Shown here: piece by piece, positions 1 through 64,000 of the stretch | Numbering within the stretch: the first letter of the stretch is position 1 | Layout of the letters: each line of letters begins with the position of its first letter | Origin: Sinomonas sp. ASV486 | GTDB lineage: Bacteria; Actinomycetota; Actinomycetes; Actinomycetales; Micrococcaceae | Assembly: GCF_030908215.1 (NCBI RefSeq) | Contig: NZ_JAVFJK010000011.1 | Coordinates: 1 to 64,000 of the forward strand | Direction: 5' to 3' | Length of the DNA stretch: 64,000 nucleotides | Position numbers and translations under genes: made by a program | Notes under the pieces: generated by a model | The model's input: the letters and a program-made list of their open reading frames with translations, nothing else | What the model was told of the DNA's origin: nothing | Database searches by the model: none

Positions 1-378
1 CCCCCCCCCCCCCACGACCGCCTCATCCCGTTCACCCGCATCACCCAAGGGCTCGCCAGCGCGGAGGAGCTGCATCCGGGGCACCTCTTCACCGCGTGTA
101 CGATGCTCGGGCGCGTGGGGTTCAACGACGTCATGACCGTCGAGTACATCTCGCCGCCCGCGGGCGCCTCCCCGGGCCGGGCGCGGATCGTCAAGAGCGG
201 GCGCCTCGTCCTCGGCTCGATCGACGTCACGGTCACCGCGCACGACGGCGGGTCGACCGTCCGTTGGGTGCAGCACTTCGGTCTGGGCCGGTTCGTGCGG
301 CCCGTGAGGTGGGCCGCCTCGGCCGTGGTCCCCTTTCTGTACCGGACGATGCTCAGTCGGCTCCTGCGCGGCGGCTGA
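1..378 (+). CDS. SRPBCC-fold (polyketide cyclase/dehydrase-like) protein, 5' partial
   Basis: The frame is open from base 1 and its true start lies outside the window; 125 codons are visible. The pattern of alternating beta strands and the phrase around VRWVQHFGLG resemble polyketide-cyclase/START-like ligand-binding proteins, which bind a hydrophobic ligand in a cavity under a long C-terminal helix. The last 30 residues would be that helix. No catalytic residue can be named and the ligand is unknown. The visible part begins with thirteen C in a row (four Pro codons), so the first bases may be a low-quality contig edge. It is not obviously co-regulated with the convergent GntR gene downstream. 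Confidence 0.55.
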   Translation, partial: PPPPHDRLIPFTRITQGLASAEELHPGHLFTACTMLGRVGFNDVMTVEYISPPAGASPGRARIVKSGRLVLGSIDVTVTAHDGGSTVRWVQHFGLGRFVRPVRWAASAVVPFLYRTMLSRLLRGG

Positions 379-407
379 GCGCGGCCGAAAACCCGGTTTC
401 GCCTCCG

Positions 408-1127
408 CTACTCCGCCGGACTCTGCTGCCCCGCCAGGATGTAGGTCCTGAGGTCATCGAGCGTCTGCTGCATGTGCGCATCCATCGTGGTGCGTGCTGC
501 TTCTGGATCGTGGCTGTTCAGAGCAGCGCAGATGGCTGCATGCATCTCAATCGCGTGCTCCTGGATCTCGGGAACGGCAGACGTCTCCGAGCGGCGCTCG
601 GCGAGGACCTGGCTCAGCGGCTCGAGCAGGACCGCCACGAACGGGTTTCCGGACGCACGGAGCACCACGTCGTGGAAGGCAAGGTCCGCCTCGACGAATC
701 GGCGGAGGTCCCCGGCCGCGTGGGCGTCCCGCATCTCGTCGACGATCGCGCCCAGTTCCGAGAGCTCCTCATCGGTGATGCGCTCGGCGGCCAGCTCGGA
801 TGCGCCGGTCTCGAGCATGCGGCGCAGTTCGATGAGCTGCACCGCGGAGTTCCGGGCGTCCGCGCCCTCGTTGGTGGCGCGCAGAACGGCGTGGAGCGAA
901 CTCCAGTGGTTGATCGGGTTGACGAAGGTCCCCCTGCCCCGCTCGACCCGCAGGATGTTCTGCGCTGTGAGGGTCTTGATTGCCTCACGGACCGTCATGC
1001 GGCTGACATCGTGCCGCGCGGCGAGGTCGAGCTCGCCCGGAACCGGCGCGCCGGGCGCGAACTCGCCGGCTACGATCCGGTCGAGGAGTTCGTCCGCTAC
1101 CTCGACAACGAGTGATCTCCGCGCCAC
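408..1127 (-). CDS. GntR family transcriptional regulator, FCD (FadR-like) subfamily
   Basis: Cytoplasmic DNA-binding regulator, about 239 aa from the chosen GTG. The N-terminal winged helix-turn-helix carries the typical GntR phrase VSRMTVREAIKTL, followed by an all-helical FCD effector domain with acidic and His residues (ELRRMLE, FHDVV) expected to hold a metal and an organic-acid ligand. The frame stays open to an ATG at 1262, but that would put the divergent promoter inside the gene. The GTG at 1127 has AGGGG just upstream and gives a normal family length. It is divergent from the DUF1537 kinase operon, and the perfect palindrome at 1239-1253 lies between them. Inference: it represses that operon, and perhaps itself, until an acid sugar binds. 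Confidence 0.85.
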   Translation of the reverse strand: MARRSLVVEVADELLDRIVAGEFAPGAPVPGELDLAARHDVSRMTVREAIKTLTAQNILRVERGRGTFVNPINHWSSLHAVLRATNEGADARNSAVQLIELRRMLETGASELAAERITDEELSELGAIVDEMRDAHAAGDLRRFVEADLAFHDVVLRASGNPFVAVLLEPLSQVLAERRSETSAVPEIQEHAIEMHAAICAALNSHDPEAARTTMDAHMQQTLDDLRTYILAGQQSPAE

Positions 1128-1203
1128 TTGGCCCCTATCTTCCGCACCGTCAAGTTGTCGCAGCTCGCGACAGATTACTGCCAAGTCTACGAACGGGCCC
1201 CTC

Positions 1204-1253
1204 TTGCGTTGGAGAAGTCCGCCCGGCATACTCACATCAGATGTCTGACATCT
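1204..1253 (+). promoter_or_regulatory. Promoter and GntR operator of the acid-sugar kinase operon
   Basis: A -35 box TTGCGT (1204-1209) is followed after 17 nt by a -10 box CATACT (1227-1232). The predicted start point near 1239 coincides with the perfect palindrome AGATGTC-T-GACATCT (1239-1253), whose GT-N3-AC core is typical of FCD-type GntR operators. A repressor bound there would block initiation. The likely binder is the divergent GntR at 408-1127. Confidence 0.7.
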
Positions 1254-1285
1254 TACATTCATGATTCACACAAGGAAGTGTTCGC

Positions 1286-2776
1286 ATGCTCCTCGAAGCC
1301 GAGGCCCTCGCCAGCTACCCCGCAGAGCGGGACATCGCCGCGCACGAGGTCGCTGAACGGGTTGCCCTGTCCGGCCGTGTGCTCGTCGTCCTCGACGACG
1401 ACCCCACCGGAACCCAGTCGGTCGCCGATCTGCCCGTCCTCACCGCCTGGGAGACCGAAGACTTCCGCTGGGCGTTCGGCTGCCGCATCGACGGCGCACG
1501 CCCGGCCGCCGTGTACGTCCTGACGAACACGCGCAGCCTCGACCCCGGCGAGGCAGCGCAGCGCAACCGTCAGGTTGTCGCGGCGGCAAGCCGCGCCGCG
1601 CAGGAGGAAGGCATCCGGCTCGCCTTCGTCAGCCGGAGCGACTCGACCCTCCGCGGACACTTCCCCCTCGAGACGGACGTCCTCGCAGAGGCCATCGCCG
1701 CGCACGGCGGCGCAGCGGTCGACGGCGTCGTCATCGTCCCGGCCTTCCCCGACGCCGGCCGCGTCACGATCGGCGGCCACCACTACGTGCGCACGACGGC
1801 GGGTGGCGGCGGTGGCCCCGCCGGCTCGCCCGAGGCGTCACTCACCCCGGTGAGCGAAACCGAGTTCGCCAAGGATGCGACGTTCGGCTTCTCAAGCTCC
1901 TACCTGCCCGCGTACGTCGAGGAGAAGACCTCAGGACGCCGGTCCGCCGGCGACGTGATCGTGCTCGACCTCGCCACCATCCGCGCGGGCGCGGGCGCCA
2001 TCGCCGACGCCATCTCCCCCGCGGCGGACTCGACCCCGATCGTCGTGGACATCACGGGCGAGAACGACCTCCGGGCCCTCGCCCTCGGGCTCGAAGAGGC
2101 TGAGGGGCGGGGGAAGCACCTCCTCTACAGGGTGGGGCCGCCCTTCGTCCGCGGCCGCATCGGCCAGGACGTCCGTGAGCCCCTCACAGCGGAGGAGGTC
2201 TACGGCCGCGTTCCCGGCGGTGCACGCACCGACCTCGCGCCCGGGGGCCTCATCGTCGTCGGCTCGCATGTGGGCCTCACGACCCGTCAGCTTGCGAGAC
2301 TGAGGGAAGAGCATGCGTCTGCACGGACGATCGAGATCGACGTCAACCGGCTCCTCGACCCGGGAACCGCTCCTTTCCACCTCGACGCGACGGTGGCCGC
2401 CGTCATCGACTCCCTGGCCTCCGGGGATGTCATCATCCACACGTCCCGCGCGCTCGTGAAGACGGGCAACCCCGCCGAGAGCCTGCAGATCGCGCGGACG
2501 GTGAGTGCCGCCGTCGTGAGCGTTGTGAACCGCACGCTCAAGGCAACGCCCCCGCGCTTCGTGATCGCCAAGGGCGGCATCACCTCGTCCGACGTCGCGG
2601 CCCACGGACTCGAGATCCGCCACGCGATCGTGCGCGGTCCGATGCTCCCGGGCATCGTCTCCTTGTGGGAACCCGTGAGCGGTCCCGCCCGCGGCATCCC
2701 CTACGTCGTGTTCGCCGGGAACGTCGGCGACGACGAGTCGCTCGCCCAGGTCACCAAGACCCTCAGCGCCTTCTGA
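1286..2776 (+). CDS. Four-carbon acid sugar kinase family protein (DUF1537, OtnK/OiaK/DtnK-like)
   Basis: Predicted ATP-dependent kinase of the DUF1537 family, which phosphorylates oxidised tetronates or related branched acids so that an aldolase or decarboxylase can cleave them. The N-terminal substrate domain starts with DDDPTGTQSV (about residues 37-46). The C-terminal nucleotide domain carries the family phrases KGGITSSDVA and VVFAGNVGD. Length (496 aa) is slightly above the usual 420-480. The start has AAGGAA 8 nt upstream. It is first gene of a two-gene unit with the beta-hydroxyacid dehydrogenase 45 nt downstream, the same pairing as LtnD-OtnK in D-threonate/D-erythronate pathways. The exact substrate (3-oxotetronate, 3-oxo-isoapionate or other) cannot be decided; no OtnC aldolase or RuBisCO-like partner is in the window. 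Confidence 0.8.
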   Translation: MLLEAEALASYPAERDIAAHEVAERVALSGRVLVVLDDDPTGTQSVADLPVLTAWETEDFRWAFGCRIDGARPAAVYVLTNTRSLDPGEAAQRNRQVVAAASRAAQEEGIRLAFVSRSDSTLRGHFPLETDVLAEAIAAHGGAAVDGVVIVPAFPDAGRVTIGGHHYVRTTAGGGGGPAGSPEASLTPVSETEFAKDATFGFSSSYLPAYVEEKTSGRRSAGDVIVLDLATIRAGAGAIADAISPAADSTPIVVDITGENDLRALALGLEEAEGRGKHLLYRVGPPFVRGRIGQDVREPLTAEEVYGRVPGGARTDLAPGGLIVVGSHVGLTTRQLARLREEHASARTIEIDVNRLLDPGTAPFHLDATVAAVIDSLASGDVIIHTSRALVKTGNPAESLQIARTVSAAVVSVVNRTLKATPPRFVIAKGGITSSDVAAHGLEIRHAIVRGPMLPGIVSLWEPVSGPARGIPYVVFAGNVGDDESLAQVTKTLSAF

Positions 2777-2821
2777 CCCCTTCCGCAGCCCCTCAGGCCC
2801 AGAGTCCACAGGAGGACCACC

Positions 2822-3760
2822 ATGCTCGACACCACCCCGACCACATCTGACCGCGACCACCCGGCCACCACCGAGACCGTTGCCGTCCTCGGCCTCGGTG
2901 CCATGGGCCTGCCCATGGCCACGCGGCTTGCGACCGACCTGACGGTCCACGGCTTCGACATCGCCCCGGTCCGCCTCGGGCTCGCCGCCGCCGCGGGCAT
3001 CGAGACGTTCGGCACGGCCAAGGAAGCCGCTGAGGGCGCCGACGCGCTCCTGCTCGCCGTGCGCAATGGCGAGCAGCTCGACGAGGTCCTCTTCGGCGAG
3101 GACGGCGTTGCCGCCTCGCTCAAGCCCGGCGCCGTCGTGATCCTCACGAGCACGGTCGGCACCGACGCCATCCCCGGCACAGTCGCGCGTCTGGCCGCGC
3201 TCGGCGTGGGCCTCGTCGACGCACCGCTCTCCGGCGGTCCCGTGCGGGCCGGCGAGGGCGACCTCCTCATCGTCGTCGGCGCGACGCCGTCGGACTACGA
3301 GAAGGCACACCCCGTTCTGGCGCTGCTCGCCTCGACGCTGACCGTGGTCGGTGACAGGCCTGGCGACGGGCAGGCCCTCAAGACAGTCAACCAGCTCCTG
3401 TGCGGGGTACACATCGCCGCCGCAGCCGAGGCACTCGCCCTCGCCGACGCGCTCGGCCTGGACCAGGCCAAGACGCTCGCGGCCCTCGAGGCAGGCGCCG
3501 CCGGTTCCTTCATGCTCTCCAACCGCGGCCCGCGCATTCTCGAGGCCTACACCGAGAGCGGTGCCGAGGTGCTCTCAAGGCTCGACATCTTCGTCAAGGA
3601 CATGGGGATCGTGGGCAAGGCCGCACGCTCGGCGGGCCTCGCCGCCCCGGTCGCAGCCGCCGCCGAGCAGCTCTACCTCCTCGGTCAGGCCCAGGGCCTC
3701 GCTGCCGCGGACGACTCCGCAGTCATCAAGGTCGTGGCGCCCGCCCGGAGGACCGCCTAG
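2822..3760 (+). CDS. NAD(P)-dependent beta-hydroxyacid dehydrogenase (LtnD/3-hydroxyisobutyrate dehydrogenase-like)
   Basis: Oxidises a beta-hydroxy acid using NAD(P). The N-terminal Rossmann fold has VLGLGAMGLPMA (about 22-33). The substrate motif SGGPVRAGEGDL and the helix with the catalytic Lys (LKTVNQLL) are where the 3-hydroxyisobutyrate dehydrogenase family has them; length (312 aa) is normal. It follows the DUF1537 kinase in the same unit. In the L-threonate/D-erythronate pathway the LtnD enzyme makes the 2-oxo acid that the kinase branch uses, so by analogy this supplies the kinase substrate. GGAGGACC precedes the ATG. An additional possibility is an apionate oxidoisomerase-like role; sequence alone does not separate these. 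Confidence 0.8.
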   Translation: MLDTTPTTSDRDHPATTETVAVLGLGAMGLPMATRLATDLTVHGFDIAPVRLGLAAAAGIETFGTAKEAAEGADALLLAVRNGEQLDEVLFGEDGVAASLKPGAVVILTSTVGTDAIPGTVARLAALGVGLVDAPLSGGPVRAGEGDLLIVVGATPSDYEKAHPVLALLASTLTVVGDRPGDGQALKTVNQLLCGVHIAAAAEALALADALGLDQAKTLAALEAGAAGSFMLSNRGPRILEAYTESGAEVLSRLDIFVKDMGIVGKAARSAGLAAPVAAAAEQLYLLGQAQGLAAADDSAVIKVVAPARRTA

Positions 3761-3797
3761 CCCTTCCGGAGGGCGTCGGCGGGGGCTGCCAATCCCG

Positions 3798-3825
3798 TTG
3801 ACAGACCTCATATTTCCTATAGGAT
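3798..3825 (+). promoter_or_regulatory. Promoter with overlapping palindromic operator (TCCTATAGGA)
   Basis: Consensus -35 TTGACA (3798-3803), 16-nt spacer, and -10 TAGGAT (3820-3825). The perfect 10-bp palindrome TCCTATAGGA (3815-3824) covers the -10. The same palindrome in the context TTTCCTATAGGAT recurs at 12134-12143 before the DhaK-type kinase operon. Inference: both are sites for the second GntR (8305-9027). Confidence 0.75.
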
Positions 3826-3894
3826 CTTTTCGTGAGCCGCATCACGCGGCAGTTGTCTACCCCCTTCGACCCCCAACATCTGCAACGGAGCACC

Positions 3895-4830
3895 ATGTCG
3901 ACCGAACCAGCGTTCACCGCCGAATCGTGGCCCATCGCTACATGCCTCCACGGATTCCGAGCCGTGGACCGCAACGGGCTGGCGCTGCACGATGCACCCG
4001 CTGAGGTCTGGGATGACATGTTCGCCCAGATCGCCGACGTCGGCTTCACCCTTGCGGAGCTCGCCGACAGCCACGTGCGCCCCGCCGACCTCGAGCCCTC
4101 GCGCCGCGACGAGTTCCTCTCGATCGCCAGGTCCCACGGGGTCGGCATCCCGTCCGTGCACCTCCAGCGCCAGAGCGTGATCATGCCGGGCCACGAGGAC
4201 CGCAACCTCGAGTACGCCCACCGCACGATCGACGCCGCAGCCGAGTGGGGCATGCAGGTCTTCTCCACTGGGCTCCACCAGCCCTTCAGCGCGGCCCAGC
4301 GCAATGCCCTGTGGTTCTGGACGGCCCAAGGCCCTCAGGACCCCGATGATCGCGACGTGTGGGACACCGCCGTCGGGCGCATCCGCGAGCTCGGCAAGCA
4401 CGCCGCCGACCTGGGCCTGCGCGTCTCGCTCGAGATGTACGAGGACACCTACCTCGGCACCGGAGACAGTGCCGTCCGCTTCGTCGAGGAGGTGGGCCTC
4501 GACAACGTAGGCCTCAACCCCGACATCGCGAACCTCATCCGGCTGCACCGCCCCATCGAGGACTGGCGGGACCTCTTCGCCAAGACGCTTCCCTACGCCA
4601 ACTACTGGCACGTGAAGAACTACTCGCGCGACGAGGCCGCGGACGGCAGCTGGGCCACCTCCGTGCCCTCGACGATGGAGACCGGCCTCATCAACTACCG
4701 CGAGGTGTTCCGGGACGCGATCGCCACCGGCTTCGACGGGATCATCCTGGCCGAGCACTACGGGGGCGACAGCCTCGGCGTCTGCGCCACCAACCAGAAG
4801 TACATCCGCACTCTGCTGCCCAAGGGCTAG
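3895..4830 (+). CDS. Sugar phosphate isomerase/epimerase family (AP endonuclease 2 TIM barrel); possible 3-oxo acid decarboxylase (OiaC-like) or OtnI-like isomerase
   Basis: Metal-dependent TIM-barrel enzyme of the xylose-isomerase-like/AP endonuclease 2 superfamily. Likely metal ligands are seen in order: Glu in SLEMYEDT, Asp in LNPDIANL, His in YWHVKNYS and Glu in ILAEHYGG. Length from the chosen ATG is 311 aa. A GTG at 3832 would add 21 residues and would sit exactly 6 nt after the -10 box, so a leaderless longer form is possible; the ATG was preferred because GGAG precedes it and the conserved domain starts soon after. Known relatives include hydroxypyruvate and 2-oxotetronate isomerases (OtnI) and 3-oxo-isoapionate decarboxylase. 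The erythrulose enzymes under the same operator suggest a reaction that yields erythrulose, but this is inference. Confidence 0.7.
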   Translation: MSTEPAFTAESWPIATCLHGFRAVDRNGLALHDAPAEVWDDMFAQIADVGFTLAELADSHVRPADLEPSRRDEFLSIARSHGVGIPSVHLQRQSVIMPGHEDRNLEYAHRTIDAAAEWGMQVFSTGLHQPFSAAQRNALWFWTAQGPQDPDDRDVWDTAVGRIRELGKHAADLGLRVSLEMYEDTYLGTGDSAVRFVEEVGLDNVGLNPDIANLIRLHRPIEDWRDLFAKTLPYANYWHVKNYSRDEAADGSWATSVPSTMETGLINYREVFRDAIATGFDGIILAEHYGGDSLGVCATNQKYIRTLLPKG

Positions 4831-4839
4831 GGGGAAACC

Positions 4840-5817
4840 ATGTCTGAACTCACCGTCGCCGTCGTAGGCTCCGGCTACATGGGCGGCGGCATCGCCCAGG
4901 TCCTTGCCCTGGGCGGAGCCACCGTCCGGATCGCGGACGTCTCCGAGGAGATCGCAGCCAAGAACTTCGAGCGCCTCCTCGAGGAGGCCCGCCAGTTCGT
5001 GGCCGACGGGCTCTTCCCGGAGGACGCTGTGGAACGCCTCGAGGCGCATCTCTCGCCCGCGCCGTCCATCGAGGACGCTGTGGCAGGAGCCGACTTCATC
5101 GAGGAGGCCGTGCCCGAGAAGATCGAGGTCAAGCACGAGACGCTGCGCCGCATCTCCGCCGCGGCCCGGCCCGACGCCGTCATCGGCTCCAACACCTCGA
5201 CGATCCTCATCGCGTCCCTCGCCGAGGCCGTGACCAACCCGGAGCGCTTCCTCGGCGTGCACTTCTCCAACCCGGCCCCGTTCATCCCGGGCGTCGAGCT
5301 CATCCCGCATCCCGGGACCGACCCATCCGTGCTGCCCCTGGTCGAGGACCTCGTGGCCTCCACGGGCAAGGAGACCGCACGGGTCAAGGACGCGACCGGC
5401 TTCGTGCTCAACCGGCTCCAGTACGCGCTGTTCCACGAGGCGACGCAGATCGTCGAGGAGGGCATCGCCACCCCGGAGGACATCGACACGATCGTCCGGA
5501 CGACCTTCGGCTTCCGCCTGCCGGTGTTCGGGCCCTTCGCCATCGCGGACATGGCTGGCCTGGACGTGTACTCCTTCTGCTACGAGTCCCTGCAGAGCCG
5601 CTGGCCCGAGCGCTTCGCGACTCCCGCATCGCTCCAGGACCTCGTGGACGCCGGCAAGTTCGGCACGAAGTCCGGAGCCGGCTATCTCGACGTCCCCGCC
5701 GAGCGCACCCCTGAACTCGTCGCGTACCGCAACAAGGCGTATGCGGCCATCAAGAAGCTCATGGACGAGCTCGGCCCGGCGCCCATCGCGGCGGCTTCCG
5801 CGCACGGCGCCAACTAA
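4840..5817 (+). CDS. 3-hydroxyacyl-CoA dehydrogenase/L-gulonate 3-dehydrogenase family protein
   Basis: NAD-dependent dehydrogenase of 325 aa. The Rossmann start GSGYMGGGIA (about 10-19) and the phrase GVHFSNPAPF, holding the catalytic His of the family, are intact. The C-terminal helical domain contains FVLNRLQYAL as in hydroxyacyl-CoA dehydrogenases. In a sugar-acid operon the closest functional model is L-gulonate 3-dehydrogenase, which makes an unstable 3-oxo acid from an aldonate; a fatty-acid role is less likely. It starts 9 nt after the isomerase and is followed at 20 nt by an SDR, so the three form one transcript. Inference: it creates the 3-oxo acid that the upstream isomerase/decarboxylase-type enzyme then rearranges or decarboxylates. 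Confidence 0.7.
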   Translation: MSELTVAVVGSGYMGGGIAQVLALGGATVRIADVSEEIAAKNFERLLEEARQFVADGLFPEDAVERLEAHLSPAPSIEDAVAGADFIEEAVPEKIEVKHETLRRISAAARPDAVIGSNTSTILIASLAEAVTNPERFLGVHFSNPAPFIPGVELIPHPGTDPSVLPLVEDLVASTGKETARVKDATGFVLNRLQYALFHEATQIVEEGIATPEDIDTIVRTTFGFRLPVFGPFAIADMAGLDVYSFCYESLQSRWPERFATPASLQDLVDAGKFGTKSGAGYLDVPAERTPELVAYRNKAYAAIKKLMDELGPAPIAAASAHGAN

Positions 5818-5837
5818 CCCCGACAAGGAGAAACACC

Positions 5838-6605
5838 ATGACTGCCTTCCCCACATCCCGCACGGTCATCCTGACCGGCGCAGCATCGCCGCGCGGCATC
5901 GGTCGCGCGTCGGCGCACTACCTCGCCGAGCTCGGCTGGAACATCGGCATCATCGACGTCGACGCCGACGCCGCGAAGAGGGTTGCCGAGGAGATCGCCC
6001 TCGAACACGGCGTCGTCGCCGCGGGAGCCGGCGCCGACGTCTCGGACGAGGCCCAGGTGCGGGCCGCCTTCGACGAGCTCGAGGGCGCGCTCCCCCAGAT
6101 CGTGGCACTCGTGAACCTCGCGGGCGTCTCCTCCGCCGTGTCCTACCTCGAGGTGACCCCCGAGGAGTGGAACAGGGTCATGGGAATCAACATGAACGGT
6201 GTGCACTATGCGACGCGGCGCGCCGTCGAATCGATGGTCACCCACGGTGTGGGCCGCGTGGTGAACCTCTCCTCCGTCTCCGCGCAGCGTGGCGGCGGGA
6301 CGTTCAGCAAGACGGTCTACTCGGCCGCGAAGGCCGGAGTCATCGGCTTCTCACGCAGCGTGGCCCGTGAGCTCGGCCATGCCGGCATCACCGTCAACGT
6401 CATTTCCCCCGGGCCGATCGACACGGACATCATGGGCGGGACGCTCACGGACGAGCGCAAGGAGAAGATGGCGGCCGACGGCGTGCTGCCGCGCATCGGC
6501 ACGCCGCTGGACATCGCCGCGGCGATCGCCTATCTCATCAGCGAGGATGCCGGCTTCGTGACGGGCCAGACCCTGAACGTCGACGGCGGCCTCTACATGC
6601 ACTGA
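5838..6605 (+). CDS. SDR family NAD(P)-dependent oxidoreductase
   Basis: Classical short-chain dehydrogenase, 255 aa. The cofactor motif is TGAASPRGIGRA near the N-terminus, followed by the NNAG-equivalent NLAG, the catalytic Ser in NLSSVSAQ and YSAAKAG (Tyr-x3-Lys). The C-terminal GQTLNVDGG is usual for the family. AAGGAG lies 8 nt before the ATG. Substrate is unknown; as the third gene of the sugar-acid operon it probably oxidises or reduces a hydroxyl of the same substrate, for example a polyol or lactone precursor. Confidence 0.75.
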   Translation: MTAFPTSRTVILTGAASPRGIGRASAHYLAELGWNIGIIDVDADAAKRVAEEIALEHGVVAAGAGADVSDEAQVRAAFDELEGALPQIVALVNLAGVSSAVSYLEVTPEEWNRVMGINMNGVHYATRRAVESMVTHGVGRVVNLSSVSAQRGGGTFSKTVYSAAKAGVIGFSRSVARELGHAGITVNVISPGPIDTDIMGGTLTDERKEKMAADGVLPRIGTPLDIAAAIAYLISEDAGFVTGQTLNVDGGLYMH

Positions 6606-6614
6606 GAGGACCCC

Positions 6615-6719
6615 ATGAAATCCCTCCTCGGAACCTGGTCCAAATCACGGATCGCCTTCCTCGCGATAGGCATCGTGTTCACCGCCATCGGCGTCTTCAC
6701 GATCGTCCAGGGCCGCTGA
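6615..6719 (+). CDS. Small single-pass membrane protein (34 aa)
   Basis: A 34-codon frame between the SDR and the MFS importer. It starts 9 nt after the SDR stop with GAGAGGA upstream and encodes a short polar N-terminus, one hydrophobic stretch of about 18 residues (IAFLAIGIVF then TAIGVFTIV) and a GR end. That is the size and layout of bacterial small transmembrane regulators or transporter accessory peptides. No family is recognised. Context suggests a partner of the downstream transporter, but this is only inference from position. Confidence 0.55.
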   Translation: MKSLLGTWSKSRIAFLAIGIVFTAIGVFTIVQGR

Positions 6720-6767
6720 ATCCCGGCCCGCCGTCGCACCGTCCCACCGCATCACCCGCACCCAACC

Positions 6768-6816
6768 GTTCAACTCAGCAGTTCAACTCAGCAGTTCAAC
6801 TCAGCAGTTCAACTCA
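6768..6816 (+). repeat. 13-bp tandem repeat, 3.8 copies, in the transporter leader
   Basis: The unit GTTCAACTCAGCA is repeated perfectly three times (6768, 6781, 6794) and then in part (6807-6816), ending next to the AAAGGAGAG ribosome site of the MFS gene. The unit is not a multiple of 3 and lies outside any credible frame. It may be a slippage-prone spacer or a repeated protein/RNA-binding element. Confidence 0.95.
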
Positions 6817-6829
6817 AAGGAGAGCTGAC

Positions 6830-8200
6830 GTGTCCTCACCCGATCAGAGAACCCTTGCGCCGTCGGCGCAGGAGACCACCCTCAAGTCCGCCATCTCGAA
6901 GGCCGCGCGGCACCTCATGCCGATGCTGGTCATCCTCTACTTCGTTGCCTTCCTCGACCGCACGAACGTGGGCTTCGCGGAAGCCGCCCTCAGGGTGGAC
7001 CGCGGAGTGAGCGACGGCGCGTTCGCCCTCGGCGCCGGGATCTTCTTCATCGGCTATGCGCTCTTCGAGGTGCCGAGTAACCTGCTCCTCAAGCGCTTCG
7101 GCGCCCGTTTCTGGCTCGCACGCATCGCGATCACGTGGGGCATCGTCGCTGCGGCCTTCGCATTCACCACGAACGACACCATGTTCACGGCGCTCCGGTT
7201 CCTCCTCGGCGTGACCGAGGCCGGCCTCTTCCCCGGCGTGATCATGTTCCTTTCGGAGTGGTTCCCGAACAAGGTCCGCGTGCAGATGTTCGCGATCTTC
7301 TACCTCGCGCAGCCGTTCTCGCAGATGATCGGTGCTCCGCTGTCCGGCGGCCTCATCAGCTTCGGCGACTCCCTCGGATTCGCCCGGGGCTGGCAGGTCA
7401 TGTTCTTCGGGGAAGGTGTGCTCGCGATCGTGGCCGGCATCGCCGCGCTGTTCTTCCTCACGAACAGCCCGGCCAAGGCAAAGTTCCTCAACGACAGCGA
7501 GAAGTCCGCGCTCTCGGACGCCATGGCGCTCGAGGACCATGTCCGCACCCAGGACGGCCCGAACGGGATCTGGCGCGCCATGGCCAACTGGAAGGTCTGG
7601 TACTTCACGGTCATCTACTTCGCCCTGCAGATCGCGGTCTACGGCACCACGTTCTACCTTCCCCAGCAGGTGGCCGGGCTGCTCGGCAAGAAGGTCGGCT
7701 GGGAGGTCGGCCTGGTCTCTGCCATCCCTTGGCTCGTGGGCCTCTTCGCCTGCTACTTCCTCGGCAAGGCCGCTCACACTCTCACGCGTCGTCGCAACTG
7801 GGGCTCGCTGCTCTACATCGGCACTGGTGTGTTCATCCTCGCCTCGGGCTGGGCCGGCGCCAACGGCCAGCCGTTCCTGGGCATCGTGTTCATCACCCTC
7901 GCGGTGGCGAGCTTCCTCTCGGTCGGCCCGATCACGTGGGCGTACCCGACAGCCTTCCTCACCGGCACCGCCGCTGCGGCGGGCATCGGCCTCATCAACT
8001 CGCTCGGCAACCTCGGCGGATTCGTGGCCCCGCTCATGCGCACGGGCATCAATGCAGCGGTTCCGACGAGCTCGGGGGTCTGGGGCGTCGTGTCGCTGGG
8101 CGTGTTCGCGTTCGTCGCGGCCGGGATGGTCTTCGCCACCAAGTTCTTCAAGGGTGCGAAGTCGGATGAGCTCCTCGAGCAGGAGGCGCTCGCGCACTGA
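6830..8200 (+). CDS. MFS transporter, ACS (anion:cation symporter) family, acid-sugar importer
   Basis: Inner-membrane importer of 456 aa with about 12 hydrophobic segments. The first helix region has the ACS-type FVAFLDRTNVGFAE and the loop after it leads to FFIGYALFEVPSN, as in tartrate, galactonate and glucarate transporters of this family; TEAGLFPGVIMFLSEWFP is also diagnostic. It starts with GTG behind AAAGGAG. It is last of the operon begun at 3895, so it most likely imports the acid sugar or polyol acid that the operon degrades. The exact substrate is not readable. Confidence 0.85.
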   Translation: MSSPDQRTLAPSAQETTLKSAISKAARHLMPMLVILYFVAFLDRTNVGFAEAALRVDRGVSDGAFALGAGIFFIGYALFEVPSNLLLKRFGARFWLARIAITWGIVAAAFAFTTNDTMFTALRFLLGVTEAGLFPGVIMFLSEWFPNKVRVQMFAIFYLAQPFSQMIGAPLSGGLISFGDSLGFARGWQVMFFGEGVLAIVAGIAALFFLTNSPAKAKFLNDSEKSALSDAMALEDHVRTQDGPNGIWRAMANWKVWYFTVIYFALQIAVYGTTFYLPQQVAGLLGKKVGWEVGLVSAIPWLVGLFACYFLGKAAHTLTRRRNWGSLLYIGTGVFILASGWAGANGQPFLGIVFITLAVASFLSVGPITWAYPTAFLTGTAAAAGIGLINSLGNLGGFVAPLMRTGINAAVPTSSGVWGVVSLGVFAFVAAGMVFATKFFKGAKSDELLEQEALAH

Positions 8201-8213
8201 CAGCGTCCTGCAG

Positions 8214-8282
8214 ACGACGTCGGGGGGGGGCCCCCCCCCGGGGGGCCGCCCCCGCGGGGGGGGGCCCCCCCCCCGACGTCGT
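8214..8282. terminator. Extreme G/C inverted repeat between convergent genes, probable terminator with doubtful sequence
   Basis: Arms ACGACGTC plus nine G and the complementary nine C plus GACGTCGT enclose almost pure runs of G and C. It sits between the convergent MFS and GntR stops, where a bidirectional terminator is expected. The interior homopolymer runs look like a hard-to-sequence hairpin, so its exact bases should not be trusted. Confidence 0.6.
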
Positions 8283-8304
8283 GCGGGTGTCAGTTCAGCT
8301 CAGT

Positions 8305-9027
8305 TCACTGCGAGGCGACGTCCAGGCGAGCCCGTTCCCGCACCCTGTTGATGTGAGCGCGCATCGCGGCGGCGGCCTCTTCGGCGCTCCCGCCGCGGAA
8401 GGCGTCGAGGATCGCGGAGTGCTCCACCACGGCGTCATCTGCATCGCTGACTCCGGACTTGACCGTCTGTCGCATCCGGTGCACGCGGGTAGAGATCGCC
8501 TCGGACATGTCGAGGAGGAACGGATTGTGCGTGCCCTCGAAGATGAGGTGGTGGAAGTTCCAGTCGATCGCGAAGTACTCGCGGATGAGGCCGACGGACA
8601 GCTTCTCACCGTGGGCAACGCTCTTGTGCACGATCCGCGAGATGGCGCGGTGCTCCGTGAGCGCCTGTTCTAGCCGCGGGACCAGCTCCTCGGCGTGGCG
8701 TGCCGCAAGTTCGGTGGCCCCGCCTTCCAGGACGAGGCGCGCGTCGAAGAGGGCCTCGAGCTGCCCGGCCGCCAGTGGCGGCGCAACGCGATAGCCCTTG
8801 AGCGCCTCGCGGGTCACGAGGCCGGTCCTCTCGAGCTGTACGAGGGCCTCGCGGACCGGAGTCGGGGAGACCTTGAGGTCCCGGGCAATGGCGTCGATGG
8901 ACAGCCGCGTGCCCGGCGCGATGTCTGCCGTCATGAGCATGTCGAGGACAAGATCGTAGACGCGGTCGCGTAGGCCCCTCCGCTCCAGAGCGGCAGCCCC
9001 GGCCAGAGGGTAGACGGTCTCAGACAT
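8305..9027 (-). CDS. GntR family transcriptional regulator, FCD subfamily
   Basis: Regulator of 240 aa. The start ATG is preceded by AGGAGG-like GCAGGAGGAGCCC. The N-terminal winged helix contains LKVSPTPVREALVQL, and the C-terminal helical FCD domain has FDARLVLEG and DWNFHHLIFEG, giving metal/ligand residues. Its start codon overlaps the stop of the TIM-like isomerase, making it last gene of the operon that begins with the DhaK-DhaL kinase. The identical palindrome TCCTATAGGA lies before that operon and before the isomerase-MFS operon, so this protein is the best candidate to control both and itself; the inducer would be a pathway intermediate. This assignment is inference from site distribution. 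Confidence 0.85.
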   Translation of the reverse strand: MSETVYPLAGAAALERRGLRDRVYDLVLDMLMTADIAPGTRLSIDAIARDLKVSPTPVREALVQLERTGLVTREALKGYRVAPPLAAGQLEALFDARLVLEGGATELAARHAEELVPRLEQALTEHRAISRIVHKSVAHGEKLSVGLIREYFAIDWNFHHLIFEGTHNPFLLDMSEAISTRVHRMRQTVKSGVSDADDAVVEHSAILDAFRGGSAEEAAAAMRAHINRVRERARLDVASQ

Positions 9028-9838
9028 GGGCTCCTCCTGCGCCCCTGATCCTATCAGCCGGGGTCTGGCCGACGAGGGCCGAAACCTCGGTGAGGATCGC
9101 CTCGACGGCGGCCGGATCATGGGCGAACCTGCCCAGGAACAGGCCGTCCACGGCATCGGCGATCTGGGTCAGGAGCCCGGGGCCGGCGCTGCCGCCGTAG
9201 ATCACGGCGGAGCCTTCGTGCCCCGGAAGGGCGCGGACGTGCTCTCGCAGCGGGCCGCACACAGCGCGGACGTACGCCGGCTCGGCCGGTTCCGTGGCCC
9301 CGATGGCCCACTGCGGTTCGTAGGCGACGATAACCTTGCCGGACAGGCCAGCCGCACCGGCCCCCGCGAGGGCGCCATCGATCTGCCGGATGCATTCAGT
9401 AGCCGCGTCCGCCGGGTCGCACCGGTCGGGCTCGCCGATGCACACGAGCGGGATCAGGCCATTGCGCAGGGCCGCTTCGGTCTTGGTCCTGACCACAGCC
9501 TCGTCCTCCCCGAAGAGGCGCCGCCGCTCGGCGTGGCCAACCTCCACGAGGTCACAGCCTGCCTCGGCGAGCTGCGCCCCGCTGACCTCCCCGGTGAACG
9601 GGCCGAAGTCTTCGGTGGCGAGGTCCTGGCCGCCCACCATCGCAAGGCCGCCGAGCGCCTCGCGCGCCGCCGCGATCGAGAGGTATCCGGGCACCACGAA
9701 GAGCCCCGCAAGTCCGTCCCGAGTTGCGGGATGGCTCCGGGCGATCGCCGCGACGGCATGGCACCAGTGCACGGTGGACTCATGGCTGAAGTACATCTTG
9801 GTGCTCGCGCCGATGAGCACCGGCGGGAAAGCCGCCAT
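9020..9838 (-). CDS. Triose-phosphate isomerase family protein, probable L-erythrulose-1-phosphate isomerase (LerI/EryH-like)
   Basis: TIM-barrel isomerase of 272 aa. The active-site set is present: Lys14 in ASTKMY, His102 in VGHAERR and Glu174 in AYEPQWAIG. The N-terminal Asn of the usual GNWKMN box is missing, as in tetrose-phosphate relatives, so it is probably not the glycolytic enzyme. It begins 2 nt after the RpiB-like stop without its own ribosome site, implying coupled translation. Known LerI/EryH enzymes turn L-erythrulose 1-phosphate into D-erythrulose 4-phosphate. The adjoining RpiB-like protein and DhaK-type kinase supply the next and previous steps, which strongly supports this role. 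Confidence 0.8.
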   Translation of the reverse strand: MAAFPPVLIGASTKMYFSHESTVHWCHAVAAIARSHPATRDGLAGLFVVPGYLSIAAAREALGGLAMVGGQDLATEDFGPFTGEVSGAQLAEAGCDLVEVGHAERRRLFGEDEAVVRTKTEAALRNGLIPLVCIGEPDRCDPADAATECIRQIDGALAGAGAAGLSGKVIVAYEPQWAIGATEPAEPAYVRAVCGPLREHVRALPGHEGSAVIYGGSAGPGLLTQIADAVDGLFLGRFAHDPAAVEAILTEVSALVGQTPADRIRGAGGAHV

Positions 9839-9840
9839 GC

Positions 9841-10299
9841 TCAGATGCCTTCGTAACTGCAGATCTCGCGGACCTTGTCATTGGACGCGCTCGTCTCGTC
9901 GAACACGTAGGTGAGCCATTCCCGCACGTTGCGCCGGGCCTGCTCGATGCCGATGACGCGCTGGCCCATGCACAGGACCTGGGCGTTGTTGGACAGGATG
10001 CTGCGCTCCACCGAGAAGCTGTCATGGGCAGTCACGGCGCGGATTCCCCTGACCTTGTTGGCAGCGACGGCCACCCCGAGCCCCGTGCCGCAGAAGAGGA
10101 TCGCACGGTCCGCCTCGCCGCGGGCCACCATCTCGGCTGCGGTGGTGGCGATCGTCGGATAGTTGGTGCCGCCGTCGGCAGCCACGCCGACGTCTGCGAG
10201 AGACGCCACGAGATCGCTCGCCTCAAGGTCCTTCTTGATGGCTTCCTTGTAGTCGAAGCCAGCGTCGTCCGAGCCGACGACGATGCGCCATGCAGGCAT
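9841..10299 (-). CDS. RpiB/LacAB family isomerase, probable D-erythrulose-4-phosphate isomerase (DerI/EryI-like)
   Basis: Sugar-phosphate isomerase of 152 aa. The N-terminal GSDDAGFDYK replaces the usual SDHAGFELK, and FCGTGLGVAVAANKV is the phosphate/anion loop of the family; the Cys in FCGTG is the usual catalytic base. AAGGAG precedes the ATG. RpiB normally interconverts ribose and ribulose 5-phosphates. The gene order kinase-RpiB-TIM is that of erythritol/threitol clusters, where DerI/EryI makes D-erythrose 4-phosphate for the pentose phosphate pathway, and that is the preferred call. Confidence 0.8.
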   Translation of the reverse strand: MPAWRIVVGSDDAGFDYKEAIKKDLEASDLVASLADVGVAADGGTNYPTIATTAAEMVARGEADRAILFCGTGLGVAVAANKVRGIRAVTAHDSFSVERSILSNNAQVLCMGQRVIGIEQARRNVREWLTYVFDETSASNDKVREICSYEGI

Positions 10300-10329
10300 G
10301 GGTTCTCCTTCAGATAGATGGGATTGGTG

Positions 10330-12078
10330 TCACTCAGCGGCGATGACGGTGTGGACGCGCTCGGCGATGAGGGCAAGGGAGACGGCGCCGGGGTCCGGGG
10401 TGCCGAGGGACTTCGCGCCGTGCGAGCGGGCCCGACCCATGCCGGGCATGAGATCCGCGGTCGCCTCCGCCGCCGTGGCCGCCGCGGAGGCGGCCTTCCG
10501 CCAGGCCTCCGCGAGGCTCTCGCCCGCAGTCACCCGCGCAGCGAGCGTGTCGGCGAACGGGACGAGTGCATCGACCATGGTCTTGTCGCCGACCTTCGCC
10601 TTGCCGTAGTCCATGACTGCGGTCTTGGCCGCCGAGATGCCGGCTGCGAGGGTCGCTGCCGTTGCGGGGCTGGTGTCGCCCAGGTGAGAGCCGACGGTCT
10701 TCAGGATCAGGCCCCAGAGTGCGCCGGAGGTGCCGCCGGCGCGGTCGGACCAGGCGTCTCCGCATCGGGTGAGGAGGCTTTCGGCTCCCGCGCCCTGCCC
10801 GGCAAGGGCCATCGCGGCCTCGGCAGCGGCAACGGTGCCGCGCTGCATCCCGATACCGTGGTCCCCGTCGCCGGCAATCGCGTCGATCCGCCCCAGCTCG
10901 GCCGCTTGGGCGTCGATCGCGTCGCGCATGACGGCGAGCGCCTGGCTGATGACGCCTGCGGCCCTCCGGGACTCCTCGGACGACGCCGGCAGCTCGGCTT
11001 CCTCGCCGTACTCGCTGTCCTCGCCGTACCCGCCGTCCATCGTGACTGCCTCGAGCGCCGAGGAGTCAACGGAGCCCGCCGCGAACGCCGGGGTATCCGC
11101 GGGTGCGAGCCACAGGCGTTCCAGCTCCTCGTCGAGCCACAGGAGGGTCAACGAGACTCCGGCCATGTCGAAGCTCGTGCAGAATTCCCCGACCCGCGGG
11201 TCGACAAGGGTCAGCCCGGCCGCCGTGAGGAGGTCTGCGATGCGCGCGTAGACAACGTACAGTTCCTCGTTCTTCACCGATCCGAGGCCGTTGAGGATCG
11301 GAACCACGCGGCCACCCTTGACGGTGGCGCCCTCCGGGACCTCGGCGGGATCGAGGAGTCGGTCGACGAACAGCTCGGCGAGCCCGTCGGCGCTCGGGAT
11401 GTCCGTGATGTCGATTCCGGGCTCGCCGTGGATGCCCAGGCCCACCGCCATCTTCCCCTCGGGGACCGTGAAGAGGGGCTCCTCCGCCCCCGGCAGCGTG
11501 CAGCCGGTGAAGGCAACGCCCATCGAGCGAGTTCGCGCGTTCGCAAGGACCGCGGCCCTTTCGACGTCGTCGATGCCGTACCCGGCCGCCGCCGCGGCGC
11601 CAGCGGCCTTGAACACGGTCAGATCCCCGGCAATGCCGCGGCGCCTGGCCTTCTGAGACGGCGGCGCGCTGAAGATGTCGTCGGTCACGACGACGGTCCT
11701 GCAGTCGACGCCATCCTGACGCATGGCCTCCTGCGCCGCCCCGAAATGCAGAACGTCGCCCGCGTAGTTGCCGAAGCTCAGGAGTACCCCACGACCCTGC
11801 TCGCTAGCGCGGACCACGGACTCGACCTGATGGGCCGAGGGCGAGGCGAAGAGGTTCCCCATCGCCGCGCCGTGGGCCAGGCCCGGACCGACGAGGCCGC
11901 CGAAGGCCGGGTAGTGGCCTGATCCGCCGCCGATCACAACTGCAACCTCCGGCTCGGGCGAGCGCGTTGAGCGGGAGACGCCGCCGGACACCCTGCGGAC
12001 CCACCGGCCGTTGGCGCGAACGAATCCCTCCACCATGTCATCCGCGAACGATGCCGGATCATTCCACAGCCGGGTCAT
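10330..12078 (-). CDS. DhaK-DhaL fusion kinase, probable L-erythrulose (or dihydroxyacetone) kinase
   Basis: ATP-dependent single-chain kinase of 582 aa. The DhaK part has GGGSGHYPAF (about 50-59) and GIHGEPG with His217, the residue that binds the ketose covalently as a hemiaminal. After an acidic Gly/Glu linker near 348-362 comes the DhaL ATP domain with GDGDHG (about 403-408) and DKTMVDAL. GAGGAG lies 6 nt before the ATG. It leads the operon kinase-RpiB-TIM-GntR. Because the two following isomerases process erythrulose phosphates, an L-erythrulose 1-kinase (LerK-like) fits better than dihydroxyacetone kinase, though the folds are the same. Confidence 0.8.
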   Translation of the reverse strand: MTRLWNDPASFADDMVEGFVRANGRWVRRVSGGVSRSTRSPEPEVAVVIGGGSGHYPAFGGLVGPGLAHGAAMGNLFASPSAHQVESVVRASEQGRGVLLSFGNYAGDVLHFGAAQEAMRQDGVDCRTVVVTDDIFSAPPSQKARRRGIAGDLTVFKAAGAAAAAGYGIDDVERAAVLANARTRSMGVAFTGCTLPGAEEPLFTVPEGKMAVGLGIHGEPGIDITDIPSADGLAELFVDRLLDPAEVPEGATVKGGRVVPILNGLGSVKNEELYVVYARIADLLTAAGLTLVDPRVGEFCTSFDMAGVSLTLLWLDEELERLWLAPADTPAFAAGSVDSSALEAVTMDGGYGEDSEYGEEAELPASSEESRRAAGVISQALAVMRDAIDAQAAELGRIDAIAGDGDHGIGMQRGTVAAAEAAMALAGQGAGAESLLTRCGDAWSDRAGGTSGALWGLILKTVGSHLGDTSPATAATLAAGISAAKTAVMDYGKAKVGDKTMVDALVPFADTLAARVTAGESLAEAWRKAASAAATAAEATADLMPGMGRARSHGAKSLGTPDPGAVSLALIAERVHTVIAAE

Positions 12079-12133
12079 CTGGTTCTCCTCGTCATTGAGC
12101 CACCGTTCCAGGGAAGGATTTCCTTGTCATCTT

Positions 12134-12143
12134 TCCTATAGGA
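12134..12143. promoter_or_regulatory. GntR operator (TCCTATAGGA) upstream of the erythrulose kinase operon
   Basis: Second copy of the palindrome at 3815-3824, sharing 13 bases of context (TTTCCTATAGGAT). It lies 56 nt upstream of the kinase start, in a stretch poorer in GC than its surroundings. A TTGACG box on the minus strand (12165-12170) is a possible -35. Confidence 0.7.
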
Positions 12144-12213
12144 TATTTGACAAAGGGGACCCCACGTCAAGCACGGCTCAGACGCCGCGGCCTCCGTGCG
12201 GGAGAATGGGCCC

Positions 12214-12669
12214 ATGGACACGCCGGGCCGAGACCTCCGACTGCCGCCGCAGCCCGGCGCGCGGCACGGCGTCGTGATCCCCGCCAGCGAGCTCGTCGAG
12301 CGATTCAGCCGTTCGAGTGGGCCAGGCGGTCAAGGGGTCAACACCACCGACAGCCGGGTCGAGCTGCTCTTCGACCCCGGCTCGAGCACGGCCTTCTCCG
12401 ACGCTCAGCGCGAGCGCATCCTCAAGAGGCTGGCCGGGCGTCTCGTGGGCGGCCGGCTGAGCATCGTCACGTCCGGCGAACGGTCGCAGCTGCGGAACCG
12501 GGAAGCGGCCCGTGAGCGACTCATCGACCTGCTGTCCGAGGCCATCCTGCCGCCGGGGCCCGCGCGGCGCGCGACGCGCCCCACCCGCGGGTCGCAGATG
12601 CGCCGCCTCGAATCGAAGAAGCGCCGGGGCGAGATCAAGTCGGCTCGGCGCCGGCCGCCGTCGTCCTAG
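12214..12669 (+). CDS. arfB: Peptide chain release factor-like ribosome rescue factor (ArfB/YaeJ)
   Basis: Codon-independent peptidyl-tRNA hydrolase of 151 aa that frees stalled ribosomes. SSGPGGQGVN carries the GGQ tripeptide (38-40) that hydrolyses the ester bond. The C-terminal third is rich in Arg/Lys (KKRRGEIKSARRR) and would insert in the empty mRNA channel. A GTG at 12196 is in frame, but the ATG at 12214 is preferred: GGGAG stands 9 nt upstream, and GAGAAT 6 nt upstream could alternatively be a -10 box for a leaderless message. Unrelated to the sugar cluster. Confidence 0.85.
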   Translation: MDTPGRDLRLPPQPGARHGVVIPASELVERFSRSSGPGGQGVNTTDSRVELLFDPGSSTAFSDAQRERILKRLAGRLVGGRLSIVTSGERSQLRNREAARERLIDLLSEAILPPGPARRATRPTRGSQMRRLESKKRRGEIKSARRRPPSS

Positions 12670-12670
12670 C

Positions 12671-12745
12671 GATCTGACACGACAACCCAGGGACCTGACA
12701 CCTCAACCTGGGGACATGACCCCTCAACTCAGGGACATGACCCCT
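12671..12745. repeat. 21-bp imperfect tandem repeat, about 3.6 copies
   Basis: Units CAACCCAGGGACCTGACACCT (starting 12683, 12704, 12725, with 1-5 changes each) follow a partial unit GATCTGACACGA. They fill the gap between the arfB stop and the convergent ligase gene. The composition resembles ends of some IS481-type elements seen in related bacteria, but no transposase is near. Confidence 0.85.
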
Positions 12746-12774
12746 CACGGGAACGGGCGCGCGGGGTCCGCGGG

Positions 12775-13878
12775 CTACGCGCCGTCGTCCCACCCGCCGT
12801 CACGCTGCTGGGTCGCCTCGACGGCGGCGCGCACGACGTCGGCCAGCCCGTCGCCGTCGGACGCCGCTTCGCGCTGGGCCCGCTCCCCCGAGCCGCCTGC
12901 CAGCAGTCCGTGGACGGCGCGCTCGGCCGGCGCCAGCTCTCCGCTCTCCCGCAGCACGGGTCCAAGATGCTCGAGGAGCGCGCCCATCGCGTCCGCTGCG
13001 GGAACGGGTCGGGCTTCGAGCGGGTGGACGAGGGCCCCATTGAGCCCGGAGCGGCTCGCGCGCCACGAGGCGAGGCGCAGGAGCGCTACCTGCGTCCCGA
13101 GGGGCGGTCGGCCGTCGGAGGCGTCACGCGCGGCTGTCTCGACGAGACCGCGGACGAGGACGGCGATGAGGGCCGCGTCCGCGGCATTGAGGCACACGTC
13201 CTGTGCCCTTACCTCAACGGTGGGATGGCGGCGCGAGAGCCGCGCGTCGAAGTACACCATCCCCTCGTCGAGGATCGCGCCCGTGCCGACCATGGCGGCC
13301 ACGAGTCGCTCGTAGGCCTGAGCCGACCCGAACAGCTGCTGGGGACCGGCCGTGGGCCAGCGGTTCCACACCTGCGTCCGGAAGCTCGCGTAACCGGTGT
13401 TCGAGCCGTGCCAGAACGGCGAGTTGGCGCTCAGGGCAACGAGCAGCGGGAGCCATTCTCGGATGCGGTCCAGGATCGCGACGCCCTCGTCTGGGGAATC
13501 GATGGAGACATGCACGTGCAGGCCGCACGTGAGCTGCTGCTGCGAGGTGAGGCGGAACTCCTCGACCATCGCGGCGAACCGCTCTCCCGGGCTCACATGG
13601 GTCGCAGAGCGAAACGGAGACGTGCCGAGGGCCGCGATCCTCGCGCCCACCTGCCGGGCGGCGCGGTCCAGCGCACGCCGCCCGTGGTAGAGCTGGCCGA
13701 GGAGTTCCTCGTGGGTGATGCACGGCTGCGTCTGGATCTCCACCTGCTCGAGCTTGAACTCGCGTTCGACGTCGCGTGGCCGGCCCATGACGGCGAGAAC
13801 CCTGTCGACGAGCGCGAGCGGGTCGCCCGTGTCCGGGTCCACGATCAGCAACTCTTCCTCCACCCCAAAGGTGCGCAT
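12775..13878 (-). CDS. Glutamate--cysteine ligase-like carboxylate-amine ligase (YbdK family)
   Basis: Cytoplasmic ATP-grasp-like ligase of the GCS2/YbdK family, 367 aa (family 370-380). It begins FGVEEELLIVD, the family signature supplying metal-binding Glu residues; SQQQLTCGLHVHVS and NSPFWHGSNTGYASFR are further conserved blocks. YbdK members join an amino acid to a carboxylate and have weak gamma-glutamylcysteine activity in vitro; actinobacteria use other thiols, so the physiological product is uncertain. It stands alone and is convergent with arfB. Confidence 0.85.
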   Translation of the reverse strand: MRTFGVEEELLIVDPDTGDPLALVDRVLAVMGRPRDVEREFKLEQVEIQTQPCITHEELLGQLYHGRRALDRAARQVGARIAALGTSPFRSATHVSPGERFAAMVEEFRLTSQQQLTCGLHVHVSIDSPDEGVAILDRIREWLPLLVALSANSPFWHGSNTGYASFRTQVWNRWPTAGPQQLFGSAQAYERLVAAMVGTGAILDEGMVYFDARLSRRHPTVEVRAQDVCLNAADAALIAVLVRGLVETAARDASDGRPPLGTQVALLRLASWRASRSGLNGALVHPLEARPVPAADAMGALLEHLGPVLRESGELAPAERAVHGLLAGGSGERAQREAASDGDGLADVVRAAVEATQQRDGGWDDGA

Positions 13879-13942
13879 GCAGCCATTCTGCCAAGCCGCA
13901 GCGTGTGGGTGGAGGGGCTGGCGACCCTATGTCCGCAGGGGG

Positions 13943-14290
13943 TCAGGACTTACTCGGGCCAAGCCGGGCTGGAGCGGTCGCGGCGGCATCGGTCCGGACC
14001 TCCTTGAGCTCGACGAAGATGTTGTGCGTCGTGGTAGCGCCGATATTCGTGCCGGAATGCTCTTGGGCGTCGAGCCAGCGCGCCTGGAACTGCGGCATCT
14101 CGACCTCGACCTCACGGCCACCCGAGGACAGGCGTCTCGTGAAGCTCGACAGCGTGATCATGACGCTGTCCGGGTGCGAGTGGGTGCCCGTCGAATCGCC
14201 GGGCTGGTCGACATACTCGAGAACGCGGACGCGGTCGTTCTCGAAGACGACGCGGTAGAGGTTCGGGCTGACCTCGATTGGATCTGACAT
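13943..14290 (-). CDS. Cupin domain protein
   Basis: Small single-domain cupin of 115 aa. The first motif appears as GDSTGTHSHPDSVMITL, giving the His pair expected for metal binding; the second motif (around SGTNIGATTTHNIFVEL) keeps one His. AAGGAGA precedes the ATG by 7 nt. It is divergent from a TetR gene with a strong palindrome between the two starts, so the TetR protein very likely controls it. The substrate or ligand is unknown; such proteins are often dioxygenase-like or sugar/anion binders. Confidence 0.7.
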   Translation of the reverse strand: MSDPIEVSPNLYRVVFENDRVRVLEYVDQPGDSTGTHSHPDSVMITLSSFTRRLSSGGREVEVEMPQFQARWLDAQEHSGTNIGATTTHNIFVELKEVRTDAAATAPARLGPSKS

Positions 14291-14324
14291 GGGACATCTC
14301 CTTCGGGATGGTCGAGACTGGGAC

Positions 14325-14346
14325 TTATGGGACTGTCGTCCCATAA
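14325..14346. promoter_or_regulatory. TetR-type operator between cupin and TetR genes
   Basis: Perfect inverted repeat: arm TTATGGGAC (14325-14333), 4-nt spacer, complementary arm GTCCCATAA (14338-14346). It covers the -35 position of the leaderless TetR promoter (-10 TAGCAT at 14358-14363) and lies in the cupin promoter region, so one bound dimer could repress both. Confidence 0.8.
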
Positions 14347-14370
14347 CGGTATGCGAGTAGCATAAAGCGC

Positions 14371-14991
14371 ATGGCCCCTCCCGACAACAACCATTACGCG
14401 GACACCGGCCGGACGCGGCAGAAGTCAAGGACTCGGGACGCGCTGATCGATGCAGTGCGTGACCTCATGGCACGCGGGGAAGACCCCTCGGTATCCGACG
14501 TCGCCGAAGCCGCCGGGATCTCACGTACCACGGCATACCGCTACTTCCCCGACAAGGAGTCCCTGCTCAATGCGGCGATGCCTCAGACCGGCGAGCGGTC
14601 GCTCCTGGGCGAGCACCCGCCGTTGGATGTCGTCGAAAGGATGGCCCGCACGCTCGACGCACACTTCGCCTTCATGCGCAGGTGGGATCCCCAGCTGCGT
14701 GCCGCACTGAAGGCATCCATCGCCCCCGGGGCCCAGCAGCCCAGCCTCCGCGGCGGTCGGGCCGTGCGCTGGTACGAGGAGGCTCTCGCACCCCTCGCCG
14801 AGACGCACCCGCATCTTGACCGCCATGCCCTCGCGGTCCGACTCCGTGCAGTGGCCGGCATCGAGTCCAAGGTGTGGCTCACGGGGGTCGGCGGGCTCAA
14901 CTCCGACGAGGCCGACGCCGTCATGCGCGAGAATGCTCTGGACATTCTCCGCGCGGCGATGGCACGCGATCCACTGCCGAGCGGCCGCTGA
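14371..14991 (+). CDS. TetR/AcrR family transcriptional regulator
   Basis: Regulator of 206 aa. The N-terminal helix-turn-helix reads VSDVAEAAGISRTTAYRYFPDKESLL (shown here to name its position, about residues 35-60), ending in the classical YRYFPDKE turn. The C-terminal ligand domain is not assignable. There is no Shine-Dalgarno; a -10 box TAGCAT ends 7 nt before the ATG, so the mRNA is probably leaderless. Divergent from the cupin gene, it probably represses that gene and itself through the palindrome at 14325-14346. Confidence 0.85.
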   Translation: MAPPDNNHYADTGRTRQKSRTRDALIDAVRDLMARGEDPSVSDVAEAAGISRTTAYRYFPDKESLLNAAMPQTGERSLLGEHPPLDVVERMARTLDAHFAFMRRWDPQLRAALKASIAPGAQQPSLRGGRAVRWYEEALAPLAETHPHLDRHALAVRLRAVAGIESKVWLTGVGGLNSDEADAVMRENALDILRAAMARDPLPSGR

Positions 14992-15014
14992 ACGTTCTCT
15001 CCTAGGCTGGTGCC

Positions 15015-15662
15015 ATGAATCCCGCCGAATGGGCACTGGCCGTCGATCTTCTGGGCGTCTTCTTCTTCGCCGTCTCCGGGTGCATGATGGCCGCCCAGAA
15101 GGGCTACGACATCGTCGGGTCGGTGCTGCTGGGAGCGCTCACGGGGATCGGCGGCGGAGTAATACGCGATCTGGTGCTCAACCGCATCCCCAACTCGCTC
15201 GCGCAGCCCATCTACCTCGCGCCGCCCGTGGTCGCCGCGATCGTCGTCTACTTCCTGATGCCGGCCGTGCAGAAGCTCCGACGCACAGTCCTCTTCTTCG
15301 ATGCCGGCGGCCTCGCCCTGTTCTGCGTCACGGGCACACTCACGGCGCTGGGGGCGGGGATCAATCCGGTCTCTGCGGCGGTCCTGGGTACTGTCACAGC
15401 GATCGGGGGTGGCCTCATGCGGGACACCGTCGCGAACGTGCGCCCCGGCCTGTTCGACCGGCACGACATCTACGCCGTACCGGCCATGTTCGGCGCGGGG
15501 CTCGTCGCCCTGCTCTCGTGGCTCGGCGCGATGTCCACCACCGCAGGCTTCCTGGTCGCGGTCGCGGTCTTCGCCTTCCGCGTCCTCGCCCTCCGGCTCC
15601 GCTGGCGCGTCCCCCTCGCTGCGTCGAGCCGCCACGAGAGCAAACGGGCCAGCGCGCGGTGA
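15015..15662 (+). CDS. Trimeric intracellular cation (TRIC) channel family protein (UPF0126)
   Basis: Integral membrane protein of 215 aa with about seven hydrophobic segments. It shows the duplicated layout of the family: GIGGGVIRDLVLNR in the first half and AIGGGLMRDTVANV in the second. Prokaryotic members form trimeric channels for monovalent cations. It begins at an ATG exactly 6 nt after TAGGCT (15003-15008), so it is probably transcribed leaderless. It lies 23 nt behind the TetR gene but has this promoter of its own. Confidence 0.85.
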   Translation: MNPAEWALAVDLLGVFFFAVSGCMMAAQKGYDIVGSVLLGALTGIGGGVIRDLVLNRIPNSLAQPIYLAPPVVAAIVVYFLMPAVQKLRRTVLFFDAGGLALFCVTGTLTALGAGINPVSAAVLGTVTAIGGGLMRDTVANVRPGLFDRHDIYAVPAMFGAGLVALLSWLGAMSTTAGFLVAVAVFAFRVLALRLRWRVPLAASSRHESKRASAR

Positions 15663-16176
15663 CCCGCCGCCGTCGTGCGCTGGCCCCCGCTGCCCTACAG
15701 GCGGCCGGCCGCTGGAACTCGTGGTGCTGGTCTGGGACGACGGAAGCGAAGAACTCATCCACGCGATGAAATGCCGCCCCCAATATCTCGGGATGCTCGG
15801 CTAGCATTACCTGGCCACTGTGAGCTTATCGATCCCCCTTTACGCGGCGAATTCCTTCTCCGAGTTGGTGTCTCAAAACCTCGGTGTCTCGAAACGGATG
15901 CCATGCAAGACGAGTTGAAGCTGCATGCTACCGGGGTTGCGACACCCAGCGACTACACAGCCCCACCACAAAGCGTTGAAGTCCGACCCTGCTGTCAGCG
16001 AACTGTGAGTTCCGCGTAGATCCCCGCGAGATAGTGGCCGGGAGGTTGCACATGAGTCGCTCAGCCCGCGTGCGGACGAAGGGCCGATGGACACGACTCC
16101 GCGGGCCCTCCCAGTGTGACCGCGCTGCGAGACCGTCGCGTTGCGCCTCGCCCGACCCAGGGTTTCAAATGGACAG
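15663..16176. other. 514-nt stretch without a convincing gene
   Basis: No frame here has coding character. A 27-codon fragment at 15721-15804 ends YLGMLG and faintly recalls an XdhC C-terminus, too short to call. A near-repeat GGTGTCTCAAAACC / GGTGTCTCGAAACG occurs around 15867-15894. The middle is poorer in GC than its flanks, as expected of decayed or regulatory DNA. Confidence 0.5.
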
Positions 16177-16542
16177 ATGGGCCTCAGCATCGCGGAAGTA
16201 TCCGAGCAGACGGGCCTCAGCGCCCACACCCTGCGCTACTACGAGCGGGACGGGCTCATGCTGCACGACGTGCCGCGCACGTCGTCGGGACGCCGCGAGT
16301 ACTCCGACCAGGACGTCACTGGGATCATCATGGTCGCCCGGCTCCGCGCCACCGGCATGCCTGTGCGGGAGATTCGCCGGTACGCGGCGCTCGTGCGCGC
16401 TGGGAAGAGCACCGAGGGCGAACGCCTCCAGCTGCTCGTGGCGCACCGCGAACGCGTGCTGGTGCAGCTTGAGGAGGTCCGGGACAACCTCCGCGCGATC
16501 GAGGCCAAGATCGACGGCTACCGCAGCAGCGTCGGGTGCTAG
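16177..16542 (+). CDS. MerR family transcriptional regulator
   Basis: Regulator of 121 aa. It begins at once with the MerR helix-turn-helix: SIAEVSEQTGLSAHTLRYYERDGLM (named by position, residues 3-27), followed by RREYSDQDV and a coiled-coil dimerisation helix (LLVAHRERVLVQLEEVRDNL region). The C-terminal effector part is very short and ends SSVGC, with one Cys. A TTG at 16141 could extend it by 12 residues. MerR proteins of this size often control an aldo/keto reductase; such a gene lies 1 kb downstream behind a dyad in a promoter, with an SGNH hydrolase between. Confidence 0.85.
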   Translation: MGLSIAEVSEQTGLSAHTLRYYERDGLMLHDVPRTSSGRREYSDQDVTGIIMVARLRATGMPVREIRRYAALVRAGKSTEGERLQLLVAHRERVLVQLEEVRDNLRAIEAKIDGYRSSVGC

Positions 16543-16644
16543 GGCCCGTCTGCGGCCAGACGCCGGTCCTAGTCCCCACGGTCGCCACTGGAGGCGGAGA
16601 CGCGGTCCGTTCTCTTAAGCCGTTCGAAGGGGCAGTATTGGGAG

Positions 16645-17517
16645 ATGAATGCTCCCAGCGCCGACGGTCCGGGGCAGGGAGTCTCGGTGGGCTTCGGCGC
16701 CCGCCTGCACCCATGGACTCGTTATGTGGCCCTGGGGGATTCGTTCACCGAAGGGGTTGGTGACCCGGAACCCCGCAGCCCGGGCGGCCTACGGGGATGG
16801 GCGGATCGGGTCGCGGAAGAGCTCAGCGCCGGACACGAGGATTTCGCGTATGCGAACCTGGCAGTCCGGAGCCGGCTGCTCCCCCAGATCCTGGACGAGC
16901 AGGTGGCCCCGGCTCTGGCACTGCGACCGGATCTGATCACTCTCAACGCAGGCGGCAACGATCTGATCTTCCACAGGAGCGATCCCGACAAGCTCGCCGA
17001 ACGGATGGACGCCGCGGTGGGGCTGCTGGCGTCGACTGGGGCGACGATTGTGCTGTTCGTCGGCCCGGATTGGGGCGCGACGCCCGTGCTGGGGCGGGTT
17101 CGCAGCAAGCTGGCCATCTTCAACGAGAACCTGCGCACTATCGCGGGGCGCCACGATGCGGTAGTGGCCGACCTCTGGGCGTTGCGCGAGCTCACCCACC
17201 CGCTCATGTGGGATCCGGACCGTCTGCACTTCTCTCCGCTGGGCCAGCACACTATCGCCATCATGGTGCTCGAAACCCTCAACGTCCCCCACGCCCTGGA
17301 ACCAATGTCGCCCAAGGAGCTGCCCCCGCGCAGCTGGCGTGAGGCAAAGGCAGATGACATCGTCTGGGCCCGCGAGTATCTGGTCCCGTGGGCCCTGCGA
17401 CGCCTCACAGCACGAATCCCCGCAGAAGAGCCACACGCCAAGCGCCCGGTCGCTGGCCCCGTGTTCGGCGCACCGATGCCACCGGGGACGTCAATCGGAA
17501 ACGATCCGCGGGACTAG
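16645..17517 (+). CDS. SGNH/GDSL hydrolase family protein
   Basis: Esterase/lipase-like hydrolase of 290 aa. Block I is VALGDSFTEGVGD with the nucleophile Ser, block III is NAGGNDLIF (oxyanion Asn), and block V is DRLHFSPLG with the catalytic Asp and His. No signal peptide is evident, so the protein is probably cytoplasmic. The C-terminus after about residue 240 is Pro/Arg-rich. Substrate unknown; acyl esters of carbohydrates or lipids are usual for the family. GGGAG is adjacent to the ATG, too close for a good ribosome site; CAGTAT 6 nt upstream may be a leaderless -10. Confidence 0.85.
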   Translation: MNAPSADGPGQGVSVGFGARLHPWTRYVALGDSFTEGVGDPEPRSPGGLRGWADRVAEELSAGHEDFAYANLAVRSRLLPQILDEQVAPALALRPDLITLNAGGNDLIFHRSDPDKLAERMDAAVGLLASTGATIVLFVGPDWGATPVLGRVRSKLAIFNENLRTIAGRHDAVVADLWALRELTHPLMWDPDRLHFSPLGQHTIAIMVLETLNVPHALEPMSPKELPPRSWREAKADDIVWAREYLVPWALRRLTARIPAEEPHAKRPVAGPVFGAPMPPGTSIGNDPRD

Positions 17518-17560
17518 GGGATACGGCACATGCGCCCGGCCGCCTCCGTGGCGAAGGGCC

Positions 17561-17591
17561 TTGACTTAGAGCGCGCTCTAAGCAGTTGAGT
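17561..17591 (+). promoter_or_regulatory. MerR-like promoter with 18-bp dyad before the aldo/keto reductase
   Basis: -35 TTGACT (17561-17566) is joined to the perfect palindrome CTTAGAGCG/CGCTCTAAG (17565-17582). A -10-like TTGAGT (17586-17591) gives a 19-bp spacer, the elongated spacing that MerR activators correct by DNA distortion. The ATG follows 6 nt after the -10, so the transcript would be leaderless. Confidence 0.6.
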
Positions 17592-17597
17592 GGAACC

Positions 17598-18596
17598 ATG
17601 ACTGAACAGACCAGAACCCTCGGCACGGCCTCTCCCCTCACTGTCTCCTCCATGGGCCTCGGCTGCATGGGCATGTCCGAGTTCTACGGCGCCCCGGACG
17701 AGGCCGCGGGCCTCGAGACCATCCACCGCGCCCTCGACCTCGGGATCACATTCCTCGACACCGCGGACATGTACGGCCCGTTCACGAACGAGAAGCTCGT
17801 GGGCCGGGCGATCGCCGGGCGCCGCGATGAGGTGCAGCTCGCGACGAAGTTCGGGAATGTGCGCGGCGAGAACGGTGAGCGCCTCGGCATCAGCGGCGCC
17901 CCCGAATACGTGCATTCCGCGTGCGACGCGTCGCTCCAGCGGCTCGGCGTGGACTACATCGACCTCTACTACCAGCACCGCGTGGACCCGAAGGTCCCCA
18001 TCGAGGACACCGTCGGCGCGATGGCGGAGCTCGTGACGGCGGGCAAGGTCCGCCACCTCGGGCTCTCGGAGGCCGCCGCCGGGACCATCCGCCGCGCCCA
18101 TGCCGTCCACCCGATCACGGCCCTCGAGACCGAGTACTCGCTCTTCACTCGGGACCTCGAGGACGAGATCCTTCCGACCCTCCGCGAGCTCGGGATCGGC
18201 CTCGTGCCCTACTCCCCCTTGGGCCGCGGCATCCTCACCGGGAAGCTCACCGCGGAGTCCGTCGCGCAGGAAGGCGATGCGCGCAGCCACCCCTACTTCC
18301 CCCGGTTCCAGGGCGACGCCCTCGCGACCAACCTCCGGCTGGTCGAGAACGTCGAGGCCCTCGCCGCTGCCAAGGGCGTGACGCCGGGCCAGATCGCCCT
18401 CGCATGGGTCCTCGCCCAAGGCGAGGACGTGGTCCCGATCCCCGGCACCAAGCGCGTGGCCTACCTCGAGGAGAATGCCGCGGCACGGGACATCGTCCTC
18501 ACCGACGACGAGGTCCTGGCCCTCGCCGAGGCCGTGCCGCAGGACGCCGTCGCGGGCCCGCGCTACGGGGACATGGGCAGCATCGACAGAGGTTGA
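17598..18596 (+). CDS. Aldo/keto reductase
   Basis: NADPH-dependent reductase of 332 aa with a TIM barrel. It contains [12 protein letters not shown] at the start, FLDTADMYG with catalytic Asp and Tyr, ATKFGN with the Lys, and [14 protein letters not shown] with the His. The C-terminal cofactor strand [14 protein letters not shown] is typical of the YajO/AKR13 type. It has no Shine-Dalgarno. The dyad promoter in front suggests control by the MerR protein at 16177-16542. Such reductases detoxify aldehydes and quinones; the natural substrate is not known. Confidence 0.9.
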
Positions 18597-18736
18597 CGGC
18601 GGGGCTTGAAGGCCACCCCGGGGGGTCCTATCCTCGAGGCGTCACGTCCGCTGCACAAGCGGGCGGCTTTCCAGCGACCTGCATGCTGGGTGGGCGGGCC
18701 GTCGGTGAGAGCCATCTACAGATCGAAGGCACTCCC

Positions 18737-19348
18737 ATGAAGCACAAGCACACCCTCAGGCTCCTTGCCGCAGCAGCCGCCGTCGCCGCAGCAACAGCGC
18801 TCGGCTCTGCGGCCGGATGGGCCGACTCCCCTCCCACGATCACGTGCGGCGTCACCCAGCAAGGCCCGTGCTCGCAGACCGTGCATTTCTCGAGCCAGCA
18901 GGGGGCGACGACGCCCGTCGGCACACCCACGAACAGCTCGACGTGCCCGGACTGGTTCATCAACGACATAGGCTTTCTGGACTTCTCCGGAAACGGGGTG
19001 GCCCACGTGAACGTCGACAAGGCCCAGGATTTCTGGACGACGAGCACCTTCACGGGCACAGGGACACTCACTCTGTACTCGCCGCAGAACGTAATCTTCT
19101 GGCCTGATGGGAGCATCACTCCCAAGGGGTCGCCGGACCAGATCCTCACCGGGCATCTGACCGACTGGTTCGGGATCTCGGCGAACGTTTCCTCGGCTGT
19201 CGTCACCGGAACCGTCGACATCACGGGGACCCTCGCAAGCGGATCGAGCCTCGGCGTGCACTATGCATCCCACATGAACTGGAACCGTGGCGCCATCCCG
19301 TTCGTCGACCCGGCGGTCGTCTCGTTCAACAAGGTCAGCTGCAACTGA
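18737..19348 (+). CDS. Secreted hypothetical protein
   Basis: Protein of 203 aa with a clear Sec signal peptide: KHKH basic start, Ala/Leu-rich core of about 20 residues and an AGWADS cleavage region. GAAGG stands before the ATG. The mature part is rich in Thr, Ser and Gly, with alternating beta-type segments (LTLYSPQNVIFW) and four Cys that could form two disulfides (CGVTQQGPC, STCPDW, VSCN). No known domain is recognised. A strong bidirectional terminator follows. Confidence 0.7.
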   Translation: MKHKHTLRLLAAAAAVAAATALGSAAGWADSPPTITCGVTQQGPCSQTVHFSSQQGATTPVGTPTNSSTCPDWFINDIGFLDFSGNGVAHVNVDKAQDFWTTSTFTGTGTLTLYSPQNVIFWPDGSITPKGSPDQILTGHLTDWFGISANVSSAVVTGTVDITGTLASGSSLGVHYASHMNWNRGAIPFVDPAVVSFNKVSCN

Positions 19349-19367
19349 GCCAGCTGACCTCGGGCGG

Positions 19368-19416
19368 ACGACGGCGGGCCCGCACCTTCGCGCTGAAGGT
19401 GCGGGCCCGCCGTCGT
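19368..19416. terminator. Bidirectional terminator hairpin (22-nt arms)
   Basis: Perfect arms beginning ACGACGGCGGGCCCGCAC and ending GTGCGGGCCCGCCGTCGT around a 5-nt loop, between convergent stops at 19348 and 19453. It is the most complete member of the recurrent hairpin family of this window. Confidence 0.85.
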
Positions 19417-19452
19417 GAGGGGGTCGACTTCGCTCAACCCCCGGCCGCAGGG

Positions 19453-20556
19453 TCAGCCGTCCGAGCCAGCCGGCGTCGTGGTGGTCTTCTCGCCGAGGGT
19501 CTCGTTCGCCTTGGTGGCGAAGCTGTTGTCGAAGGTGTCGGTGTACTTGATCTTCGAGACGTCCTTGCCGAGGGTCGTGAACATGTCCGCGATGGTCTTC
19601 GGACCGCCCGCCGGCATCAGCCCATCGGGAAGGAACTGCGCCTTGTCCGCCGTGAGGGCCTTGACGTAGTCCGCCTTCGTGATGTTCTTGTTCGAGGTGT
19701 AGTCCGAGGGCAGCTTGTCCGCGATCTCCTGAGCAGAGTGCGTGGCGATCCAGTGCATCGTCTTGACCATGGCGTTGACGACCTTCTGGACGGTGTCCTT
19801 GTTGGCGTCGACCCACTCCTTCTTGGCAATGATGCTCGCAGCCGGCCACGCGCCACCCAAGGCCTTCGTGACGCCGTCGGTCGTCGCGAGGTCGATCGCC
19901 GACTCGGCGACGCCCTGGCCCTCGAGCGCAGTGACCGTGGGCTGAGTGGTCATGACGCAGTCCGCCAGACCGTTCTTGATGGCCGCGATCGCCGTTGCGC
20001 CGGCGCCCGCCTTGACCGTCTTGTAGTCCTTGCCGGACTTGAGCCCGGCCTTGGACGCGATGAACTGCGTGAGCGTGTCCGTGCCCGAACCGAGGTCCGT
20101 GACGCCCATGTTCTTGCCCTTGATGTCGGCAGCCGAGTGGACGTTGGCGTTCGGGTTGCACATGATGCGCTCGCCGGGAGCGCCGGAGAGCTGGACGACG
20201 CTGATGATGTCCTTGCCCTGGAGCTGGAAGTCGTACGTGTGGTTGTACCACGCTCCCGACATGTCGACCTGGCCGGAGATCATCGCGTCTTCCGCGCCCA
20301 CGCCGCCGTCCTGCTCGGTGGAGAGCTGCATGTCGACGCCCTGCTCCTTGTAGTAGCCGAGCTGCTCCGCCAGCTTGTAGGGGAGGTAGATCTGCTTGTC
20401 GATGCCACCGATCATCATCTTCACCGTGGGCATCGGGCCGGAGGCCCCTGAGCTGCCTACGGCGCCGGCGGCGGAACTGCCGGAGCCGCCGCACGCGGTG
20501 AGGCTGAGCGCCGCCACGGTGACTGCGGCGGCGGCAAAGATACTGCGCTTCATCAT
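19453..20556 (-). CDS. ABC transporter substrate-binding lipoprotein, NMT1/THI5-SsuA-like
   Basis: Extracellular binding protein of about 367 aa anchored as a lipoprotein: the signal ends LSLTACGG with lipobox Cys. The mature domain (VKMMIGGIDKQIYLPYKLA, then GYYKEQGVD) is the NMT1/THI5 fold used for sulfonates, taurine, thiamine precursors and aromatic acids. An in-frame ATG 12 nt further out (20568) is unlikely because AAGGA touches it. The gene is first of the operon binding protein-permease with the ATPase genes at 21546 upstream; more exactly the ATPase and permease precede it on the minus strand. Substrate is not determinable from sequence. Confidence 0.8.
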   Translation of the reverse strand: MMKRSIFAAAAVTVAALSLTACGGSGSSAAGAVGSSGASGPMPTVKMMIGGIDKQIYLPYKLAEQLGYYKEQGVDMQLSTEQDGGVGAEDAMISGQVDMSGAWYNHTYDFQLQGKDIISVVQLSGAPGERIMCNPNANVHSAADIKGKNMGVTDLGSGTDTLTQFIASKAGLKSGKDYKTVKAGAGATAIAAIKNGLADCVMTTQPTVTALEGQGVAESAIDLATTDGVTKALGGAWPAASIIAKKEWVDANKDTVQKVVNAMVKTMHWIATHSAQEIADKLPSDYTSNKNITKADYVKALTADKAQFLPDGLMPAGGPKTIADMFTTLGKDVSKIKYTDTFDNSFATKANETLGEKTTTTPAGSDG

Positions 20557-20619
20557 TGTTTTACGCATCCTTGTTGATCAATTGGAGATTTGCATTGTTG
20601 AGTGGACAGATATCTGCGG

Positions 20620-21549
20620 TCAGATGGCTTGGGCTTCAGACTTGTTCGGTGGCCGCCATTTGAGGAGCGTGCGCTCGAGAAGTCCGATGAGGAATTCGGC
20701 CAAGAGGGTGAAGACGGCGATGATGATCATGCAGGCAAAGACAGTGTCCGGATCGAACCTCCCCTGAGCCTGGCTGATGATGAGGCCGAGCCCCTGCTGC
20801 GCGCCAAGCACCTCTGCCACCAGGGCGCCGATGATCGCGAAACCGAAAGCCGTGTGCAGGCTGGCGATGATCCACGTCATGGCGGACGGGATGGTCACGT
20901 GGATCGCGACCTGAAGCGGAGAGGCCCCGAGGACGCGGACGTTCGCAACGAGGTTCTGGTCGACTTCGCGGACGCCCTGGAATGCATTGAAGAAGACCAC
21001 GAAGAAGACCAGCACGGCCGCGAGCAGGACCTTCGGGAAGGTTCCGAGGCCGAAGGCGACGATGAAGATCGAGCCGAGGATGATTCGGGGGATCGAGTTG
21101 ACGATCCGGATGTACGGGCCGACGACCGCGGAGAGGTACCTGTTCGAGCCGAGAAGCAGACCGAGCACGATTCCCACGAGCGTTCCGAGGAGGAAGCCGA
21201 AGATCGCCTCTTGGCCGGTGACCCAGATGTTCTCCCAGATCGAACCGAAGGAGGCATCTTCCGTATTGGTGAAAAGCGTCACGAGGCTATCCCAGATCTG
21301 CGTCGGCATGCCGAAGAAGAAGGGATCTACCAAGGGGTGCTTGCCGTCCGGCTTCACGTTGGTGCACAGCTGCCACCCGCCGACGATGATGACGGCGAGG
21401 ACGATCCTTCCCACCCAGATCAAAGCTGTGCGGCGACGATGGGCTGCCCTGCCGGCGGCCGCGGGCGTCGGCACGGGCCCTGGGACGGGGGCCACTTCCC
21501 GCTTCTCCTGCGTGCTCACATCTTTCTCCTCGTGGACCTGAGTCGTCAT
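20620..21549 (-). CDS. ABC transporter permease, SsuC/TauC-like
   Basis: Membrane permease of 309 aa with a soluble N-terminal tail of about 45 residues and six predicted helices. The EAA loop that contacts the ATPase is visible as EVDQNLVANVRVLGASPLQVAIHV (about 190-213, location only). The start ATG overlaps the stop of the ATPase gene by 4 nt (ATGA), so translation is coupled. It works with the ATPase (21546-22391) and the lipoprotein (19453-20556) as one importer. Confidence 0.85.
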   Translation of the reverse strand: MTTQVHEEKDVSTQEKREVAPVPGPVPTPAAAGRAAHRRRTALIWVGRIVLAVIIVGGWQLCTNVKPDGKHPLVDPFFFGMPTQIWDSLVTLFTNTEDASFGSIWENIWVTGQEAIFGFLLGTLVGIVLGLLLGSNRYLSAVVGPYIRIVNSIPRIILGSIFIVAFGLGTFPKVLLAAVLVFFVVFFNAFQGVREVDQNLVANVRVLGASPLQVAIHVTIPSAMTWIIASLHTAFGFAIIGALVAEVLGAQQGLGLIISQAQGRFDPDTVFACMIIIAVFTLLAEFLIGLLERTLLKWRPPNKSEAQAI

Positions 21550-22391
21550 GCTGCTGCACCTGCCGTCTTGGCGTAGGCCCGGGTGACCTCATCCTTGAGC
21601 GACTCCCAGATGCGGCCCTGCAGTTCGAGGAAGCGGTCCTCGTGCCGGATCTCCTGGACGTTGCCGCGAGGCCGGGGCAGATCGATGTCGAAGACGTCCT
21701 TCACCGTTCCGGGGCTGCTCGTCATGATCACCACGCGGTCGGAGAGCGCCACGGCCTCGTCGAGATCGTGGGTGATGAACAGGACCGACGGGCGCAGCTC
21801 CTCCCAGAGCTTGAGCAGCTCGTTCTGCATGATCGCCTTGGTCTGCACGTCGAGGGCGCCGAACGGCTCGTCCATGAGCAGGATCCGGGGGTTGTTGATG
21901 AGCGCAGCGGCCATGGCGACGCGCTTGCGCATGCCGCCCGAGAGCTGGTGCGGGTAGCGGTCCTCGAACCCGGCCAGGCCCACACGGCGCAGCCAGTCCC
22001 GGGCAAGCTCCGTGGCCTCGCGCTTCGGTGTGCCGAGGAGGATGGGGCCCATCATGACGTTCGCCAGGACGCTCTTCCAGGGGAACAGCGCGTCCGCCTG
22101 GAACATGTAGCTCACGCCGTTCGTGACGCCGTCGACCGTCTGACCGGCCACCCGGACGTAGCCCTCGCTGGGGCGCTCCAGCCCGGAGACCTGGGCGAGC
22201 GTCGTCGACTTGCCGCAGCCGGTGGGGCCGACAATCGAGCAGAACTGACCCGGTTCCACCGAGAGGGTCACGTCCCGGATGGCTGTGAAGGTCTCGCCTT
22301 TGGGTGTCAGGTAGCGTTTTGTGAGCCCTGCTATCTCGATCCGTCCCGCGGATTCTCCGGCAGGCAGCGGATGGGATTTCATGACATTCAT
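21546..22391 (-). CDS. ABC transporter ATP-binding protein, SsuB/TauB-like
   Basis: Cytoplasmic ATPase of about 281 aa. Walker A is GPTGCGKSTT, the signature LSGGMRKRVAMA, Walker B ILLMDEPFGALD, and the switch His is in FITHDLDEA. The frame is open to 22514, but the ATG at 22391 (or 22382) matches family length and lies behind AAAGGA, at a rather long distance. First gene of the importer operon; it is divergent from a CitA-type sensor kinase gene with about 165 nt between, so the two-component system may control this importer. Confidence 0.85.
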   Translation of the reverse strand: MNVMKSHPLPAGESAGRIEIAGLTKRYLTPKGETFTAIRDVTLSVEPGQFCSIVGPTGCGKSTTLAQVSGLERPSEGYVRVAGQTVDGVTNGVSYMFQADALFPWKSVLANVMMGPILLGTPKREATELARDWLRRVGLAGFEDRYPHQLSGGMRKRVAMAAALINNPRILLMDEPFGALDVQTKAIMQNELLKLWEELRPSVLFITHDLDEAVALSDRVVIMTSSPGTVKDVFDIDLPRPRGNVQEIRHEDRFLELQGRIWESLKDEVTRAYAKTAGAAA

Positions 22392-22555
22392 GGTTTTGTG
22401 GTAGATCCTTTCTTCATGCCCAGTGAGCTGGATCACAGCGAATGCCCCTACCGTAGAAAACGGCACGCCCCTGCAGGAACCGTTGCGATTCTTGCGAGGG
22501 TTATTAGCCTTCATTCATGTTTTGAAGCTTTTGCTCACGGGACCGGGAGACTGCC

Positions 22556-24148
22556 ATGAAGAAGATGCGCCGCTGGTGGCAGGCGCGTCCGCTCGCCTCG
22601 CAGATCCTCGTGTGGACGCTCGGGCTGCTCGTGGTCACGGTGGCGCTGGGCGGGCTCGTGGCGAGCCGCACGACAGGACAGGTCCTCGACGACCAGTACG
22701 GCCTCAGGGCCCTCGGCGTCGCGGAGGTGGTGGCGCAGATGCCCGAGGTCGCCGCGGGCGTCACCGCGGAGGACCCCACGGGCCGGATCCAGGAGATCGC
22801 TGAGCTCGTGCGCACGCGGGCACAGGTGGACTACGTCGTGGTGACCGACCGGGACGGCATCCGCTACTCGCATCCCACCTCCGCGCTCATCGGGCAGCGG
22901 CTCGAGGAACCCGTCGCGGTCCTCGACGGCCAGACGCATGTCGGCATCAACCGCGGCAGCCTCGGCGACTCAGCGAACGCGAAGGCTCCCATCCTGGACG
23001 CGGGCGGCCGGGTGATCGGACAGGTCTCGGTCGGCATCCTCGAGGCCGCGGTCAGCACCGAGTTCACCCGCGACGTCGGAACCATCGCTGCCTATTCCGT
23101 GCTGATCGTGCTCCTCGGCGGGGCCGGATCCTTCCTGCTCGCACGCGGCATCAAGCGGGCCACCTTCGGCCTCGAACCCTCCGAGATCGCCTCCCTCCTC
23201 CAGGACCGCGAGGCGCTCCTGCACGGGATCCGCGAAGGCATGGTGGGGCTCGACGACGCCGGGCGGGTCACGGTGATCAACAACGAGGCCCGCCGCCTCC
23301 TCCACCTCGAGCACACCGTCCTGGGCAGCCCGGTCGAGGAGCTCATCCCTCCCGGGCGGCTGCGCGACGTGCTCACGGGGAGCGACGCCGGCGCAGACCA
23401 GACCGTCATCACCGAGGACGCCCTGCTCGTGGCCAATCGGATGCCCGTGAGCGTGGGCGGACGGAGCGTGGGCGCCGTCGTCACCCTGCGCGACCGCACC
23501 GAGGTCGAGGCGCTCGTGCGGGACCTGCGCTCGCTCGAGGGCCTCATGGAGGCGCTGCGCGCACAGGAGCACGAGTACGCGAACCGGCTGCACACCGTGG
23601 GCGGCCTGCTGGACCTCGGCGAGGCCGAGCAGGCCCGCGCGTTCATCTCGGGGGTCGGGGACACGTCACGCTCCCTCGGCGAGGGGCTGCGCGGCCGCAT
23701 CGAGCCGCCCGAGCTCGCGGCGCTCATCCTCGCCAAGATCACCGTGGCCGCGGAGCAGGATGTCCTGGTGAGGGTGTCTGACGAGTCCCGCCTGCGCGAG
23801 CCGGCCCTCGCCACGCAGGACCTCCTGACGATCGTGGGGAACCTCCTCGACAACGCGGTCGACGCCGTTGCGGGGCTCCCGGGGCCGCGCGAGGTCACCC
23901 TCACGCTGGACGACTCCTCGGGGGTCTTCGTGGCGGTGACCGACAGCGGACCGGGCGTGCCCGCGGAGGCGGTGGACGACGTCGTGCGCGACGGGTACAC
24001 GACGAAGGAGCCGCGCACCGGGATGCGGCGTGGGATCGGGCTCGCGCTCGTGGCGCGGATCGTGCGCCGCGCGGGTGGCACGATGGACGTGTTCGCCGGT
24101 CCGGGAGGCCGGTTCGAGGTCTGGATCCCGAAGGGAGAGTCACGGTGA
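22556..24148 (+). CDS. Sensor histidine kinase of the CitA/DcuS family
   Basis: Membrane sensor of 530 aa. A first transmembrane helix (about 17-37) is followed by a periplasmic Cache/PAS-type domain with VVVTDRDGIRYSHP, the citrate/dicarboxylate-binding phrase of CitA/DcuS, then a second helix (about 177-197), a cytoplasmic PAS and a kinase core. The phosphorylated residue is likely His339 in QEHEYANRLH. ATP-binding boxes follow: NLLDNAVDAV, DSGPGVP and GIGLALVARIV. GGGAGA precedes the ATG. It overlaps the response-regulator start by 4 nt. It probably senses a carboxylate for either the adjacent ABC importer or the nearby dicarboxylate symporter. Confidence 0.9.
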   Translation: MKKMRRWWQARPLASQILVWTLGLLVVTVALGGLVASRTTGQVLDDQYGLRALGVAEVVAQMPEVAAGVTAEDPTGRIQEIAELVRTRAQVDYVVVTDRDGIRYSHPTSALIGQRLEEPVAVLDGQTHVGINRGSLGDSANAKAPILDAGGRVIGQVSVGILEAAVSTEFTRDVGTIAAYSVLIVLLGGAGSFLLARGIKRATFGLEPSEIASLLQDREALLHGIREGMVGLDDAGRVTVINNEARRLLHLEHTVLGSPVEELIPPGRLRDVLTGSDAGADQTVITEDALLVANRMPVSVGGRSVGAVVTLRDRTEVEALVRDLRSLEGLMEALRAQEHEYANRLHTVGGLLDLGEAEQARAFISGVGDTSRSLGEGLRGRIEPPELAALILAKITVAAEQDVLVRVSDESRLREPALATQDLLTIVGNLLDNAVDAVAGLPGPREVTLTLDDSSGVFVAVTDSGPGVPAEAVDDVVRDGYTTKEPRTGMRRGIGLALVARIVRRAGGTMDVFAGPGGRFEVWIPKGESR

Positions 24149-24855
24149 GCAGTCTGGCGATCAGGGTGCTCGTGGTCGACGACGACTTCCGGGTGGCCCG
24201 GCTGCACGCCGCCCAAGTGGCGCGGATCCCGGGGTATGAGTGCGTCGGGGAGGCACACACTGCCGCCGAGGCGCGGGCAGCCATTGCGCGCGAGAGGCCA
24301 GACCTGCTCCTGCTTGACGTGTACCTGCCGGACGAGGACGGCATCTCGCTCCTGACGTCGCTGCGCGAGGCGGGAGAGGACGTCGACGTCGTCATCATCA
24401 CGGCGGCGCGCGACGTCGCCACCGTGCGGGCGGCGATGCGCGGAGGGGCGGTCTACTACCTCGTCAAGCCGTTCGGGTTCGGGCAGCTCGCCGAGCAGCT
24501 CGGGGCGTACCGGCGGTGGCGCGCGGACGCCGAGTCACGCAGCGCCACCGGGATCACGGGCCAGACCGACGTTGACGCGCTGTTCGCCTCGCAGCGCGCC
24601 GCCGCGGCGTGGGGCGGGACGGGCCCCACGGCGCCCCGCCGCCTCCCGCCGACCATGCAGAAGGTGCTCGACGCCGTCCTCGCCGCAGGGCATCCGCTCG
24701 GCGCCCAGGACGTCTCGGACCTCGTGGGCATCTCCCGTCCGACGTCCCAGCGCTACCTGAGCGAGCTCGAGCGGAAGGGCCGGCTCGCGCTGCACCTCGA
24801 GTACGGCGCTACGGGACGGCCGGTCAACACCTACGTCCCGAGGGGCCGGGACTGA
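24145..24855 (+). CDS. Response regulator of the CitB/DcuR family
   Basis: DNA-binding regulator of 236 aa. The receiver domain has the acidic pair in VVDDDF, phosphoacceptor Asp58 in LLLLDVYLP, and the conserved Lys108 in YYLVKPFGF. A linker leads to a C-terminal helix-turn-helix with AQDVSDLVGISRPTSQRYL. It starts with GTG overlapping the kinase stop (GTGA). The CitB class activates uptake genes for citrate or C4-dicarboxylates. Confidence 0.9.
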   Translation: MSSLAIRVLVVDDDFRVARLHAAQVARIPGYECVGEAHTAAEARAAIARERPDLLLLDVYLPDEDGISLLTSLREAGEDVDVVIITAARDVATVRAAMRGGAVYYLVKPFGFGQLAEQLGAYRRWRADAESRSATGITGQTDVDALFASQRAAAAWGGTGPTAPRRLPPTMQKVLDAVLAAGHPLGAQDVSDLVGISRPTSQRYLSELERKGRLALHLEYGATGRPVNTYVPRGRD

Positions 24856-24885
24856 TCTGGCGTGGGCACTTCCCGCCCCCGCCTA

Positions 24886-24914
24886 CCCCCGCCCGGCGGG
24901 CGGGCGGGCGGGGG
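24886..24914. terminator. GC hairpin with G-quadruplex motif between convergent genes
   Basis: Arms CCCCCGCCC (24886-24894) and GGGCGGGGG (24906-24914) form a hairpin between stops at 24855 and 24933. The plus strand from 24898 also reads four G tracts separated by single C, which fits the consensus for a very stable G-quadruplex. Confidence 0.6.
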
Positions 24915-24932
24915 TCGGGCGGAAGGCGAACG

Positions 24933-26285
24933 TCAGCGCCCGTGGGCCGCGAGGACCTGCTTGGTCATCTCCCCCGCGCTTCCGAGGTAGCCCGACGGCT
25001 CGCACAGCCCGTGGATCCGAGCGGCACCGAGCTTCTCCACGAGGATGGGCTCGGCGAGGAGCTGCTCCTCGAGGGTCGTGCGGGACTCGATGGCCGCCTT
25101 GCACGCCCCGTACACCACGGTGTGCGCGCGCTGCCGTCCGAGCGCGGGCGCGACGGCCATCATGACGGCCTCGGCGACGATGAGGCCGCCGGTCAGTCGG
25201 GTGTTGGCGCGCATGCGGTCGGCGTCGACCTCGAGGCCCGAGAGCATGAACTCGGCCTGGTGCAGCGAGCTCGAGATGAGCAGGAACGACTCCGGCACAG
25301 TGGCCCATTCGAGATGCCACGGACCCGTGGCGCGCTCGAAGTCCTGGATCATGGCATCGAGCATCGTGGATGACTTGTCACGCAGCATCTTTGCCGCAGC
25401 AAGCATGAGCTCGCACGAGATCGGGTTGCGCTTCTGCGGCATGGTCGAGCTCGCGCCGCGGCCCATGACGAACGGCTCCGCGGCCTCGCCGAACTCCGAC
25501 GAGCACATGAGCATGACGTCGAGCGCGATCTTGCCGAGGGACGCACCGACGGAGGCGAGGAGCGTGACGATCTCCGTGACGCCGTCGCGCGCCACGTGCC
25601 ACGTGATCTCCGGATCCCGCAGGCCCAGCTCGGCGGCAAGCCCGGCGCGCACCTCGAGCCCCTCGGGCCCGGTACCGAGCGAGGCGAGCGTCCCCGCCGC
25701 CCCTCCGAACTGGACCATGAGCGCCCTCTGAGCCACTTGGGCGAGCCGTTCCGAGTGGCGGTCGAGCGCCGAGAGCCAGACGGCCGCCCGGAATCCGAAC
25801 GTCACGGGCAGCGCGTGCTGGAGGTGCGTGCGGCCCGCGGTGATGGTGTTGAGGTGCGCCTCGGCGAGCCCTGCGACGGCGGCCCGGACGGCATCGAGCT
25901 GCTCCCCCACGATCCGCAGGCCCTCCTTGCACTGGAGCATCGTGGCGGTGTCCATGATGTCCTGCGTCGTGGCGCCCCAGTGGATGAAGCCGCCGTCGTC
26001 GCCGCACTGCTCGCTGAGCTGCTCGACGATCGGCAGGATCGGGTAGCCCACGATGTCCGTCTCGCGGCGCAGCCGCTCCTGGTCGAGGCCCTCGAACGAG
26101 GCGGTCGCGGTGATCCGCGCCGCGGCGTCGGCCGGGACCAGCCCGACGGCGGCCTCGGCCCGGGCGAGCGCCGTCTCGGTGTCAATGATGCGGCGCACGT
26201 AGGCCTCATCGCTGAAGACGTCGCGCATGCCGGGGGTGCCGAACATGTCGCGGAACAGGAGGGAGTCGTAGACGGTGCTGCTCAT
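24933..26285 (-). CDS. Fumarase/aspartase superfamily lyase (3-carboxy-cis,cis-muconate cycloisomerase/adenylosuccinate lyase-like)
   Basis: Tetrameric lyase or cycloisomerase of 450 aa. The superfamily signature is GASSTMPQKRNPIS with the mobile-loop Ser; other conserved blocks are HWGATTQDIMDTA and the His in AGRTHLQHALP. It resembles the PcaB branch, which closes carboxymuconate to a lactone, more than the fumarases. However, the neighbour 10 nt upstream is a dicarboxylate symporter, so cleavage of an N- or C-substituted succinate to fumarate is equally plausible. Other beta-ketoadipate genes are absent here. It is controlled together with the symporter. Confidence 0.75.
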   Translation of the reverse strand: MSSTVYDSLLFRDMFGTPGMRDVFSDEAYVRRIIDTETALARAEAAVGLVPADAAARITATASFEGLDQERLRRETDIVGYPILPIVEQLSEQCGDDGGFIHWGATTQDIMDTATMLQCKEGLRIVGEQLDAVRAAVAGLAEAHLNTITAGRTHLQHALPVTFGFRAAVWLSALDRHSERLAQVAQRALMVQFGGAAGTLASLGTGPEGLEVRAGLAAELGLRDPEITWHVARDGVTEIVTLLASVGASLGKIALDVMLMCSSEFGEAAEPFVMGRGASSTMPQKRNPISCELMLAAAKMLRDKSSTMLDAMIQDFERATGPWHLEWATVPESFLLISSSLHQAEFMLSGLEVDADRMRANTRLTGGLIVAEAVMMAVAPALGRQRAHTVVYGACKAAIESRTTLEEQLLAEPILVEKLGAARIHGLCEPSGYLGSAGEMTKQVLAAHGR

Positions 26286-26295
26286 GGTGGTTCCT

Positions 26296-27741
26296 TTACT
26301 TCTCTGCGGTGACCGAGGCGGCGGATGCGCGGACGACGGCGGGCGGCCGGGCGGCGTCGTGCGTCGCCGCGGCTGGGGCCGGGACGGGAGAGGGGTTACG
26401 GGGGCCGGCGATGTCGTGGCCGGAGGGCGAGGCGTCGAGCTCGGCGAGGAATTCGCTCGGGTTGGCGAGGGCCCAGGCGAAACGGTCGCGGTCGAGTTCC
26501 CGGGTGAGCCGGGAAATCACGACGGTCGCGACGACGTTGCCGAACGTGTTGCAGAACGCGGTGGCCATGGACATGAAGCGGTAGACCCCGAACAGGATCG
26601 CGACGCCCTCGACCGGGAGGTAGCCGGTCGCGGCGACTGTCGAGGCGAAGACGACGTACGTTCCGCCTGAGACGGTCGCGGCACCCTTGGAGGTGAGGAG
26701 CATGATGAGCAGGAGCCCGATCTGCTCGGGCCAGCCCATGTGCACGCCGTAGGCGTTGGCGAGGAAGAGGGTGCACACGGCCATGTAGATGCTCGTGCCG
26801 TCGAGGTTGAACGCGTATCCGGTCGGGACGACGAGGCCCACGCTCTGCTGCGAGCAGCCCATCGCGGGGAGCTTCCGGAGGAGCCCCGGGAGTGCCGATT
26901 CTGACGACGCCGTGCCGAGCACCATGCTCATCTCGTCGCGCACGACGACAAGCAGGCGGAAGAGGTTGAACCCGGCCGCCAGTGCCACGAGCCCCAGGAC
27001 CACGGTGATGAACACCGCGACGACGATCCAGTACTCGGCCACGAGGGCAGCCAGGGCCACGAGCATCGATGAGCCGTTGGACGCCACGGAGTAGGCGATG
27101 GCGCCGAAGGCGCCGATGGGGGCGAGCTTCATGACCACGTTGACGAGGCCGAAGAACGCCTCGGAGATCGTGTCGAGGCCTGAGCTGATCCTGGCCAGGA
27201 CGTCCGGCTTGATGGCCAGGAGGCCCGCGCCGAAGATGATCGCGAGGATCACAACCTGGAGCAGCTGGGTGGACGTGAACGCCCCGACGAAGCTGCTGGG
27301 GAAGACCTGCGTGAGGAATCCGTCGAGCGAGTGGTCGCCGTTCGTGGCCGGGGGTTTGCCGGACGACGACGTCAGCGCGCCTGCGCCTTGGCCGACGCCG
27401 AGCAGGTTTCCGGCGAGGAGGCCGATCGCGAGGGCGAGCGTCGAGATGATCTCGAAGTAGATGAGGGCCGAGAACCCGATGCGGCTCGCCCGCTTGAGGT
27501 TCCCGGCAGAGAGGATGCCCGTCACGACGGTGAGGAACACGAGCGGCGCGATGCCGGTCTTGATGAGCGCCAGGAACAGGTCACCGACGATCTTGAGGGA
27601 CTTCGCGAAGTCCGGGAACGCGAATCCGACGGCGATGCCGAGGACCATGGCAATCATCACCTGGGCGCCGAGCCCCCGGTACCAGGCCTTCCTGGGCCGC
27701 GGCGCGGTGGCCGTGGACATGAGCTGTTCTTGCGACTTCAT
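26296..27741 (-). CDS. Dicarboxylate/amino acid:cation symporter (DctA/DAACS family)
   Basis: Membrane importer of 481 aa in the glutamate-transporter fold. Diagnostic pieces are the Ser-rich hairpin VLGTASSESALP, the substrate/cation loop GYAFNLDGTSIY, the second hairpin TSKGAATVSGG, and TAFCNTFGNVVATVV for the last binding helix. GAGGCG lies before the ATG. First gene of a two-gene operon with the lyase; the two copies of TGTCTAGACA just upstream mark it as a target of the UTRA-type GntR at 27885-28622. Probably imports C4-dicarboxylates or a substituted succinate. Confidence 0.85.
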   Translation of the reverse strand: MKSQEQLMSTATAPRPRKAWYRGLGAQVMIAMVLGIAVGFAFPDFAKSLKIVGDLFLALIKTGIAPLVFLTVVTGILSAGNLKRASRIGFSALIYFEIISTLALAIGLLAGNLLGVGQGAGALTSSSGKPPATNGDHSLDGFLTQVFPSSFVGAFTSTQLLQVVILAIIFGAGLLAIKPDVLARISSGLDTISEAFFGLVNVVMKLAPIGAFGAIAYSVASNGSSMLVALAALVAEYWIVVAVFITVVLGLVALAAGFNLFRLLVVVRDEMSMVLGTASSESALPGLLRKLPAMGCSQQSVGLVVPTGYAFNLDGTSIYMAVCTLFLANAYGVHMGWPEQIGLLLIMLLTSKGAATVSGGTYVVFASTVAATGYLPVEGVAILFGVYRFMSMATAFCNTFGNVVATVVISRLTRELDRDRFAWALANPSEFLAELDASPSGHDIAGPRNPSPVPAPAAATHDAARPPAVVRASAASVTAEK

Positions 27742-27753
27742 TGACGCCTCACC

Positions 27754-27780
27754 TGTCTAGACATTTAATCTGTCTAGACA
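27754..27780. promoter_or_regulatory. Tandem GntR operators TGTCTAGACA x2
   Basis: Two perfect palindromes at 27754-27763 and 27771-27780, 17 bp apart start to start, upstream of the symporter gene. A minus-strand -10-like TTAAAT lies between them, so repressor binding would mask the promoter. Confidence 0.85.
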
Positions 27781-27884
27781 AATGTGAGGCATGCCGCAGA
27801 CGGGTGTCAAGGCCTCTGCTGCCTCAGCGCGGCGAGGGCGGGCGGCGGGACGAAGCGGAGCGGGCCGGAGCTCCGACCGAAACC

Positions 27885-28622
27885 TCAGCCCGCGCGCTCG
27901 AGCACCGACTCGTAGACGAACGATTCGCCCGGGTGCACACTCTCGACAACCTCGAACACGGCACCGTCCCCGTCGACGTAGCGGCGGGTCAGGCGCAGGC
28001 CGAGGCTCCCGGGCTCGCGGCCGAGGAGTGCGGCCGTGTGCGGCGGGATCTCGATCGCCTGGATGCTCTGGAGGACGCGCACCAACCGCCGTCCGGTCCG
28101 GGCGGCAACGATGTCCGCGATGAGCTGTTCGCCGCTTCCCAGCTCACCGGAGACGGCGTCGAAGTCAGACTCGAGGAGGTAGACGTCGGCCGCGGAGACC
28201 GGGGCGCCGTACTCCCCCGAGTGCTGCCCGGGCAGGCGGCGCGTCGTCGCGATGCGCACGAGGCGCGTTTCCTCGTTGACGCCGAACCAGCTGGCCGCAG
28301 CGCCGCGCGCCGGCAGCCGTTCGACCGACTCGACGCGCCGTCTGGCCTCCTGGCCGTATTGCGCGAGCTCCTCTATCGAGGTGAGCCGAGAGTGGAACTC
28401 GTTGGCCGGCGTCGTGCGCAGGACCCTCGTCCCCTGGCCCTTGCGCCGGGCGATGAGGCCCTGGTCCTCGAGCTGGGCGAGGGCGGAGCGGACGGTCTCG
28501 CGCGAGCAGCCGTACTCCGCGGCGAGCGCCGGCTCCGCCGGCAGGAAGGCCCCGACGTCCCAGGCCCCCCGTTCGATCTTGCTCGCCAGATCGGCCGCAA
28601 TGGCCTTGTACCTCATCGTCAT
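27885..28622 (-). CDS. GntR family transcriptional regulator, HutC/UTRA subfamily
   Basis: Regulator of 245 aa. The winged helix is at the N-terminus (YGCSRETVRSALAQLEDQGLI, residues about 36-56, position only), and the UTRA ligand domain follows with the subfamily phrase GVNEETRLVRIATTRR. GGGGAGG sits 7 nt before the chosen ATG; frames further out would run through its own operator. TGTCTGGACA at 28648-28657 and two TGTCTAGACA sites before the symporter imply self-control and control of the symporter-lyase operon. Confidence 0.85.
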   Translation of the reverse strand: MTMRYKAIAADLASKIERGAWDVGAFLPAEPALAAEYGCSRETVRSALAQLEDQGLIARRKGQGTRVLRTTPANEFHSRLTSIEELAQYGQEARRRVESVERLPARGAAASWFGVNEETRLVRIATTRRLPGQHSGEYGAPVSAADVYLLESDFDAVSGELGSGEQLIADIVAARTGRRLVRVLQSIQAIEIPPHTAALLGREPGSLGLRLTRRYVDGDGAVFEVVESVHPGESFVYESVLERAG

Positions 28623-28647
28623 GCCGATGCCTCCCCGCGTGCCCACC

Positions 28648-28657
28648 TGTCTGGACA
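28648..28657. promoter_or_regulatory. GntR autoregulatory site (TGTCTGGACA)
   Basis: One-mismatch version of the TGTCTAGACA operators at 27754-27780, located 26 nt before the regulator start codon, with a half-site TAGACA at 28661-28666. Confidence 0.75.
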
Positions 28658-28698
28658 TATTAGACACCCGTCCGCGAGCGCGAGCGTCGAGCCCCGCC

Positions 28699-29928
28699 TC
28701 AGGCGTCGACGTTGCGCCGCCGCCCGGCGAGGTATCCGAACACCGACGCGCCCACCCCGATGGCGAGGAACGCGTACCCGGCCGGCACGAAGCTCCCCGT
28801 CGACTGGTGGATCTGCGCCACCATGAGCGTTCCCACGGACCCGACGCCGTATCCGACGCCCTGCATCATGCCGGACAGGTTCACGGCGGTGTGCGAATCG
28901 CGGGTGCGGAGCATGATCATCGTCAGCGCAGCGGCGGTCAAGGCCCCCTGGCCGAGGCCCAGGAGCGCGATCCAGACCCAGATGAGCTCGAGGGGCCCAA
29001 GCACGCTCAGCGCGAAGCCGAGGGACGTCATGACCGCGAGCGTGACGTTGAGGGCGCGCTGGTCCCACAGGCGCGCCGCGAGCGTGGGGGCGAAGAGCGA
29101 GCCGAGGATCTGGAGCCCGATCGACGCCGACACCATGAGCCCCGCCGTCACCCCGTCGATCCCCCTGTCGCGCAGGATCGGCGCGAGCCACGCGAACACG
29201 CTGAACGAGGTCATTGCCTGGAACAGCATGTACAGGGTCACGTGCCACGCGGTGGAGGACCGCCATACGTTCGTCCCGCCGCCCTCCACGCTGCGGCGGA
29301 CCGGGCGCGCCCGCACCGCTACGGGAATGAACAGGAGCGTGACGGCGAGGGCGGGGAACGCCCAGGACAGGAGGGCGGAGCTCCAGCTCCCCGTCGCCCG
29401 GAAGAGCGGGTACGTGATGCCCGCGCCGAGCGCCGCGGACGCCACGATCGCCGCGGTGTAGAGGCCGCCCATGAGGCCGAGCCGGTGGGAGAAGTCCTGC
29501 TTGACCTCGCTCGGCAGGATCACATTGCACAGCGCAATCGCCGCACCGCACAGGGCCGTGCCGAGGATAAGGCCGGGGAGGTGCCCGGCGGCGCCCCACT
29601 CGGAAGGCCGGACGAACAGGCCCACCGTCAGGAGGGCCATCGCGCCCAGGAGCACGCGCTTCGGCCCGAAACGTCGGGCGAGCACCGGAGCGAGCGGTGC
29701 GAAGATCCCGAGGAGTGTCACGGGCGCCGTCGTGAGCAGGGAGACGGCCCAGTCCGGCACGGAGCCGCTCGCGCGGATCTCGGTCAGCACCGCCGAGAAG
29801 CTCGAGAAGGCCGTCCGCAGGTTCACCCCGATGAGCACGAGGCACAGGCCCAGGAACGCAAGCCGCCCGGGGCTGTGCCGGGAACTGCCCGCGGGCGGTG
29901 CGTCTGTTGGTGCTGTCACTCGTGCCAC
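28699..29928 (-). CDS. MFS transporter, CynX/NimT family
   Basis: Twelve-helix membrane transporter of 409 aa. The start of the domain LVLIGVNLRTAFSSFSAVL is characteristic of the CynX (cyanate) / NimT (2-nitroimidazole efflux) family. GTG start without Shine-Dalgarno; a minus-strand TACCCT ends 7 nt upstream, so the message is probably leaderless. Cyanase is not nearby, so the substrate cannot be assigned. It lies behind the GntR gene but has its own promoter. Confidence 0.8.
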   Translation of the reverse strand: MARVTAPTDAPPAGSSRHSPGRLAFLGLCLVLIGVNLRTAFSSFSAVLTEIRASGSVPDWAVSLLTTAPVTLLGIFAPLAPVLARRFGPKRVLLGAMALLTVGLFVRPSEWGAAGHLPGLILGTALCGAAIALCNVILPSEVKQDFSHRLGLMGGLYTAAIVASAALGAGITYPLFRATGSWSSALLSWAFPALAVTLLFIPVAVRARPVRRSVEGGGTNVWRSSTAWHVTLYMLFQAMTSFSVFAWLAPILRDRGIDGVTAGLMVSASIGLQILGSLFAPTLAARLWDQRALNVTLAVMTSLGFALSVLGPLELIWVWIALLGLGQGALTAAALTMIMLRTRDSHTAVNLSGMMQGVGYGVGSVGTLMVAQIHQSTGSFVPAGYAFLAIGVGASVFGYLAGRRRNVDA

Positions 29929-30009
29929 GTGTCAGAGGGTATCGGTCAGACCACACAGGTTTCGACTCCGCTCAACCACCGGACAGCCCTACCACCGTAG
30001 GCTGGGCGC

Positions 30010-30765
30010 ATGAAGATCGCCGTTGTGGGTGGAACCGGCACGGCCGGATCGAGGGTCGCAGCGCTCGCGCAGGAGCAGGGGCACGATGTCGTGGTGATGT
30101 CGCGCAGCAGCGGCGTCGATCTCGTCACGGGCGCAGGGCTCGCGGAGGCGCTCGACGGCGCGCAGGTCGCCATCGATACCTCGAGCCCCACACCGCCGGA
30201 TGAGAGCATGAGCCGCTTCGACGCCGTCGTGCGCTCGGCCCGGAATCTCGTGCACGCGTGCGTGGACGCCGAGGTGCGCAGGCTCGTGGCCCTCTCGATC
30301 GCCAATGTCGAGAAGCCGGACTTCGACACGTTCAGCTACTACGTGGCCAAGCGCGATCAGGAGGAGACCGTCCGGAACAGCGGACTCGAGGTGTCGGTGG
30401 TCCGCTCGGCGCAATGGTTCGAGTTCGCCGAGCGCTCGAGCGCCGTCAGCTATGAGCCGGACCGCGTGACCGCCGAGGACTGGTACGTCCAGCCGATCGC
30501 GGTGGATGCGGTGGCCGAGGTCCTCGTCCGCGAGGCCACCCGCAGGCGGGCCCGGGACGTCACCATCGCGGGCCCGGAGGCCGTCCGCCTCCCCGACCTC
30601 GTGCGGCGGCTCCTGGCAGCCCGTGGCGACGGGAGGCCGGTCACCGTCGTCGAGCCCCCACTGCCCGGCTTCGCGAACGGGGCGCTGCTTGCCGGACCGG
30701 GCACGGAGATCCTCGGCCCGAACGTTGCGGGCTGGATTGCGGGAAGGCGGTCCCAGCTGGCGTGA
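30010..30765 (+). CDS. NAD(P)H-binding atypical SDR (NmrA-like)
   Basis: Protein of 251 aa with the extended Rossmann start KIAVVGGTGTAGSRV. It lacks the Tyr-x3-Lys pair at the usual place but has YYVAKRDQEE, typical of NmrA/azoreductase-type atypical SDRs that sense or use NAD(P)H. It is leaderless in appearance: TAGGCT (29998-30003) ends exactly 6 nt before the ATG and no ribosome site is visible. Function unknown, possibly redox sensing or quinone reduction. Confidence 0.75.
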   Translation: MKIAVVGGTGTAGSRVAALAQEQGHDVVVMSRSSGVDLVTGAGLAEALDGAQVAIDTSSPTPPDESMSRFDAVVRSARNLVHACVDAEVRRLVALSIANVEKPDFDTFSYYVAKRDQEETVRNSGLEVSVVRSAQWFEFAERSSAVSYEPDRVTAEDWYVQPIAVDAVAEVLVREATRRRARDVTIAGPEAVRLPDLVRRLLAARGDGRPVTVVEPPLPGFANGALLAGPGTEILGPNVAGWIAGRRSQLA

Positions 30766-30863
30766 ACAGGGCGCGTAACTTCGGCGCCGACCGCGTCGGT
30801 ACAGGAGATGGAAGCGTACTGCGCCCACTCACTCCACCGCCGTCCCAGCGAAAGGACCCCCGC

Positions 30864-31313
30864 GTGCCCCTGCCCGCCAGCCTCGAAGAATTCCTGACCG
30901 CGTGGGACGCGTTCCGCGCGGGCATCGGCTTCGAGGAGATCACGGACACGCTGGGGATCGAGCCGCACGCGTGCGACGGCGCGACGCTTGCCATGCGCAT
31001 CCCCCTCGCCCCGCGCCTGCGTCAGGCAGGCGGCATGTTCTCCGCCACGGCGCTCTTCGGCGCCGCCGACGTCACGGGGACATTCCTCGCGATGCAGGCC
31101 CTCGAACCGGGGCTCTTCCCGCTTGCGGTGCAGTCCAGCCTGAACTTCATCGACAACTCGCGCAGCGGCCCCGCGGTGGCGACGGCGCGGCTCGTGCGGG
31201 CGGGGCGGACGATCGTGGTCGCCTCGGTGGACGTGGCCGACGCCGACGGCAAGCTCCTGGCGACCTCGAGCTTCACGTACGTGCCGAAGCCGTTCAGCCC
31301 GAAGGGCGACTGA
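30864..31313 (+). CDS. Hotdog-fold thioesterase (PaaI/DUF4442-like)
   Basis: Cytoplasmic protein of 149 aa. A start GTG behind GAAAGGA (7 nt) was chosen; the frame opens further upstream at 30762 but without ribosome site. The hotdog pattern is a central helix (LRQAGGMFSATALFGAADVTG, around residue 58, location only) followed by beta strands with SSLNFIDNSRSGP and VVASVDVADADGK. Such proteins hydrolyse acyl-CoA thioesters; substrate is unknown. It is followed by a 270-nt leader region of the flavin monooxygenase. Confidence 0.7.
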   Translation: MPLPASLEEFLTAWDAFRAGIGFEEITDTLGIEPHACDGATLAMRIPLAPRLRQAGGMFSATALFGAADVTGTFLAMQALEPGLFPLAVQSSLNFIDNSRSGPAVATARLVRAGRTIVVASVDVADADGKLLATSSFTYVPKPFSPKGD

Positions 31314-31371
31314 CGGGCGGCTGAGGCCCTCCGGGCAGAGAGCCGCCGACCCCCTCACGCGGTCAGTAGTA

Positions 31372-31386
31372 TTCTGCAAAGCAGAA
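31372..31386. promoter_or_regulatory. Palindrome TTCTGC-AAA-GCAGAA upstream of the monooxygenase
   Basis: Perfect 6-bp arms with 3-nt spacer. A second related palindrome is at 31442-31459. Both share TTCTGC and probably bind the same unknown regulator, which is not encoded next to the gene. Confidence 0.55.
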
Positions 31387-31412
31387 CGCACATATCAGCG
31401 AAAGGCCTAGAT

Positions 31413-31478
31413 ATGGGCTTCTTTGCCGATCTTGGCTCCGATTCTTCTGCACAGAAGAACTTATTAGCACTTTCGTGA
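31413..31478 (+). CDS. Possible 21-aa leader peptide with consecutive TTA codons
   Basis: An ATG with GAAAGG 8 nt upstream opens a 21-codon frame ending TTA-TTA-GCA-CTT-TCG-TGA. TTA is very rare in this GC-rich DNA, so two in a row are striking and could slow ribosomes as in attenuation or bldA-like control. It lies between two palindromes and before the flavin monooxygenase. Whether it is translated is unknown. Confidence 0.35.
   Translation: MGFFADLGSDSSAQKNLLALS
31442..31459. promoter_or_regulatory. Palindrome TTCTTCTG-CA-CAGAAGAA
   Basis: Perfect 8-bp arms around CA. It overlaps the end of the possible leader peptide and precedes the monooxygenase start by about 130 nt. It may act as operator DNA or, once transcribed, as a short RNA hairpin. 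Confidence 0.55.
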
Positions 31479-31587
31479 GCCGTGTCACTAGCCTTGGTGA
31501 CAGGGGTCCCGCCCGGCAATGTCGCCCGCGGGATCCAGCCCGGGGTCTACGGACCCGAGCGATCAACGCGAGCAACGAGGAGCAGCC

Positions 31588-33555
31588 ATGCAGTTCTACC
31601 TTGACGGTTACCGCCCCGGAGACCCCGACCTCCGCCCCGCGGCCCCGGGCGGCGTGGAGCCCCGCTCAGGCAGCGGCGAACTGCCCCAGGAAGTCGACGT
31701 CCTCGTCGTCGGCACCGGCCCTGCCGGTGTGGTGCTCGCGGCCCAGCTCGCCGAATTCCCCGGAATCACCACGCGGGTCGTCGAGCGCCGCAACGGACCG
31801 CTCGAGCTCGGCCAGGCGGACGGCGTCGCATGCCGCACGGTGGAGATGTTCAACGCGTTCGGCCTCGCGGAGAAGCTCATGCGCGAGGGGTACTGGGTCA
31901 ACGAGACCACGTTCTGGGGCCCGGAATCGGCGGACAGCAGCGGGATCGTGCGCACGGGACGCGTCCAGGACGTGGCGGAGGGCCTCTCCGAATACCCCCA
32001 CGTGATCGTCAACCAGGCGCGCATGCAGGAGTACCTGCTCGAGCACATGCGCAACTCCCCCGCGCGCCTCGAGCCGGAGTACGGCCTCGAAGTCACCGAC
32101 GTCGAGGTCCTCCCCGACGGTGGCGACTACCCCGTGAAGGTCACCCTGCGCCGCGCGGCTGACGGCGAGGCAGGCGCTGCCGCCGTTCCCGCTGAGGCGA
32201 GCACCGTCGTCGTGCGCGCCAAGTACGTGGTGGGGGCCGACGGCGCGCGCTCGGCAGTGCGGAAGTCGCTCGGGATCGAGCTGCGCGGCGATGCGCGCAA
32301 CCACGCGTGGGGCGTCATGGACGTCCTCGCGGTCACCGACTTCCCGGACGTCCGCGTGAAGTCGGTCATCCAGTCGCCCTCGGGCGGCAACATCCTCATC
32401 ATCCCCCGCGAGGGCGGGTACCTCGTGCGGTTCTACGTGGACCTCGGCGACCTCGATCCCGCCGACCGCGATGCGCGCAAGCGCTTCACCCGTGAGTCCC
32501 TCGTCGAGGCGGCGCAGAAGATCCTGCACCCGTACACGCTCGAGGTGAAGGAAACCGCTTGGTGGTCGGTCTACGAGGTGGGCCAGCGGATCGCGGACCG
32601 GTTCGACGACGTCTTGGACGCCGAGCGAGGGACCCGCACCCCGCGCGTCTTCATTGCCGGCGATGCGTGCCACACCCACAGCGCCAAGGCCGGTCAGGGC
32701 ATGAACGTCTCGATGCAGGACGGATTCAACCTGGGCTGGAAGCTCGCTGCCGTGCTCGAGGGGCGGAGCCCCGAGTCGCTCCTGGACACCTACGCCGGCG
32801 AGCGCAAGGCGATCGCGCAGGAGCTCATCGACTTCGACCTGCGCTTCTCCACGATGATGGCGGCCAAGCCGAAGGACCCCGAGCACGCCGAGGCCGGCGG
32901 CGTCGACCCCGCCGAGAAGCAGCAGATCTTCACCGAGGCGGGCCGGTTCACTGCCGGGTTCGCCACCGAGTACACGCCCGCGCTGCTCACCGGCACCGCC
33001 GAGCACCAGGCTGTTGCGACGGGCTTCCCCGTGGGCCAGCGCTTCTACTCCGCACCGGTGGTCCGGCTGGCCGACGCGAGGCCCGTGGGCCTCGGGCACG
33101 TGGCCCAGGCGGACGGCCGCTGGCGCATCTACGCGTTCGCCGGCGCCGGGGACCCGCAGTCCCCCGAGTCGGGCATCGCGGCCTTCAGCCGGTTCCTCGC
33201 CGAGTCGGAGGACTCGCCGGTGCGCCGCTTCACGCCGGACGGCGCGGATCCGGACGCCGTGTTCGACGTCAGGGCCGTCTTCCAGCAGGGCCACCGCGAC
33301 CTCGCCCTGGAGAAGCTGCCGGAGTTCCTCATGCCGCGCAAGGGCCCGCTCGGGCTCGTGGACTACGAGAAGATGTTCACCGCGGACGCCGCCGGATCGG
33401 ACATCTTCGAGGAGCGCGGGATCGACCGCACCCGCGGGGCCATCGTGGTGGTCCGCCCCGACCAGTACGTGGCACAGGTTCTCCCCCTGGACGCGCACCA
33501 GGAGCTCGCCGACTTCTTCGCCGGGTTCATGCTGCCGACGGCTGTCCTCGTCTGA
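31588..33555 (+). CDS. FAD-dependent aromatic hydroxylase (3-hydroxybenzoate 4-monooxygenase/phenol 2-monooxygenase family)
   Basis: Flavoprotein monooxygenase of 655 aa that adds a hydroxyl to a phenolic acid using NAD(P)H and oxygen. The N-terminus MQFYLDGYRPGDP closely follows MobA-type enzymes. The FAD-binding GTGPAGVVLAAQLA, the DG fingerprint VVGADGARSAVRKSL, the second FAD motif GDACHTHSAKAGQGMN, and a C-terminal thioredoxin-like domain from about residue 470 are in order. GAGGAG stands 6 nt before the ATG. 3-hydroxybenzoate to protocatechuate is the best guess; ring-cleavage genes are not next to it. Two palindromes and a possible leader peptide precede it. Confidence 0.85.
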   Translation: MQFYLDGYRPGDPDLRPAAPGGVEPRSGSGELPQEVDVLVVGTGPAGVVLAAQLAEFPGITTRVVERRNGPLELGQADGVACRTVEMFNAFGLAEKLMREGYWVNETTFWGPESADSSGIVRTGRVQDVAEGLSEYPHVIVNQARMQEYLLEHMRNSPARLEPEYGLEVTDVEVLPDGGDYPVKVTLRRAADGEAGAAAVPAEASTVVVRAKYVVGADGARSAVRKSLGIELRGDARNHAWGVMDVLAVTDFPDVRVKSVIQSPSGGNILIIPREGGYLVRFYVDLGDLDPADRDARKRFTRESLVEAAQKILHPYTLEVKETAWWSVYEVGQRIADRFDDVLDAERGTRTPRVFIAGDACHTHSAKAGQGMNVSMQDGFNLGWKLAAVLEGRSPESLLDTYAGERKAIAQELIDFDLRFSTMMAAKPKDPEHAEAGGVDPAEKQQIFTEAGRFTAGFATEYTPALLTGTAEHQAVATGFPVGQRFYSAPVVRLADARPVGLGHVAQADGRWRIYAFAGAGDPQSPESGIAAFSRFLAESEDSPVRRFTPDGADPDAVFDVRAVFQQGHRDLALEKLPEFLMPRKGPLGLVDYEKMFTADAAGSDIFEERGIDRTRGAIVVVRPDQYVAQVLPLDAHQELADFFAGFMLPTAVLV

Positions 33556-33619
33556 GCCGCACGACGGCTCGCGCTGAGGGCCGGTGCCCGTCGGGCTGAG
33601 CCCAGCGCCCGCCGCATGG

Positions 33620-33677
33620 CAGGCCCTGACCGGCATGACCGGTGCGCGCGCGCACCTGTTGTGCCGGTCAGGGCCTG
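33620..33677. terminator. Nested bidirectional hairpin
   Basis: Perfect 16-bp arms (CAGGCCCTGACCGGCA and its complement) enclose a second perfect palindrome GGTGCGCGCGCGCACC (33641-33656). It lies between convergent stops of the monooxygenase (33555) and the phosphotransferase (33709). Confidence 0.75.
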
Positions 33678-33708
33678 TTATCGCGTGCGCCCGGCGTGCG
33701 CCCCGGCG

Positions 33709-34536
33709 TCACCGCCCCACACCGAGGCCCACCGTGATCCGCTCCCCCTCGGCGTTCAGCCACTCGAGCCGGCGGAGGATCGTCTCCCCCACGCCGTCCG
33801 CCCACATCCGCGCCCAGCCGCCTCCGAGCGTCTGGGCGCGGTGGCGCATAAGGTGCCAGGACCGCTCGGTCCTCCGGATCGCTGTGGGCACCAGCAGGGC
33901 GCGGGCGGGGTCGTCGAGGCCATAGGCATCCGCGACGAGGCGGGTGCGCACGACGGCGTCCGCTCGCCGGAGCGGATCGCTGCGGTCCTGCTCGGGAGAC
34001 AGCGGGGCCCAATGCAGGCACAGGTTGACCACCTCGTCGACCCGCGTGGCGGGCCTGAGGAGGTCGAAGTCGATGAGGGCCACGGCCTGGCCGCCGCGGA
34101 ACACGACGTTCTCGGGCGTGACGTCCAGGTGTCCGATGAACCGCTCGGCCCCGTCGGGCACGGAGGGCTCGGGCGGCATGCCCGGCAGGTCGGGCGGGGC
34201 GACCGCGTCGAGGAGGTGGGCCGGAGGCTCGAACCCGGCCACGGCGTCGTCGTACGCGCGGAGCAGCCGGGCCACCGAGGCGAGGCGTGCATCATCGGCG
34301 AGCCAGGCCGGGTGCGGGCGGCCGGCGACCTCGCCCTCGACGAAGGTGAGCACCTCCCGGCCGCGGTCGTCGAGGCCGAGGAACCGCGGGGCACCCTCGA
34401 ACCCGACGGACTCAAGGTGCCCCAGGACGGCATGGACGAGCGGCGAGTGCGGGCCGAGCGGCCGGCGCACGGTGCCCCCGACGCGCACGATCCCCTCGGT
34501 GACGTCCCCGCCGGGGAGCGGGACTTCATTGGTCAC
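33709..34536 (-). CDS. Aminoglycoside phosphotransferase (APH) family kinase
   Basis: Kinase-like protein of 275 aa. The catalytic loop is FIGHLDVTPENVVF (His-Leu-Asp with Asn), and the metal Asp follows in VALIDFDLLRPAT. The ATP-binding N-lobe is recognisable only by VLTFVEGEV at the hinge. Such proteins phosphorylate small alcohols, sugars or antibiotics; the substrate is unknown. A GTG start at 34536 was chosen because the upstream extension is low-complexity Thr that belongs to the His-rich gene read in another frame. It is followed by a nested terminator. Confidence 0.8.
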   Translation of the reverse strand: MTNEVPLPGGDVTEGIVRVGGTVRRPLGPHSPLVHAVLGHLESVGFEGAPRFLGLDDRGREVLTFVEGEVAGRPHPAWLADDARLASVARLLRAYDDAVAGFEPPAHLLDAVAPPDLPGMPPEPSVPDGAERFIGHLDVTPENVVFRGGQAVALIDFDLLRPATRVDEVVNLCLHWAPLSPEQDRSDPLRRADAVVRTRLVADAYGLDDPARALLVPTAIRRTERSWHLMRHRAQTLGGGWARMWADGVGETILRRLEWLNAEGERITVGLGVGR

Positions 34537-34570
34537 GGCGGCTGAGCGATGTCGAACCCCCCGGGCGGGT

Positions 34571-34867
34571 TCAGTGCTCGTCGTAGTGGTGCTCGTGCTC
34601 GGCGTGCTTGTGCCCGCCGTGGAGGTAGTCCACGTGGTCGCCGTGCTGGATTTCCGCGTGGCCGCAGCCGGGCTCGTGCCTGTGGTCGTGGACGTTGTGC
34701 TCTGCGACGTGCTCGTGATCGTCGTAGTGGTCCACGTGGAGGGCATGCCGGTGGTCGTCGTGCACGTAATCGACGTGGTTGCCGTGCTCTACCGTCTCGT
34801 GTCCGCAGCCGTCACCGTGCTCATGCTCGGTGACAGTGTGGCTCTCGTGGACGTGCGTCTTCGTCAT
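34571..34867 (-). CDS. Histidine-rich metal-binding protein with internal duplication
   Basis: Small protein of 98 aa with 29 His and many Asp/Glu. AAGGGG precedes the ATG by 9 nt. It consists of two related modules, each with a GCGH piece, a HG(N/D)HVDY(V/L)H core and a His-Asp-rich tail. No signal peptide or transmembrane segment is seen, so it is probably a cytoplasmic zinc, nickel or copper buffer. No metal transporter is adjacent. The phosphotransferase gene lies 34 nt downstream on the same strand and may be co-transcribed. Confidence 0.75.
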   Translation of the reverse strand: MTKTHVHESHTVTEHEHGDGCGHETVEHGNHVDYVHDDHRHALHVDHYDDHEHVAEHNVHDHRHEPGCGHAEIQHGDHVDYLHGGHKHAEHEHHYDEH

Positions 34868-35113
34868 CGTGACAAGCCCCTTCGCCTCGGGTTCCGCGGC
34901 CCGGCATCTCGCCGAACGCTTGTCGCCTAGCCTACGGACGGCGCCCGGGCGCGGCCAGTCCTGCGGACGACCACTTGGCGCAGATCCGGGCCCTGCGAGG
35001 GACCTAAGGACGTAGCTGTGGCGGTGCGTGGCCGAAGGTGATCGGCCCGATAGCATCCTCGGGGACGTTCACCGCCCCACCCCGGCACCACACCTTCGAT
35101 CCTGGGACTCGAC

Positions 35114-35599
35114 GTGCTCTTCCGCCTCGGCTACCGCCTGTTCGTCAAGCCTGCCGCGCGCATCGCGGCGGACGTCGCGTCGGCGGTGACCCAGGGGACG
35201 ATGGGCCCGCCCGTCGAGCGGTCCAGGCCCGGGCGCGACTGGTGGCTGACCACCCTGCTCGCGAGCGCCATCAGCGCCGTAATCGGGGTCTGGTACGCCA
35301 CGACGACGTGGCCCGCGGCGCTCCTGTGGTTCACGATCGCGCTGGCCCTGCCTGCCCGTGCGGTGAGCGAGGGCCTCCGGACGGTGCCGTACTTCCTGCT
35401 CGCCGCCGTCCTGCTCTCGACCGTTCCCGTGGTGGGGTGGTGGCTGGCGGGCGCCGTCACGGTCGTCGCGCTGGTCGCCACCGTCCGCGCGTGGACCAGA
35501 TGGAGGTCCCGCGCCCATGCCGAGGCCGCGATGTACCGGAGCGAGGAGCAGGTTCCCGCCGGCCAAGGAGCTGCCGGCGGCCCAAGCGGCCGGCGTTAG
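35114..35599 (+). CDS. Hypothetical membrane protein
   Basis: Protein of 161 aa starting with GTG. It has a basic amphipathic N-terminus, three or four hydrophobic segments (WLLTTLLASAISAVIG-like region near 45, AALLWFTIALALPA, VPYFLLAAVLLSTVPVVGWW) and a polar Gly/Arg-rich C-terminus. No family is recognised. Its stop overlaps the convergent serine-hydrolase-like gene by 4 nt. Confidence 0.6.
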   Translation: MLFRLGYRLFVKPAARIAADVASAVTQGTMGPPVERSRPGRDWWLTTLLASAISAVIGVWYATTTWPAALLWFTIALALPARAVSEGLRTVPYFLLAAVLLSTVPVVGWWLAGAVTVVALVATVRAWTRWRSRAHAEAAMYRSEEQVPAGQGAAGGPSGRR

Positions 35600-36867
35600 G
35601 ACGGCGGGACGGGAGGGGCGTCGTCGGGCGCGGCTGCGGCGCCGATGAGACGGAAGAGATCCTGCGCCCGGTTGGGGGTGTTCCCCGAGCTGTCGAAGGC
35701 GTCCGCGCTGTAGGTGGCGGCGACGGCGACGGCGATCTTCTGGGATGGGAGCGAGGCCTCCACCGCGGAGTAGCCGGCAAACATCGGGTTCTGCAGGAGC
35801 CAGTCACCGCTGATCACCACGCCGAGCCCGTAGGTGTACCCGACGCTCTGCTGCGCGCAGGTGGGGCACCCGTCGATCTTGCTGCCCTTGCCGCGCAGGC
35901 TCGGGCTGACCTGCAGCGCGTGGGACTCCGGCGAGAGCAGCGTGCCCGAGCCGATCGCGTCCGCGGTCGCGGCCATATCCGCAATGTCTGTGGTCTGGAT
36001 GGCGCCGCGGGCGAGCGTCCAGGACGGATTCCAGTACGTCGAGTCCTCCAGGAACGGGATGCCAGCCGGGATCTTCAGCGGCTCCCGGCGCTCCGACGTG
36101 TAGGCGTGGAGGACGGGCTCAGGGATCGCTGGAGAGCCGGGATCGCGCGTGTTCCGGAGCCCGAGGGGCCCGAGCACCTTCTCCTGCAGGAGCGCATCCA
36201 GCCGCATGCCGGTGATCTTCTCGAGGGCCAGACCGAGAAGCACGTAGTTGGTGTGGGCGTAGTCCCAGTTGGTCCCGGGCTTGTAGAAAAGCGGCTTGGA
36301 CGCGCCGATCGAGGCGAGCTCCTCCGGCGTCCACGTGTGGAACGGGTCCTTGTACAGCGCGTCGATGAGGCCTTGGTCCTGGACGTAGTCGGCGTAGCCG
36401 GAGGTCATCTGGGCGAGCTGCCCGAGCGTGACGCTGTCGCTGTGGGGCACCTCCGGGAGCCACTTGGAGAGCTTGTCGTCGAGGCTGACCTTCTTCGCGT
36501 CGACGAGCTGGAGCAGCGCCGTGGACATGTACGAGATCGCCACGGCTCCGTTGCGGAAGTGCATGTCCGTGGTGGCGGGCACCCCCGGCATGGACTCGCC
36601 GAACGCCTCGGTGATGACAGCCTGGCCGCCCACGGTGACCCGCACGATCACCGCTCTGAGGCGGTCCTTGGCCATCGTGTCGGTGACGATCGCCCGGACC
36701 TTCGCCGCGAGTTCGGGATTCACGGACGACGGCGCGCTGGCGCCTCCCGTGGTCGCGGCGGCGTCCGCGGTCGGCCGGGGCGTGCACGAGGTGAGGGCGA
36801 GGAGCGCGGCGACGCCGAGGACCGCGGATGCGTGCGCCCATCGTCTGGGCACGCGCCCGGACGTCAC
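35596..36867 (-). CDS. Serine hydrolase-fold (class C beta-lactamase-like) lipoprotein, catalytic motifs lost
   Basis: Predicted lipoprotein of 423 aa: signal ends ALTSCTP with lipobox Cys28. The fold of class C beta-lactamase/DD-peptidase relatives is clear (VSLDDKLSKWLPE, LAQMTSGYADY, NYVLLGLALEKITG). At the nucleophile position the usual Ser-x-x-Lys reads Ala-Val-Ala-Ile (about 108-111), the Tyr-x-Asn reads Tyr203-Ala-His, and no His/Lys-x-Gly triad box is visible near the C-terminus. It is therefore probably inactive and could be a binding or regulatory pseudoenzyme. It lies 9 nt downstream of the intact homologue at 36877-38550, in one operon. Confidence 0.8.
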   Translation of the reverse strand: MTSGRVPRRWAHASAVLGVAALLALTSCTPRPTADAAATTGGASAPSSVNPELAAKVRAIVTDTMAKDRLRAVIVRVTVGGQAVITEAFGESMPGVPATTDMHFRNGAVAISYMSTALLQLVDAKKVSLDDKLSKWLPEVPHSDSVTLGQLAQMTSGYADYVQDQGLIDALYKDPFHTWTPEELASIGASKPLFYKPGTNWDYAHTNYVLLGLALEKITGMRLDALLQEKVLGPLGLRNTRDPGSPAIPEPVLHAYTSERREPLKIPAGIPFLEDSTYWNPSWTLARGAIQTTDIADMAATADAIGSGTLLSPESHALQVSPSLRGKGSKIDGCPTCAQQSVGYTYGLGVVISGDWLLQNPMFAGYSAVEASLPSQKIAVAVAATYSADAFDSSGNTPNRAQDLFRLIGAAAAPDDAPPVPPS

Positions 36868-36876
36868 ACGGCCCCC

Positions 36877-38550
36877 TCAGCCATGGTTCCCGGTGCCCTG
36901 CCGGACGAACGTCCCCAGGCCGGTCTTGTCGTAGAAGTCCAGCCGGACGCTCGAGGCGGCTCCGTCGGCCCCGAGGGCAAAGATCGCTCCGGCCAGGCCG
37001 TTGCCGTTCTCGCCCACCGATTCGAAGGAGAAGGTGTCTCCGTCGAAGTGCGTGAGCCGGAACGTGGTGGGCTTGCCGGAGGGGCCCATCTGCAGGGTGA
37101 GGGCCCCGCCCGCCTCGGCCACGGCCAGTGGGCCGTAGTACGGATTGGCGTAGCTCCCGGTGTAAGCGGAGTTCGCGCGGGCCGGGGTGCTCTGGGCGGG
37201 GGCTTTGGAGTAGTCGACCGCCGGCTTCTCGGACTCGTCCATCGCCCTGAAGACGCCACCCGTGAAGCTGATCCAGTCGACAGTGGGGTCTCCGTTCTGG
37301 GCGACGTCGAGGAAGCCCGCGCTGATCGCCTCGGGGATGCCCTCGGGCCGGCCATTCGTCAGGACCACGATTCCCAGCTGCTCGCCGGGCAGCAGGGCCA
37401 CCGCCGTCGCCGCGCCGAGGTTGAAGGCGCCCGAATGCCCGAGCTGGACCCGGGCGTGGTCGTCATAGGAGACGTTCCAGCCCATGCCGTAGAAGCGGGT
37501 CCGGGCGGCGGGCCCGGAGGGCGGCCCGGACACGATCTGTGGGACGTGGGTGGCGGCGAGCGCCTCGGGGTCCACGACGGTCTGGCCGCCATAGGAGCCG
37601 GCCGCCAGCTGCAGGCGTATCCACTCGGCGAGGTCCCGGACCGAGGAGCTCGCGCCGCCGGCCGGGGCCTCCGCGTCGGCGTCGCGTGCGTACTTGGCCA
37701 CCCAGCCCTGCCCATCCCGGACGTGGATGAGCGCCTTGTCCGCCGCATTGAGGTAGTCCCGGTGCCGGTAGCTGGTCGAGTTCATCTTCAGTGGCTTGAA
37801 CAGGACCTGGTCGGCCAGGTCCTCCCACGGCATCTTCATGGCCGCTGCCGCTGCGACGCCGCCCTCGGTGAAGCCGAAGTTGCTGTAGTTGTAGCTCGCG
37901 CGGAAGGAATCAAGGGGCTGCTGGCCGATGTGCGCCAGGATGTAGGACTGGTCGAAGCCGAGGTCCTCGAGCAGGTCGCCGGACCCGGTCCTGAGGCCGC
38001 CTCGGTGGGACAGCATGTCCTCGAAGGTGGCGTTCCGGGTGACGAACGGGTCACTCAGCGCGAATCCCGGGTTGTGCTTGATGAGCGGATCGGTCCACTG
38101 CACGGCCTTGCGTCCCACAACCGCCGCGATGACGGTCGAGGCGAGGGGCTTGGACACCGAGGCGAGCTGGAACACCGTGTACGGGCCCACCTTCTCGGGC
38201 TTGCCTGCCTCGCGCACGCCGAAGCCCTTGAGGTAGGCGACCTGGTCCCGGTAGACGACCGCCACGGCGATGCCAGGCACTCCGGTGCTCTTCATCGCAT
38301 CCTGGACAATCCCGTCCAGCTTCGCCAGGGCGCTCTTGACCTTCTCCTGGTCAAGGAGGGGCGGGACCTCCCGCGCAGGGCTCGGCGCGAGCGAGGCCGT
38401 GGGGGTTGCCGAGGCTGCGTCCCGGGCCGGGACGCAGGCGGAGAGGAGTGGAGCTGCTGCGACTCCCGCCGCGCCGGCTCCCAACACCTTGAGCAGGGTG
38501 CGCCGCCCGGCCACGTGGTTCGCGGCCGTGTCCGGTCCGGGGGACGTCAT
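36877..38550 (-). CDS. Serine hydrolase (class C beta-lactamase/penicillin-binding protein-like) Tat lipoprotein
   Basis: Exported hydrolase of 557 aa. The N-terminus has twin Arg (16-17) in GRRTLLKVLG and a lipobox LLSAC (Cys39), so it is likely Tat-exported and lipid anchored. Active-site motifs are complete: Ser131-Val-Ser-Lys134, Tyr222-Ser-Asn224 and LGHSGAF further on. After about residue 430 comes an extra beta domain (YTGSYANPYYG, lipocalin-like) as found in Pab87/EstB-type esterases and D-aminopeptidases. Likely substrates are peptidoglycan peptides or esters. First gene of a pair with its degenerate homologue. Confidence 0.85.
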   Translation of the reverse strand: MTSPGPDTAANHVAGRRTLLKVLGAGAAGVAAAPLLSACVPARDAASATPTASLAPSPAREVPPLLDQEKVKSALAKLDGIVQDAMKSTGVPGIAVAVVYRDQVAYLKGFGVREAGKPEKVGPYTVFQLASVSKPLASTVIAAVVGRKAVQWTDPLIKHNPGFALSDPFVTRNATFEDMLSHRGGLRTGSGDLLEDLGFDQSYILAHIGQQPLDSFRASYNYSNFGFTEGGVAAAAAMKMPWEDLADQVLFKPLKMNSTSYRHRDYLNAADKALIHVRDGQGWVAKYARDADAEAPAGGASSSVRDLAEWIRLQLAAGSYGGQTVVDPEALAATHVPQIVSGPPSGPAARTRFYGMGWNVSYDDHARVQLGHSGAFNLGAATAVALLPGEQLGIVVLTNGRPEGIPEAISAGFLDVAQNGDPTVDWISFTGGVFRAMDESEKPAVDYSKAPAQSTPARANSAYTGSYANPYYGPLAVAEAGGALTLQMGPSGKPTTFRLTHFDGDTFSFESVGENGNGLAGAIFALGADGAASSVRLDFYDKTGLGTFVRQGTGNHG

Positions 38551-38671
38551 CGCTCTGAGGGGTGCCGTCGTTCACAAGCGTGCATGACAGCAACCTAGCG
38601 ACGCGGTCCGCTCCCCCGGAATGGACTTAAGTCGCGTGTCTCGGGCCGGCCAGACGGCCAAGTAAGCGGGA

Positions 38672-38714
38672 ACGACGGCGGGCGCGCATCCTCGAGGTGC
38701 GGGCCCGCCGTCGT
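38672..38714. terminator. Hairpin terminator of the recurrent family
   Basis: Arms ACGACGGCGGGCGCGCA and TGCGGGCCCGCCGTCGT with one mismatch, placed just after the stop of the Cys-rich gene at 38730 (minus strand). Confidence 0.8.
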
Positions 38715-38729
38715 CCGCTTATCAGGGTT

Positions 38730-38909
38730 TCAGCGGCCGAAGATGCGGGAGAGGAGGCTCGGGCCCTTCGCGGCGTCGATTTCCGCCTGGGAGTGCTGGC
38801 CGTTGCACCAGTCAGCCTTCGCGACACCGCGCTTCACCTGATCCACATGCTGGCCGCAACCGGACCAGGTCGTCTTCTTGCACGTCTTGCACGTCACTGG
38901 GTAGCACAT
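38730..38909 (-). CDS. Small cysteine-rich (zinc-ribbon-like) protein
   Basis: Protein of 59 aa with Cys in the order MCYPVTCKTC, SGCGQH and DWCNGQH, giving five Cys and two nearby His that could bind zinc or copper or react with sulfur species. GAGGAG stands 7 nt before the ATG (a TTG two codons earlier is less likely). No known function; similar tiny proteins occur in actinobacteria. The operators at 38936-38972 resemble sites for CsoR/CstR repressors, implying induction by copper or persulfide. Confidence 0.65.
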   Translation of the reverse strand: MCYPVTCKTCKKTTWSGCGQHVDQVKRGVAKADWCNGQHSQAEIDAAKGPSLLSRIFGR

Positions 38910-38935
38910 CGGCAAACTCCTCTATCGTCGGTCGA

Positions 38936-38972
38936 ATACCCCCTGGGGTATTACGTATACCCCCGAGTGTAT
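38936..38972. promoter_or_regulatory. Tandem CsoR/CstR-like operators
   Basis: First site ATACCCC-CT-GGGGTAT (38936-38951) is a perfect inverted repeat. Second site ATACCCCCGAGTGTAT (38957-38972) is degenerate and 21 bp downstream, two helical turns. The A/T-flanked C/G runs match known operators of copper-sensing CsoR or persulfide-sensing CstR repressors. The sites lie 27 nt before the small Cys-rich gene. Confidence 0.65.
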
Positions 38973-39037
38973 CAGGAGCCGACCGCCGTCGCTCATGCCC
39001 CTGGCCCGGGATGGCTGAGGGAGCCGGAGCTTCACGC

Positions 39038-39080
39038 ACGACGGCGGGCCCGCACCTTCCCCGTGCGGGCCCGCCGTTCG
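39038..39080. terminator. Hairpin terminator of the recurrent family
   Basis: Arm ACGACGGCGGGCCCGCAC, 7-nt loop, arm GTGCGGGCCCGCCGT. Lies 55-97 nt downstream of the NCS1 permease stop (minus strand). Confidence 0.8.
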
Positions 39081-39134
39081 CTGTGCCGTAGGTCACCGGA
39101 AGCTCGGTTCGCCGCGCTTCCCCGATCCGGCCGC

Positions 39135-40595
39135 CTACTCTGACAGGGTGTGCCTGTGCGCTGCAGCGTCGAGACCTGCGTACTCGGCCTCGCCGAGCCT
39201 GGCCTCTTCCGCCACGTTCACGTTGCGGCTGAGAAGCCAGTACAGGATCGCGGCGACGGGCAGCCCGACGAAGAGGGAGATGTCGGCTCCGTCCATGGCT
39301 TGGGCGATCGGCCCGACGAAGAGGGTGCCGGCGGAGAAGAACGGGATCATCACCACGAAGCCGACCAGGTAGGAGACGATGCCCGGCCACCCCCAGCGGC
39401 CGTAGATCCCGTTCGGCTTGAAGATCTCCGCGATCGCGTAGTGGCCCTTGCGCACGATGAAGTAGTCGGTGAGGTTCACGGCGGTCCATGGGATGAAGAA
39501 GTACAGGACGAGCAGCAGGAAGTCGTTGAAGTCTGCCAGGAAGTCCGCGGACGCGATGTTGGCCAGGACCACCGAGATCGCTGCGGTGACGGCGATCGTG
39601 ACGATTCGCAGCGTGAGCGTGGGCTTGATCTTGCGCAGGCTGTCGATGGAGGAGATGAGGGTCAGGGACCCGCCGTACATGTTCAGCGCGGTCACGGACA
39701 CAAGTCCGAGGCCGGCGATGACCAGGGCGATCGAGCCGAAGCCCGGGAAGAGCCTCTCGGCGGTGGCCTGGATCGACGGGATGGTGTCGAAGTCCGTGCC
39801 CGCGGCGGCGGCGATGAAGGCCCCGAGGAACATGACCCAGATGCCGCCGAGGGCGCTGCCCCAGAAGGTGTACCGGAAGGCATGGCCGGCGGTGGCCGGC
39901 GGGAGGTACCGGGAGTAGTCCGAGACGTAGATCGCCCAGGAGATCTGGTAGCCGGCGGCAACGCCGAGCTGGGCGAGGAACGGCACGAGCTGGAAGCCTC
40001 CGAGGTCGAACATCCCTGCGGGCAGGTCCAGATGGGTGAGGACGGCAATGGTCAGGAGCGCGAGCATCGCGACCGTGAGGTAGGTCAGGTACCGCTCGAA
40101 CCGGTGGATCAGGTCGTACCCGAAGATTGCGACGACCACCGCCACGATGGTCACCACCCAGAACCACATGGCGTCGGACCCGACGTGCAGGGAGGCCCCG
40201 ATCGCCTGCCCGGCCAGGACGGTGTTGAAGATGTTGAAGCCGGCGTACTGCAGGTAGGCGAACAGCCAGACCAGGAGGGCACCGATGTAGCCGAACTGCG
40301 GGCGGGACTGGATCATCTGGGGCAGGCCGAGATGGGGGCCCTGAGAGGAGTGGGCCGCCATGAAGAGGGTCCCAAGGAGGACCCCGACGGCGATGGCGAC
40401 CATCGACCAGATGAGGTTCCCGCCAGTGGTGATGCTTATCAGGCCCACGGCCAGAGTCGCGATCTGGGCGTTGCTCATGAACCAGAGCGGACCGATGCTG
40501 GAGACCTTTCCGTGCCGCTCATCGAGGGGCACGTAATCGATCGAGCGGACTTCGAGTCCTCGGCTGCCCTGGGCTTGACCTGTGGAGCTGGTCAT
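39135..40595 (-). CDS. NCS1 family purine/cytosine permease-like transporter
   Basis: Membrane importer of 486 aa with about 12 helices, of the nucleobase:cation symporter-1 family. The first helix contains FMSNAQIATLAVGLI, helix 3 region SSQGPHLGLPQMIQSRPQFG and the later ISWAIYVSDYSRYLP are typical of CodB-like and related actinobacterial permeases. The open frame extends upstream, but the ATG at 40595 has GAGGAG 6 nt ahead. Substrate may be a nucleobase, hydantoin or allantoin; no catabolic gene is adjacent to settle this. Confidence 0.85.
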   Translation of the reverse strand: MTSSTGQAQGSRGLEVRSIDYVPLDERHGKVSSIGPLWFMSNAQIATLAVGLISITTGGNLIWSMVAIAVGVLLGTLFMAAHSSQGPHLGLPQMIQSRPQFGYIGALLVWLFAYLQYAGFNIFNTVLAGQAIGASLHVGSDAMWFWVVTIVAVVVAIFGYDLIHRFERYLTYLTVAMLALLTIAVLTHLDLPAGMFDLGGFQLVPFLAQLGVAAGYQISWAIYVSDYSRYLPPATAGHAFRYTFWGSALGGIWVMFLGAFIAAAAGTDFDTIPSIQATAERLFPGFGSIALVIAGLGLVSVTALNMYGGSLTLISSIDSLRKIKPTLTLRIVTIAVTAAISVVLANIASADFLADFNDFLLLVLYFFIPWTAVNLTDYFIVRKGHYAIAEIFKPNGIYGRWGWPGIVSYLVGFVVMIPFFSAGTLFVGPIAQAMDGADISLFVGLPVAAILYWLLSRNVNVAEEARLGEAEYAGLDAAAHRHTLSE

Positions 40596-41262
40596 GCGCT
40601 TCTCCTCTGTGATCTCTTGCGGTGCCCGCTCGGGCGAGACCCTGTGACTCGCGTAACACCGGCGCTCCAAGCTATTCGCGGAAAGCGGCAATCTCCGATG
40701 TGCAAAGCACCAGAAAACCCGCCGCGTCGACTGGTCACGCGCACAGGCGGGCGCGGCATCCGCGGTCTTCGGCGCACTGGCCCCCCAAGGCCTCACCCAC
40801 ACCGCGCGAGCTGGCACACCCGCGATCGAGCACGCGTATGCTGTCCAGATGATTTCGCGATGTGGAAGTTGATTTCCCTGTTGTGAAATTCTGATGGGAC
40901 ACTTACGCTGGATCCATCAATCCAATGTGAGGTAGCCCACTCGACTCCCTCTTTTGACCTAGAAACGGCAATCCGATGAACATCTCTGCTGGCGCCGCGC
41001 TGAAGACGAGTTCAGTGCACGCCGGGAGGCGACGGCAAAGTCGCCGGCTTCCCGAGACTCTGATCGTCCATGGGCGGCAGAATCCGAATGGCCGCCCGCG
41101 GCTGCCATTCGGGATCGCCTAAGCCCACCCCGGACGCGGAGCCCTCCAGCACAGCTGAACCATCGCGGCCCTCCTGCGGGGGCCTGCCACGCACGGGTTC
41201 GGGAAGGCACCACCTCCCGGCACGCGCCTTGAGTCCAACTCACCACTGTCCAGGAGCTTCCT
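40596..41262. other. 667-nt region without a clear gene; holds divergent promoters and a structured leader
   Basis: No convincing CDS. An Arg-rich 47-codon frame (40977-41120) has no ribosome site. The half near the MFS start can fold: hairpin 41023-41054 (GGCGAC/GTCGCC stem extended by CGGGA/TCCCG) and hairpin 41082-41115 (ATCCGAATGGC with a near-perfect complement). A lower-GC stretch at about 40850-40960 probably contains the promoter. Confidence 0.45.
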
Positions 41263-42618
41263 TTGTTGTCTCAGGCATCCAAGAACGTCCATCACGACCC
41301 CGCCATCAAGGCCGCACGACCACGGGGCAAGGCGCGGTGGAGCATCGCCCTTCTGATGGGCTTCGGAATTCTCATCAATTACGTGGACCGCCTCTCTATC
41401 TCTGTCACCCAGAAGCCCCTCACCGACGAGTTCGGGCTGACGGCAACGGAATTCGGCGTCCTTTCATCGGCCTTCCTCTGGTCCTACGCCATCATGCAGA
41501 TTCCGTCGGGAATGATGCTCGACCGGTTCGGGGTCAAGAAGGTCTGGGGAGCCAGTGCCGTCCTGTGGACCGTGGCCTCGGTCCTGACCGCCATCGCGTC
41601 CGGCGCGTGGGTCATCATCCTCGCCCGCGTCTTCCTCGGCGTCGCCGAAGCCCCTGCGTTCCCAGGAGCGATGAAGGCCACCGGCCTTTGGTTCCCGCGG
41701 CACGAACGGGGCCTCTGCACGGCCATCTTCGACAGCGGCACACGCCTTGCGAATGTCCTGGGCCTGCCGCTCATCGCTTTCACTGTTGCCACGTGGGGGT
41801 GGCGCGAGGCGTTCTGGCTTCAGGCAGTCCTCTCCCTCGTGTTCCTCGCGGCCTTCCTCTGGCGGTATAGGGGCCCCAAGCACCACCTCGCGAAGGGCAA
41901 GCTCTCGGCCGAGGAGTACGACTACATCATCAAAGGAGGCGCGACCAGCGAGGACATCCGCCCGGCGAGCGACTGGAAGACCATTGGCTACCTCCTGCGC
42001 CAGCGCAAAGTCTGGGGTCTCTCACTCGGTCTGGCCGGCGCCGGATACGTCCTGTGGATGCTCCTTACTTGGTTGCCCGGCTACATGCAGACCAGCATGA
42101 ACCAGAGCATCCTGCAGAGCGGCATCTATGCCGCCGTTCCCGCCTTCGCGATGTTCGTCTCGGAGATGACGATCGGGGGCTGGTGGGTCGACCGGGTCAT
42201 CGGCCGCGGTGCGAACCCTGACAAGGTCCGTAAGGGTGTACTCGTCGCTGGCATGATCGTGGCGCTATTCACGGTCGGCGCCGCATTCAGCAACAATCCG
42301 GTTGTCGCGATCATCTGGATCGCAATCGGCAGTGCCGGCATCGCCCTGGTTTACGTAACGAGCAACTCCCTGCCAGCCCTGATCGCTCCCGAGGGCAGCG
42401 CTGGTTCGCTCGCTGCGATCGTGAACTGCGTGAATCTGCTCGCGGGCGTCGCAGCCCCGATCGTGACCGGCTTCATCGTGGACACAACCGGGCACTTCCT
42501 CTACGCGTTCATTATCGGAGGCGTCGCGCTCATCGGTGGCCTGGCCTCCTACCTCTTCCTCATGGGGAAGATCGAGCCGATCCCCGCCCAGGCCGTCACG
42601 GTCGCGGCGGAGGACTGA
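41263..42618 (+). CDS. MFS transporter, ACS family (hexuronate/glucarate-type)
   Basis: Twelve-helix importer of 451 aa. NYVDRLSISVTQKPL and FGVLSSAFLWSYAIMQIPSG are the ACS-family N-terminal motifs, close to GudP/ExuT-like transporters; GVAEAPAFPGAM is also typical. It appears to start at TTG behind AGGAG at 6 nt. It stands alone; a terminator with a U run follows. Substrate probably an organic acid such as a uronate or aldarate. Confidence 0.85.
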   Translation: MLSQASKNVHHDPAIKAARPRGKARWSIALLMGFGILINYVDRLSISVTQKPLTDEFGLTATEFGVLSSAFLWSYAIMQIPSGMMLDRFGVKKVWGASAVLWTVASVLTAIASGAWVIILARVFLGVAEAPAFPGAMKATGLWFPRHERGLCTAIFDSGTRLANVLGLPLIAFTVATWGWREAFWLQAVLSLVFLAAFLWRYRGPKHHLAKGKLSAEEYDYIIKGGATSEDIRPASDWKTIGYLLRQRKVWGLSLGLAGAGYVLWMLLTWLPGYMQTSMNQSILQSGIYAAVPAFAMFVSEMTIGGWWVDRVIGRGANPDKVRKGVLVAGMIVALFTVGAAFSNNPVVAIIWIAIGSAGIALVYVTSNSLPALIAPEGSAGSLAAIVNCVNLLAGVAAPIVTGFIVDTTGHFLYAFIIGGVALIGGLASYLFLMGKIEPIPAQAVTVAAED

Positions 42619-42638
42619 CCGGCACAGCAGCCGAACAC

Positions 42639-42680
42639 ACGACGGCGGGCCCGCACCTTCCCGGTGCGGGCCCGCCTTTT
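42639..42680. terminator. Hairpin terminator of the recurrent family with T run
   Basis: Stem GGCGGGCCCGCACC / GGTGCGGGCCCGCC with a short loop, preceded by ACGAC and followed on the plus strand by TTTT. Located between convergent MFS stops at 42618 and 42694. Confidence 0.9.
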
Positions 42681-42693
42681 CGCTCGGTGTGGG

Positions 42694-44109
42694 TCAGTCG
42701 GCCACTGAGGTGCGGACTGCCAGAGCCGGAGCGGCAGCGGTAGCCGGCGTAGCGTCGTCGTCCGCGGGCTGTCCGCCGGCCTTGGCGAGGGACATGCCCT
42801 TGGTCTCCTCGGCTAGGAAGAGCGAGAGCAGGAACCCTGCGAAGGTGATGACGGCGGCGACGATCATCGTCGGGCCGATGCCCCAGCCCTCGAGGGCGAA
42901 CGGGAGGCCGAACGTGCCGAGGGCCGCGCCAATGCGGCTGACCGCGGTGGTGATGCCGACGGCGCTCGCGCGGACGTTCGTGGGGAAGAGTTCGCTCGGG
43001 TAGGCCCACTCGAGGATGCTCGGGCCGCCGGAGAAGAGCGCATAGGCGAGGAAGCAGGCCACCACGATGCCAACGGGCGCCGAGGGCGCGAAGCCGAGCA
43101 CGAACAGCGGTATGGACATCAGGGCGAAGCACCAGATGATCAGCGGTCGGCGGCCCCAAGTCTCGATGAGCTTGAGGGCGGGGAGGCAGCCGATGAGGAA
43201 GACCATGTCAATCGCGACTGAGCCGAGGTTGGACACGTTGCCCTGAGCGAGCCCGAACGAGGAGAGGATGGTCGGACCGAACGTGTAGATCGCGAAGAGC
43301 GGGCCGACCTGGAAGGCGTAGAAGCCGGCGCAGAAGATGATGCGGCGAAGGTAGATCGGCTTGAGGAGGATCTTCAGGTCGAGCTTTCCCTGCTTGGACT
43401 TGTCAGGGCGGGCGGTCTCGAAGACGACGTGATCGACGCTCATCTGGTCCGCGAGGGCGGCGCGGAGGGCGGCCTTGGCGTCCTTGACCCGGCCGTGGTG
43501 GAGGAGCCAACGCGGGGACTCGGGGGTGCCGAGGCGCAGGAGCATGACGATGGCGCCGAGGAAGGTCGAGGAGACGAGCATCCAGCGCCAGGACTCCTCC
43601 CCGAAGATCTCGAACATCACATACCCGACGATTGAGGCCAGGGCAGCCCCCATGAACCAGCCGACGTTCAGGACACCGAGCATCTGGCCGCGGCGCTTCC
43701 GCGGGAGCCACTCGGCCAGGAGGGAGTTCGCGATCGGGTAGTCGGCGCCGATCGCGAGGCCCATGATGAAGCGGGCGATCACGAGTTGGAGGGCGTCCTG
43801 TACGAAGAACTGGAGGACCGAGCCGAGCACGAGGACCCAGAGGTCGATCGTGTACATGAGCTGGCGGCCGATCTTGTCGGTCAGCGGACCGAGGAGGACC
43901 GCGCCAAGGAAGATCCCCACGAGTGCGGCCGCGCCGATGAGGCTCGTCTCGAGTGGGGTGGTGTGGAAGTCGGCGCTGATGCCGATCAGCGCGATCGCGA
44001 TGATGCTGAGGATGTACCCGTCCAGGATCGGTCCGCCCATGCAGGCGGCGACGAGCTTCTTGTGGAACCGGGTAAATCTGGCCTCGTCAATGGCGGCATG
44101 GATGTCCAT
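42694..44109 (-). CDS. MFS transporter, metabolite:H+ symporter (sugar porter-like)
   Basis: Importer of 471 aa. The loop 2-3 motif GPLTDKIGRQLMY and the mirrored PESPRWLLHHGR and EWAYPSELFPTNVRAS are characteristic of the sugar porter/aromatic acid symporter side of the MFS. AAGGAG precedes the ATG. TGATATATCA at 44171-44180 in its promoter region suggests control, possibly by the GntR at 44742-45374. Substrate unknown. Confidence 0.85.
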   Translation of the reverse strand: MDIHAAIDEARFTRFHKKLVAACMGGPILDGYILSIIAIALIGISADFHTTPLETSLIGAAALVGIFLGAVLLGPLTDKIGRQLMYTIDLWVLVLGSVLQFFVQDALQLVIARFIMGLAIGADYPIANSLLAEWLPRKRRGQMLGVLNVGWFMGAALASIVGYVMFEIFGEESWRWMLVSSTFLGAIVMLLRLGTPESPRWLLHHGRVKDAKAALRAALADQMSVDHVVFETARPDKSKQGKLDLKILLKPIYLRRIIFCAGFYAFQVGPLFAIYTFGPTILSSFGLAQGNVSNLGSVAIDMVFLIGCLPALKLIETWGRRPLIIWCFALMSIPLFVLGFAPSAPVGIVVACFLAYALFSGGPSILEWAYPSELFPTNVRASAVGITTAVSRIGAALGTFGLPFALEGWGIGPTMIVAAVITFAGFLLSLFLAEETKGMSLAKAGGQPADDDATPATAAAPALAVRTSVAD

Positions 44110-44170
44110 CGAACTCCTTCGTGGCGGGGCGACGTCTCGTCACGGTATCTGATGACTACCTGACGACACT

Positions 44171-44180
44171 TGATATATCA
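44171..44180. promoter_or_regulatory. Palindrome TGATATATCA upstream of the MFS gene
   Basis: Perfect 10-bp palindrome in an AT-rich island, 62 nt before the transporter start. Size and sequence suit a GntR-type operator; the GntR at 44742-45374 is the nearest candidate. Confidence 0.5.
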
Positions 44181-44246
44181 GAACCTAGAGTGTGATCCGG
44201 CGCACTGTCAACGTCCTGGGGTTAACTCTGCGTTACGCCCGCAGAC

Positions 44247-44645
44247 CTATGGCTGCCGGTAGGGCCGATGGATGAACCGTCCGACGGGCAGCACGAGCGG
44301 CGGCCTGGTCAGCGGAGGCGTGGTCAGCGGCGTGGCCCATAGCGGCACTGTGCGCGTCCCGACCACCGCAGGGAGTGGCGCCGAGGCCCAATACCGCCCG
44401 GGGAATACAGCCGGAGCCGAGGACGACGTCCCGTATTGCGCGCCGCCGAGGAGGGCCGCGGACAGGACGGCCAGCGCGCAGAGGGCGGCCGACGCCGACG
44501 TCGCCAAGCGGCTATGGTCCGAGGTGATCCCGTTCGTGGCGCCCCGGCGAGCCGCGGCGGCCTGCTGCAGTGAATGCCCGCGCGGCAAGAATACGGTGAT
44601 TGCCGCGCGGCGAGCCACTGGTCCGGCTGCAGAACGTAGGCGCAT
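44247..44645 (-). CDS. Hypothetical membrane-anchored protein
   Basis: Frame of 132 codons with GAGGGG 5 nt before the ATG. The first 50 residues are basic and Ala/Arg-rich, then one hydrophobic helix (ASAALCALAVLSAALLGG), then a Pro/Thr-rich outside tail. That is a plausible single-pass membrane protein but no family is recognised, and low-complexity composition leaves some chance that it is not expressed. Confidence 0.4.
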   Translation of the reverse strand: MRLRSAAGPVARRAAITVFLPRGHSLQQAAAARRGATNGITSDHSRLATSASAALCALAVLSAALLGGAQYGTSSSAPAVFPGRYWASAPLPAVVGTRTVPLWATPLTTPPLTRPPLVLPVGRFIHRPYRQP

Positions 44646-44741
44646 GGGATCCCCTCTGGCTGAGGCTCCCAGCGCGCCTGTAGCACCAAGGGTCCGCTCG
44701 GGACGCACCAGCGTCAAGGCTCGGGGGCCGTCGCGAACAGT

Positions 44742-45374
44742 TCAGACGACACTGGCGATGTACCGGCTGAAGTTGCGCACGTGCGCATCCATGAGGGCGC
44801 CGGCCTCATCCGGGTCCTTGGCGAGGATGGCGCGGAGGATCGGACCGAGCTCGGCGATGTGTTCGACGACGAGCGGGCGCCTCTCGAGGACCACGAGCCA
44901 GATGCGGGTGGAGAGGTTCCCGTAGTGGCGGAGCGTGTGCTCGAGGTGGCCGTTGCCCGTCAACGAGTAGATGGCGTTGTGGACGGAGAGGTCGAGGCGC
45001 ATGAGATCGCCCTGGTCGACGGCGCGCTCCCCCACCGATTCGATGAGCCCTACGTACTGCCCAATCTCGGGGCTCTGGGCATCCCGGATATTCCGTGCCG
45101 CGAGCCGCGCGGCAGCCGGCTCGAGGATCTGTCGCACCTGGCCGACCTCCGAGAGGTCGGTGATATCGATGGGTGCCGCGAACGAGCCTTTGCGCGGCTG
45201 CGTCACGACAAGCCTGTCGTTCTCCAGGCGGTGCAGCGCCTCGCGGATGGGCGTGCGGCCCATCTGCATCTCCTTCGAGAGCTGCGACTCGTTGATGGAC
45301 TCGTTGGGCCGGATGTCGAGCATGATGAGCCGGTCCGCAATCACCTTGTAGGCGATCTCCGCCAGCGACTCCAT
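44742..45374 (-). CDS. GntR family transcriptional regulator, FCD subfamily
   Basis: Regulator of 210 aa. DNA-binding helix MQMGRTPIREALHRLENDRLV is near residue 40 (location only), and the FCD domain includes QVRQILEPAAARLAA and DLSVHNAIYSL with its metal-type His. GAGGTGG stands 7 nt before the ATG. No operon partner. It probably controls the MFS gene at 42694-44109 through TGATATATCA, by proximity only. Confidence 0.85.
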   Translation of the reverse strand: MESLAEIAYKVIADRLIMLDIRPNESINESQLSKEMQMGRTPIREALHRLENDRLVVTQPRKGSFAAPIDITDLSEVGQVRQILEPAAARLAARNIRDAQSPEIGQYVGLIESVGERAVDQGDLMRLDLSVHNAIYSLTGNGHLEHTLRHYGNLSTRIWLVVLERRPLVVEHIAELGPILRAILAKDPDEAGALMDAHVRNFSRYIASVV

Positions 45375-45465
45375 GCCAGACCACCTCGCCTCTCCCGCAG
45401 AGCCCAAAGGCTCAATCTACCCGGAGGCCGTCGAGTGGGCCTAAGCCCAAGCCGTGCCGCAACGC

Positions 45466-45505
45466 ACGACGGCGGGCCCGCACCTTTTGCGGTGTGGGCC
45501 CGCCG
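45466..45505. terminator. Hairpin terminator of the recurrent family
   Basis: Stem GGCGGGCCCGCACC / GGTGTGGGCCCGCC with a 6-nt loop and one G-T pair, preceded by ACGAC; located just after the stop of the secreted protein gene on the minus strand. Confidence 0.85.
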
Positions 45506-45540
45506 AGGGTCCCCAGGATCGTCTGCGCGTCGGGTCAGCC

Positions 45541-46194
45541 CTAACCGGAGACGGTGAGGCTATAGGTGACAGTCTCGGTGAACACGGTCCCGTCCGGCTG
45601 GGCCAATGTGCCGCCGAACTTCAAGATGTGGGAGCCAGCCGAGAGACCCTTGAGCAGCGCGTAGTACCCGGAGTCAGCACAGGGACTCATGTAGCCCGCT
45701 GGAGCCCCGAACACGTTGTCTGTGGGCATGTTGAAACTGAACAGGTCTGAATGCTCGAATTGGATTGCGTTGGATGAGAGGTTCTGGCCGTCCAAGGTCG
45801 CGTAGAGGTTGCTCGCCGAGTCTTGGACGAATGCCGTGTAGGAACGCACTGTCTTCGCCGGGACGTTGTCGTGGGCGTACTCGACGTCAACAGCGTTGAC
45901 CAGGGGAAAGTACAACGAGGTGCCTGCCGGGATGGTGCAGCTGCGGGTCACAGGCGCAGTGGAGTTGAACGCACCCCCAAGGAACCACATCTTCCCGCTC
46001 TGCTGGTTCGCGCACAACGCTCCTGTGGTGTCGAGCAGGGGGTTCGACGACTTGGGCTGCGTGAGCGCCCAAGTCCACCACTGCGCGGCGAGCGTGCTGT
46101 AGTCATTGGAGCCGCCGGTGGCAGCACTGGCCGCCAGCGGTGGGGCGAACATCAGGGCGAACGCTGTGACGAACACAAGCACTATCTTCTTCAT
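45541..46194 (-). CDS. Secreted hypothetical protein
   Basis: Protein of 217 aa with a Sec signal peptide (KKIVLVFVTAFALMF core, cleavage near ASAATGG). The mature start has LAAQWWTWALTQP, then a CANQQSGKMWFLGGAF block and a Cys in RSCTIPAGTSLYFPLV, a pattern seen in small exported proteins of soil bacteria without known function. The C-terminus is beta-rich (AGSHILKFGGTLAQPDG). The gene and its promoter are lower in GC than flanking genes, which may indicate transfer. Confidence 0.65.
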   Translation of the reverse strand: MKKIVLVFVTAFALMFAPPLAASAATGGSNDYSTLAAQWWTWALTQPKSSNPLLDTTGALCANQQSGKMWFLGGAFNSTAPVTRSCTIPAGTSLYFPLVNAVDVEYAHDNVPAKTVRSYTAFVQDSASNLYATLDGQNLSSNAIQFEHSDLFSFNMPTDNVFGAPAGYMSPCADSGYYALLKGLSAGSHILKFGGTLAQPDGTVFTETVTYSLTVSG

Positions 46195-46426
46195 AGTTCC
46201 TCTCCTCGGCCCTATTGCTCAGCGGACGCAGTGCTGAGCTTGCAGGTCGGATTATCGCCTCGCGGCATTACTGCGCCGTTATCGGGAGCGAGGCGGCCAC
46301 ATACCGCCACTCATTGGTGACTACGCATTCGTGGAGGAAGCTCGGAACATTGACACGCTGCGCGCCCACCCCGATGCTCGTGACAAATACTTCCGGCCGG
46401 GCGCCGACGTCATCGCGGGGTGGGCC

Positions 46427-48904
46427 ATGAACGAGGGGAACGAGTCCAACGGCTCCGGCGGGATACTTCCCGACGCGCCTGACCTGACTGGCCTCACCGA
46501 GATCCGGGTGCACGGCGTGGGCGGGTTCACGCCACAGGAGATTCTCGGCGACCCGGCGCCCACGACGGTGTGGGGAGATCGGATCGCGGGGTTCTACCGG
46601 ACCGCGGATGATCGCGGCCGGCACCTCGAGGCGTACGCGTGGGGCGGGCTGACATCCCGCTCGCTGGTGCGCGTGCTGTGGACCCTCCTCGCCCCAGCGA
46701 TGCTCGCGAACATGGCAGGGTGGACCGGCCGGCGCCGCGCCATGCCCGTCGAGGTCGAAGCCCGAATGGAGCCCTCGACGTGGGCCTTCCGGTGGTGCGC
46801 CCGGCTCGCCGCCCTCGCGCTGACGGTTAGCGTGGCGGTCATGGTCACCCTGCCGAGCCTGGACACGGTGGCGTACCAGTGCCTCGGGCAGACGGGGTGC
46901 CGCGCCCGCCTGTGGGTCGCCTCGTGGATCGACATCCTCGCTCCGCGGGACCTGCTCGGGGTGCGGCTGGTGTGGGGCGTGGTCCCGTCGGTCGTCATCG
47001 CGGGCCTGTTCGTGTGGCTGGCGCGGGTCTCGAGGAACCGGTACGAGCGCGTCGAGCCGCCCATTGACAAGGATTCCCTGCCAGAGCCGTCGCCGCTGTG
47101 CGCGGCGGCGCAGCGGGGCGGGCTGCGCAGCCCAGAGTTCTGGTCGGGGCGGCTGTGGCACTCGCACCTCTCGAGGCTGCACTTCACCGCGGCGATCGCG
47201 GTGGCCGCCGGAATGCTGGGGTGGTGCGTCGCAGAGGCCAGCGAGCTGCACGGCGCCCCGGCGGCGTGGGCCTTCGGTGGGCTGCTCCTCACGGTCGTGG
47301 AGCTGATGGCCCTCGTCTTCGCGCTCGCGCGTGACGAGGCGAACCAAGCGCTGTCGTGGACGCTGCTCGCGGCCGCACTGGTGTCTCTCGGGGCCGCGGT
47401 GGTGGGCGCGCTGCTCCTGCCCGCCGGGCCGTACGCGCCGCGCAGCGGCGTCCTGCCGGGCATCGTTACCGCCGTCAACGCGGGCTGGGCCTACTCGATC
47501 GCGCTGCTCGCGCCGCTCGTGGCCCAGCAGGTCGCCGCGTGGCTGTCCCGGCGCCGGTACGAACGCCGCCGGGCTTCCGCGAGCACGGAGCCCGCCCCGG
47601 CCATCCCCGTCTTCCCTTGGTCTGCCCCGGTGGTGCTCAACGCCGTCGCCCTCGTCCTGGCCAACGGCGTGCTTGTCTCCGCTGCCCTGCTGGTGGCCAC
47701 CTGGCTCGGCCCGGTCGACTACGGCAAAGGCCCCGAGGACGGCTGCGCCGACCCGTCAACGCTCTGCGTCCCGGTGGCCGTGCTCTCGGTGCAGACGATC
47801 CTGGTGTTCGGGCTCGGCGTCGTCCTGATCGGCCTGCTCCTCGTGGCTGGCCTTCGGCTCCTCGTCCGCGCCCGGGAGGGCGCCGTGGGGCTCACGGGGA
47901 CGCTCGCCCCCGAGTACAGCAAGGTGCCGCCGCCAGAATCAGGGGCCCGCCCGTCCGCCCTGCCGGCCGCCGCCGAGGCAGAAGCCGAGGCAAAGAGGGA
48001 GGCGTGGATCTACTCGGCGCTCGGCCCGGACGCGGACCCCCGCCACCCGCACCGCGAGCCCCCGCAGTGGGTCCGCCGGATCTCCCTCGTGCGTGTCCTC
48101 GCGGGGTCAACGCCTGCCCTCGCCGCGGCACTCACCATCGTGATCGCCCTCGGAAGCCTCGTGGGCGCCGTCGTGTTTCCCGCCTACGTGCTGCTGTTCG
48201 CCCAGAAGCCGCCCGTCCTCTTCGCCACGGCGATCATGGCTCTCGTGGGCCTGCTGCCGGTCGCCTACGGGTTCGCGGCCCGCTATGCGCTGCGGGACGA
48301 GCGCAAGCGCCGGCTGCTGATGGTGCCGTTCGACGTCGGAACGTTCTTTCCGCGCTCGTTCCACCCGTTCGCGCCGCCCTCGTACGCGGAGCGTGCGGTA
48401 CCGGATCTGACCCGGCGCATCTGGTGGATCCACGACAACGGCGGCCGGGTAGTGCTGAGCGCCCACTCGCAGGGCAGCGTGATCGCCGCCGCGACGCTCC
48501 TGAGGCGATCCGGCCGCCCCGACCCCAAGGTGGGGCTCGTGACGTTCGGCGCGCCGCTCGGCAAGCTCAACCGCTGGGCGTTCCCCTCTCTGTTCAGCGA
48601 CGGGCTCCTGCGCTCCCTCGCGGCGGGCCGGGGCGGGCTCGCGCCCGTGCTGTGGCGGAACCTCTACTACGAGACGGACTACATCGGCGGCCCCGTCGAG
48701 TCGCACTGGGCCGCGAGCGCTTTCCCGGGCGACGACGTGATCGCCACCGGGGCGGTGGACGCGTGCTTCCTCGACCCGCCGTCGGACAAGTACGTCTACG
48801 GTCAGCCGCTGCCGCGCATCCTCAGCCACACCGGCTACTGGTTCGACGCCAGCCTGTGGCGGGAGATCAACGCGATGTGCGACAGGATCACGCCTCCGGA
48901 CTGA
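46427..48904 (+). CDS. Large membrane protein with alpha/beta-hydrolase signature
   Basis: Protein of 825 aa. It begins with a short soluble part including TEIRVHGVGG, the oxyanion-type HG loop of lipases. About ten hydrophobic segments follow through residue 650, then a cytoplasmic or external domain with VVLSAHSQGSVIAAATLL, the nucleophile elbow of alpha/beta hydrolases, and LVTFGAPLGKL. Thus the two hydrolase halves are separated by the membrane domain. The frame also opens at 46331 (GTG); the ATG at 46427 was chosen but neither has a good ribosome site. Possibly a membrane lipase or acyltransferase; function not established. Confidence 0.65.
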   Translation: MNEGNESNGSGGILPDAPDLTGLTEIRVHGVGGFTPQEILGDPAPTTVWGDRIAGFYRTADDRGRHLEAYAWGGLTSRSLVRVLWTLLAPAMLANMAGWTGRRRAMPVEVEARMEPSTWAFRWCARLAALALTVSVAVMVTLPSLDTVAYQCLGQTGCRARLWVASWIDILAPRDLLGVRLVWGVVPSVVIAGLFVWLARVSRNRYERVEPPIDKDSLPEPSPLCAAAQRGGLRSPEFWSGRLWHSHLSRLHFTAAIAVAAGMLGWCVAEASELHGAPAAWAFGGLLLTVVELMALVFALARDEANQALSWTLLAAALVSLGAAVVGALLLPAGPYAPRSGVLPGIVTAVNAGWAYSIALLAPLVAQQVAAWLSRRRYERRRASASTEPAPAIPVFPWSAPVVLNAVALVLANGVLVSAALLVATWLGPVDYGKGPEDGCADPSTLCVPVAVLSVQTILVFGLGVVLIGLLLVAGLRLLVRAREGAVGLTGTLAPEYSKVPPPESGARPSALPAAAEAEAEAKREAWIYSALGPDADPRHPHREPPQWVRRISLVRVLAGSTPALAAALTIVIALGSLVGAVVFPAYVLLFAQKPPVLFATAIMALVGLLPVAYGFAARYALRDERKRRLLMVPFDVGTFFPRSFHPFAPPSYAERAVPDLTRRIWWIHDNGGRVVLSAHSQGSVIAAATLLRRSGRPDPKVGLVTFGAPLGKLNRWAFPSLFSDGLLRSLAAGRGGLAPVLWRNLYYETDYIGGPVESHWAASAFPGDDVIATGAVDACFLDPPSDKYVYGQPLPRILSHTGYWFDASLWREINAMCDRITPPD

Positions 48905-48909
48905 ACCCC

Positions 48910-48939
48910 ACGCACGACGGCGGGTGGTGGTCACCGCCG
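48910..48939 (+). terminator. Truncated member of the hairpin family
   Basis: Begins with the family string CGCACGACGGCGGG, then diverges into GTGGTGGTCACCGCCG, which can still form a stem with CGGCGG. It follows the hydrolase stop by a few nt. Confidence 0.5.
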
Positions 48940-48979
48940 CAAAGTGCGGTTTGTCGGATCGGAAGGCAGCGTCCGCAAC

Positions 48980-49891
48980 CTACCCAGCCTTGAAGCGCTC
49001 CCATGCCATCTCCAAGAGATCCAATCTCGGCTTGAGCGACCTCGATGTCGGAACGGACATCAAAGATCGGCCGTGCATCTCCTGGAGGCCGTACTTCAGC
49101 ATGGGACCGTCGATCTCGAGCAGGAGATCGGCCTTGATCTGCACGACAAGATCCGGCCGAATGCCGAGAAGTTGGGAATCGAACGCTGCGTGGTGGATCT
49201 TGCACATTGCCATGCCGTTGACCACTGACGCAATCCCGGCCTCATCTCGGTCTGGCACGATGTGAGCGGCATCCAGGAGCGGCGGATGACCAAGATTGCA
49301 GACGGCACACCGCTGGCGATAGGCGAGCAAGACCTGGGTCCTGAAGATCCCCTGGAACAGGCGATGTCGTGTCTTGACGTCAAGATAGCGTCTGATGTGT
49401 TCCTCGGCGTAACTGTCCGATCCCAATTCGGCCGCGTCAGCGCTTACGAGGAATTGGTGGCCTTCAGGCTCCTCGCCGACCACATAGACCGGGAAGTACG
49501 GCTGGAACAGGCCTTTGGCAATGCCAACGAACCAAATCAACGGGGCCCGAAGGTCCATCGCGGCACGGAGCGCGCGATTCGTGGCCTCATTTGGGTCGGT
49601 CCCGTTCCACTTGTAGCGAAGGAGGATCTCCTTGTCGATGACGCCATCATCGTATGGCCGTTCTGCACCCTCAGGTCTGAACGTCGTCGTTATCGAGAGT
49701 GCGGAGCTGAAGCCCGATGGCTTCCAGATCCCCTTCACACGGTCCTTGAGCGGAAGGGATTCCCCAGCCAAGGTGAAGTCCCGAAGTTCTGCCCAGGTGA
49801 CCGCGCCTGCACCATCGTGGGTCCGGGCTGCGAGCCACTCCATGATTTGTGCACGGATGACGTCTTCATCAAGCCCGAATCTCTCGATCAC
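48980..49891 (-). CDS. HNH endonuclease with N-terminal modification-sensor-like domain
   Basis: Nuclease of 303 aa. The C-terminal HNH fold has a zinc knuckle CAVC (195-198), the HNH start DAAHIVPD (His210), Asn in VVNGMAMC and KIHHAAFDSQLLG. The N-terminal 150 residues (KGIWKPSG, ALSITTTF, LLRYKWNGTDP, FPVYVVGEEPEG) match the domain found before HNH in restriction-like proteins of actinobacteria and resemble SRA/PUA-type readers of modified bases. It starts 24 nt after the helicase stop, so the two are one operon. GC is clearly below that of the neighbours, suggesting horizontal gain. Likely role: DNA cleavage in a defence system. Confidence 0.8.
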   Translation of the reverse strand: MIERFGLDEDVIRAQIMEWLAARTHDGAGAVTWAELRDFTLAGESLPLKDRVKGIWKPSGFSSALSITTTFRPEGAERPYDDGVIDKEILLRYKWNGTDPNEATNRALRAAMDLRAPLIWFVGIAKGLFQPYFPVYVVGEEPEGHQFLVSADAAELGSDSYAEEHIRRYLDVKTRHRLFQGIFRTQVLLAYRQRCAVCNLGHPPLLDAAHIVPDRDEAGIASVVNGMAMCKIHHAAFDSQLLGIRPDLVVQIKADLLLEIDGPMLKYGLQEMHGRSLMSVPTSRSLKPRLDLLEMAWERFKAG

Positions 49892-49915
49892 GAGCGTAAG
49901 CCTAGGCTGGCCACG

Positions 49916-52900
49916 TCACACAGCCACCGCATTGGCAACCGCGAAAACGTCAGCAGGCATTGGACGCTGGAGCTTCCACGTGATTCCGATCGGCTTCTCA
50001 CCCGAATGGCTCACGTAGCGCGCAGTTCCGAGGCAGGTGTACTGCAGAGTCATTCCGCGGTCATCCTTCGCCGCTGCGCGTGTGAAGAGCACAACCTGGG
50101 ATCCGCCGTTGAGGTATCGCTGCCCATCAGCGGAGCTAACCGTCGTGCGGCTCTGCGACTCCCAGTGGAAGATCTCGGGACTGATTGCGTAGTCCTTGTA
50201 GAGGGTCGTCGGCGAGTGGTCGCGCTCGTCTTTGTCGAGTGTCACGAGGAAGGCATCGACACCCGCCTCCTGGCACCACGCCACACCTTCGCGGTGGTTT
50301 CCAATTCCCTTCCCGGGGAAGTCGAACGCAGCCAGAATCTCCTGACGGGTGTATGTGGCGTGCGACTGGATCGGAACACGGGCAAGATCCATGCCGAGGG
50401 ACCTTGGCGAGTGGCGGGCAGCATCTGCGCCAATTGCGCTGACTTGCGCGATTTCGGACGAGGCCCACGGGAAGCTTCGTACGTAGTCGAGTCCTGTATC
50501 GATGTCGGAGCCACCCAGCGCAGACTCCTTCTGAAGCTCAAGCGTGAAGTAGAGCATGCGAGCAAATGCCCTGGTCCGAAAATCCATCGCCTCGTACCTT
50601 GGCGAATCCTCCCGCAGGAGGCGAGCGTAGACTTCAGCCCGTTCCGCATCGTCTACATGTAAGAACCTCGAAATCTTGCTGAGAATCCGTTTCTCGGCCG
50701 AACTGGCTAGATCCACAAGTCGAGTCGAGAGAACTTGCTCGAAGACTGAGTCCGGGCTGATGAGCTGGGCTGCCCGGAGGTATCCAGTCCAGGAGTCCTT
50801 GGTATCGCGGTAGAGGTCCCTGATCTCCGTTCCCGACTCGCGAAGGTACTCCGCCAAGAACGTCGTCCCATGTGAACGGACATCTTGAGCCAGCGCCTTG
50901 CGTGTGAAGCCAAGTTGCGTCCGGATGTTGGTCAGGACGATGTCCTGGGCGACGCGATCCAGCTGGATCTGACAGCCGGACGGCAGCGTCGGGAATTCGT
51001 CGGTCATCTCCCGCTCGAGGCGTTTGCGACCCACTCCGAGAAGTGCTCGGTACTTCACATCAAAGCGGAACTGCCGGTGCTGTTGCCCGATGAAGTCGAG
51101 GACGGTCAATACGGCCTTGCCAGGCGCTCTGCGGAGGCCTCGTCCCAGTTGCTGCAGGAAGACTGTCGAGCTCTGGGTCGGGCGCAGCAGGAGGACCGTA
51201 TCGATCTCAGGGACGTCAAGTCCCTCGTTAAACAAATCGACGGCGAAGAGGCAGCTAACTTCTCGATCCCTCAGTTTGCGAAGAGCCTCGGCCCGCTCGT
51301 CGTCCGGCGTCGAACCACTGACCGCGAGGGAGGCGATTCCCGCCCGGTTGAAGACCTCTGCCATGTAGTGCGCATGCTGAATCGAGACGCAGAACCCGAT
51401 CGCACGCATGTCCGCGGTGCTCAGCACCTTGTCCCGCACAGAGCTGATCACCTTGGCGGCCCGAGCATCGTTTCCCGTGTAGATCGCGCTGAGTTGCGAT
51501 AGGTCGTAGGTTCCCCGATGCCACTCAAGACGCGACAGGTCCACATCATCAGCCACACCGAAGTAGTGGAATGGGACCAAAAGGTCCTCGCCCAACGCGT
51601 CCCAGAGGCGCATCTCGCTCGCTGTCCGACCGATGAAGTACTCGTTGGCGACGCTGACGCCGTCCCCGCGTTCCGGCGTCGCCGTCAGGCCGAGTAGTTC
51701 CTGGGGCGCGAGACGCTCGAGGATGCGTCGATACGTGGGCGCGGCGGCATGGTGGAATTCATCGATGACGACGATGTCGAAAGCTTCCGGACCGAGTTGG
51801 TCGAGGCGCTCTTCGCCCAGCGACTGCACCGATGCGAAAACATGACGCCAATCGCGCGGGACGTCCCCACCGACCAGGATCTCGCCAAAGCTTCCGTCAT
51901 TGAGAACACGACGGTATGTCGCTAGGGACTGTTCGAGGATCTCCCTGCGGTGCGCCACGAATAGCAGCGTCGGCCTCTCGGGCTTGCCCTCGGCCAGACG
52001 CTTGTAGTCGAGTGCCGCCACGACCGTCTTACCCGTGCCAGTAGCCGCAACGAGAAGATTCCTGTGATAACCCTTCGAGCGCTCGGATTCGAGATCGTCG
52101 AGCATTTCCTGCTGGTGGAGGTAGGGCATTACCTCGAGGCCTGTGGGGCCAAGATCTCGCTGCCGCTCGGTGCTTCCAGACCGTCGGAGAGCCTCATCGA
52201 GGCGCTCCGCGTCGGTGTCGGGGTCGTAGGGGACAAATCGCCGGTCTTCCCAGTACGAGTCAAAGGTGATCTGGAACTTCTGCAGGAGGCGCGGGGTCCC
52301 GACGCCCGACAGCCGGACGTTCCATTCCAGACCGTCTAGCAGTGCGGGTTGGCTGAGGTTCGAGCTTCCCACGTACGCCGTATTGAACCCTGTCACTCTG
52401 CGGAACAGCCATGCCTTGGCGTGAAGTCTCGTCGCGTTGGTCTCATAGTTGATCCGGACCTCAGCACCGTAGCGTCGGACGAGTTCATCGATCGCTTGGC
52501 GCTCCGTGGCTCCCATGTACGTGGTCGTGATGACCCGCAGGCGAGTTCCGCGGTCCCTGAGCGCACGAAGTTCGGCCTCCAGAAGCCTCAGGCCACGCCA
52601 CTTTATGAAGGCGCAGATGAGGTCCACCGAACTGGCTGATTCGAGCTCCCGACGCAGTTCGTGGGCGAGGTTGGGGTCCTCATGGCTCGCCGTCAGAAGG
52701 GCGGCATCACTGAAAGGCGTGGTCGGGCGGCGCAGCTCCCTGCGGCGAATGTCTGTGGAGTCATAGACCGCGTGAAGGATTTCCGGACCGGCCAGAACAA
52801 GATCCGGATCTTGATCGTCCGCAATCGAGCGAAGGAGCCGATTGGCCGTCGCCACACGGTGTTCGGCCGGAGCCGAGGAAAGCTTCGCCCTTGCAACCTT

Positions 52901-53071
52901 TTCAATATGACGGGCTAGGAGGTCTGAGACGTCATCTGCGGAAACGGGCTGAAATGTCGTTGCGCGCCCTGCCGGCAATGCAGTCACTCGCTGTTGGAGT
53001 TCCTCTGTCCTCAGAGTCTCGTACAGCCCATTCGGCAGCTCTGCCCCGTCGATTCCCCCAGAATCAGTCAC
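49916..53071 (-). CDS. PLD nuclease-DEAD/DEAH helicase-DUF3427 protein
   Basis: Multidomain protein of 1051 aa. A helical N-terminus is followed by a phospholipase D-like domain with His-Ala-Lys (217-219) and GSSNLS (235-240), i.e. one HxK half-site. A superfamily 2 helicase follows: Walker A AATGTGKT (342-349), DEFHH (437-441), TATP (463-466) and motif VI QLGRGLR (641-647). The C-terminal 280 residues are DUF3427, ending YTCLGTARYVSH and ITWKLQRPMP, a fold related to readers of modified DNA. It precedes the HNH gene by 24 nt. DNA is lower in GC than the flanks. Candidate translocase/nuclease of a phage-defence pair. Confidence 0.85.
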   Translation of the reverse strand: MTDSGGIDGAELPNGLYETLRTEELQQRVTALPAGRATTFQPVSADDVSDLLARHIEKVARAKLSSAPAEHRVATANRLLRSIADDQDPDLVLAGPEILHAVYDSTDIRRRELRRPTTPFSDAALLTASHEDPNLAHELRRELESASSVDLICAFIKWRGLRLLEAELRALRDRGTRLRVITTTYMGATERQAIDELVRRYGAEVRINYETNATRLHAKAWLFRRVTGFNTAYVGSSNLSQPALLDGLEWNVRLSGVGTPRLLQKFQITFDSYWEDRRFVPYDPDTDAERLDEALRRSGSTERQRDLGPTGLEVMPYLHQQEMLDDLESERSKGYHRNLLVAATGTGKTVVAALDYKRLAEGKPERPTLLFVAHRREILEQSLATYRRVLNDGSFGEILVGGDVPRDWRHVFASVQSLGEERLDQLGPEAFDIVVIDEFHHAAAPTYRRILERLAPQELLGLTATPERGDGVSVANEYFIGRTASEMRLWDALGEDLLVPFHYFGVADDVDLSRLEWHRGTYDLSQLSAIYTGNDARAAKVISSVRDKVLSTADMRAIGFCVSIQHAHYMAEVFNRAGIASLAVSGSTPDDERAEALRKLRDREVSCLFAVDLFNEGLDVPEIDTVLLLRPTQSSTVFLQQLGRGLRRAPGKAVLTVLDFIGQQHRQFRFDVKYRALLGVGRKRLEREMTDEFPTLPSGCQIQLDRVAQDIVLTNIRTQLGFTRKALAQDVRSHGTTFLAEYLRESGTEIRDLYRDTKDSWTGYLRAAQLISPDSVFEQVLSTRLVDLASSAEKRILSKISRFLHVDDAERAEVYARLLREDSPRYEAMDFRTRAFARMLYFTLELQKESALGGSDIDTGLDYVRSFPWASSEIAQVSAIGADAARHSPRSLGMDLARVPIQSHATYTRQEILAAFDFPGKGIGNHREGVAWCQEAGVDAFLVTLDKDERDHSPTTLYKDYAISPEIFHWESQSRTTVSSADGQRYLNGGSQVVLFTRAAAKDDRGMTLQYTCLGTARYVSHSGEKPIGITWKLQRPMPADVFAVANAVAV

Positions 53072-53140
53072 CCGCTCAGCCTATGGCCACCATCAGACAT
53101 TCCACGACGGGCACGGCCGAGAGAGTCGGGGCTGAGATGT

Positions 53141-53344
53141 CTACCCCTTCCCCTGCTCCCGCTTCCGCCGCTCCGACTCCTCGCGGTGGCGGCGGATTTC
53201 CGCCTGGATGAGCTGCTCCTCCTCGGTGAAGCGGAGGGCGTTGGCGTCGTCGACGGAGTCGCGCGAGCCGTCTGCCTCCTGCTCGGCAGGGAACTCGGCG
53301 TCGTCGTCGGCGGGTTCGGGGGTGGTGGCACGCTGCTCAGTCAT
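53141..53344 (-). CDS. Small acidic hypothetical protein
   Basis: Protein of 67 aa. The first half is Asp/Glu/Pro-rich, and the second is a charged helix (FTEEEQLIQAEIRRHREESE). Codon use is GC-rich like the chromosome, unlike the neighbouring helicase. No ribosome site is obvious and no family is recognised. Confidence 0.5.
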   Translation of the reverse strand: MTEQRATTPEPADDDAEFPAEQEADGSRDSVDDANALRFTEEEQLIQAEIRRHREESERRKREQGKG

Positions 53345-53438
53345 GGCCACACTGTAAACCCGTTGGAGTGGGATGTGGGGTTTCGACTCCACGGCGGATT
53401 TCGGCTTCACTCTGCCACCGTCCCGGTACGCTCACAGC

Positions 53439-54272
53439 ATGACAATCGGCATCACCGGCGTCACCGGGACGATCGGCGGGCAGGTCGCCCGGCTCCTCGC
53501 CGCCGACGACCTCCCGCTCGTTCTGCTCGCGCGAACCCCAGCGAAGGCACCCAAGCTGCCACGCGCCGTCGTGCGCCCGGCCGACTACGGCGACCGCCCC
53601 CTCTGCGAGCGCTCGCTCGAGGGCGTCGAGACGCTCTTCATGGTCTCCGGGCGGGAGAGCGAGACGCGTATGGACGAGCACCGCAGCTTCATCGACGCAG
53701 CCGCCGCGGCCGGGGTGCGGCACGTGGTCTACACGTCCTTCATGGGAGCCGAGCCCGACGCGACCTTCACCCTCGCCCGCGACCACTTCGCCACCGAGGA
53801 GTACATCAAGGACGCCGGCCTCGCCTATACGTTCCTTCGCGACTGCCTCTACTCCGACTTCCTCGAGGGCATGGTGGGGGACGACGGCGTCATCCGCGGG
53901 CCCGCGGGCAACGGCGCCGTCGCCGTGGTCGCCCAGGCGGACGTCGCCAGGTGCGCCGCCGCCGTGCTGCGCGACCCGGCCGCCCACGCCGGCGTGACTT
54001 ACACCCTCACCGGCCCCGAGGCCCTCACCATGGCCCAGATCGCGCACATCATCTCCGCCATCCGCGGCACCCACGTGACCTTCCACAATGAGACCGTCCC
54101 CGAGGCCTACGAGTCGCGCAGGAAATGGCCGGCGCCCGACTGGGAGTACGACGCCTGGGTCTCCACCTATACAGCCGTCGCAGCCGGCGAGATGGAGCAC
54201 GTGACGGACGACGTCGAGACCCTCACCGGACGTCGGCCCATGAGCCTCAAGGAAGTCCTGCTGGCCGAGTAA
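53439..54272 (+). CDS. Atypical SDR, NAD(P)H:quinone oxidoreductase (QorB/NmrA-like)
   Basis: Protein of 277 aa with Rossmann start ITGVTGTIGGQVARLL and LARTPAKAPKL for the cofactor phosphate. ARDHFATEEYIKDAGLAYT and LRDCLYSDFL match the QorB group, which reduces quinones with NADPH. The ATG follows TACGCT (53427-53432) by 6 nt without Shine-Dalgarno, so it is probably leaderless. Confidence 0.8.
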   Translation: MTIGITGVTGTIGGQVARLLAADDLPLVLLARTPAKAPKLPRAVVRPADYGDRPLCERSLEGVETLFMVSGRESETRMDEHRSFIDAAAAAGVRHVVYTSFMGAEPDATFTLARDHFATEEYIKDAGLAYTFLRDCLYSDFLEGMVGDDGVIRGPAGNGAVAVVAQADVARCAAAVLRDPAAHAGVTYTLTGPEALTMAQIAHIISAIRGTHVTFHNETVPEAYESRRKWPAPDWEYDAWVSTYTAVAAGEMEHVTDDVETLTGRRPMSLKEVLLAE

Positions 54273-54275
54273 GCA

Positions 54276-54506
54276 TCAGCCGACCGGGTGGCCGTGGCTG
54301 CAGACATCCTGCCCAGGAAGGATGTCGTGGCCCTGGATGCACGTCCTCTCGGGCGCGAGGGGCGCGTCATGCTGGCTGACGAACAGGCTGCTCCGGCCGT
54401 GGGCGATGCCGTCGCCCTCCCGGGTGTGCCATCTCTTGTGCGGACCTTCTTTGGGCGGGACCGCATGCGAGGAGGCCTCGGACTTGGGTGCGAATGGATT
54501 CTTCAT
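54276..54506 (-). CDS. Hypothetical small His/Cys protein
   Basis: Protein of 76 aa: basic N-terminus (KNPFAPK), a hydrophilic middle and a C-terminal TCIQGHDILPGQDVCSHGHP stretch with two Cys and three His suitable for one metal. A GTG three codons upstream is an alternative start. It converges on the SDR with only 3 nt between stops. No family recognised. Confidence 0.45.
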   Translation of the reverse strand: MKNPFAPKSEASSHAVPPKEGPHKRWHTREGDGIAHGRSSLFVSQHDAPLAPERTCIQGHDILPGQDVCSHGHPVG

Positions 54507-54774
54507 GATCCCCACCGCCTCGGGTGCTGGGCGGCGCCCCTACGGCGCCGATAGTCAAGGATAGGCTCGAAATGTGGGGCCATCACCCCCGCAATGTGGG
54601 GCGAACGCGGCTTTGGCTGGGGTGCGGCGAGTCCCGGCCAGGCACCTCGACCCGAAGGCGCGGGAGGCCGCCGTCGTGCCTTGGTCCCAGAGGTGGGCCG
54701 ACCGTGGGCCACGGGCTCTACACCCGCGGGCCCAGCGGCGGTACCGTTACGCCACGAGCGGCGGAAGGACTGTG

Positions 54775-55080
54775 ATGGCACGCTTCCTCATCACCTACCA
54801 CGGCTACCCCTACCCGGACATGGACGTCCTCACCGCCCAGCGGCGCGACTTCCGGGCATGGGCCCAGAAGGCCCTCGGACAGGCCATGGTGGACTTCGGT
54901 GCGCCGGTCTATGACGCCGGGCAGATGTCCACCAAGGGGCCGCCTCTCCCGCCGGTCGAGATCGACGGCTACACGATCATCGAGGCGCGTTCCGTGTCCG
55001 AGGTCCGCGCTCTCCTCGAGGACCACCCATTCCTCGCCCTCGGAGGCACGATCCAAATCAACGCGTGCTTCGACGTGTGA
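54775..55080 (+). CDS. YCII-related domain protein
   Basis: Protein of 101 aa with the ferredoxin-like YCII fold: FLITYHGYPYPD at the start, AMVDFGAPV, and VEIDGYTIIEARSVSEVRALLEDHPFL, which is the most conserved part. GGAAGGAC precedes the ATG. A near-identical paralogue lies at 56800-57102, and the 30 nt before each start are also conserved. YCII proteins are small enzymes or accessory domains with His/Asp pockets; this function is unknown. Its 3' end overlaps the convergent TetR gene by 23 nt. Confidence 0.8.
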   Translation: MARFLITYHGYPYPDMDVLTAQRRDFRAWAQKALGQAMVDFGAPVYDAGQMSTKGPPLPPVEIDGYTIIEARSVSEVRALLEDHPFLALGGTIQINACFDV

Positions 55081-55693
55081 CCTGGCCCGTGGCCCCGCGG
55101 AAGCCGAGGAGCTCGAGGACCCTCGCGACGGTCGCGGTCGCCGCGGCGAGGCCGGCGTCGGCCTCCGTCCCGTCGGCGTGGAGTAGGCCCGCCGCGATGA
55201 CCTGCATGACAAGCTCGACGTCGCGGTCCGCGAGGCGGCGCCCGGTCATGCGCTCGAGGGCCGCGTTGACCGCCTCGGCCAGGAGCGGCCGGTGGGCCTG
55301 CATGATGCGCTGCAGGCCGGCGTCGCGCCCGGCGTCGAGCATCGGGAGGAGTCGGAGCACTACGACGTCCGCGGCGAGCCCCGGCGCGAAGAACACGTCC
55401 ATGAGCTCCCCCGCGATCTCCTCGAGGGTCCGCGGCTGCGCGTCCAACTCGGCGGCTCTCGTCTGGGCCGCACGTGACCGGAGGTCCTCCGCACCCTCCA
55501 CCGCCGCCGCATAGAGCGCCTGCTTGGTCGGGAAGTAGTAGTTGCCCGATCCCGGCGCGAGCCCGGCGGCCTCCGCGACCGCGCGGTGCGTGATCGCCGC
55601 CGGCCCGTCGGAGATGAGGAGGCGGGCCGCGGCGTCGGCCATCCGGCGGCGCCGCTCGCGGCTGCGCTCCTGCTTCCCCTCCACCCTGCCCAT
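55058..55693 (-). CDS. TetR family transcriptional regulator
   Basis: Regulator of 211 aa. A basic arm (KQERSRERRRR) leads into the helix-turn-helix AITHRAVAEAAGLAPGSGNYYFPTKQALY (residues about 36-64, position only). The C-terminal domain is of the TetR_C type with VLRLLPMLDAGRDAGLQ. The start ATG lacks a ribosome site and lies about 45 nt from the palindrome at 55737-55752. Divergent from the DUF981 membrane gene, which it likely controls together with itself. Confidence 0.85.
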   Translation of the reverse strand: MGRVEGKQERSRERRRRMADAAARLLISDGPAAITHRAVAEAAGLAPGSGNYYFPTKQALYAAAVEGAEDLRSRAAQTRAAELDAQPRTLEEIAGELMDVFFAPGLAADVVVLRLLPMLDAGRDAGLQRIMQAHRPLLAEAVNAALERMTGRRLADRDVELVMQVIAAGLLHADGTEADAGLAAATATVARVLELLGFRGATGQVTRRSTR

Positions 55694-55736
55694 TGTGCAG
55701 GAATAAATCCCGGGGGCCCGTTGCTCCACTCCATGT

Positions 55737-55752
55737 CTATACACGTGTATAG
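55737..55752. promoter_or_regulatory. TetR operator CTATACAC/GTGTATAG
   Basis: Perfect 16-bp palindrome centred between the divergent TetR and DUF981 genes, in a short AT-rich stretch. Typical of operators for TetR repressors of this type. Confidence 0.85.
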
Positions 55753-55800
55753 GTTTTAGAGAGGCGGGCAATCCCCCGCACCATGACCAAGGAGTCAGAC

Positions 55801-56541
55801 ATGTCGGTTCCCATGGGACTGAAGATCGACTGGTCGACGATGCCGACCTACAACACCATCATGTCGGTGGCCGCGGGCGCCGCGCTGATCGCGCTCGTCG
55901 TCCTCGGCAAGGACCTCATCAAGGCCCGCACCAACGGACCCGGATCGGAGCCCCTGCAGACAGACGGCTGGGCCGTGGCCCTCGGCATCCTCGGCCTCGT
56001 CCTGTTCCCGACCGGCCTGCACATGACCCTCACATGGCCACTCGCCAAGGGCGGCTTCCCGTTCGACAACGTGATCTTCGGTGAGACGAGCCTAGGCCTG
56101 AGCGCACTGCTCCTCGGCGCGGCGTTCTACCTCTGGAAGCGCGGCACGGTACTTCGCGAAGCCGCCGACCCGGTCGCCGCGGCAGCGCGCGTGGCCCGGC
56201 CGATCTCATGGTTCGTCGGCGGGCTCGGCCTGAGCCTCTTCGGGATCGCCGCCGCCGGCATCACCTACCAGCTCTTCGCCGCTCCCCCGCAGGAGCCCAT
56301 CTCCGGCGCGTTTGCCCAGTGGCCGTGGCTCGAGGCCACGTTCATGTCCGGCCTCTTCGCCCTCGTTGGCCTCGGCGCCGTCCTGTTTCCGTTTGCCGCG
56401 CGCCAGCTCCGCTCCGGCTACAAGCACCAGGTGATCGTCCGCTGGATCGGCGCACTCTGGATGATCGCGGGCATCGTCTTCCTGCTCTTCGGTGCCATGA
56501 ACTTCTTCACGCACATCGGGCTCATCGTCAACACGATGTGA
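55801..56541 (+). CDS. DUF981 family membrane protein
   Basis: Integral membrane protein of 246 aa with six hydrophobic segments. TGLHMTLTWPL with the following NVIFGETSLGLSALLLGAAFYLW is the family signature. AAGGAG lies 6 nt before the chosen ATG (an ATG 18 nt upstream has none). Controlled probably by the divergent TetR through the palindrome at 55737-55752. Function unknown. A hairpin terminator follows. Confidence 0.75.
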   Translation: MSVPMGLKIDWSTMPTYNTIMSVAAGAALIALVVLGKDLIKARTNGPGSEPLQTDGWAVALGILGLVLFPTGLHMTLTWPLAKGGFPFDNVIFGETSLGLSALLLGAAFYLWKRGTVLREAADPVAAAARVARPISWFVGGLGLSLFGIAAAGITYQLFAAPPQEPISGAFAQWPWLEATFMSGLFALVGLGAVLFPFAARQLRSGYKHQVIVRWIGALWMIAGIVFLLFGAMNFFTHIGLIVNTM

Positions 56542-56555
56542 GCCGTCAGGCTCGG

Positions 56556-56590
56556 ACGGCGCCCCGTAGACCAGGTCTGCGGGGCGCCGT
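56556..56590 (+). terminator. Hairpin terminator after the DUF981 gene
   Basis: Arm ACGGCGCCCCG-T-AGACC and arm GGTCT-G-CGGGGCGCCGT around a single A, with one mismatch. Confidence 0.75.
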
Positions 56591-56799
56591 GCCGTGTCGG
56601 GTGTGCTCGGGGCCCGCGCGGAGAGGGCCCGGCTCACCGCGCGGCCGGGCCGCCCGCCTGGCACCGGCAACTACCACGGACACGACCTCGGGATGAGCCC
56701 ATTCGGCGCGATGGAGGTCCTGCCAACAGCGCGGTGCGGAGCCTACCCGGGCGCGCGCTGCGGGGGTACCTTTACGGCACGCACCGCGGAAGGACGGCC

Positions 56800-57102
56800 A
56801 TGACACGCTTCCTCATCACCTACCACGGCATGCCGTATCCGGAGACCGACGTCGTCGCCGAGAGCCGCCGCGCCCTGCGTGCCTGGGCGGATGCAAAGCT
56901 CGGCGCCGCGCTCGTCGATTTCGGGGCGCCCGTGCTTCTCGGAGGGCAGCTGTCCGCCGGTCAGGCTACAGATCCGGTCGAGATCGACGGGTACACGATC
57001 ATCGAGGCACGCTCACTCTCCGAGGTGCGCGACATCCTCGCGGACCACCCGTATCTGGCACGCGGCGGGACCCTGCAGATCAACGAGTGCGTGGCGATGT
57101 GA
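56800..57102 (+). CDS. YCII-related domain protein, paralogue of 54775-55080
   Basis: Protein of 100 aa: FLITYHGMPYPE, ALVDFGAPV and VEIDGYTIIEARSLSEVRDILADHPYL repeat the other copy almost word for word. The leader GGTACC-TTTACGGCACG-GCGGAAGGAC is conserved between the copies, indicating duplication with the control region. It is followed after 23 nt by a subtilisin gene on the same strand. Function unknown. Confidence 0.8.
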   Translation: MTRFLITYHGMPYPETDVVAESRRALRAWADAKLGAALVDFGAPVLLGGQLSAGQATDPVEIDGYTIIEARSLSEVRDILADHPYLARGGTLQINECVAM

Positions 57103-57125
57103 CGCCGAAAAGAGGGAGAAAAAGC

Positions 57126-58373
57126 ATGAAGAAGACCATTCTTGCCAGCATCGCCGCGGCGATCATCGCCGTCAGTCCGCTCACGGCTGTGCCTGCGGCG
57201 AGCGCGGGAGACCAGCCGCCTTCACACGTCGCGGGGCAGATCCTCGTCAAGTTCAGCGACAATCGCGCGTCCGCCGGTGTGCTCCGCGAGCACGGGCTGA
57301 GCGATGGCCCGAGCATCGGCAGCACGGGCGCCCGCCTCATCACGGTCCCGGCCGGCTCGGAACTCCGGCTCGTTGCAGCGCTCAGCAGCAACCCGGCCGT
57401 CGAGTATGCCGAACCGGACGCGATCGCGACCGCCGTGACGAACGATCAGTACTTCCCGCGCCAATACGCACTCCAGAACACAGGCCAATCGTTCACCAAC
57501 ACGGCCGGAACGATCACGGTGGCCGGCGGCACGCCGCACGCCGACGTCGACGCCGTCGACGCCTGGACCGTCACGACGGGCGTCGGGACCAAGGTCGCCG
57601 TCCTTGACACGGGCGTCGCAGGCGATAACCCCGACATCGCGCCCAAGGTCGTAAAGCAAGCCAACTTCAGCACGTCCTCGACAACGGATGACCTCTACGG
57701 GCACGGCACGCACGTGGCCGGCATCGTCGCCGCCATAGCCGACAACACGATCGGGGTCGCGGGCGTGTGCCCGGGCTGCGTGATCCTCAACGGCAAGGTC
57801 CTCGACGACAGCGGATCGGGCTCTTCCTCGGCCATTGCGCGGGGCATCGACTGGGCTGTTGCCAACGGCGCGAAGGTCATCAACATGAGCCTCGCGATGC
57901 GCTTCTCGTCCCTCACCCTCGAAACCGCTGTCAACAACGCGTGGAACCACGGGGTGGTCATCGTTGCCGCGGCGGGCAACTCCGGCTCCCAGGCCAAGAT
58001 GTACCCGGCCGCCTACACCAACGTCATCGCCGTGGCGGCCACCGACAACAACGACGCGAAGGCATCCTTCTCGACATACGGTGCCAAGTGGGTGGATCTC
58101 GCGGCGCCCGGGGTCAGCGTCTACTCGACCTTCCCGAATCACCCGTTCGGCCTGCAGACCACCTACAACCGTTCGCTGGACTACGACATCGGCAGCGGCA
58201 CGTCGATGGCCTCTCCCATCGTCGCCGCCACCGTGGCCTTGGCGTGGAACGCGCATCCCGCCTACACGAACGCCGATGTCCGAGCGCACGTCGAGTCCAC
58301 TGCCGACAAGATCGCCGGAACCGGGTCCTACTGGGCGAATGGCCGCGTGAACGCGAACGGCGCCGTCCACTAG
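57126..58373 (+). CDS. Subtilisin-like serine peptidase (S8 family), secreted
   Basis: Exported protease of 415 aa. Signal peptide: KKTILASIAAAIIAVS core with AASAGDQ cleavage. A short propeptide (GQILVKFSDN to NPAVEYAEPD) acts as inhibitor/chaperone. The catalytic triad is Asp in VAVLDTGVAG, His in GHGTHVAGIVAA and Ser in GTSMASPIVAA, with oxyanion Asn in AAAGNSGS. CPGC in GVCPGCVILNGK could form a disulfide. GAGGGAG precedes the ATG; an upstream in-frame start at 57087 is unlikely. Probably a nutrient-scavenging extracellular protease. Confidence 0.9.
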   Translation: MKKTILASIAAAIIAVSPLTAVPAASAGDQPPSHVAGQILVKFSDNRASAGVLREHGLSDGPSIGSTGARLITVPAGSELRLVAALSSNPAVEYAEPDAIATAVTNDQYFPRQYALQNTGQSFTNTAGTITVAGGTPHADVDAVDAWTVTTGVGTKVAVLDTGVAGDNPDIAPKVVKQANFSTSSTTDDLYGHGTHVAGIVAAIADNTIGVAGVCPGCVILNGKVLDDSGSGSSSAIARGIDWAVANGAKVINMSLAMRFSSLTLETAVNNAWNHGVVIVAAAGNSGSQAKMYPAAYTNVIAVAATDNNDAKASFSTYGAKWVDLAAPGVSVYSTFPNHPFGLQTTYNRSLDYDIGSGTSMASPIVAATVALAWNAHPAYTNADVRAHVESTADKIAGTGSYWANGRVNANGAVH

Positions 58374-58671
58374 GCCGCGCGGCCACACTGTGGCTGGGCG
58401 CACGGGCGCGCTCAGCCTGCTAACCTGGACGTCACGTCGTCCTGTTGCCAGCCCTCCTCCCCAGCTTTAGGCTTCAAGTTATGGGGTGTCGCGGGCCTCT
58501 CGCGGCGTGTCGGACAGTGAGATCGCACGAAAGCCGGGGACGACGGCACGGTGTCGGCCCAGGCCTCCGGCGACGACCCTCACGAGATGCCCCCAGAAGG
58601 TGACTCGTCGAGGCTGAGGTGGCCGCCGCCGTCCCAGCCGTCGAGACAGCACTGGCTACCGGAGAGTAACA

Positions 58672-60288
58672 ATGGCAGACTCCCAGTTCATGACATCCCG
58701 GACAACGGCGCCCGGCGCCACCGCATCCACCTCGCCTGCCGGCGGGCCCACCACCGCGCCCGACGCTCCGCGCGCCTCCTTCGAGCAGCTGGCCTCCCTC
58801 GCCACGGGAACCGGCCCCGCGCTCGAGGTGACCGCCCCGTTCGACGGGCAGCCACTCGGCGTCGTGCGCCAAGCCGCGGAGGGCGAGGTCGCGGCGGCTG
58901 TGCAGCGCGCCAGGGAGGCGCAGAAGCGCTGGGCGGCGACCCCCGCGAGGACCAGGGCCGCCGTGGCCCGGCGTTTCGCGAAGCTCGTGCTGGACCGGCG
59001 GGACGAGATCCTCGACGTGGTCCAGGCAGAGACCGGCAAGTCGCGTCTCGCCGCCCTCGAGGAGGTCGTGGACGCCTCGATGACGGCCTCGCACTACGCG
59101 CACACGGCCCCCGGGCTCCTGCGTCCGCGGCGCCATGTCGGCACCTTCCCGCTCCTGACGCAGACCACCGAGCTGCGCCATCCGAAGGGCGTGGTCGGGG
59201 TCATCACCCCCTGGAACTACCCGTTCACGCTCGTGGCGAGCGACTCCATCCCCGCGCTGCTCGCGGGCAACGCCGTAGTCATCAAGCCGGACCACCAGAC
59301 CCCGTACTCGGGCCTGATGGTCCTGGACCTCCTGTGGCAGGCCGGGCTCCCCGACGGGCTCGCGCAGGTGGTGCTCGGACCCGGCGCCGTGGTGGGGCCG
59401 CAGCTCATCGACGCGGTCGACTTCGTGATGTTCACAGGCTCGACGGCGACCGGACGGGTTGTGGCGCAGCGCGCCGCCGGGCGGCTCATCGGGTTCTCTG
59501 CGGAGCTGGGCGGCAAGAACCCGCTCATCGTGCTGCCCGACGCGAACATCCCCGCGGCCGCGGCCGGCGCCGCACGGGCCTGCTTCGCCAATGCGGGCCA
59601 GCTGTGCGTGGGGCCCGAGCGGATCTATGTGCACGAGGCCGTCCGCTCGCGGTTCACCGAGGCGTTCCTCGACGAGGTCTCGAGGATTCGCGTCGCGCCC
59701 GGGACGTCCTGGGACGCGGACATGGGCTCGCTCATCTCCCCCGCGCACCTCGCGCGGGTCCAGGCGCACTTGGACGACGCCGTGGGCAAGGGCGCACGGA
59801 TCCTCGCCGGCGGCGCCGCCCGGCCCGATCTGGGTCCGGGCTTCTTCGCCCCCACCGTGCTCACCGACGTCCCCGAGACCGCGGACCTCGTGCGTTCCGA
59901 GACCTTCGGTCCCGTCGTGGCCATCTACCCCGTCCGGACCGAGGACGAGGCCATCGCCCGCGCCAACGACAGCGTCCTGGGGCTCAACGCGAGCGTGTGG
60001 ACCACGCCGTCGCGCGGGCGGGCGCTCGGCTCCCGGATCGAGGCCGGAACCGTCAACGTCAACGAGGGCTACGCGGCCGCGTGGGCCTCGCATTCGGCGC
60101 CGATGGGCGGCTGGAAGGAGTCCGGACTGGGCCGCCGCCACGGAGCGGAGGGCCTGCTGAAGTACACCGAGGCCCAGACCGTCTCGGTGCAGCACGCCCT
60201 GCCCATCGCCCCCTGGACCGGGATGAGCAACGAGCGCTTCGCGAACCTCTTCACCCGGGCCACAGGCATCCTCAACCGGTTCCGCTGA
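58672..60288 (+). CDS. Succinate-semialdehyde dehydrogenase-like aldehyde dehydrogenase (GabD2 type)
   Basis: NAD(P)-dependent enzyme of 538 aa that oxidises an aldehyde to its acid. Conserved pieces: TPWNYPFTL, FTGSTATGR (cofactor), ELGGKNPLIV with catalytic Glu, ANAGQLCVGPERIYVHE with the nucleophile Cys, and EAGTVNVNEGY. The Pro/Ala/Thr-rich first 40 residues are as in actinobacterial GabD2 proteins. GGAGAG stands 5 nt before the ATG. Succinate semialdehyde is the usual substrate, from 4-aminobutyrate or the oxoglutarate branch. Stands 68 nt before an SDR gene that has its own promoter. Confidence 0.85.
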   Translation: MADSQFMTSRTTAPGATASTSPAGGPTTAPDAPRASFEQLASLATGTGPALEVTAPFDGQPLGVVRQAAEGEVAAAVQRAREAQKRWAATPARTRAAVARRFAKLVLDRRDEILDVVQAETGKSRLAALEEVVDASMTASHYAHTAPGLLRPRRHVGTFPLLTQTTELRHPKGVVGVITPWNYPFTLVASDSIPALLAGNAVVIKPDHQTPYSGLMVLDLLWQAGLPDGLAQVVLGPGAVVGPQLIDAVDFVMFTGSTATGRVVAQRAAGRLIGFSAELGGKNPLIVLPDANIPAAAAGAARACFANAGQLCVGPERIYVHEAVRSRFTEAFLDEVSRIRVAPGTSWDADMGSLISPAHLARVQAHLDDAVGKGARILAGGAARPDLGPGFFAPTVLTDVPETADLVRSETFGPVVAIYPVRTEDEAIARANDSVLGLNASVWTTPSRGRALGSRIEAGTVNVNEGYAAAWASHSAPMGGWKESGLGRRHGAEGLLKYTEAQTVSVQHALPIAPWTGMSNERFANLFTRATGILNRFR

Positions 60289-60356
60289 GGGGCCCGCGCC
60301 GGACTTCCTCCGCATGCAGGGCGCGACCGATGCTACTCGCTGGTAACCTACATCAC

Positions 60357-61211
60357 ATGTACCGAGGAACCCGCCTGCGTGGCACCCGCGTCCTGATCAC
60401 CGGAGGAGCCTCCGGGATCGGCCGCCTCATGGCTCTGGAATCCGCCCGACGCGGCGCCGAGGTGGTCATCTGGGACCTCTCGGCCGACGGCGCCGCAGCG
60501 GTCGTCGCGGAGATCGTCGCCACCGGGGGCCTCGCCAGCTCGTACCCCGTGGACGTCACTGACACCGCCCACGTCGCAGAGGCTGCCCGGCAGACAGGTG
60601 ACGTGGACGTCGTCGTGAACAACGCCGGCGTCGTGTCCGGGCAGACGCTGCTCGAGGCGAGCGAGTCCGCCCTGCGCCGGACCCTCGAGGTCAACGTGCT
60701 GGCCCTCTACTGGGTCACGCGGGCCTTCCTGCCGGGAATGATCGCCCGCGGCCGGGGCACCGTGGTGACGATCGCGAGCGCGGCCGGGCTGGTCGGCGTC
60801 GCCCGCCAGACCGACTACTCGGCGAGCAAGTTCGGCGCCTTCGGCTTCACGGAGTCGCTGCGGGCGGAACTGCGCGCGGACGGGCATGACGTCGGCACGC
60901 TCGTGGTGTGCCCGTACTACATCAACACCGGCATGTTCGAGGGCGTCGAGACGAAGTTCCCCGCTCTCCTGCCGATCCTCGAGGAACACGATGTAGCCCT
61001 CAAGGTCATCGACGGGATCGAGTCCGGCCGCGAGCAGATCATCCTGCCGCCGTTCGCCCGGCTCGTGCCGCTCATGCGCTTCCTGCCGACCCGGGCGTTC
61101 GACCGGGTGGCAGACTTCTTCGGCATCAACCACACGATGGACCACTTCGTGGGGCGGGCCGGGGCGAAGCGGGTTGCAGCGGGGAAGGCCGGGGCTGCGG
61201 CGGGGAAGTGA
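60357..61211 (+). CDS. SDR family oxidoreductase (retinol dehydrogenase/RDH10-like)
   Basis: Classical SDR of 284 aa: ITGGASGIGRLMALE, NNAGVVSGQTL, IASAAGLVG and YSASKFGAFGF (Tyr-x3-Lys). The C-terminus is extended by a hydrophobic/basic segment (FARLVPLMRFLP, later KRVAAGKAG), as in membrane-associated members acting on lipids or isoprenoid alcohols. TAACCT (60344-60349) ends 7 nt before the ATG and no ribosome site is visible, so it may be leaderless. Confidence 0.85.
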   Translation: MYRGTRLRGTRVLITGGASGIGRLMALESARRGAEVVIWDLSADGAAAVVAEIVATGGLASSYPVDVTDTAHVAEAARQTGDVDVVVNNAGVVSGQTLLEASESALRRTLEVNVLALYWVTRAFLPGMIARGRGTVVTIASAAGLVGVARQTDYSASKFGAFGFTESLRAELRADGHDVGTLVVCPYYINTGMFEGVETKFPALLPILEEHDVALKVIDGIESGREQIILPPFARLVPLMRFLPTRAFDRVADFFGINHTMDHFVGRAGAKRVAAGKAGAAAGK

Positions 61212-61299
61212 AGGTCGGCTGACGACTCGGCCCGAAGCCGCGTCAGGACGCGGCCGCTTGGTACTACCCGTTGAGGCTCCGGGGCCCTAGTCTGTGCGC

Positions 61300-62070
61300 A
61301 TGACGACGGGGCTGCCGTTCGCGGGCAACGGTCTGGTGCATGGCGTGTTCATGGGACTCGGCATCGCGGCCGCACTCGTCTTCTACGCATTCGAGAAGCG
61401 GCGCCGAGGCCTCAGCGACCCTCGGCTGTGGACGCTCGCAGGCTTTGCACTCGCCTTCGGGGCCATCGGCTCGCGTATCACGTGGGACCCCACACGCCCC
61501 GTCTCACCGGTGGAGTGGTGGGTCGACGGCGACCGCAGCATCCTCGCGGGGCTGGTCGGGGCCTGGCTCGGCGTGCACCTCGGCAAACGGCTCATCGGGT
61601 ACCGCATCTCCACCGGGGACCTGTTCGCGCCGTCCGTGGCGCTGGCCATGTCCATCGGCCGGATCGGGTGCCTGCTCACCGAGCTGCCCGGCACGCCGAC
61701 GGGCGGGGACTGGGGATTCGTGCTCACCCCTGACCAGGCTGCGATGTTCGGTGCCCAGGCCGGGGTGGGGCTCCACCCCTCGTTCCTTTACGAGATCGCG
61801 TTCCACGCCGTGGCCTTCACGCTCATGCTCCGCTACCGGGACCGCGTGCGCCGCTCGGGCGACCTGTTCGTTTGCTATGTAGCGGCCTACGCGCTGTTCC
61901 GCTTCGGCGTCGAGTTTGTGCGGGGCAACGACGAGCTGTGGCTCGGCATGAGCCGGCCGCAGTGGTTCCTGCTCGCGATGCTGCCGCTGCTCGCGTGGCG
62001 CGTGTGGAAGGTGTTCACCCGCCCGGCCACGATTCCGGCCCTGGCCGGAATGGAAGGAGAGACCGCGTGA
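61300..62070 (+). CDS. Lgt-like (prolipoprotein diacylglyceryl transferase family) membrane protein
   Basis: Membrane protein of 256 aa with about seven helices. The Lgt fold is shown by SIGRIGCLLTELPG, which replaces the canonical GRIGNFINGE box but keeps its Arg, and by FRFGVEFVRGNDE near the C-terminus, the site of the essential Arg. Loss of the Asn and shift of the Glu suggest a different acyl or prenyl acceptor than lipoproteins. It is leaderless in appearance: TAGTCT (61288-61293) ends 6 nt before the ATG. Its stop overlaps the next gene by 4 nt. With the following radical SAM gene it probably acts in membrane-lipid or lipid-protein modification. Confidence 0.7.
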   Translation: MTTGLPFAGNGLVHGVFMGLGIAAALVFYAFEKRRRGLSDPRLWTLAGFALAFGAIGSRITWDPTRPVSPVEWWVDGDRSILAGLVGAWLGVHLGKRLIGYRISTGDLFAPSVALAMSIGRIGCLLTELPGTPTGGDWGFVLTPDQAAMFGAQAGVGLHPSFLYEIAFHAVAFTLMLRYRDRVRRSGDLFVCYVAAYALFRFGVEFVRGNDELWLGMSRPQWFLLAMLPLLAWRVWKVFTRPATIPALAGMEGETA

Positions 62071-62465
62071 CCGAGAAGCCCCCGGACGACGGCGAGGCCC
62101 TACCTCCCGCTCCTCCCCCGTCGGAGCCACCCTCCGAGGGGTCGCGGCCTCCCGGGGGCGATGGGCCGAAGCCTCCGCGAGGCGGCTCCATGCCGGCCGC
62201 GGCCGCCCTCGGCCTCATCTTCCTGTATGTGGTGGGCCTCTCGATGCTTCCCGCCATCGGGCCGAGGGGCCCGTATAGCGCTCCCGTGTCGGTGGAGGTC
62301 ACGTATTGGAGCATCTTCATCGCGTACCTGGTCCTCGCCGTCGTGCTCGCGGTGCTGCGGAGGACCTCGCGGACGGGCTCGGGACTGCTGATCGCCTTCG
62401 GCATCTGGCTCCTCCTCGGCGGCGAGGTCTGCGTCGGCGTCCTCGTCCAGATGAGGCAGGCATGA
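62067..62465 (+). CDS. Small membrane protein between Lgt-like and radical SAM genes
   Basis: Protein of 132 aa: a Pro/Gly/Glu-rich soluble tail of about 45 residues, then three hydrophobic segments (AAALGLIFLYVVGLSMLP, VTYWSIFIAYLVLAVVLAVL, LLIAFGIWLLLGGEVCVGVL). It starts with GTG overlapping the Lgt-like stop, behind AAGGAG, and ends overlapping the radical SAM start (ATGA). No family recognised. Tight coupling on both sides implies a subunit or scaffold for the same reaction. Confidence 0.7.
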   Translation: MTEKPPDDGEALPPAPPPSEPPSEGSRPPGGDGPKPPRGGSMPAAAALGLIFLYVVGLSMLPAIGPRGPYSAPVSVEVTYWSIFIAYLVLAVVLAVLRRTSRTGSGLLIAFGIWLLLGGEVCVGVLVQMRQA

Positions 62466-64000
62466 GCGGCGACGAGCCGCGGGGACGCTGGGGAAGACCG
62501 GCGAGACAGGATGCCGCAGCCAGCCGCGCGCCGCTCGGCCCGGGGCAGCCGCTGCGCGGCGACCGGATCCACCGGTATGTCACCGCCTTCTGCCCGGAGT
62601 GCCATCAGGAGAACCCTGCCCTCGCTGAGGTGAGGAGGCTCGCGGGGGCGCTCATGGTGCGGGACGGGCGCGTGTGGCTCGAACGCGGGTGCCCCGACCA
62701 CGGCCTGGTCCGGACGATGTACGACGAGTCGCCCGAGATCCTCACGTACCTCGAGAAGTGGCAGGCGCCCACCAAGCAACACGTGCCGGACGCCGCCGGC
62801 AACTACCGCCCGATCCCCGAGGCCTACGCCTACGGGCTGCCGGCCATGCAGACTCAGCACACGTGCATCCTCCTGCAGGACGTGATCGAGCACTGCAACC
62901 TCCGCTGCCCCACGTGCTTCACGGCGTCGGGCCCGCAGCTGCAGGGGGTCGCCCCGCTGGCGGAGGTCCTGGCCAACGTGGACACGCGGCTGTCCCGCGA
63001 GAACGGCCGCATTGATGTGCTCATGCTCTCCGGCGGCGAACCCACGCTCTACCCGTACCTCGAGGAGCTGCTCGACGAGCTCGTGGCGCGGCCGATCGTG
63101 CGCATCATGGTCAACAGCAACGGCGTCCTCATCGCGAACGACGACGGGCTCCTGAACCTCCTCGCCAAGCACCGCGAGCGCGTCGAGGTCTACCTCCAGT
63201 ACGACGGGCCATCCCGTGAGTCCTCCGTGTACCACCGCGGCGGGGACCTGACCCGCATCAAGGACGCCGCCATCTCGCGGCTTTCCGAGGCCGGCGTCTT
63301 CACGACCCTCACCATGACCGCGACCCTCGGCGTGAACGACGGCGAGATCGGCGACGTCGTGCTCCGCGCCCTCGAGACCCCCTTCATGGGCGGGGTCGCG
63401 CTCCAGCCGGTCTTCGGCTCCGGCCGCGGCCACGGCATCGACTCGATGGACCGGCTCACCCACGGCGGCGTGCTGGCCCGGCTCGAGGAGCAGACCGGCG
63501 GCGCGGTCTCGTGGCACGACCTCACCGCCCTTCCGTGCTCGCACCCGCACTGCGCCTCGGTGGGCTACATGCTCAAGGACGACTCCGGCGTGTGGCGTTC
63601 GCTGACCGAGCTCATCGGGCACGACCGCCTGCTCCAGTGGCTCGAACTGGATCCGGACAGCATCGCGAACCGCATTGCCGACAGCGCGCTCCCGCTCGGC
63701 CTCCGCTCGATGATGAAGTCCTCCCTTCTCGACCTCCTGAGTGAGCAGTCCTCCCTGTCCCACCCGAGCACCGCGGAGCTGTGGAAGAACATCTGCACGC
63801 AGTGCGATCTCGGCATCGGCACGCTCACAACGCTCGCGGTGGGCTCGCTCCCCGGGCAGTACCAGCGGCTGCGGAAGCTGCTCGCCGAGCGGGTCACGCG
63901 CATCACGGTCAAGCCGTTCATGGACATCTCGACGATGATCGAGGAGCGGCTCATGCAGTGCTGCGTGCACGTGGGCACGAAGTCGGACGACGGCGCCCAC
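62462..64000 (+). CDS. Radical SAM protein of the tetraether synthase (Tes/MJ0619)-like family, 3' partial
   Basis: The frame is open to the window end (513 codons seen). An N-terminal Cys pair (FCPECHQENP, later RGCPDHG) as in Tes-type enzymes is followed by the radical SAM cluster motif Cys145-x3-Cys149-x2-Cys152 in HCNLRCPTCF, then LSGGEPTLYP. A second cluster region contains LPCSHPHC and IEERLMQCCVH near the edge. Archaeal Tes joins lipid tails by carbon-carbon bonds, and bacterial relatives make membrane-spanning lipids; the Lgt-like partner fits a lipid substrate. It starts inside the preceding stop codon. Substrate is inference; other MJ0619-type enzymes alter other molecules. Confidence 0.75.
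   Translation, partial: MSGDEPRGRWGRPARQDAAASRAPLGPGQPLRGDRIHRYVTAFCPECHQENPALAEVRRLAGALMVRDGRVWLERGCPDHGLVRTMYDESPEILTYLEKWQAPTKQHVPDAAGNYRPIPEAYAYGLPAMQTQHTCILLQDVIEHCNLRCPTCFTASGPQLQGVAPLAEVLANVDTRLSRENGRIDVLMLSGGEPTLYPYLEELLDELVARPIVRIMVNSNGVLIANDDGLLNLLAKHRERVEVYLQYDGPSRESSVYHRGGDLTRIKDAAISRLSEAGVFTTLTMTATLGVNDGEIGDVVLRALETPFMGGVALQPVFGSGRGHGIDSMDRLTHGGVLARLEEQTGGAVSWHDLTALPCSHPHCASVGYMLKDDSGVWRSLTELIGHDRLLQWLELDPDSIANRIADSALPLGLRSMMKSSLLDLLSEQSSLSHPSTAELWKNICTQCDLGIGTLTTLAVGSLPGQYQRLRKLLAERVTRITVKPFMDISTMIEERLMQCCVHVGTKSDDGAH

Follow-up and report, generated by a model that had tools for sequence, protein, structure and literature searches.

The window, that is the whole 64,000-nucleotide stretch of Sinomonas sp. 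ASV486 DNA analysed here, carries on one strand a helicase gene followed by an HNH nuclease gene. The initial annotation had described two genes 24 nt apart, and this was borne out by the ORFs at 49916-53071 and 48980-49891; both genes are real. The features of the locus are listed below.

53072..53140 (-): region 5' of the helicase start with the ATAGGCTGAGC stretch, from local DNA alignment
49916..53071 (-): SauUSI-like gene, an ORF of 1051 aa with a GTG start
52250..52651 (-): PLD nuclease half-site, residues 141-274 (PLDc_2; H217, K219, GSSN 235-238, E249)
51668..52126 (-): SF2 motor, first RecA domain (ResIII, E 5.7e-35; Walker A ATGTGKT, DEFH)
51131..51424 (-): SF2 motor, second RecA domain (Helicase_C, E 9.2e-15; motif VI QLGRGLRR, residues 641-648)
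49919..50494 (-): C-terminal reader, DUF3427 region with SRA-like predicted fold, residues 860-1051 (AlphaFold2 and Foldseek)
49892..49915 (-): intergenic gap of 24 nt from helicase stop to HNH start, read from the sequence
48980..49891 (-): SRA-HNH (TagI-like) endonuclease gene, an ORF of 303 aa with a GTG start (HNH_2, fold model, Foldseek)
49412..49891 (-): N-terminal reader, SRA-like predicted fold, about residues 1-160, boundary approximate (Foldseek)
49160..49309 (-): HNH nuclease motif, residues 195-244 (Pfam HNH_2; C195xxC198, H210, N225, C230xxH233, H234, D238)

The GC content of the pair was 0.59-0.62 in 1-kb windows inside it, compared with 0.71-0.74 in the left flank (46.5-49.0 kb) and 0.68-0.72 in the right one (53.0-57.5 kb). 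Farther left, between 40 and 46.5 kb, the GC content was just 0.63-0.68 and the contrast is therefore strong against the immediate flanks only, so that the reported drop below both flanks holds close to the pair and fades with distance on the left. The ATAGGCTGAGC stretch occurs also near the helicase remnant of Sinomonas atrocyanea, an alignment that is weak alone because its score of 24 compares with a best of 23 among 30 shuffles. Defence-island enrichment had been proposed as a check; the window showed no such island among the ten neighbouring ORFs scanned, which gave no PADLOC match at E <= 1e-5, and the 857-aa neighbour had none.

Domain composition of the two proteins

The 1051-aa protein matched the PADLOC model PDLC03659 (mREase_IV) nearly over its full length with 1073.8 bits (its residues 115-1049 align with model positions 16-942 of 945) and the SauUSI sequence of PDB 7clg at E 3e-85, a homology that, as judged from these alignments, is far above chance. 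Pfam returned PLDc_2 (141-274), ResIII (316-468), Helicase_C (550-647) and DUF3427 (902-1043). The SF2 motifs ATGTGKT, DEFH, LTATP and QLGRGLRR and the PLD residues H217, K219, GSSN and E249 were all intact, and the PLD half-site, SF2 motifs and DUF3427 of the initial annotation were thus recovered by Pfam and the residue check. H217, K219, N238 and E249 were present in 36 of 39 distinct aligned members of the helicase family, the remaining three being without H217 and K219. The Pfam DUF3427 match covers only positions 128-276 of the 280 in the model. The AlphaFold2 model of residues 860-1051 (pLDDT 88.7, pTM 0.82) found SauUSI 7clg as its best Foldseek match (TMq 0.56, rmsd 3.4), followed by AbaSI, SUVH6, MspJI, SUVH9 and TagI.

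The HxKx4E motif of SauUSI includes Glu126 (PMC7913695), and the window protein has Arg224 at this position; of 36 distinct relatives with a PLD site, 3 have Glu there. Since Arg224 replaces Glu126, the window protein is designated SauUSI-like and not a SauUSI equivalent. On sequence grounds it is by family a SauUSI-like Type IV restriction enzyme with predicted activity, and an uncharacterised kind of helicase is not supported, its Type IV family having both a name and a solved structure.

In the 303-aa protein, Pfam recognised HNH_2 at residues 195-244 (E 1.1e-11) and gave no match at E <= 0.1 in the N-terminus. C195, C198, H210, N225, C230, H233 and D238 were found in 23 of 23 aligned HNH sequences and H234 in 22 of them; the 22 aligned relatives are 37-50% identical to the window protein. 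Its fold model (pLDDT 80.7, pTM 0.69, with low-confidence loops at residues 76-88 and 164-176) was best matched by TagI 6ghs (E 1e-6), and VcaM4I, SUVH5 SRA and ScoMcrA were also matched by Foldseek. Whole-chain TM-scores were about 0.3 with an rmsd of 16; the N-terminus aligned with SUVH5 SRA domains across 114-121 columns (TMt 0.39-0.49, prob 0.95-1.00). A profile of the 23 HNH sequences gave a weak match to TagI (E 0.093) confined to the HNH part; over the SRA stretch the score was -0.6 bits. The 303-aa protein is SRA-HNH (TagI-like) in architecture, its SRA part being assigned by predicted fold only. The reader-like N-terminus beside the HNH domain was hence recognised as an SRA-like predicted fold, and the earlier suggestion of readers in both proteins, with two different nucleases, agrees with the SRA-like folds predicted for both.

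The readers might sense another modification, phosphorothioate or another base, instead of 5mC or 5hmC, as the C-terminus of the HNH protein matches the phosphorothioate-dependent restriction family NF045808 with 51.3 bits. This score falls well short of the curated cut-off, 180, and the match is confined to residues 170-285, in the HNH part, leaving the N-terminus unmatched; phosphorothioate reading by the HNH protein was discarded on this basis. Both predicted reader folds resemble modified-cytosine readers and C5-methyltransferases are depleted in carrier genomes (see below), which makes a different modification very improbable.

Occurrence and linkage of the two families

The two families occurred together in 7 of 297 genomes of the order against 9.1 expected, with no excess, and at the thresholds used the other family was missing from 43 of the 50 genomes with the HNH and from 47 of the 54 with the helicase; the helicase counts may be low because the searches scored two candidates per genome only. 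In the phylum sample both families were present in 6 of 396 genomes against 2.3 expected (P 0.02; 5 against 2.2 without the window, P 0.06), four of the six belonging to one family. The co-occurrence survey proposed earlier thus gave no excess in the order and, in the phylum sample, an excess coming mostly from one family; neighbourhood where both families are present was above chance.

In five of the seven genomes of the order with both families (four of six without the window) the genes were linked within 1.4 kb, in three arrangements. The HNH gene comes first in G432 and G514, and the genes lie tail to tail in G503 and tail to tail with an intervening gene in G500. Among the six phylum-sample genomes, linkage was seen in the window and in G140, where a partial helicase gene lies at a distance of 2.4 kb. 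For comparison, in the 50 HNH genomes GmrSD_N was located within 5 kb of the HNH gene in 3 of 23 genomes having one, and N6_Mtase in 0 of 21 (0 of 21 also within 10 kb), these positions being compared by eye. The helicase-HNH linkage differed from both with Fisher values of 0.018 and 0.0009 respectively, or 0.050 and 0.004 when two congeneric linked genomes were counted once. Linkage of the two families, where both are present, is above random placement.

On an HNH tree of 112 rows, obtained by a quick search without bootstrap after four duplicate rows were dropped, the 10 linked rows required 7 changes, of which supported branches force 6. Removal of the weaker linked cases, G140 (partial helicase gene, residues 109-359) and Arthrobacter MYb213 (divergent SauUSI-like gene, 32%), gave 6 changes for 9 rows and 5 for 8. 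Linked labels were mildly clustered (1 of 500 shuffles as low), and the linked share of the 112 rows has no meaning because some loci were fetched for being linked. A pair unique to the window, as suggested by the lack of a helicase beside 29 non-window relatives (about 1.5 kb per side), was discarded when the order-level searches found linked cases. Among 80 named HNH loci, 46 of them read for about 10 kb to each side, 76 showed no SauUSI-like gene in the flank read. Around L091-L094, relatives from the same family with the helicase only, the 10-17 kb read contained no HNH gene. Of 969 plasmid records matching the HNH, 9 did so across >=80% of it, and no SauUSI-like gene is annotated in the six plasmid HNH regions read (about 6 kb per side). 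A phage origin of the HNH was rejected, as five phage records match and none across 80% of it.

Two groups of relatives were informative. In the sister species Sinomonas atrocyanea the HNH gene is kept at the same locus and the helicase is reduced to a remnant, so that this species looks to have lost the helicase while keeping the HNH. In three Geodermatophilaceae (L149, L156, L173) the helicase-then-HNH order of the window recurs, the listed ORFs lying 22-62 nt apart. The partner protein has 1286-1346 aa there and, as aligned, neither the His nor the Lys of the PLD site; in L173 it contains two ResIII, two Helicase_C and DUF3427 and no PLDc_2 match.

The pairing recurs in relatives and is non-obligate; the counts in the order, the 76 HNH loci without a SauUSI-like gene and Sinomonas atrocyanea do not support a single obligate system. 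A looser joint enzyme or system can be envisaged, in which the SauUSI-like protein would find modified DNA and translocate and the HNH protein would be recruited as a second nuclease or, in some lineages, as the sole one. The 24-nt gap on one strand with the helicase first, the same order kept with a PLD-less partner in Geodermatophilaceae, the recurrence of linkage on the HNH tree and the phylum-sample excess are in its favour; given the many genomes with one family only, the varied arrangements and the solitary HNH of Sinomonas atrocyanea, we consider it unlikely.

The HNH protein could also be a Type II restriction enzyme or another solitary HNH nuclease that reads no modified base and adjoins SauUSI-like genes through defence-island clustering only. 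One PADLOC match to the HNH part carries the description Type II restriction enzyme, GmrSD or AbiH genes neighbour the HNH gene at some other loci, an Allochromatium plasmid has a Type I R-M operon beside it, and no conserved partner emerged in 25 clustered loci. This clustering relied on a crude gene picker and took up to four ORFs per side; the flanks measured about 1.5 kb in 9 of 29 loci, and 4 of the 29 were dropped as their HNH ORF was missed. Besides HNH, no neighbour family appeared in more than 3 of the 25 loci and no methyltransferase family was recurrent, and a Type II R-M assignment was rejected. The absence of N6_Mtase within 10 kb, the whole-chain fold match to TagI together with that to SRA domains, and a Nudix neighbour common to HNH and SauUSI-like genes render this explanation quite improbable.

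Nudix neighbours and C5-methyltransferases

A NudG-like Nudix hydrolase gene, absent from the window locus, is a third neighbour common to both families in other genomes; its counts are lower bounds because only the best matches were listed. A weaker copy (91 bits) lies in G594, also just upstream of a helicase, and no Nudix match was found in the 10-17 kb read around L091-L094. This third gene of some relatives may keep host DNA free of the modified base.

The C5-methyltransferase family PF00145 had no member in the window's own genome. It was present in 12 of 54 helicase carriers, 14 of 43 HNH-only genomes and 31 of the 63 control genomes with neither family, a set initially meant to comprise 100. 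It was rarer in helicase carriers (Fisher two-sided 0.004) and, when labels were shuffled within families having both groups, in both helicase carriers and HNH-only genomes (one-sided 0.002 and 0.02 respectively); the unstratified Fisher value for HNH-only genomes, 0.11, was not significant.

Interpretation and comparison with known systems

The pair probably consists of two neighbouring restriction enzymes, both modification-dependent and of known kinds, each probably acting alone, in a modular Type IV barrier to modified-cytosine DNA. The SauUSI-like protein would bind modified cytosine through its DUF3427/SRA-like domain, move along DNA upon ATP hydrolysis and cut with a PLD active site built from two protomers. 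The SRA-HNH protein would recognise modified cytosine with an SRA-like domain of its own and cut without ATP, as a dimer, some distance away. The pair would thus oppose an ATP-dependent and an ATP-independent barrier to phage or plasmid DNA bearing 5mC or 5hmC, and the two enzymes perhaps differ in sequence preference. We infer the modified base, the sequence context, the cutting, the ATP use and the defence role of the pair. Several observations count against this interpretation: the PLD-less Geodermatophilaceae partners fit a joint system better than independence, the phylum-sample co-occurrence exceeds expectation, the C5-methyltransferase depletion of HNH-only genomes is not significant unless stratified, C5-methyltransferases persist in 14 of 43 HNH-only genomes and 12 of 54 helicase carriers, Arg224 stands in place of Glu126, and the SRA part of the HNH protein is assigned through a fold model with two low-confidence loops.

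Unrelated PLD and HNH nucleases, both with SRA-like readers by predicted fold, have been repeatedly brought together, and each occurs elsewhere beside a nucleotide-pool enzyme. We tentatively propose, as a possibility rather than the expected outcome, that a single Type IV defence strategy uses three modules interchangeably: SauUSI-like enzymes, the SRA-HNH family and the NudG-like Nudix hydrolase. The nucleases would destroy modified-cytosine DNA, and the Nudix enzyme would hydrolyse 5-methyl- or 5-hydroxymethyl-dCTP, thus keeping salvaged modified nucleotides out of the host chromosome and avoiding self-cleavage, or preventing the phage from building modified DNA. The window would be a Nudix-less form, and the Geodermatophilaceae dual-helicase and HNH pair a form in which HNH replaces the PLD nuclease. 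If true, this gives a testable answer to how a Type IV host keeps its own DNA unmodified despite the salvage of modified nucleotides from degraded phage or foreign DNA; one locus would offer ATP-dependent and ATP-independent cutters of modified cytosine, and poor transformation of such hosts by Dcm-methylated plasmids is predicted.

In the literature searched we found no named system for the SauUSI-like and SRA-HNH pair, so that the earlier view of a pairing without a named system stands; the helicase itself is of a known kind. SauUSI, a Type IV enzyme of S. aureus (7clg), targets S5mCNGS and employs a PLD dimer, translocation and an SRA-fold reader (PMC7913695). In the window protein, likewise, one chain joins a PLD nuclease to an SF2 motor and, at the C-terminus, a reader of predicted SRA fold, with homology across PLD and motor that weakens in the reader, for which SauUSI is the best structural match. 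Unlike SauUSI (953 aa), it has 1051 aa and Arg for Glu in HxKx4E and adjoins an SRA-HNH gene.

The 303-aa protein shares with TagI and the SRA-HNH family (ScoA3IV, TbiR51I; 6ghs) an N-terminal SRA-like fold (predicted), a C-terminal HNH, CxxC, an Ala preceding the first His and an Asp four residues past the last His. TagI Ala228/His229 and His254/Asp258 correspond to A209/H210 and H234/D238 of the window protein, for which CxxH is expected as second zinc pair, as in CflDI, in place of CxxD of TagI (both from PMC6212794). It differs from TagI in that its reader shows no significant match at the sequence level, and it belongs to a family of its own. The SBD-HNH phosphorothioate-dependent enzymes (NF045808) also join a reader to a C-terminal HNH, and ScoMcrA is among the structural matches, but the score of 51 against 180 and the unmatched N-terminus set the window protein apart. 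Finally, CglI and NgoAVII resemble the SauUSI-like protein in associating a PLD nuclease with an SF2 helicase-like ATPase; according to PMC7913695 they are made of two subunits with a B3 reader, whereas the window protein is one chain with an SRA-like reader.

Architecture of the two window proteins

The two genes lie on the same strand, 24 nt apart:

49916-53071, minus strand: helicase gene (ORF, 1051 aa)
48980-49891, minus strand: HNH gene (ORF, 303 aa)

The pair has a GC content of 0.59-0.62, compared with 0.71-0.74 and 0.68-0.72 for the DNA immediately to either side, and the initial annotation was right in describing two adjacent genes in low-GC DNA. No defence island was seen around the pair: none of the 10 neighbouring ORFs scanned gave a PADLOC match. 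ARAGORN returned no tRNA for the window. An 857-aa ORF (46331-48904, plus strand) converges on the HNH gene; it has no Pfam, PADLOC or NCBIfam match at the limits used, and no counterpart among the blastn hits of the window against the Sinomonas atrocyanea DS1018 locus (L116).

Pfam assigned PLDc_2, ResIII, Helicase_C and DUF3427 domains to the helicase. The PADLOC mREase_IV model PDLC03659 spans residues 115-1049 with 1073.8 bits, and the top PDB sequence match is SauUSI (7clg, E 3e-85). The PLD site is complete (H217, K219, GSSN and E249), the SF2 motifs are also present, and H217, K219, N238 and E249 are kept in 36 of 39 distinct aligned relatives. SauUSI carries a Glu in its HxKx4E motif, whereas the window helicase has Arg224 at that position; Glu occurs there in 3 of the 36 PLD-bearing relatives. 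PMC7913695 describes SauUSI as a PLD nuclease with a DNA-translocating SF2 motor and a C-terminal SRA-fold domain, cutting DNA with S5mCNGS in which the base is 5mC or 5hmC. The structure prediction proposed for the reader domains was applied to the C-terminal region of the helicase: a model of residues 860-1051, built from 35 sequences (pLDDT 88.7, pTM 0.82), returned SauUSI chains at Foldseek ranks 1-2 (TMq 0.56 and 0.48), followed at ranks 3 to 10 by AbaSI, SUVH6, MspJI, SUVH9 and TagI; the predicted fold is SRA-like. The helicase is therefore of a known kind, given its near full-length match to the SauUSI family and SauUSI as its best structural match.

HNH_2 was the only Pfam domain found in the HNH protein. 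Its model, built from 23 sequences (pLDDT 80.7, pTM 0.69), matched TagI first in Foldseek (6ghs, E 1e-6), then VcaM4I, ScoMcrA and isolated SUVH5 SRA domains, with SauUSI at rank 31. Over the whole chain, TM-scores were low (about 0.3) and the rmsd was high (16), an effect that a different placement of the two domains would be expected to have; for the SUVH5 SRA matches the rmsd was 4.4-6.7. A sequence profile matched TagI weakly (E 0.093) and within the HNH part. The HNH residues and the CxxC and CxxH pairs are conserved in the family, which shares with TagI an Ala before the first His and an Asp four residues past the last His. We conclude that the protein is SRA-HNH in architecture, the SRA part being assigned on predicted fold alone, in agreement with the proposed N-terminal reader; it is a new family of known kind.

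Co-occurrence and linkage of the two genes

Surveys were carried out at E <= 1e-30 for HNH and E <= 1e-150 for the helicase. Among 297 genomes of the window's order, HNH occurred in 50 and the helicase in 54, with both in 7 against 9.1 expected. A phylum sample of 396 genomes gave HNH in 33, the helicase in 28 and both in 6 against 2.3 expected (P 0.02), or 5 against 2.2 with the window omitted (P 0.06); four of these six (G140, G151, G236 and G269) belong to one family. Joint presence is thus at best weakly enriched, and does not support an obligate two-gene system.

The neighbourhood signal is clearer than co-presence. Two (G307 and G610) of the 7 genomes of the order with both genes have them on different contigs; in the remaining 5 they lie at most 1.4 kb apart, in several arrangements:

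Window: helicase first, followed by HNH
G432 and G514 (same genus): HNH first, followed by the helicase
G503: convergent, with 311 bp between the two
G500: convergent, separated by a DUF4352 gene

Random placement would give linkage in about 0.0036 per genome. As a harder control, other defence genes within 5 kb of HNH were counted in the same 50 HNH genomes: GmrSD_N was linked in 3 of the 23 genomes having one (G410, G501 and G587) and N6_Mtase in 0 of 21. With the window omitted, the helicase was linked in 4 of 6 (Fisher 0.018 against GmrSD_N, 0.0009 against N6_Mtase); counting the two congeneric linked genomes once, with controls uncollapsed, gave 0.050 and 0.004, respectively. In the phylum sample beyond the window, the HNH gene of G140 is accompanied by a partial helicase gene (residues 109-359) at a distance of 2.4 kb, and the other four genomes with both carry them on different contigs.

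Among the named HNH loci, 4 of 80 have a SauUSI-like gene in the available flank, one in Arthrobacter sp. MYb213 and three in Geodermatophilaceae. The flank extends about 10 kb to either side in 46 of the 80 and is cut short by a contig end in the others. In a tree built from 112 HNH proteins, linkage in 10 rows requires 7 changes (gains or losses), of which supported branches impose 6; with two weaker linked cases removed, 8 rows require 5 changes. Helicase and HNH thus form a recurrent but optional neighbourhood.

Other defence genes were seen near some HNH relatives, namely GmrSD-type genes (L104 8588-10378 and L173 11021-12997 by Pfam; L096 10133-12118 by PADLOC models of that type) and an AbiH gene (L098 8879-10012). 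A 944-aa open frame at L100 (2088-4922, minus strand) contains both an SF2 helicase (ResIII, Helicase_C) and sigma-70 regions 1.2, 2 and 4, either as a fusion or through the merging of two genes.

Natural variants of the pair

The closest HNH relative, with 86% identity, is that of S. atrocyanea DS1018, whose locus is collinear with the window at 31445-34958, 40853-42676, 49050-49894, 53141-54265 and 58686-60302. The distance from HNH to the next common gene is 244 bp there and 3.2 kb in the window, and a reading frame within the 244 bp encodes a peptide matching the helicase N-terminus:

L116 9754-9997: apparent helicase N-terminal remnant (19-residue peptide match)

The alignment score is 49, a value that 0 of 5000 shuffles attained against helicase residues 1-120 and that 2 of 2000 attained against the full-length protein. 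Because of this match, the helicase was most likely deleted in L116, leaving its first codons. The HNH frame is open there (332 aa), and no other single finding argues as strongly that HNH needs no helicase, although after a recent deletion it could be a gene on its way out. Two similar small proteins of the.RFLITYHG.PYP type are encoded at window 54574-55080 and 56734-57102, each cross-matching the other's L116 copy.

The three Geodermatophilaceae loci point the other way. Their partner genes precede HNH by short gaps, measured from ORFs as listed:

L149 5847-9887: partner gene (1346 aa), 56 nt before HNH
L156 2266-6126: partner gene (1286 aa), 62 nt before HNH
L173 6073-9936: partner gene (1287 aa), 22 nt before HNH

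The L173 partner contains two ResIII, two Helicase_C and one DUF3427 domain, and no PLDc_2 was found in it by Pfam; in the alignment all three partners are without the PLD His and Lys. If PLD is truly absent, this pair may have HNH as its sole nuclease.

Modified cytosine as a probable target, and comparison with known systems

Should both families cut 5mC DNA, they would be expected more often in genomes without C5-methyltransferases (PF00145, E <= 1e-20). The share of genomes with PF00145 was 12 of 54 for helicase carriers, 14 of 43 for those with HNH only and 31 of 63 for those with neither family (two-sided Fisher 0.004 and 0.11 for helicase and HNH-only), and it is absent from the window's genome. 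One-sided shuffles inside families holding both groups gave 9 seen against 15.1 expected for helicase carriers (43 and 41 genomes; 0.002) and 13 against 17.8 for HNH-only genomes (38 and 47 genomes; 0.02). The HNH subset with at least 50% identity, picked after the data were seen, had PF00145 in 2 of 13.

A Nudix hydrolase of the PADLOC candidate family PDC-S07 is a recurring third gene. NF007834, a pyrimidine (deoxy)nucleoside triphosphate diphosphatase, was the best NCBIfam match of all five scanned copies, at 92-103 bits and thus below its cut-off of 156. One copy matches, among other PDB entries, the CTP pyrophosphohydrolase 2rrk, which we take to be E. coli NudG. The kcat/Km of E. coli NudG is higher on 5-methyl-dCTP than on CTP by a factor of about 28 (PMC5158307), and Orf135 is described as having a high specificity for 5-methyl-dCTP (PMC10742078). 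As PDC-S07 is widespread in the order (218 of 297 genomes at E <= 1e-15), only where the gene stands is informative, and not whether a genome has it. Of the 59 best-scoring copies of the order, 18 lie no more than 1 kb from a window-type helicase or HNH. The 20 with the top scores form a separate group, and 17 of them directly adjoin a SauUSI-like gene (exceptions L201, L204 and L211):

L196-L200, L202, L203, L205-L210, L212-L215: Nudix gene directly beside a SauUSI-like PLD-helicase-DUF3427 gene

Two scanned neighbours of this kind contain PLDc_2, ResIII and a nearly full-length DUF3427; the L200 helicase match is split across two frames. For the 18 copies, the Nudix gene stands beside the helicase in 13 of the 54 genomes that carry one, always adjacent, upstream and on the same strand, and within 1 kb of HNH in 5 of 50 HNH genomes. 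All three genes occur together in G503 and, on one strand in the order Nudix, SauUSI-like, HNH, in Arthrobacter MYb213. A Lactiplantibacillus plantarum plasmid (L222) is annotated with a Nudix-type pyrophosphohydrolase, a helicase and a nucleotide pyrophosphohydrolase in this order; no Nudix gene was found at four other annotated plasmid helicase regions, a fifth region being unannotated, or at the window locus, and the window's genome has one PDC-S07 member on another contig (94 bits). As both nuclease families have this neighbour, it lends indirect support to a shared target, modified cytosine.

Among the literature matches listed, from a search that excluded preprints and most subscription papers, neither the pairing of a SauUSI-like helicase with HNH nor the Nudix link to either gene was described. 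For Streptomyces coelicolor, PMC6212794 mentions three systems that include a SauUSI-like gene, still unverified, and one of SRA-HNH type, and therefore the coexistence of both kinds in one genome is already in print; the newer parts are the link to Nudix genes and the form with two helicases in Geodermatophilaceae, and both lie outside the window.
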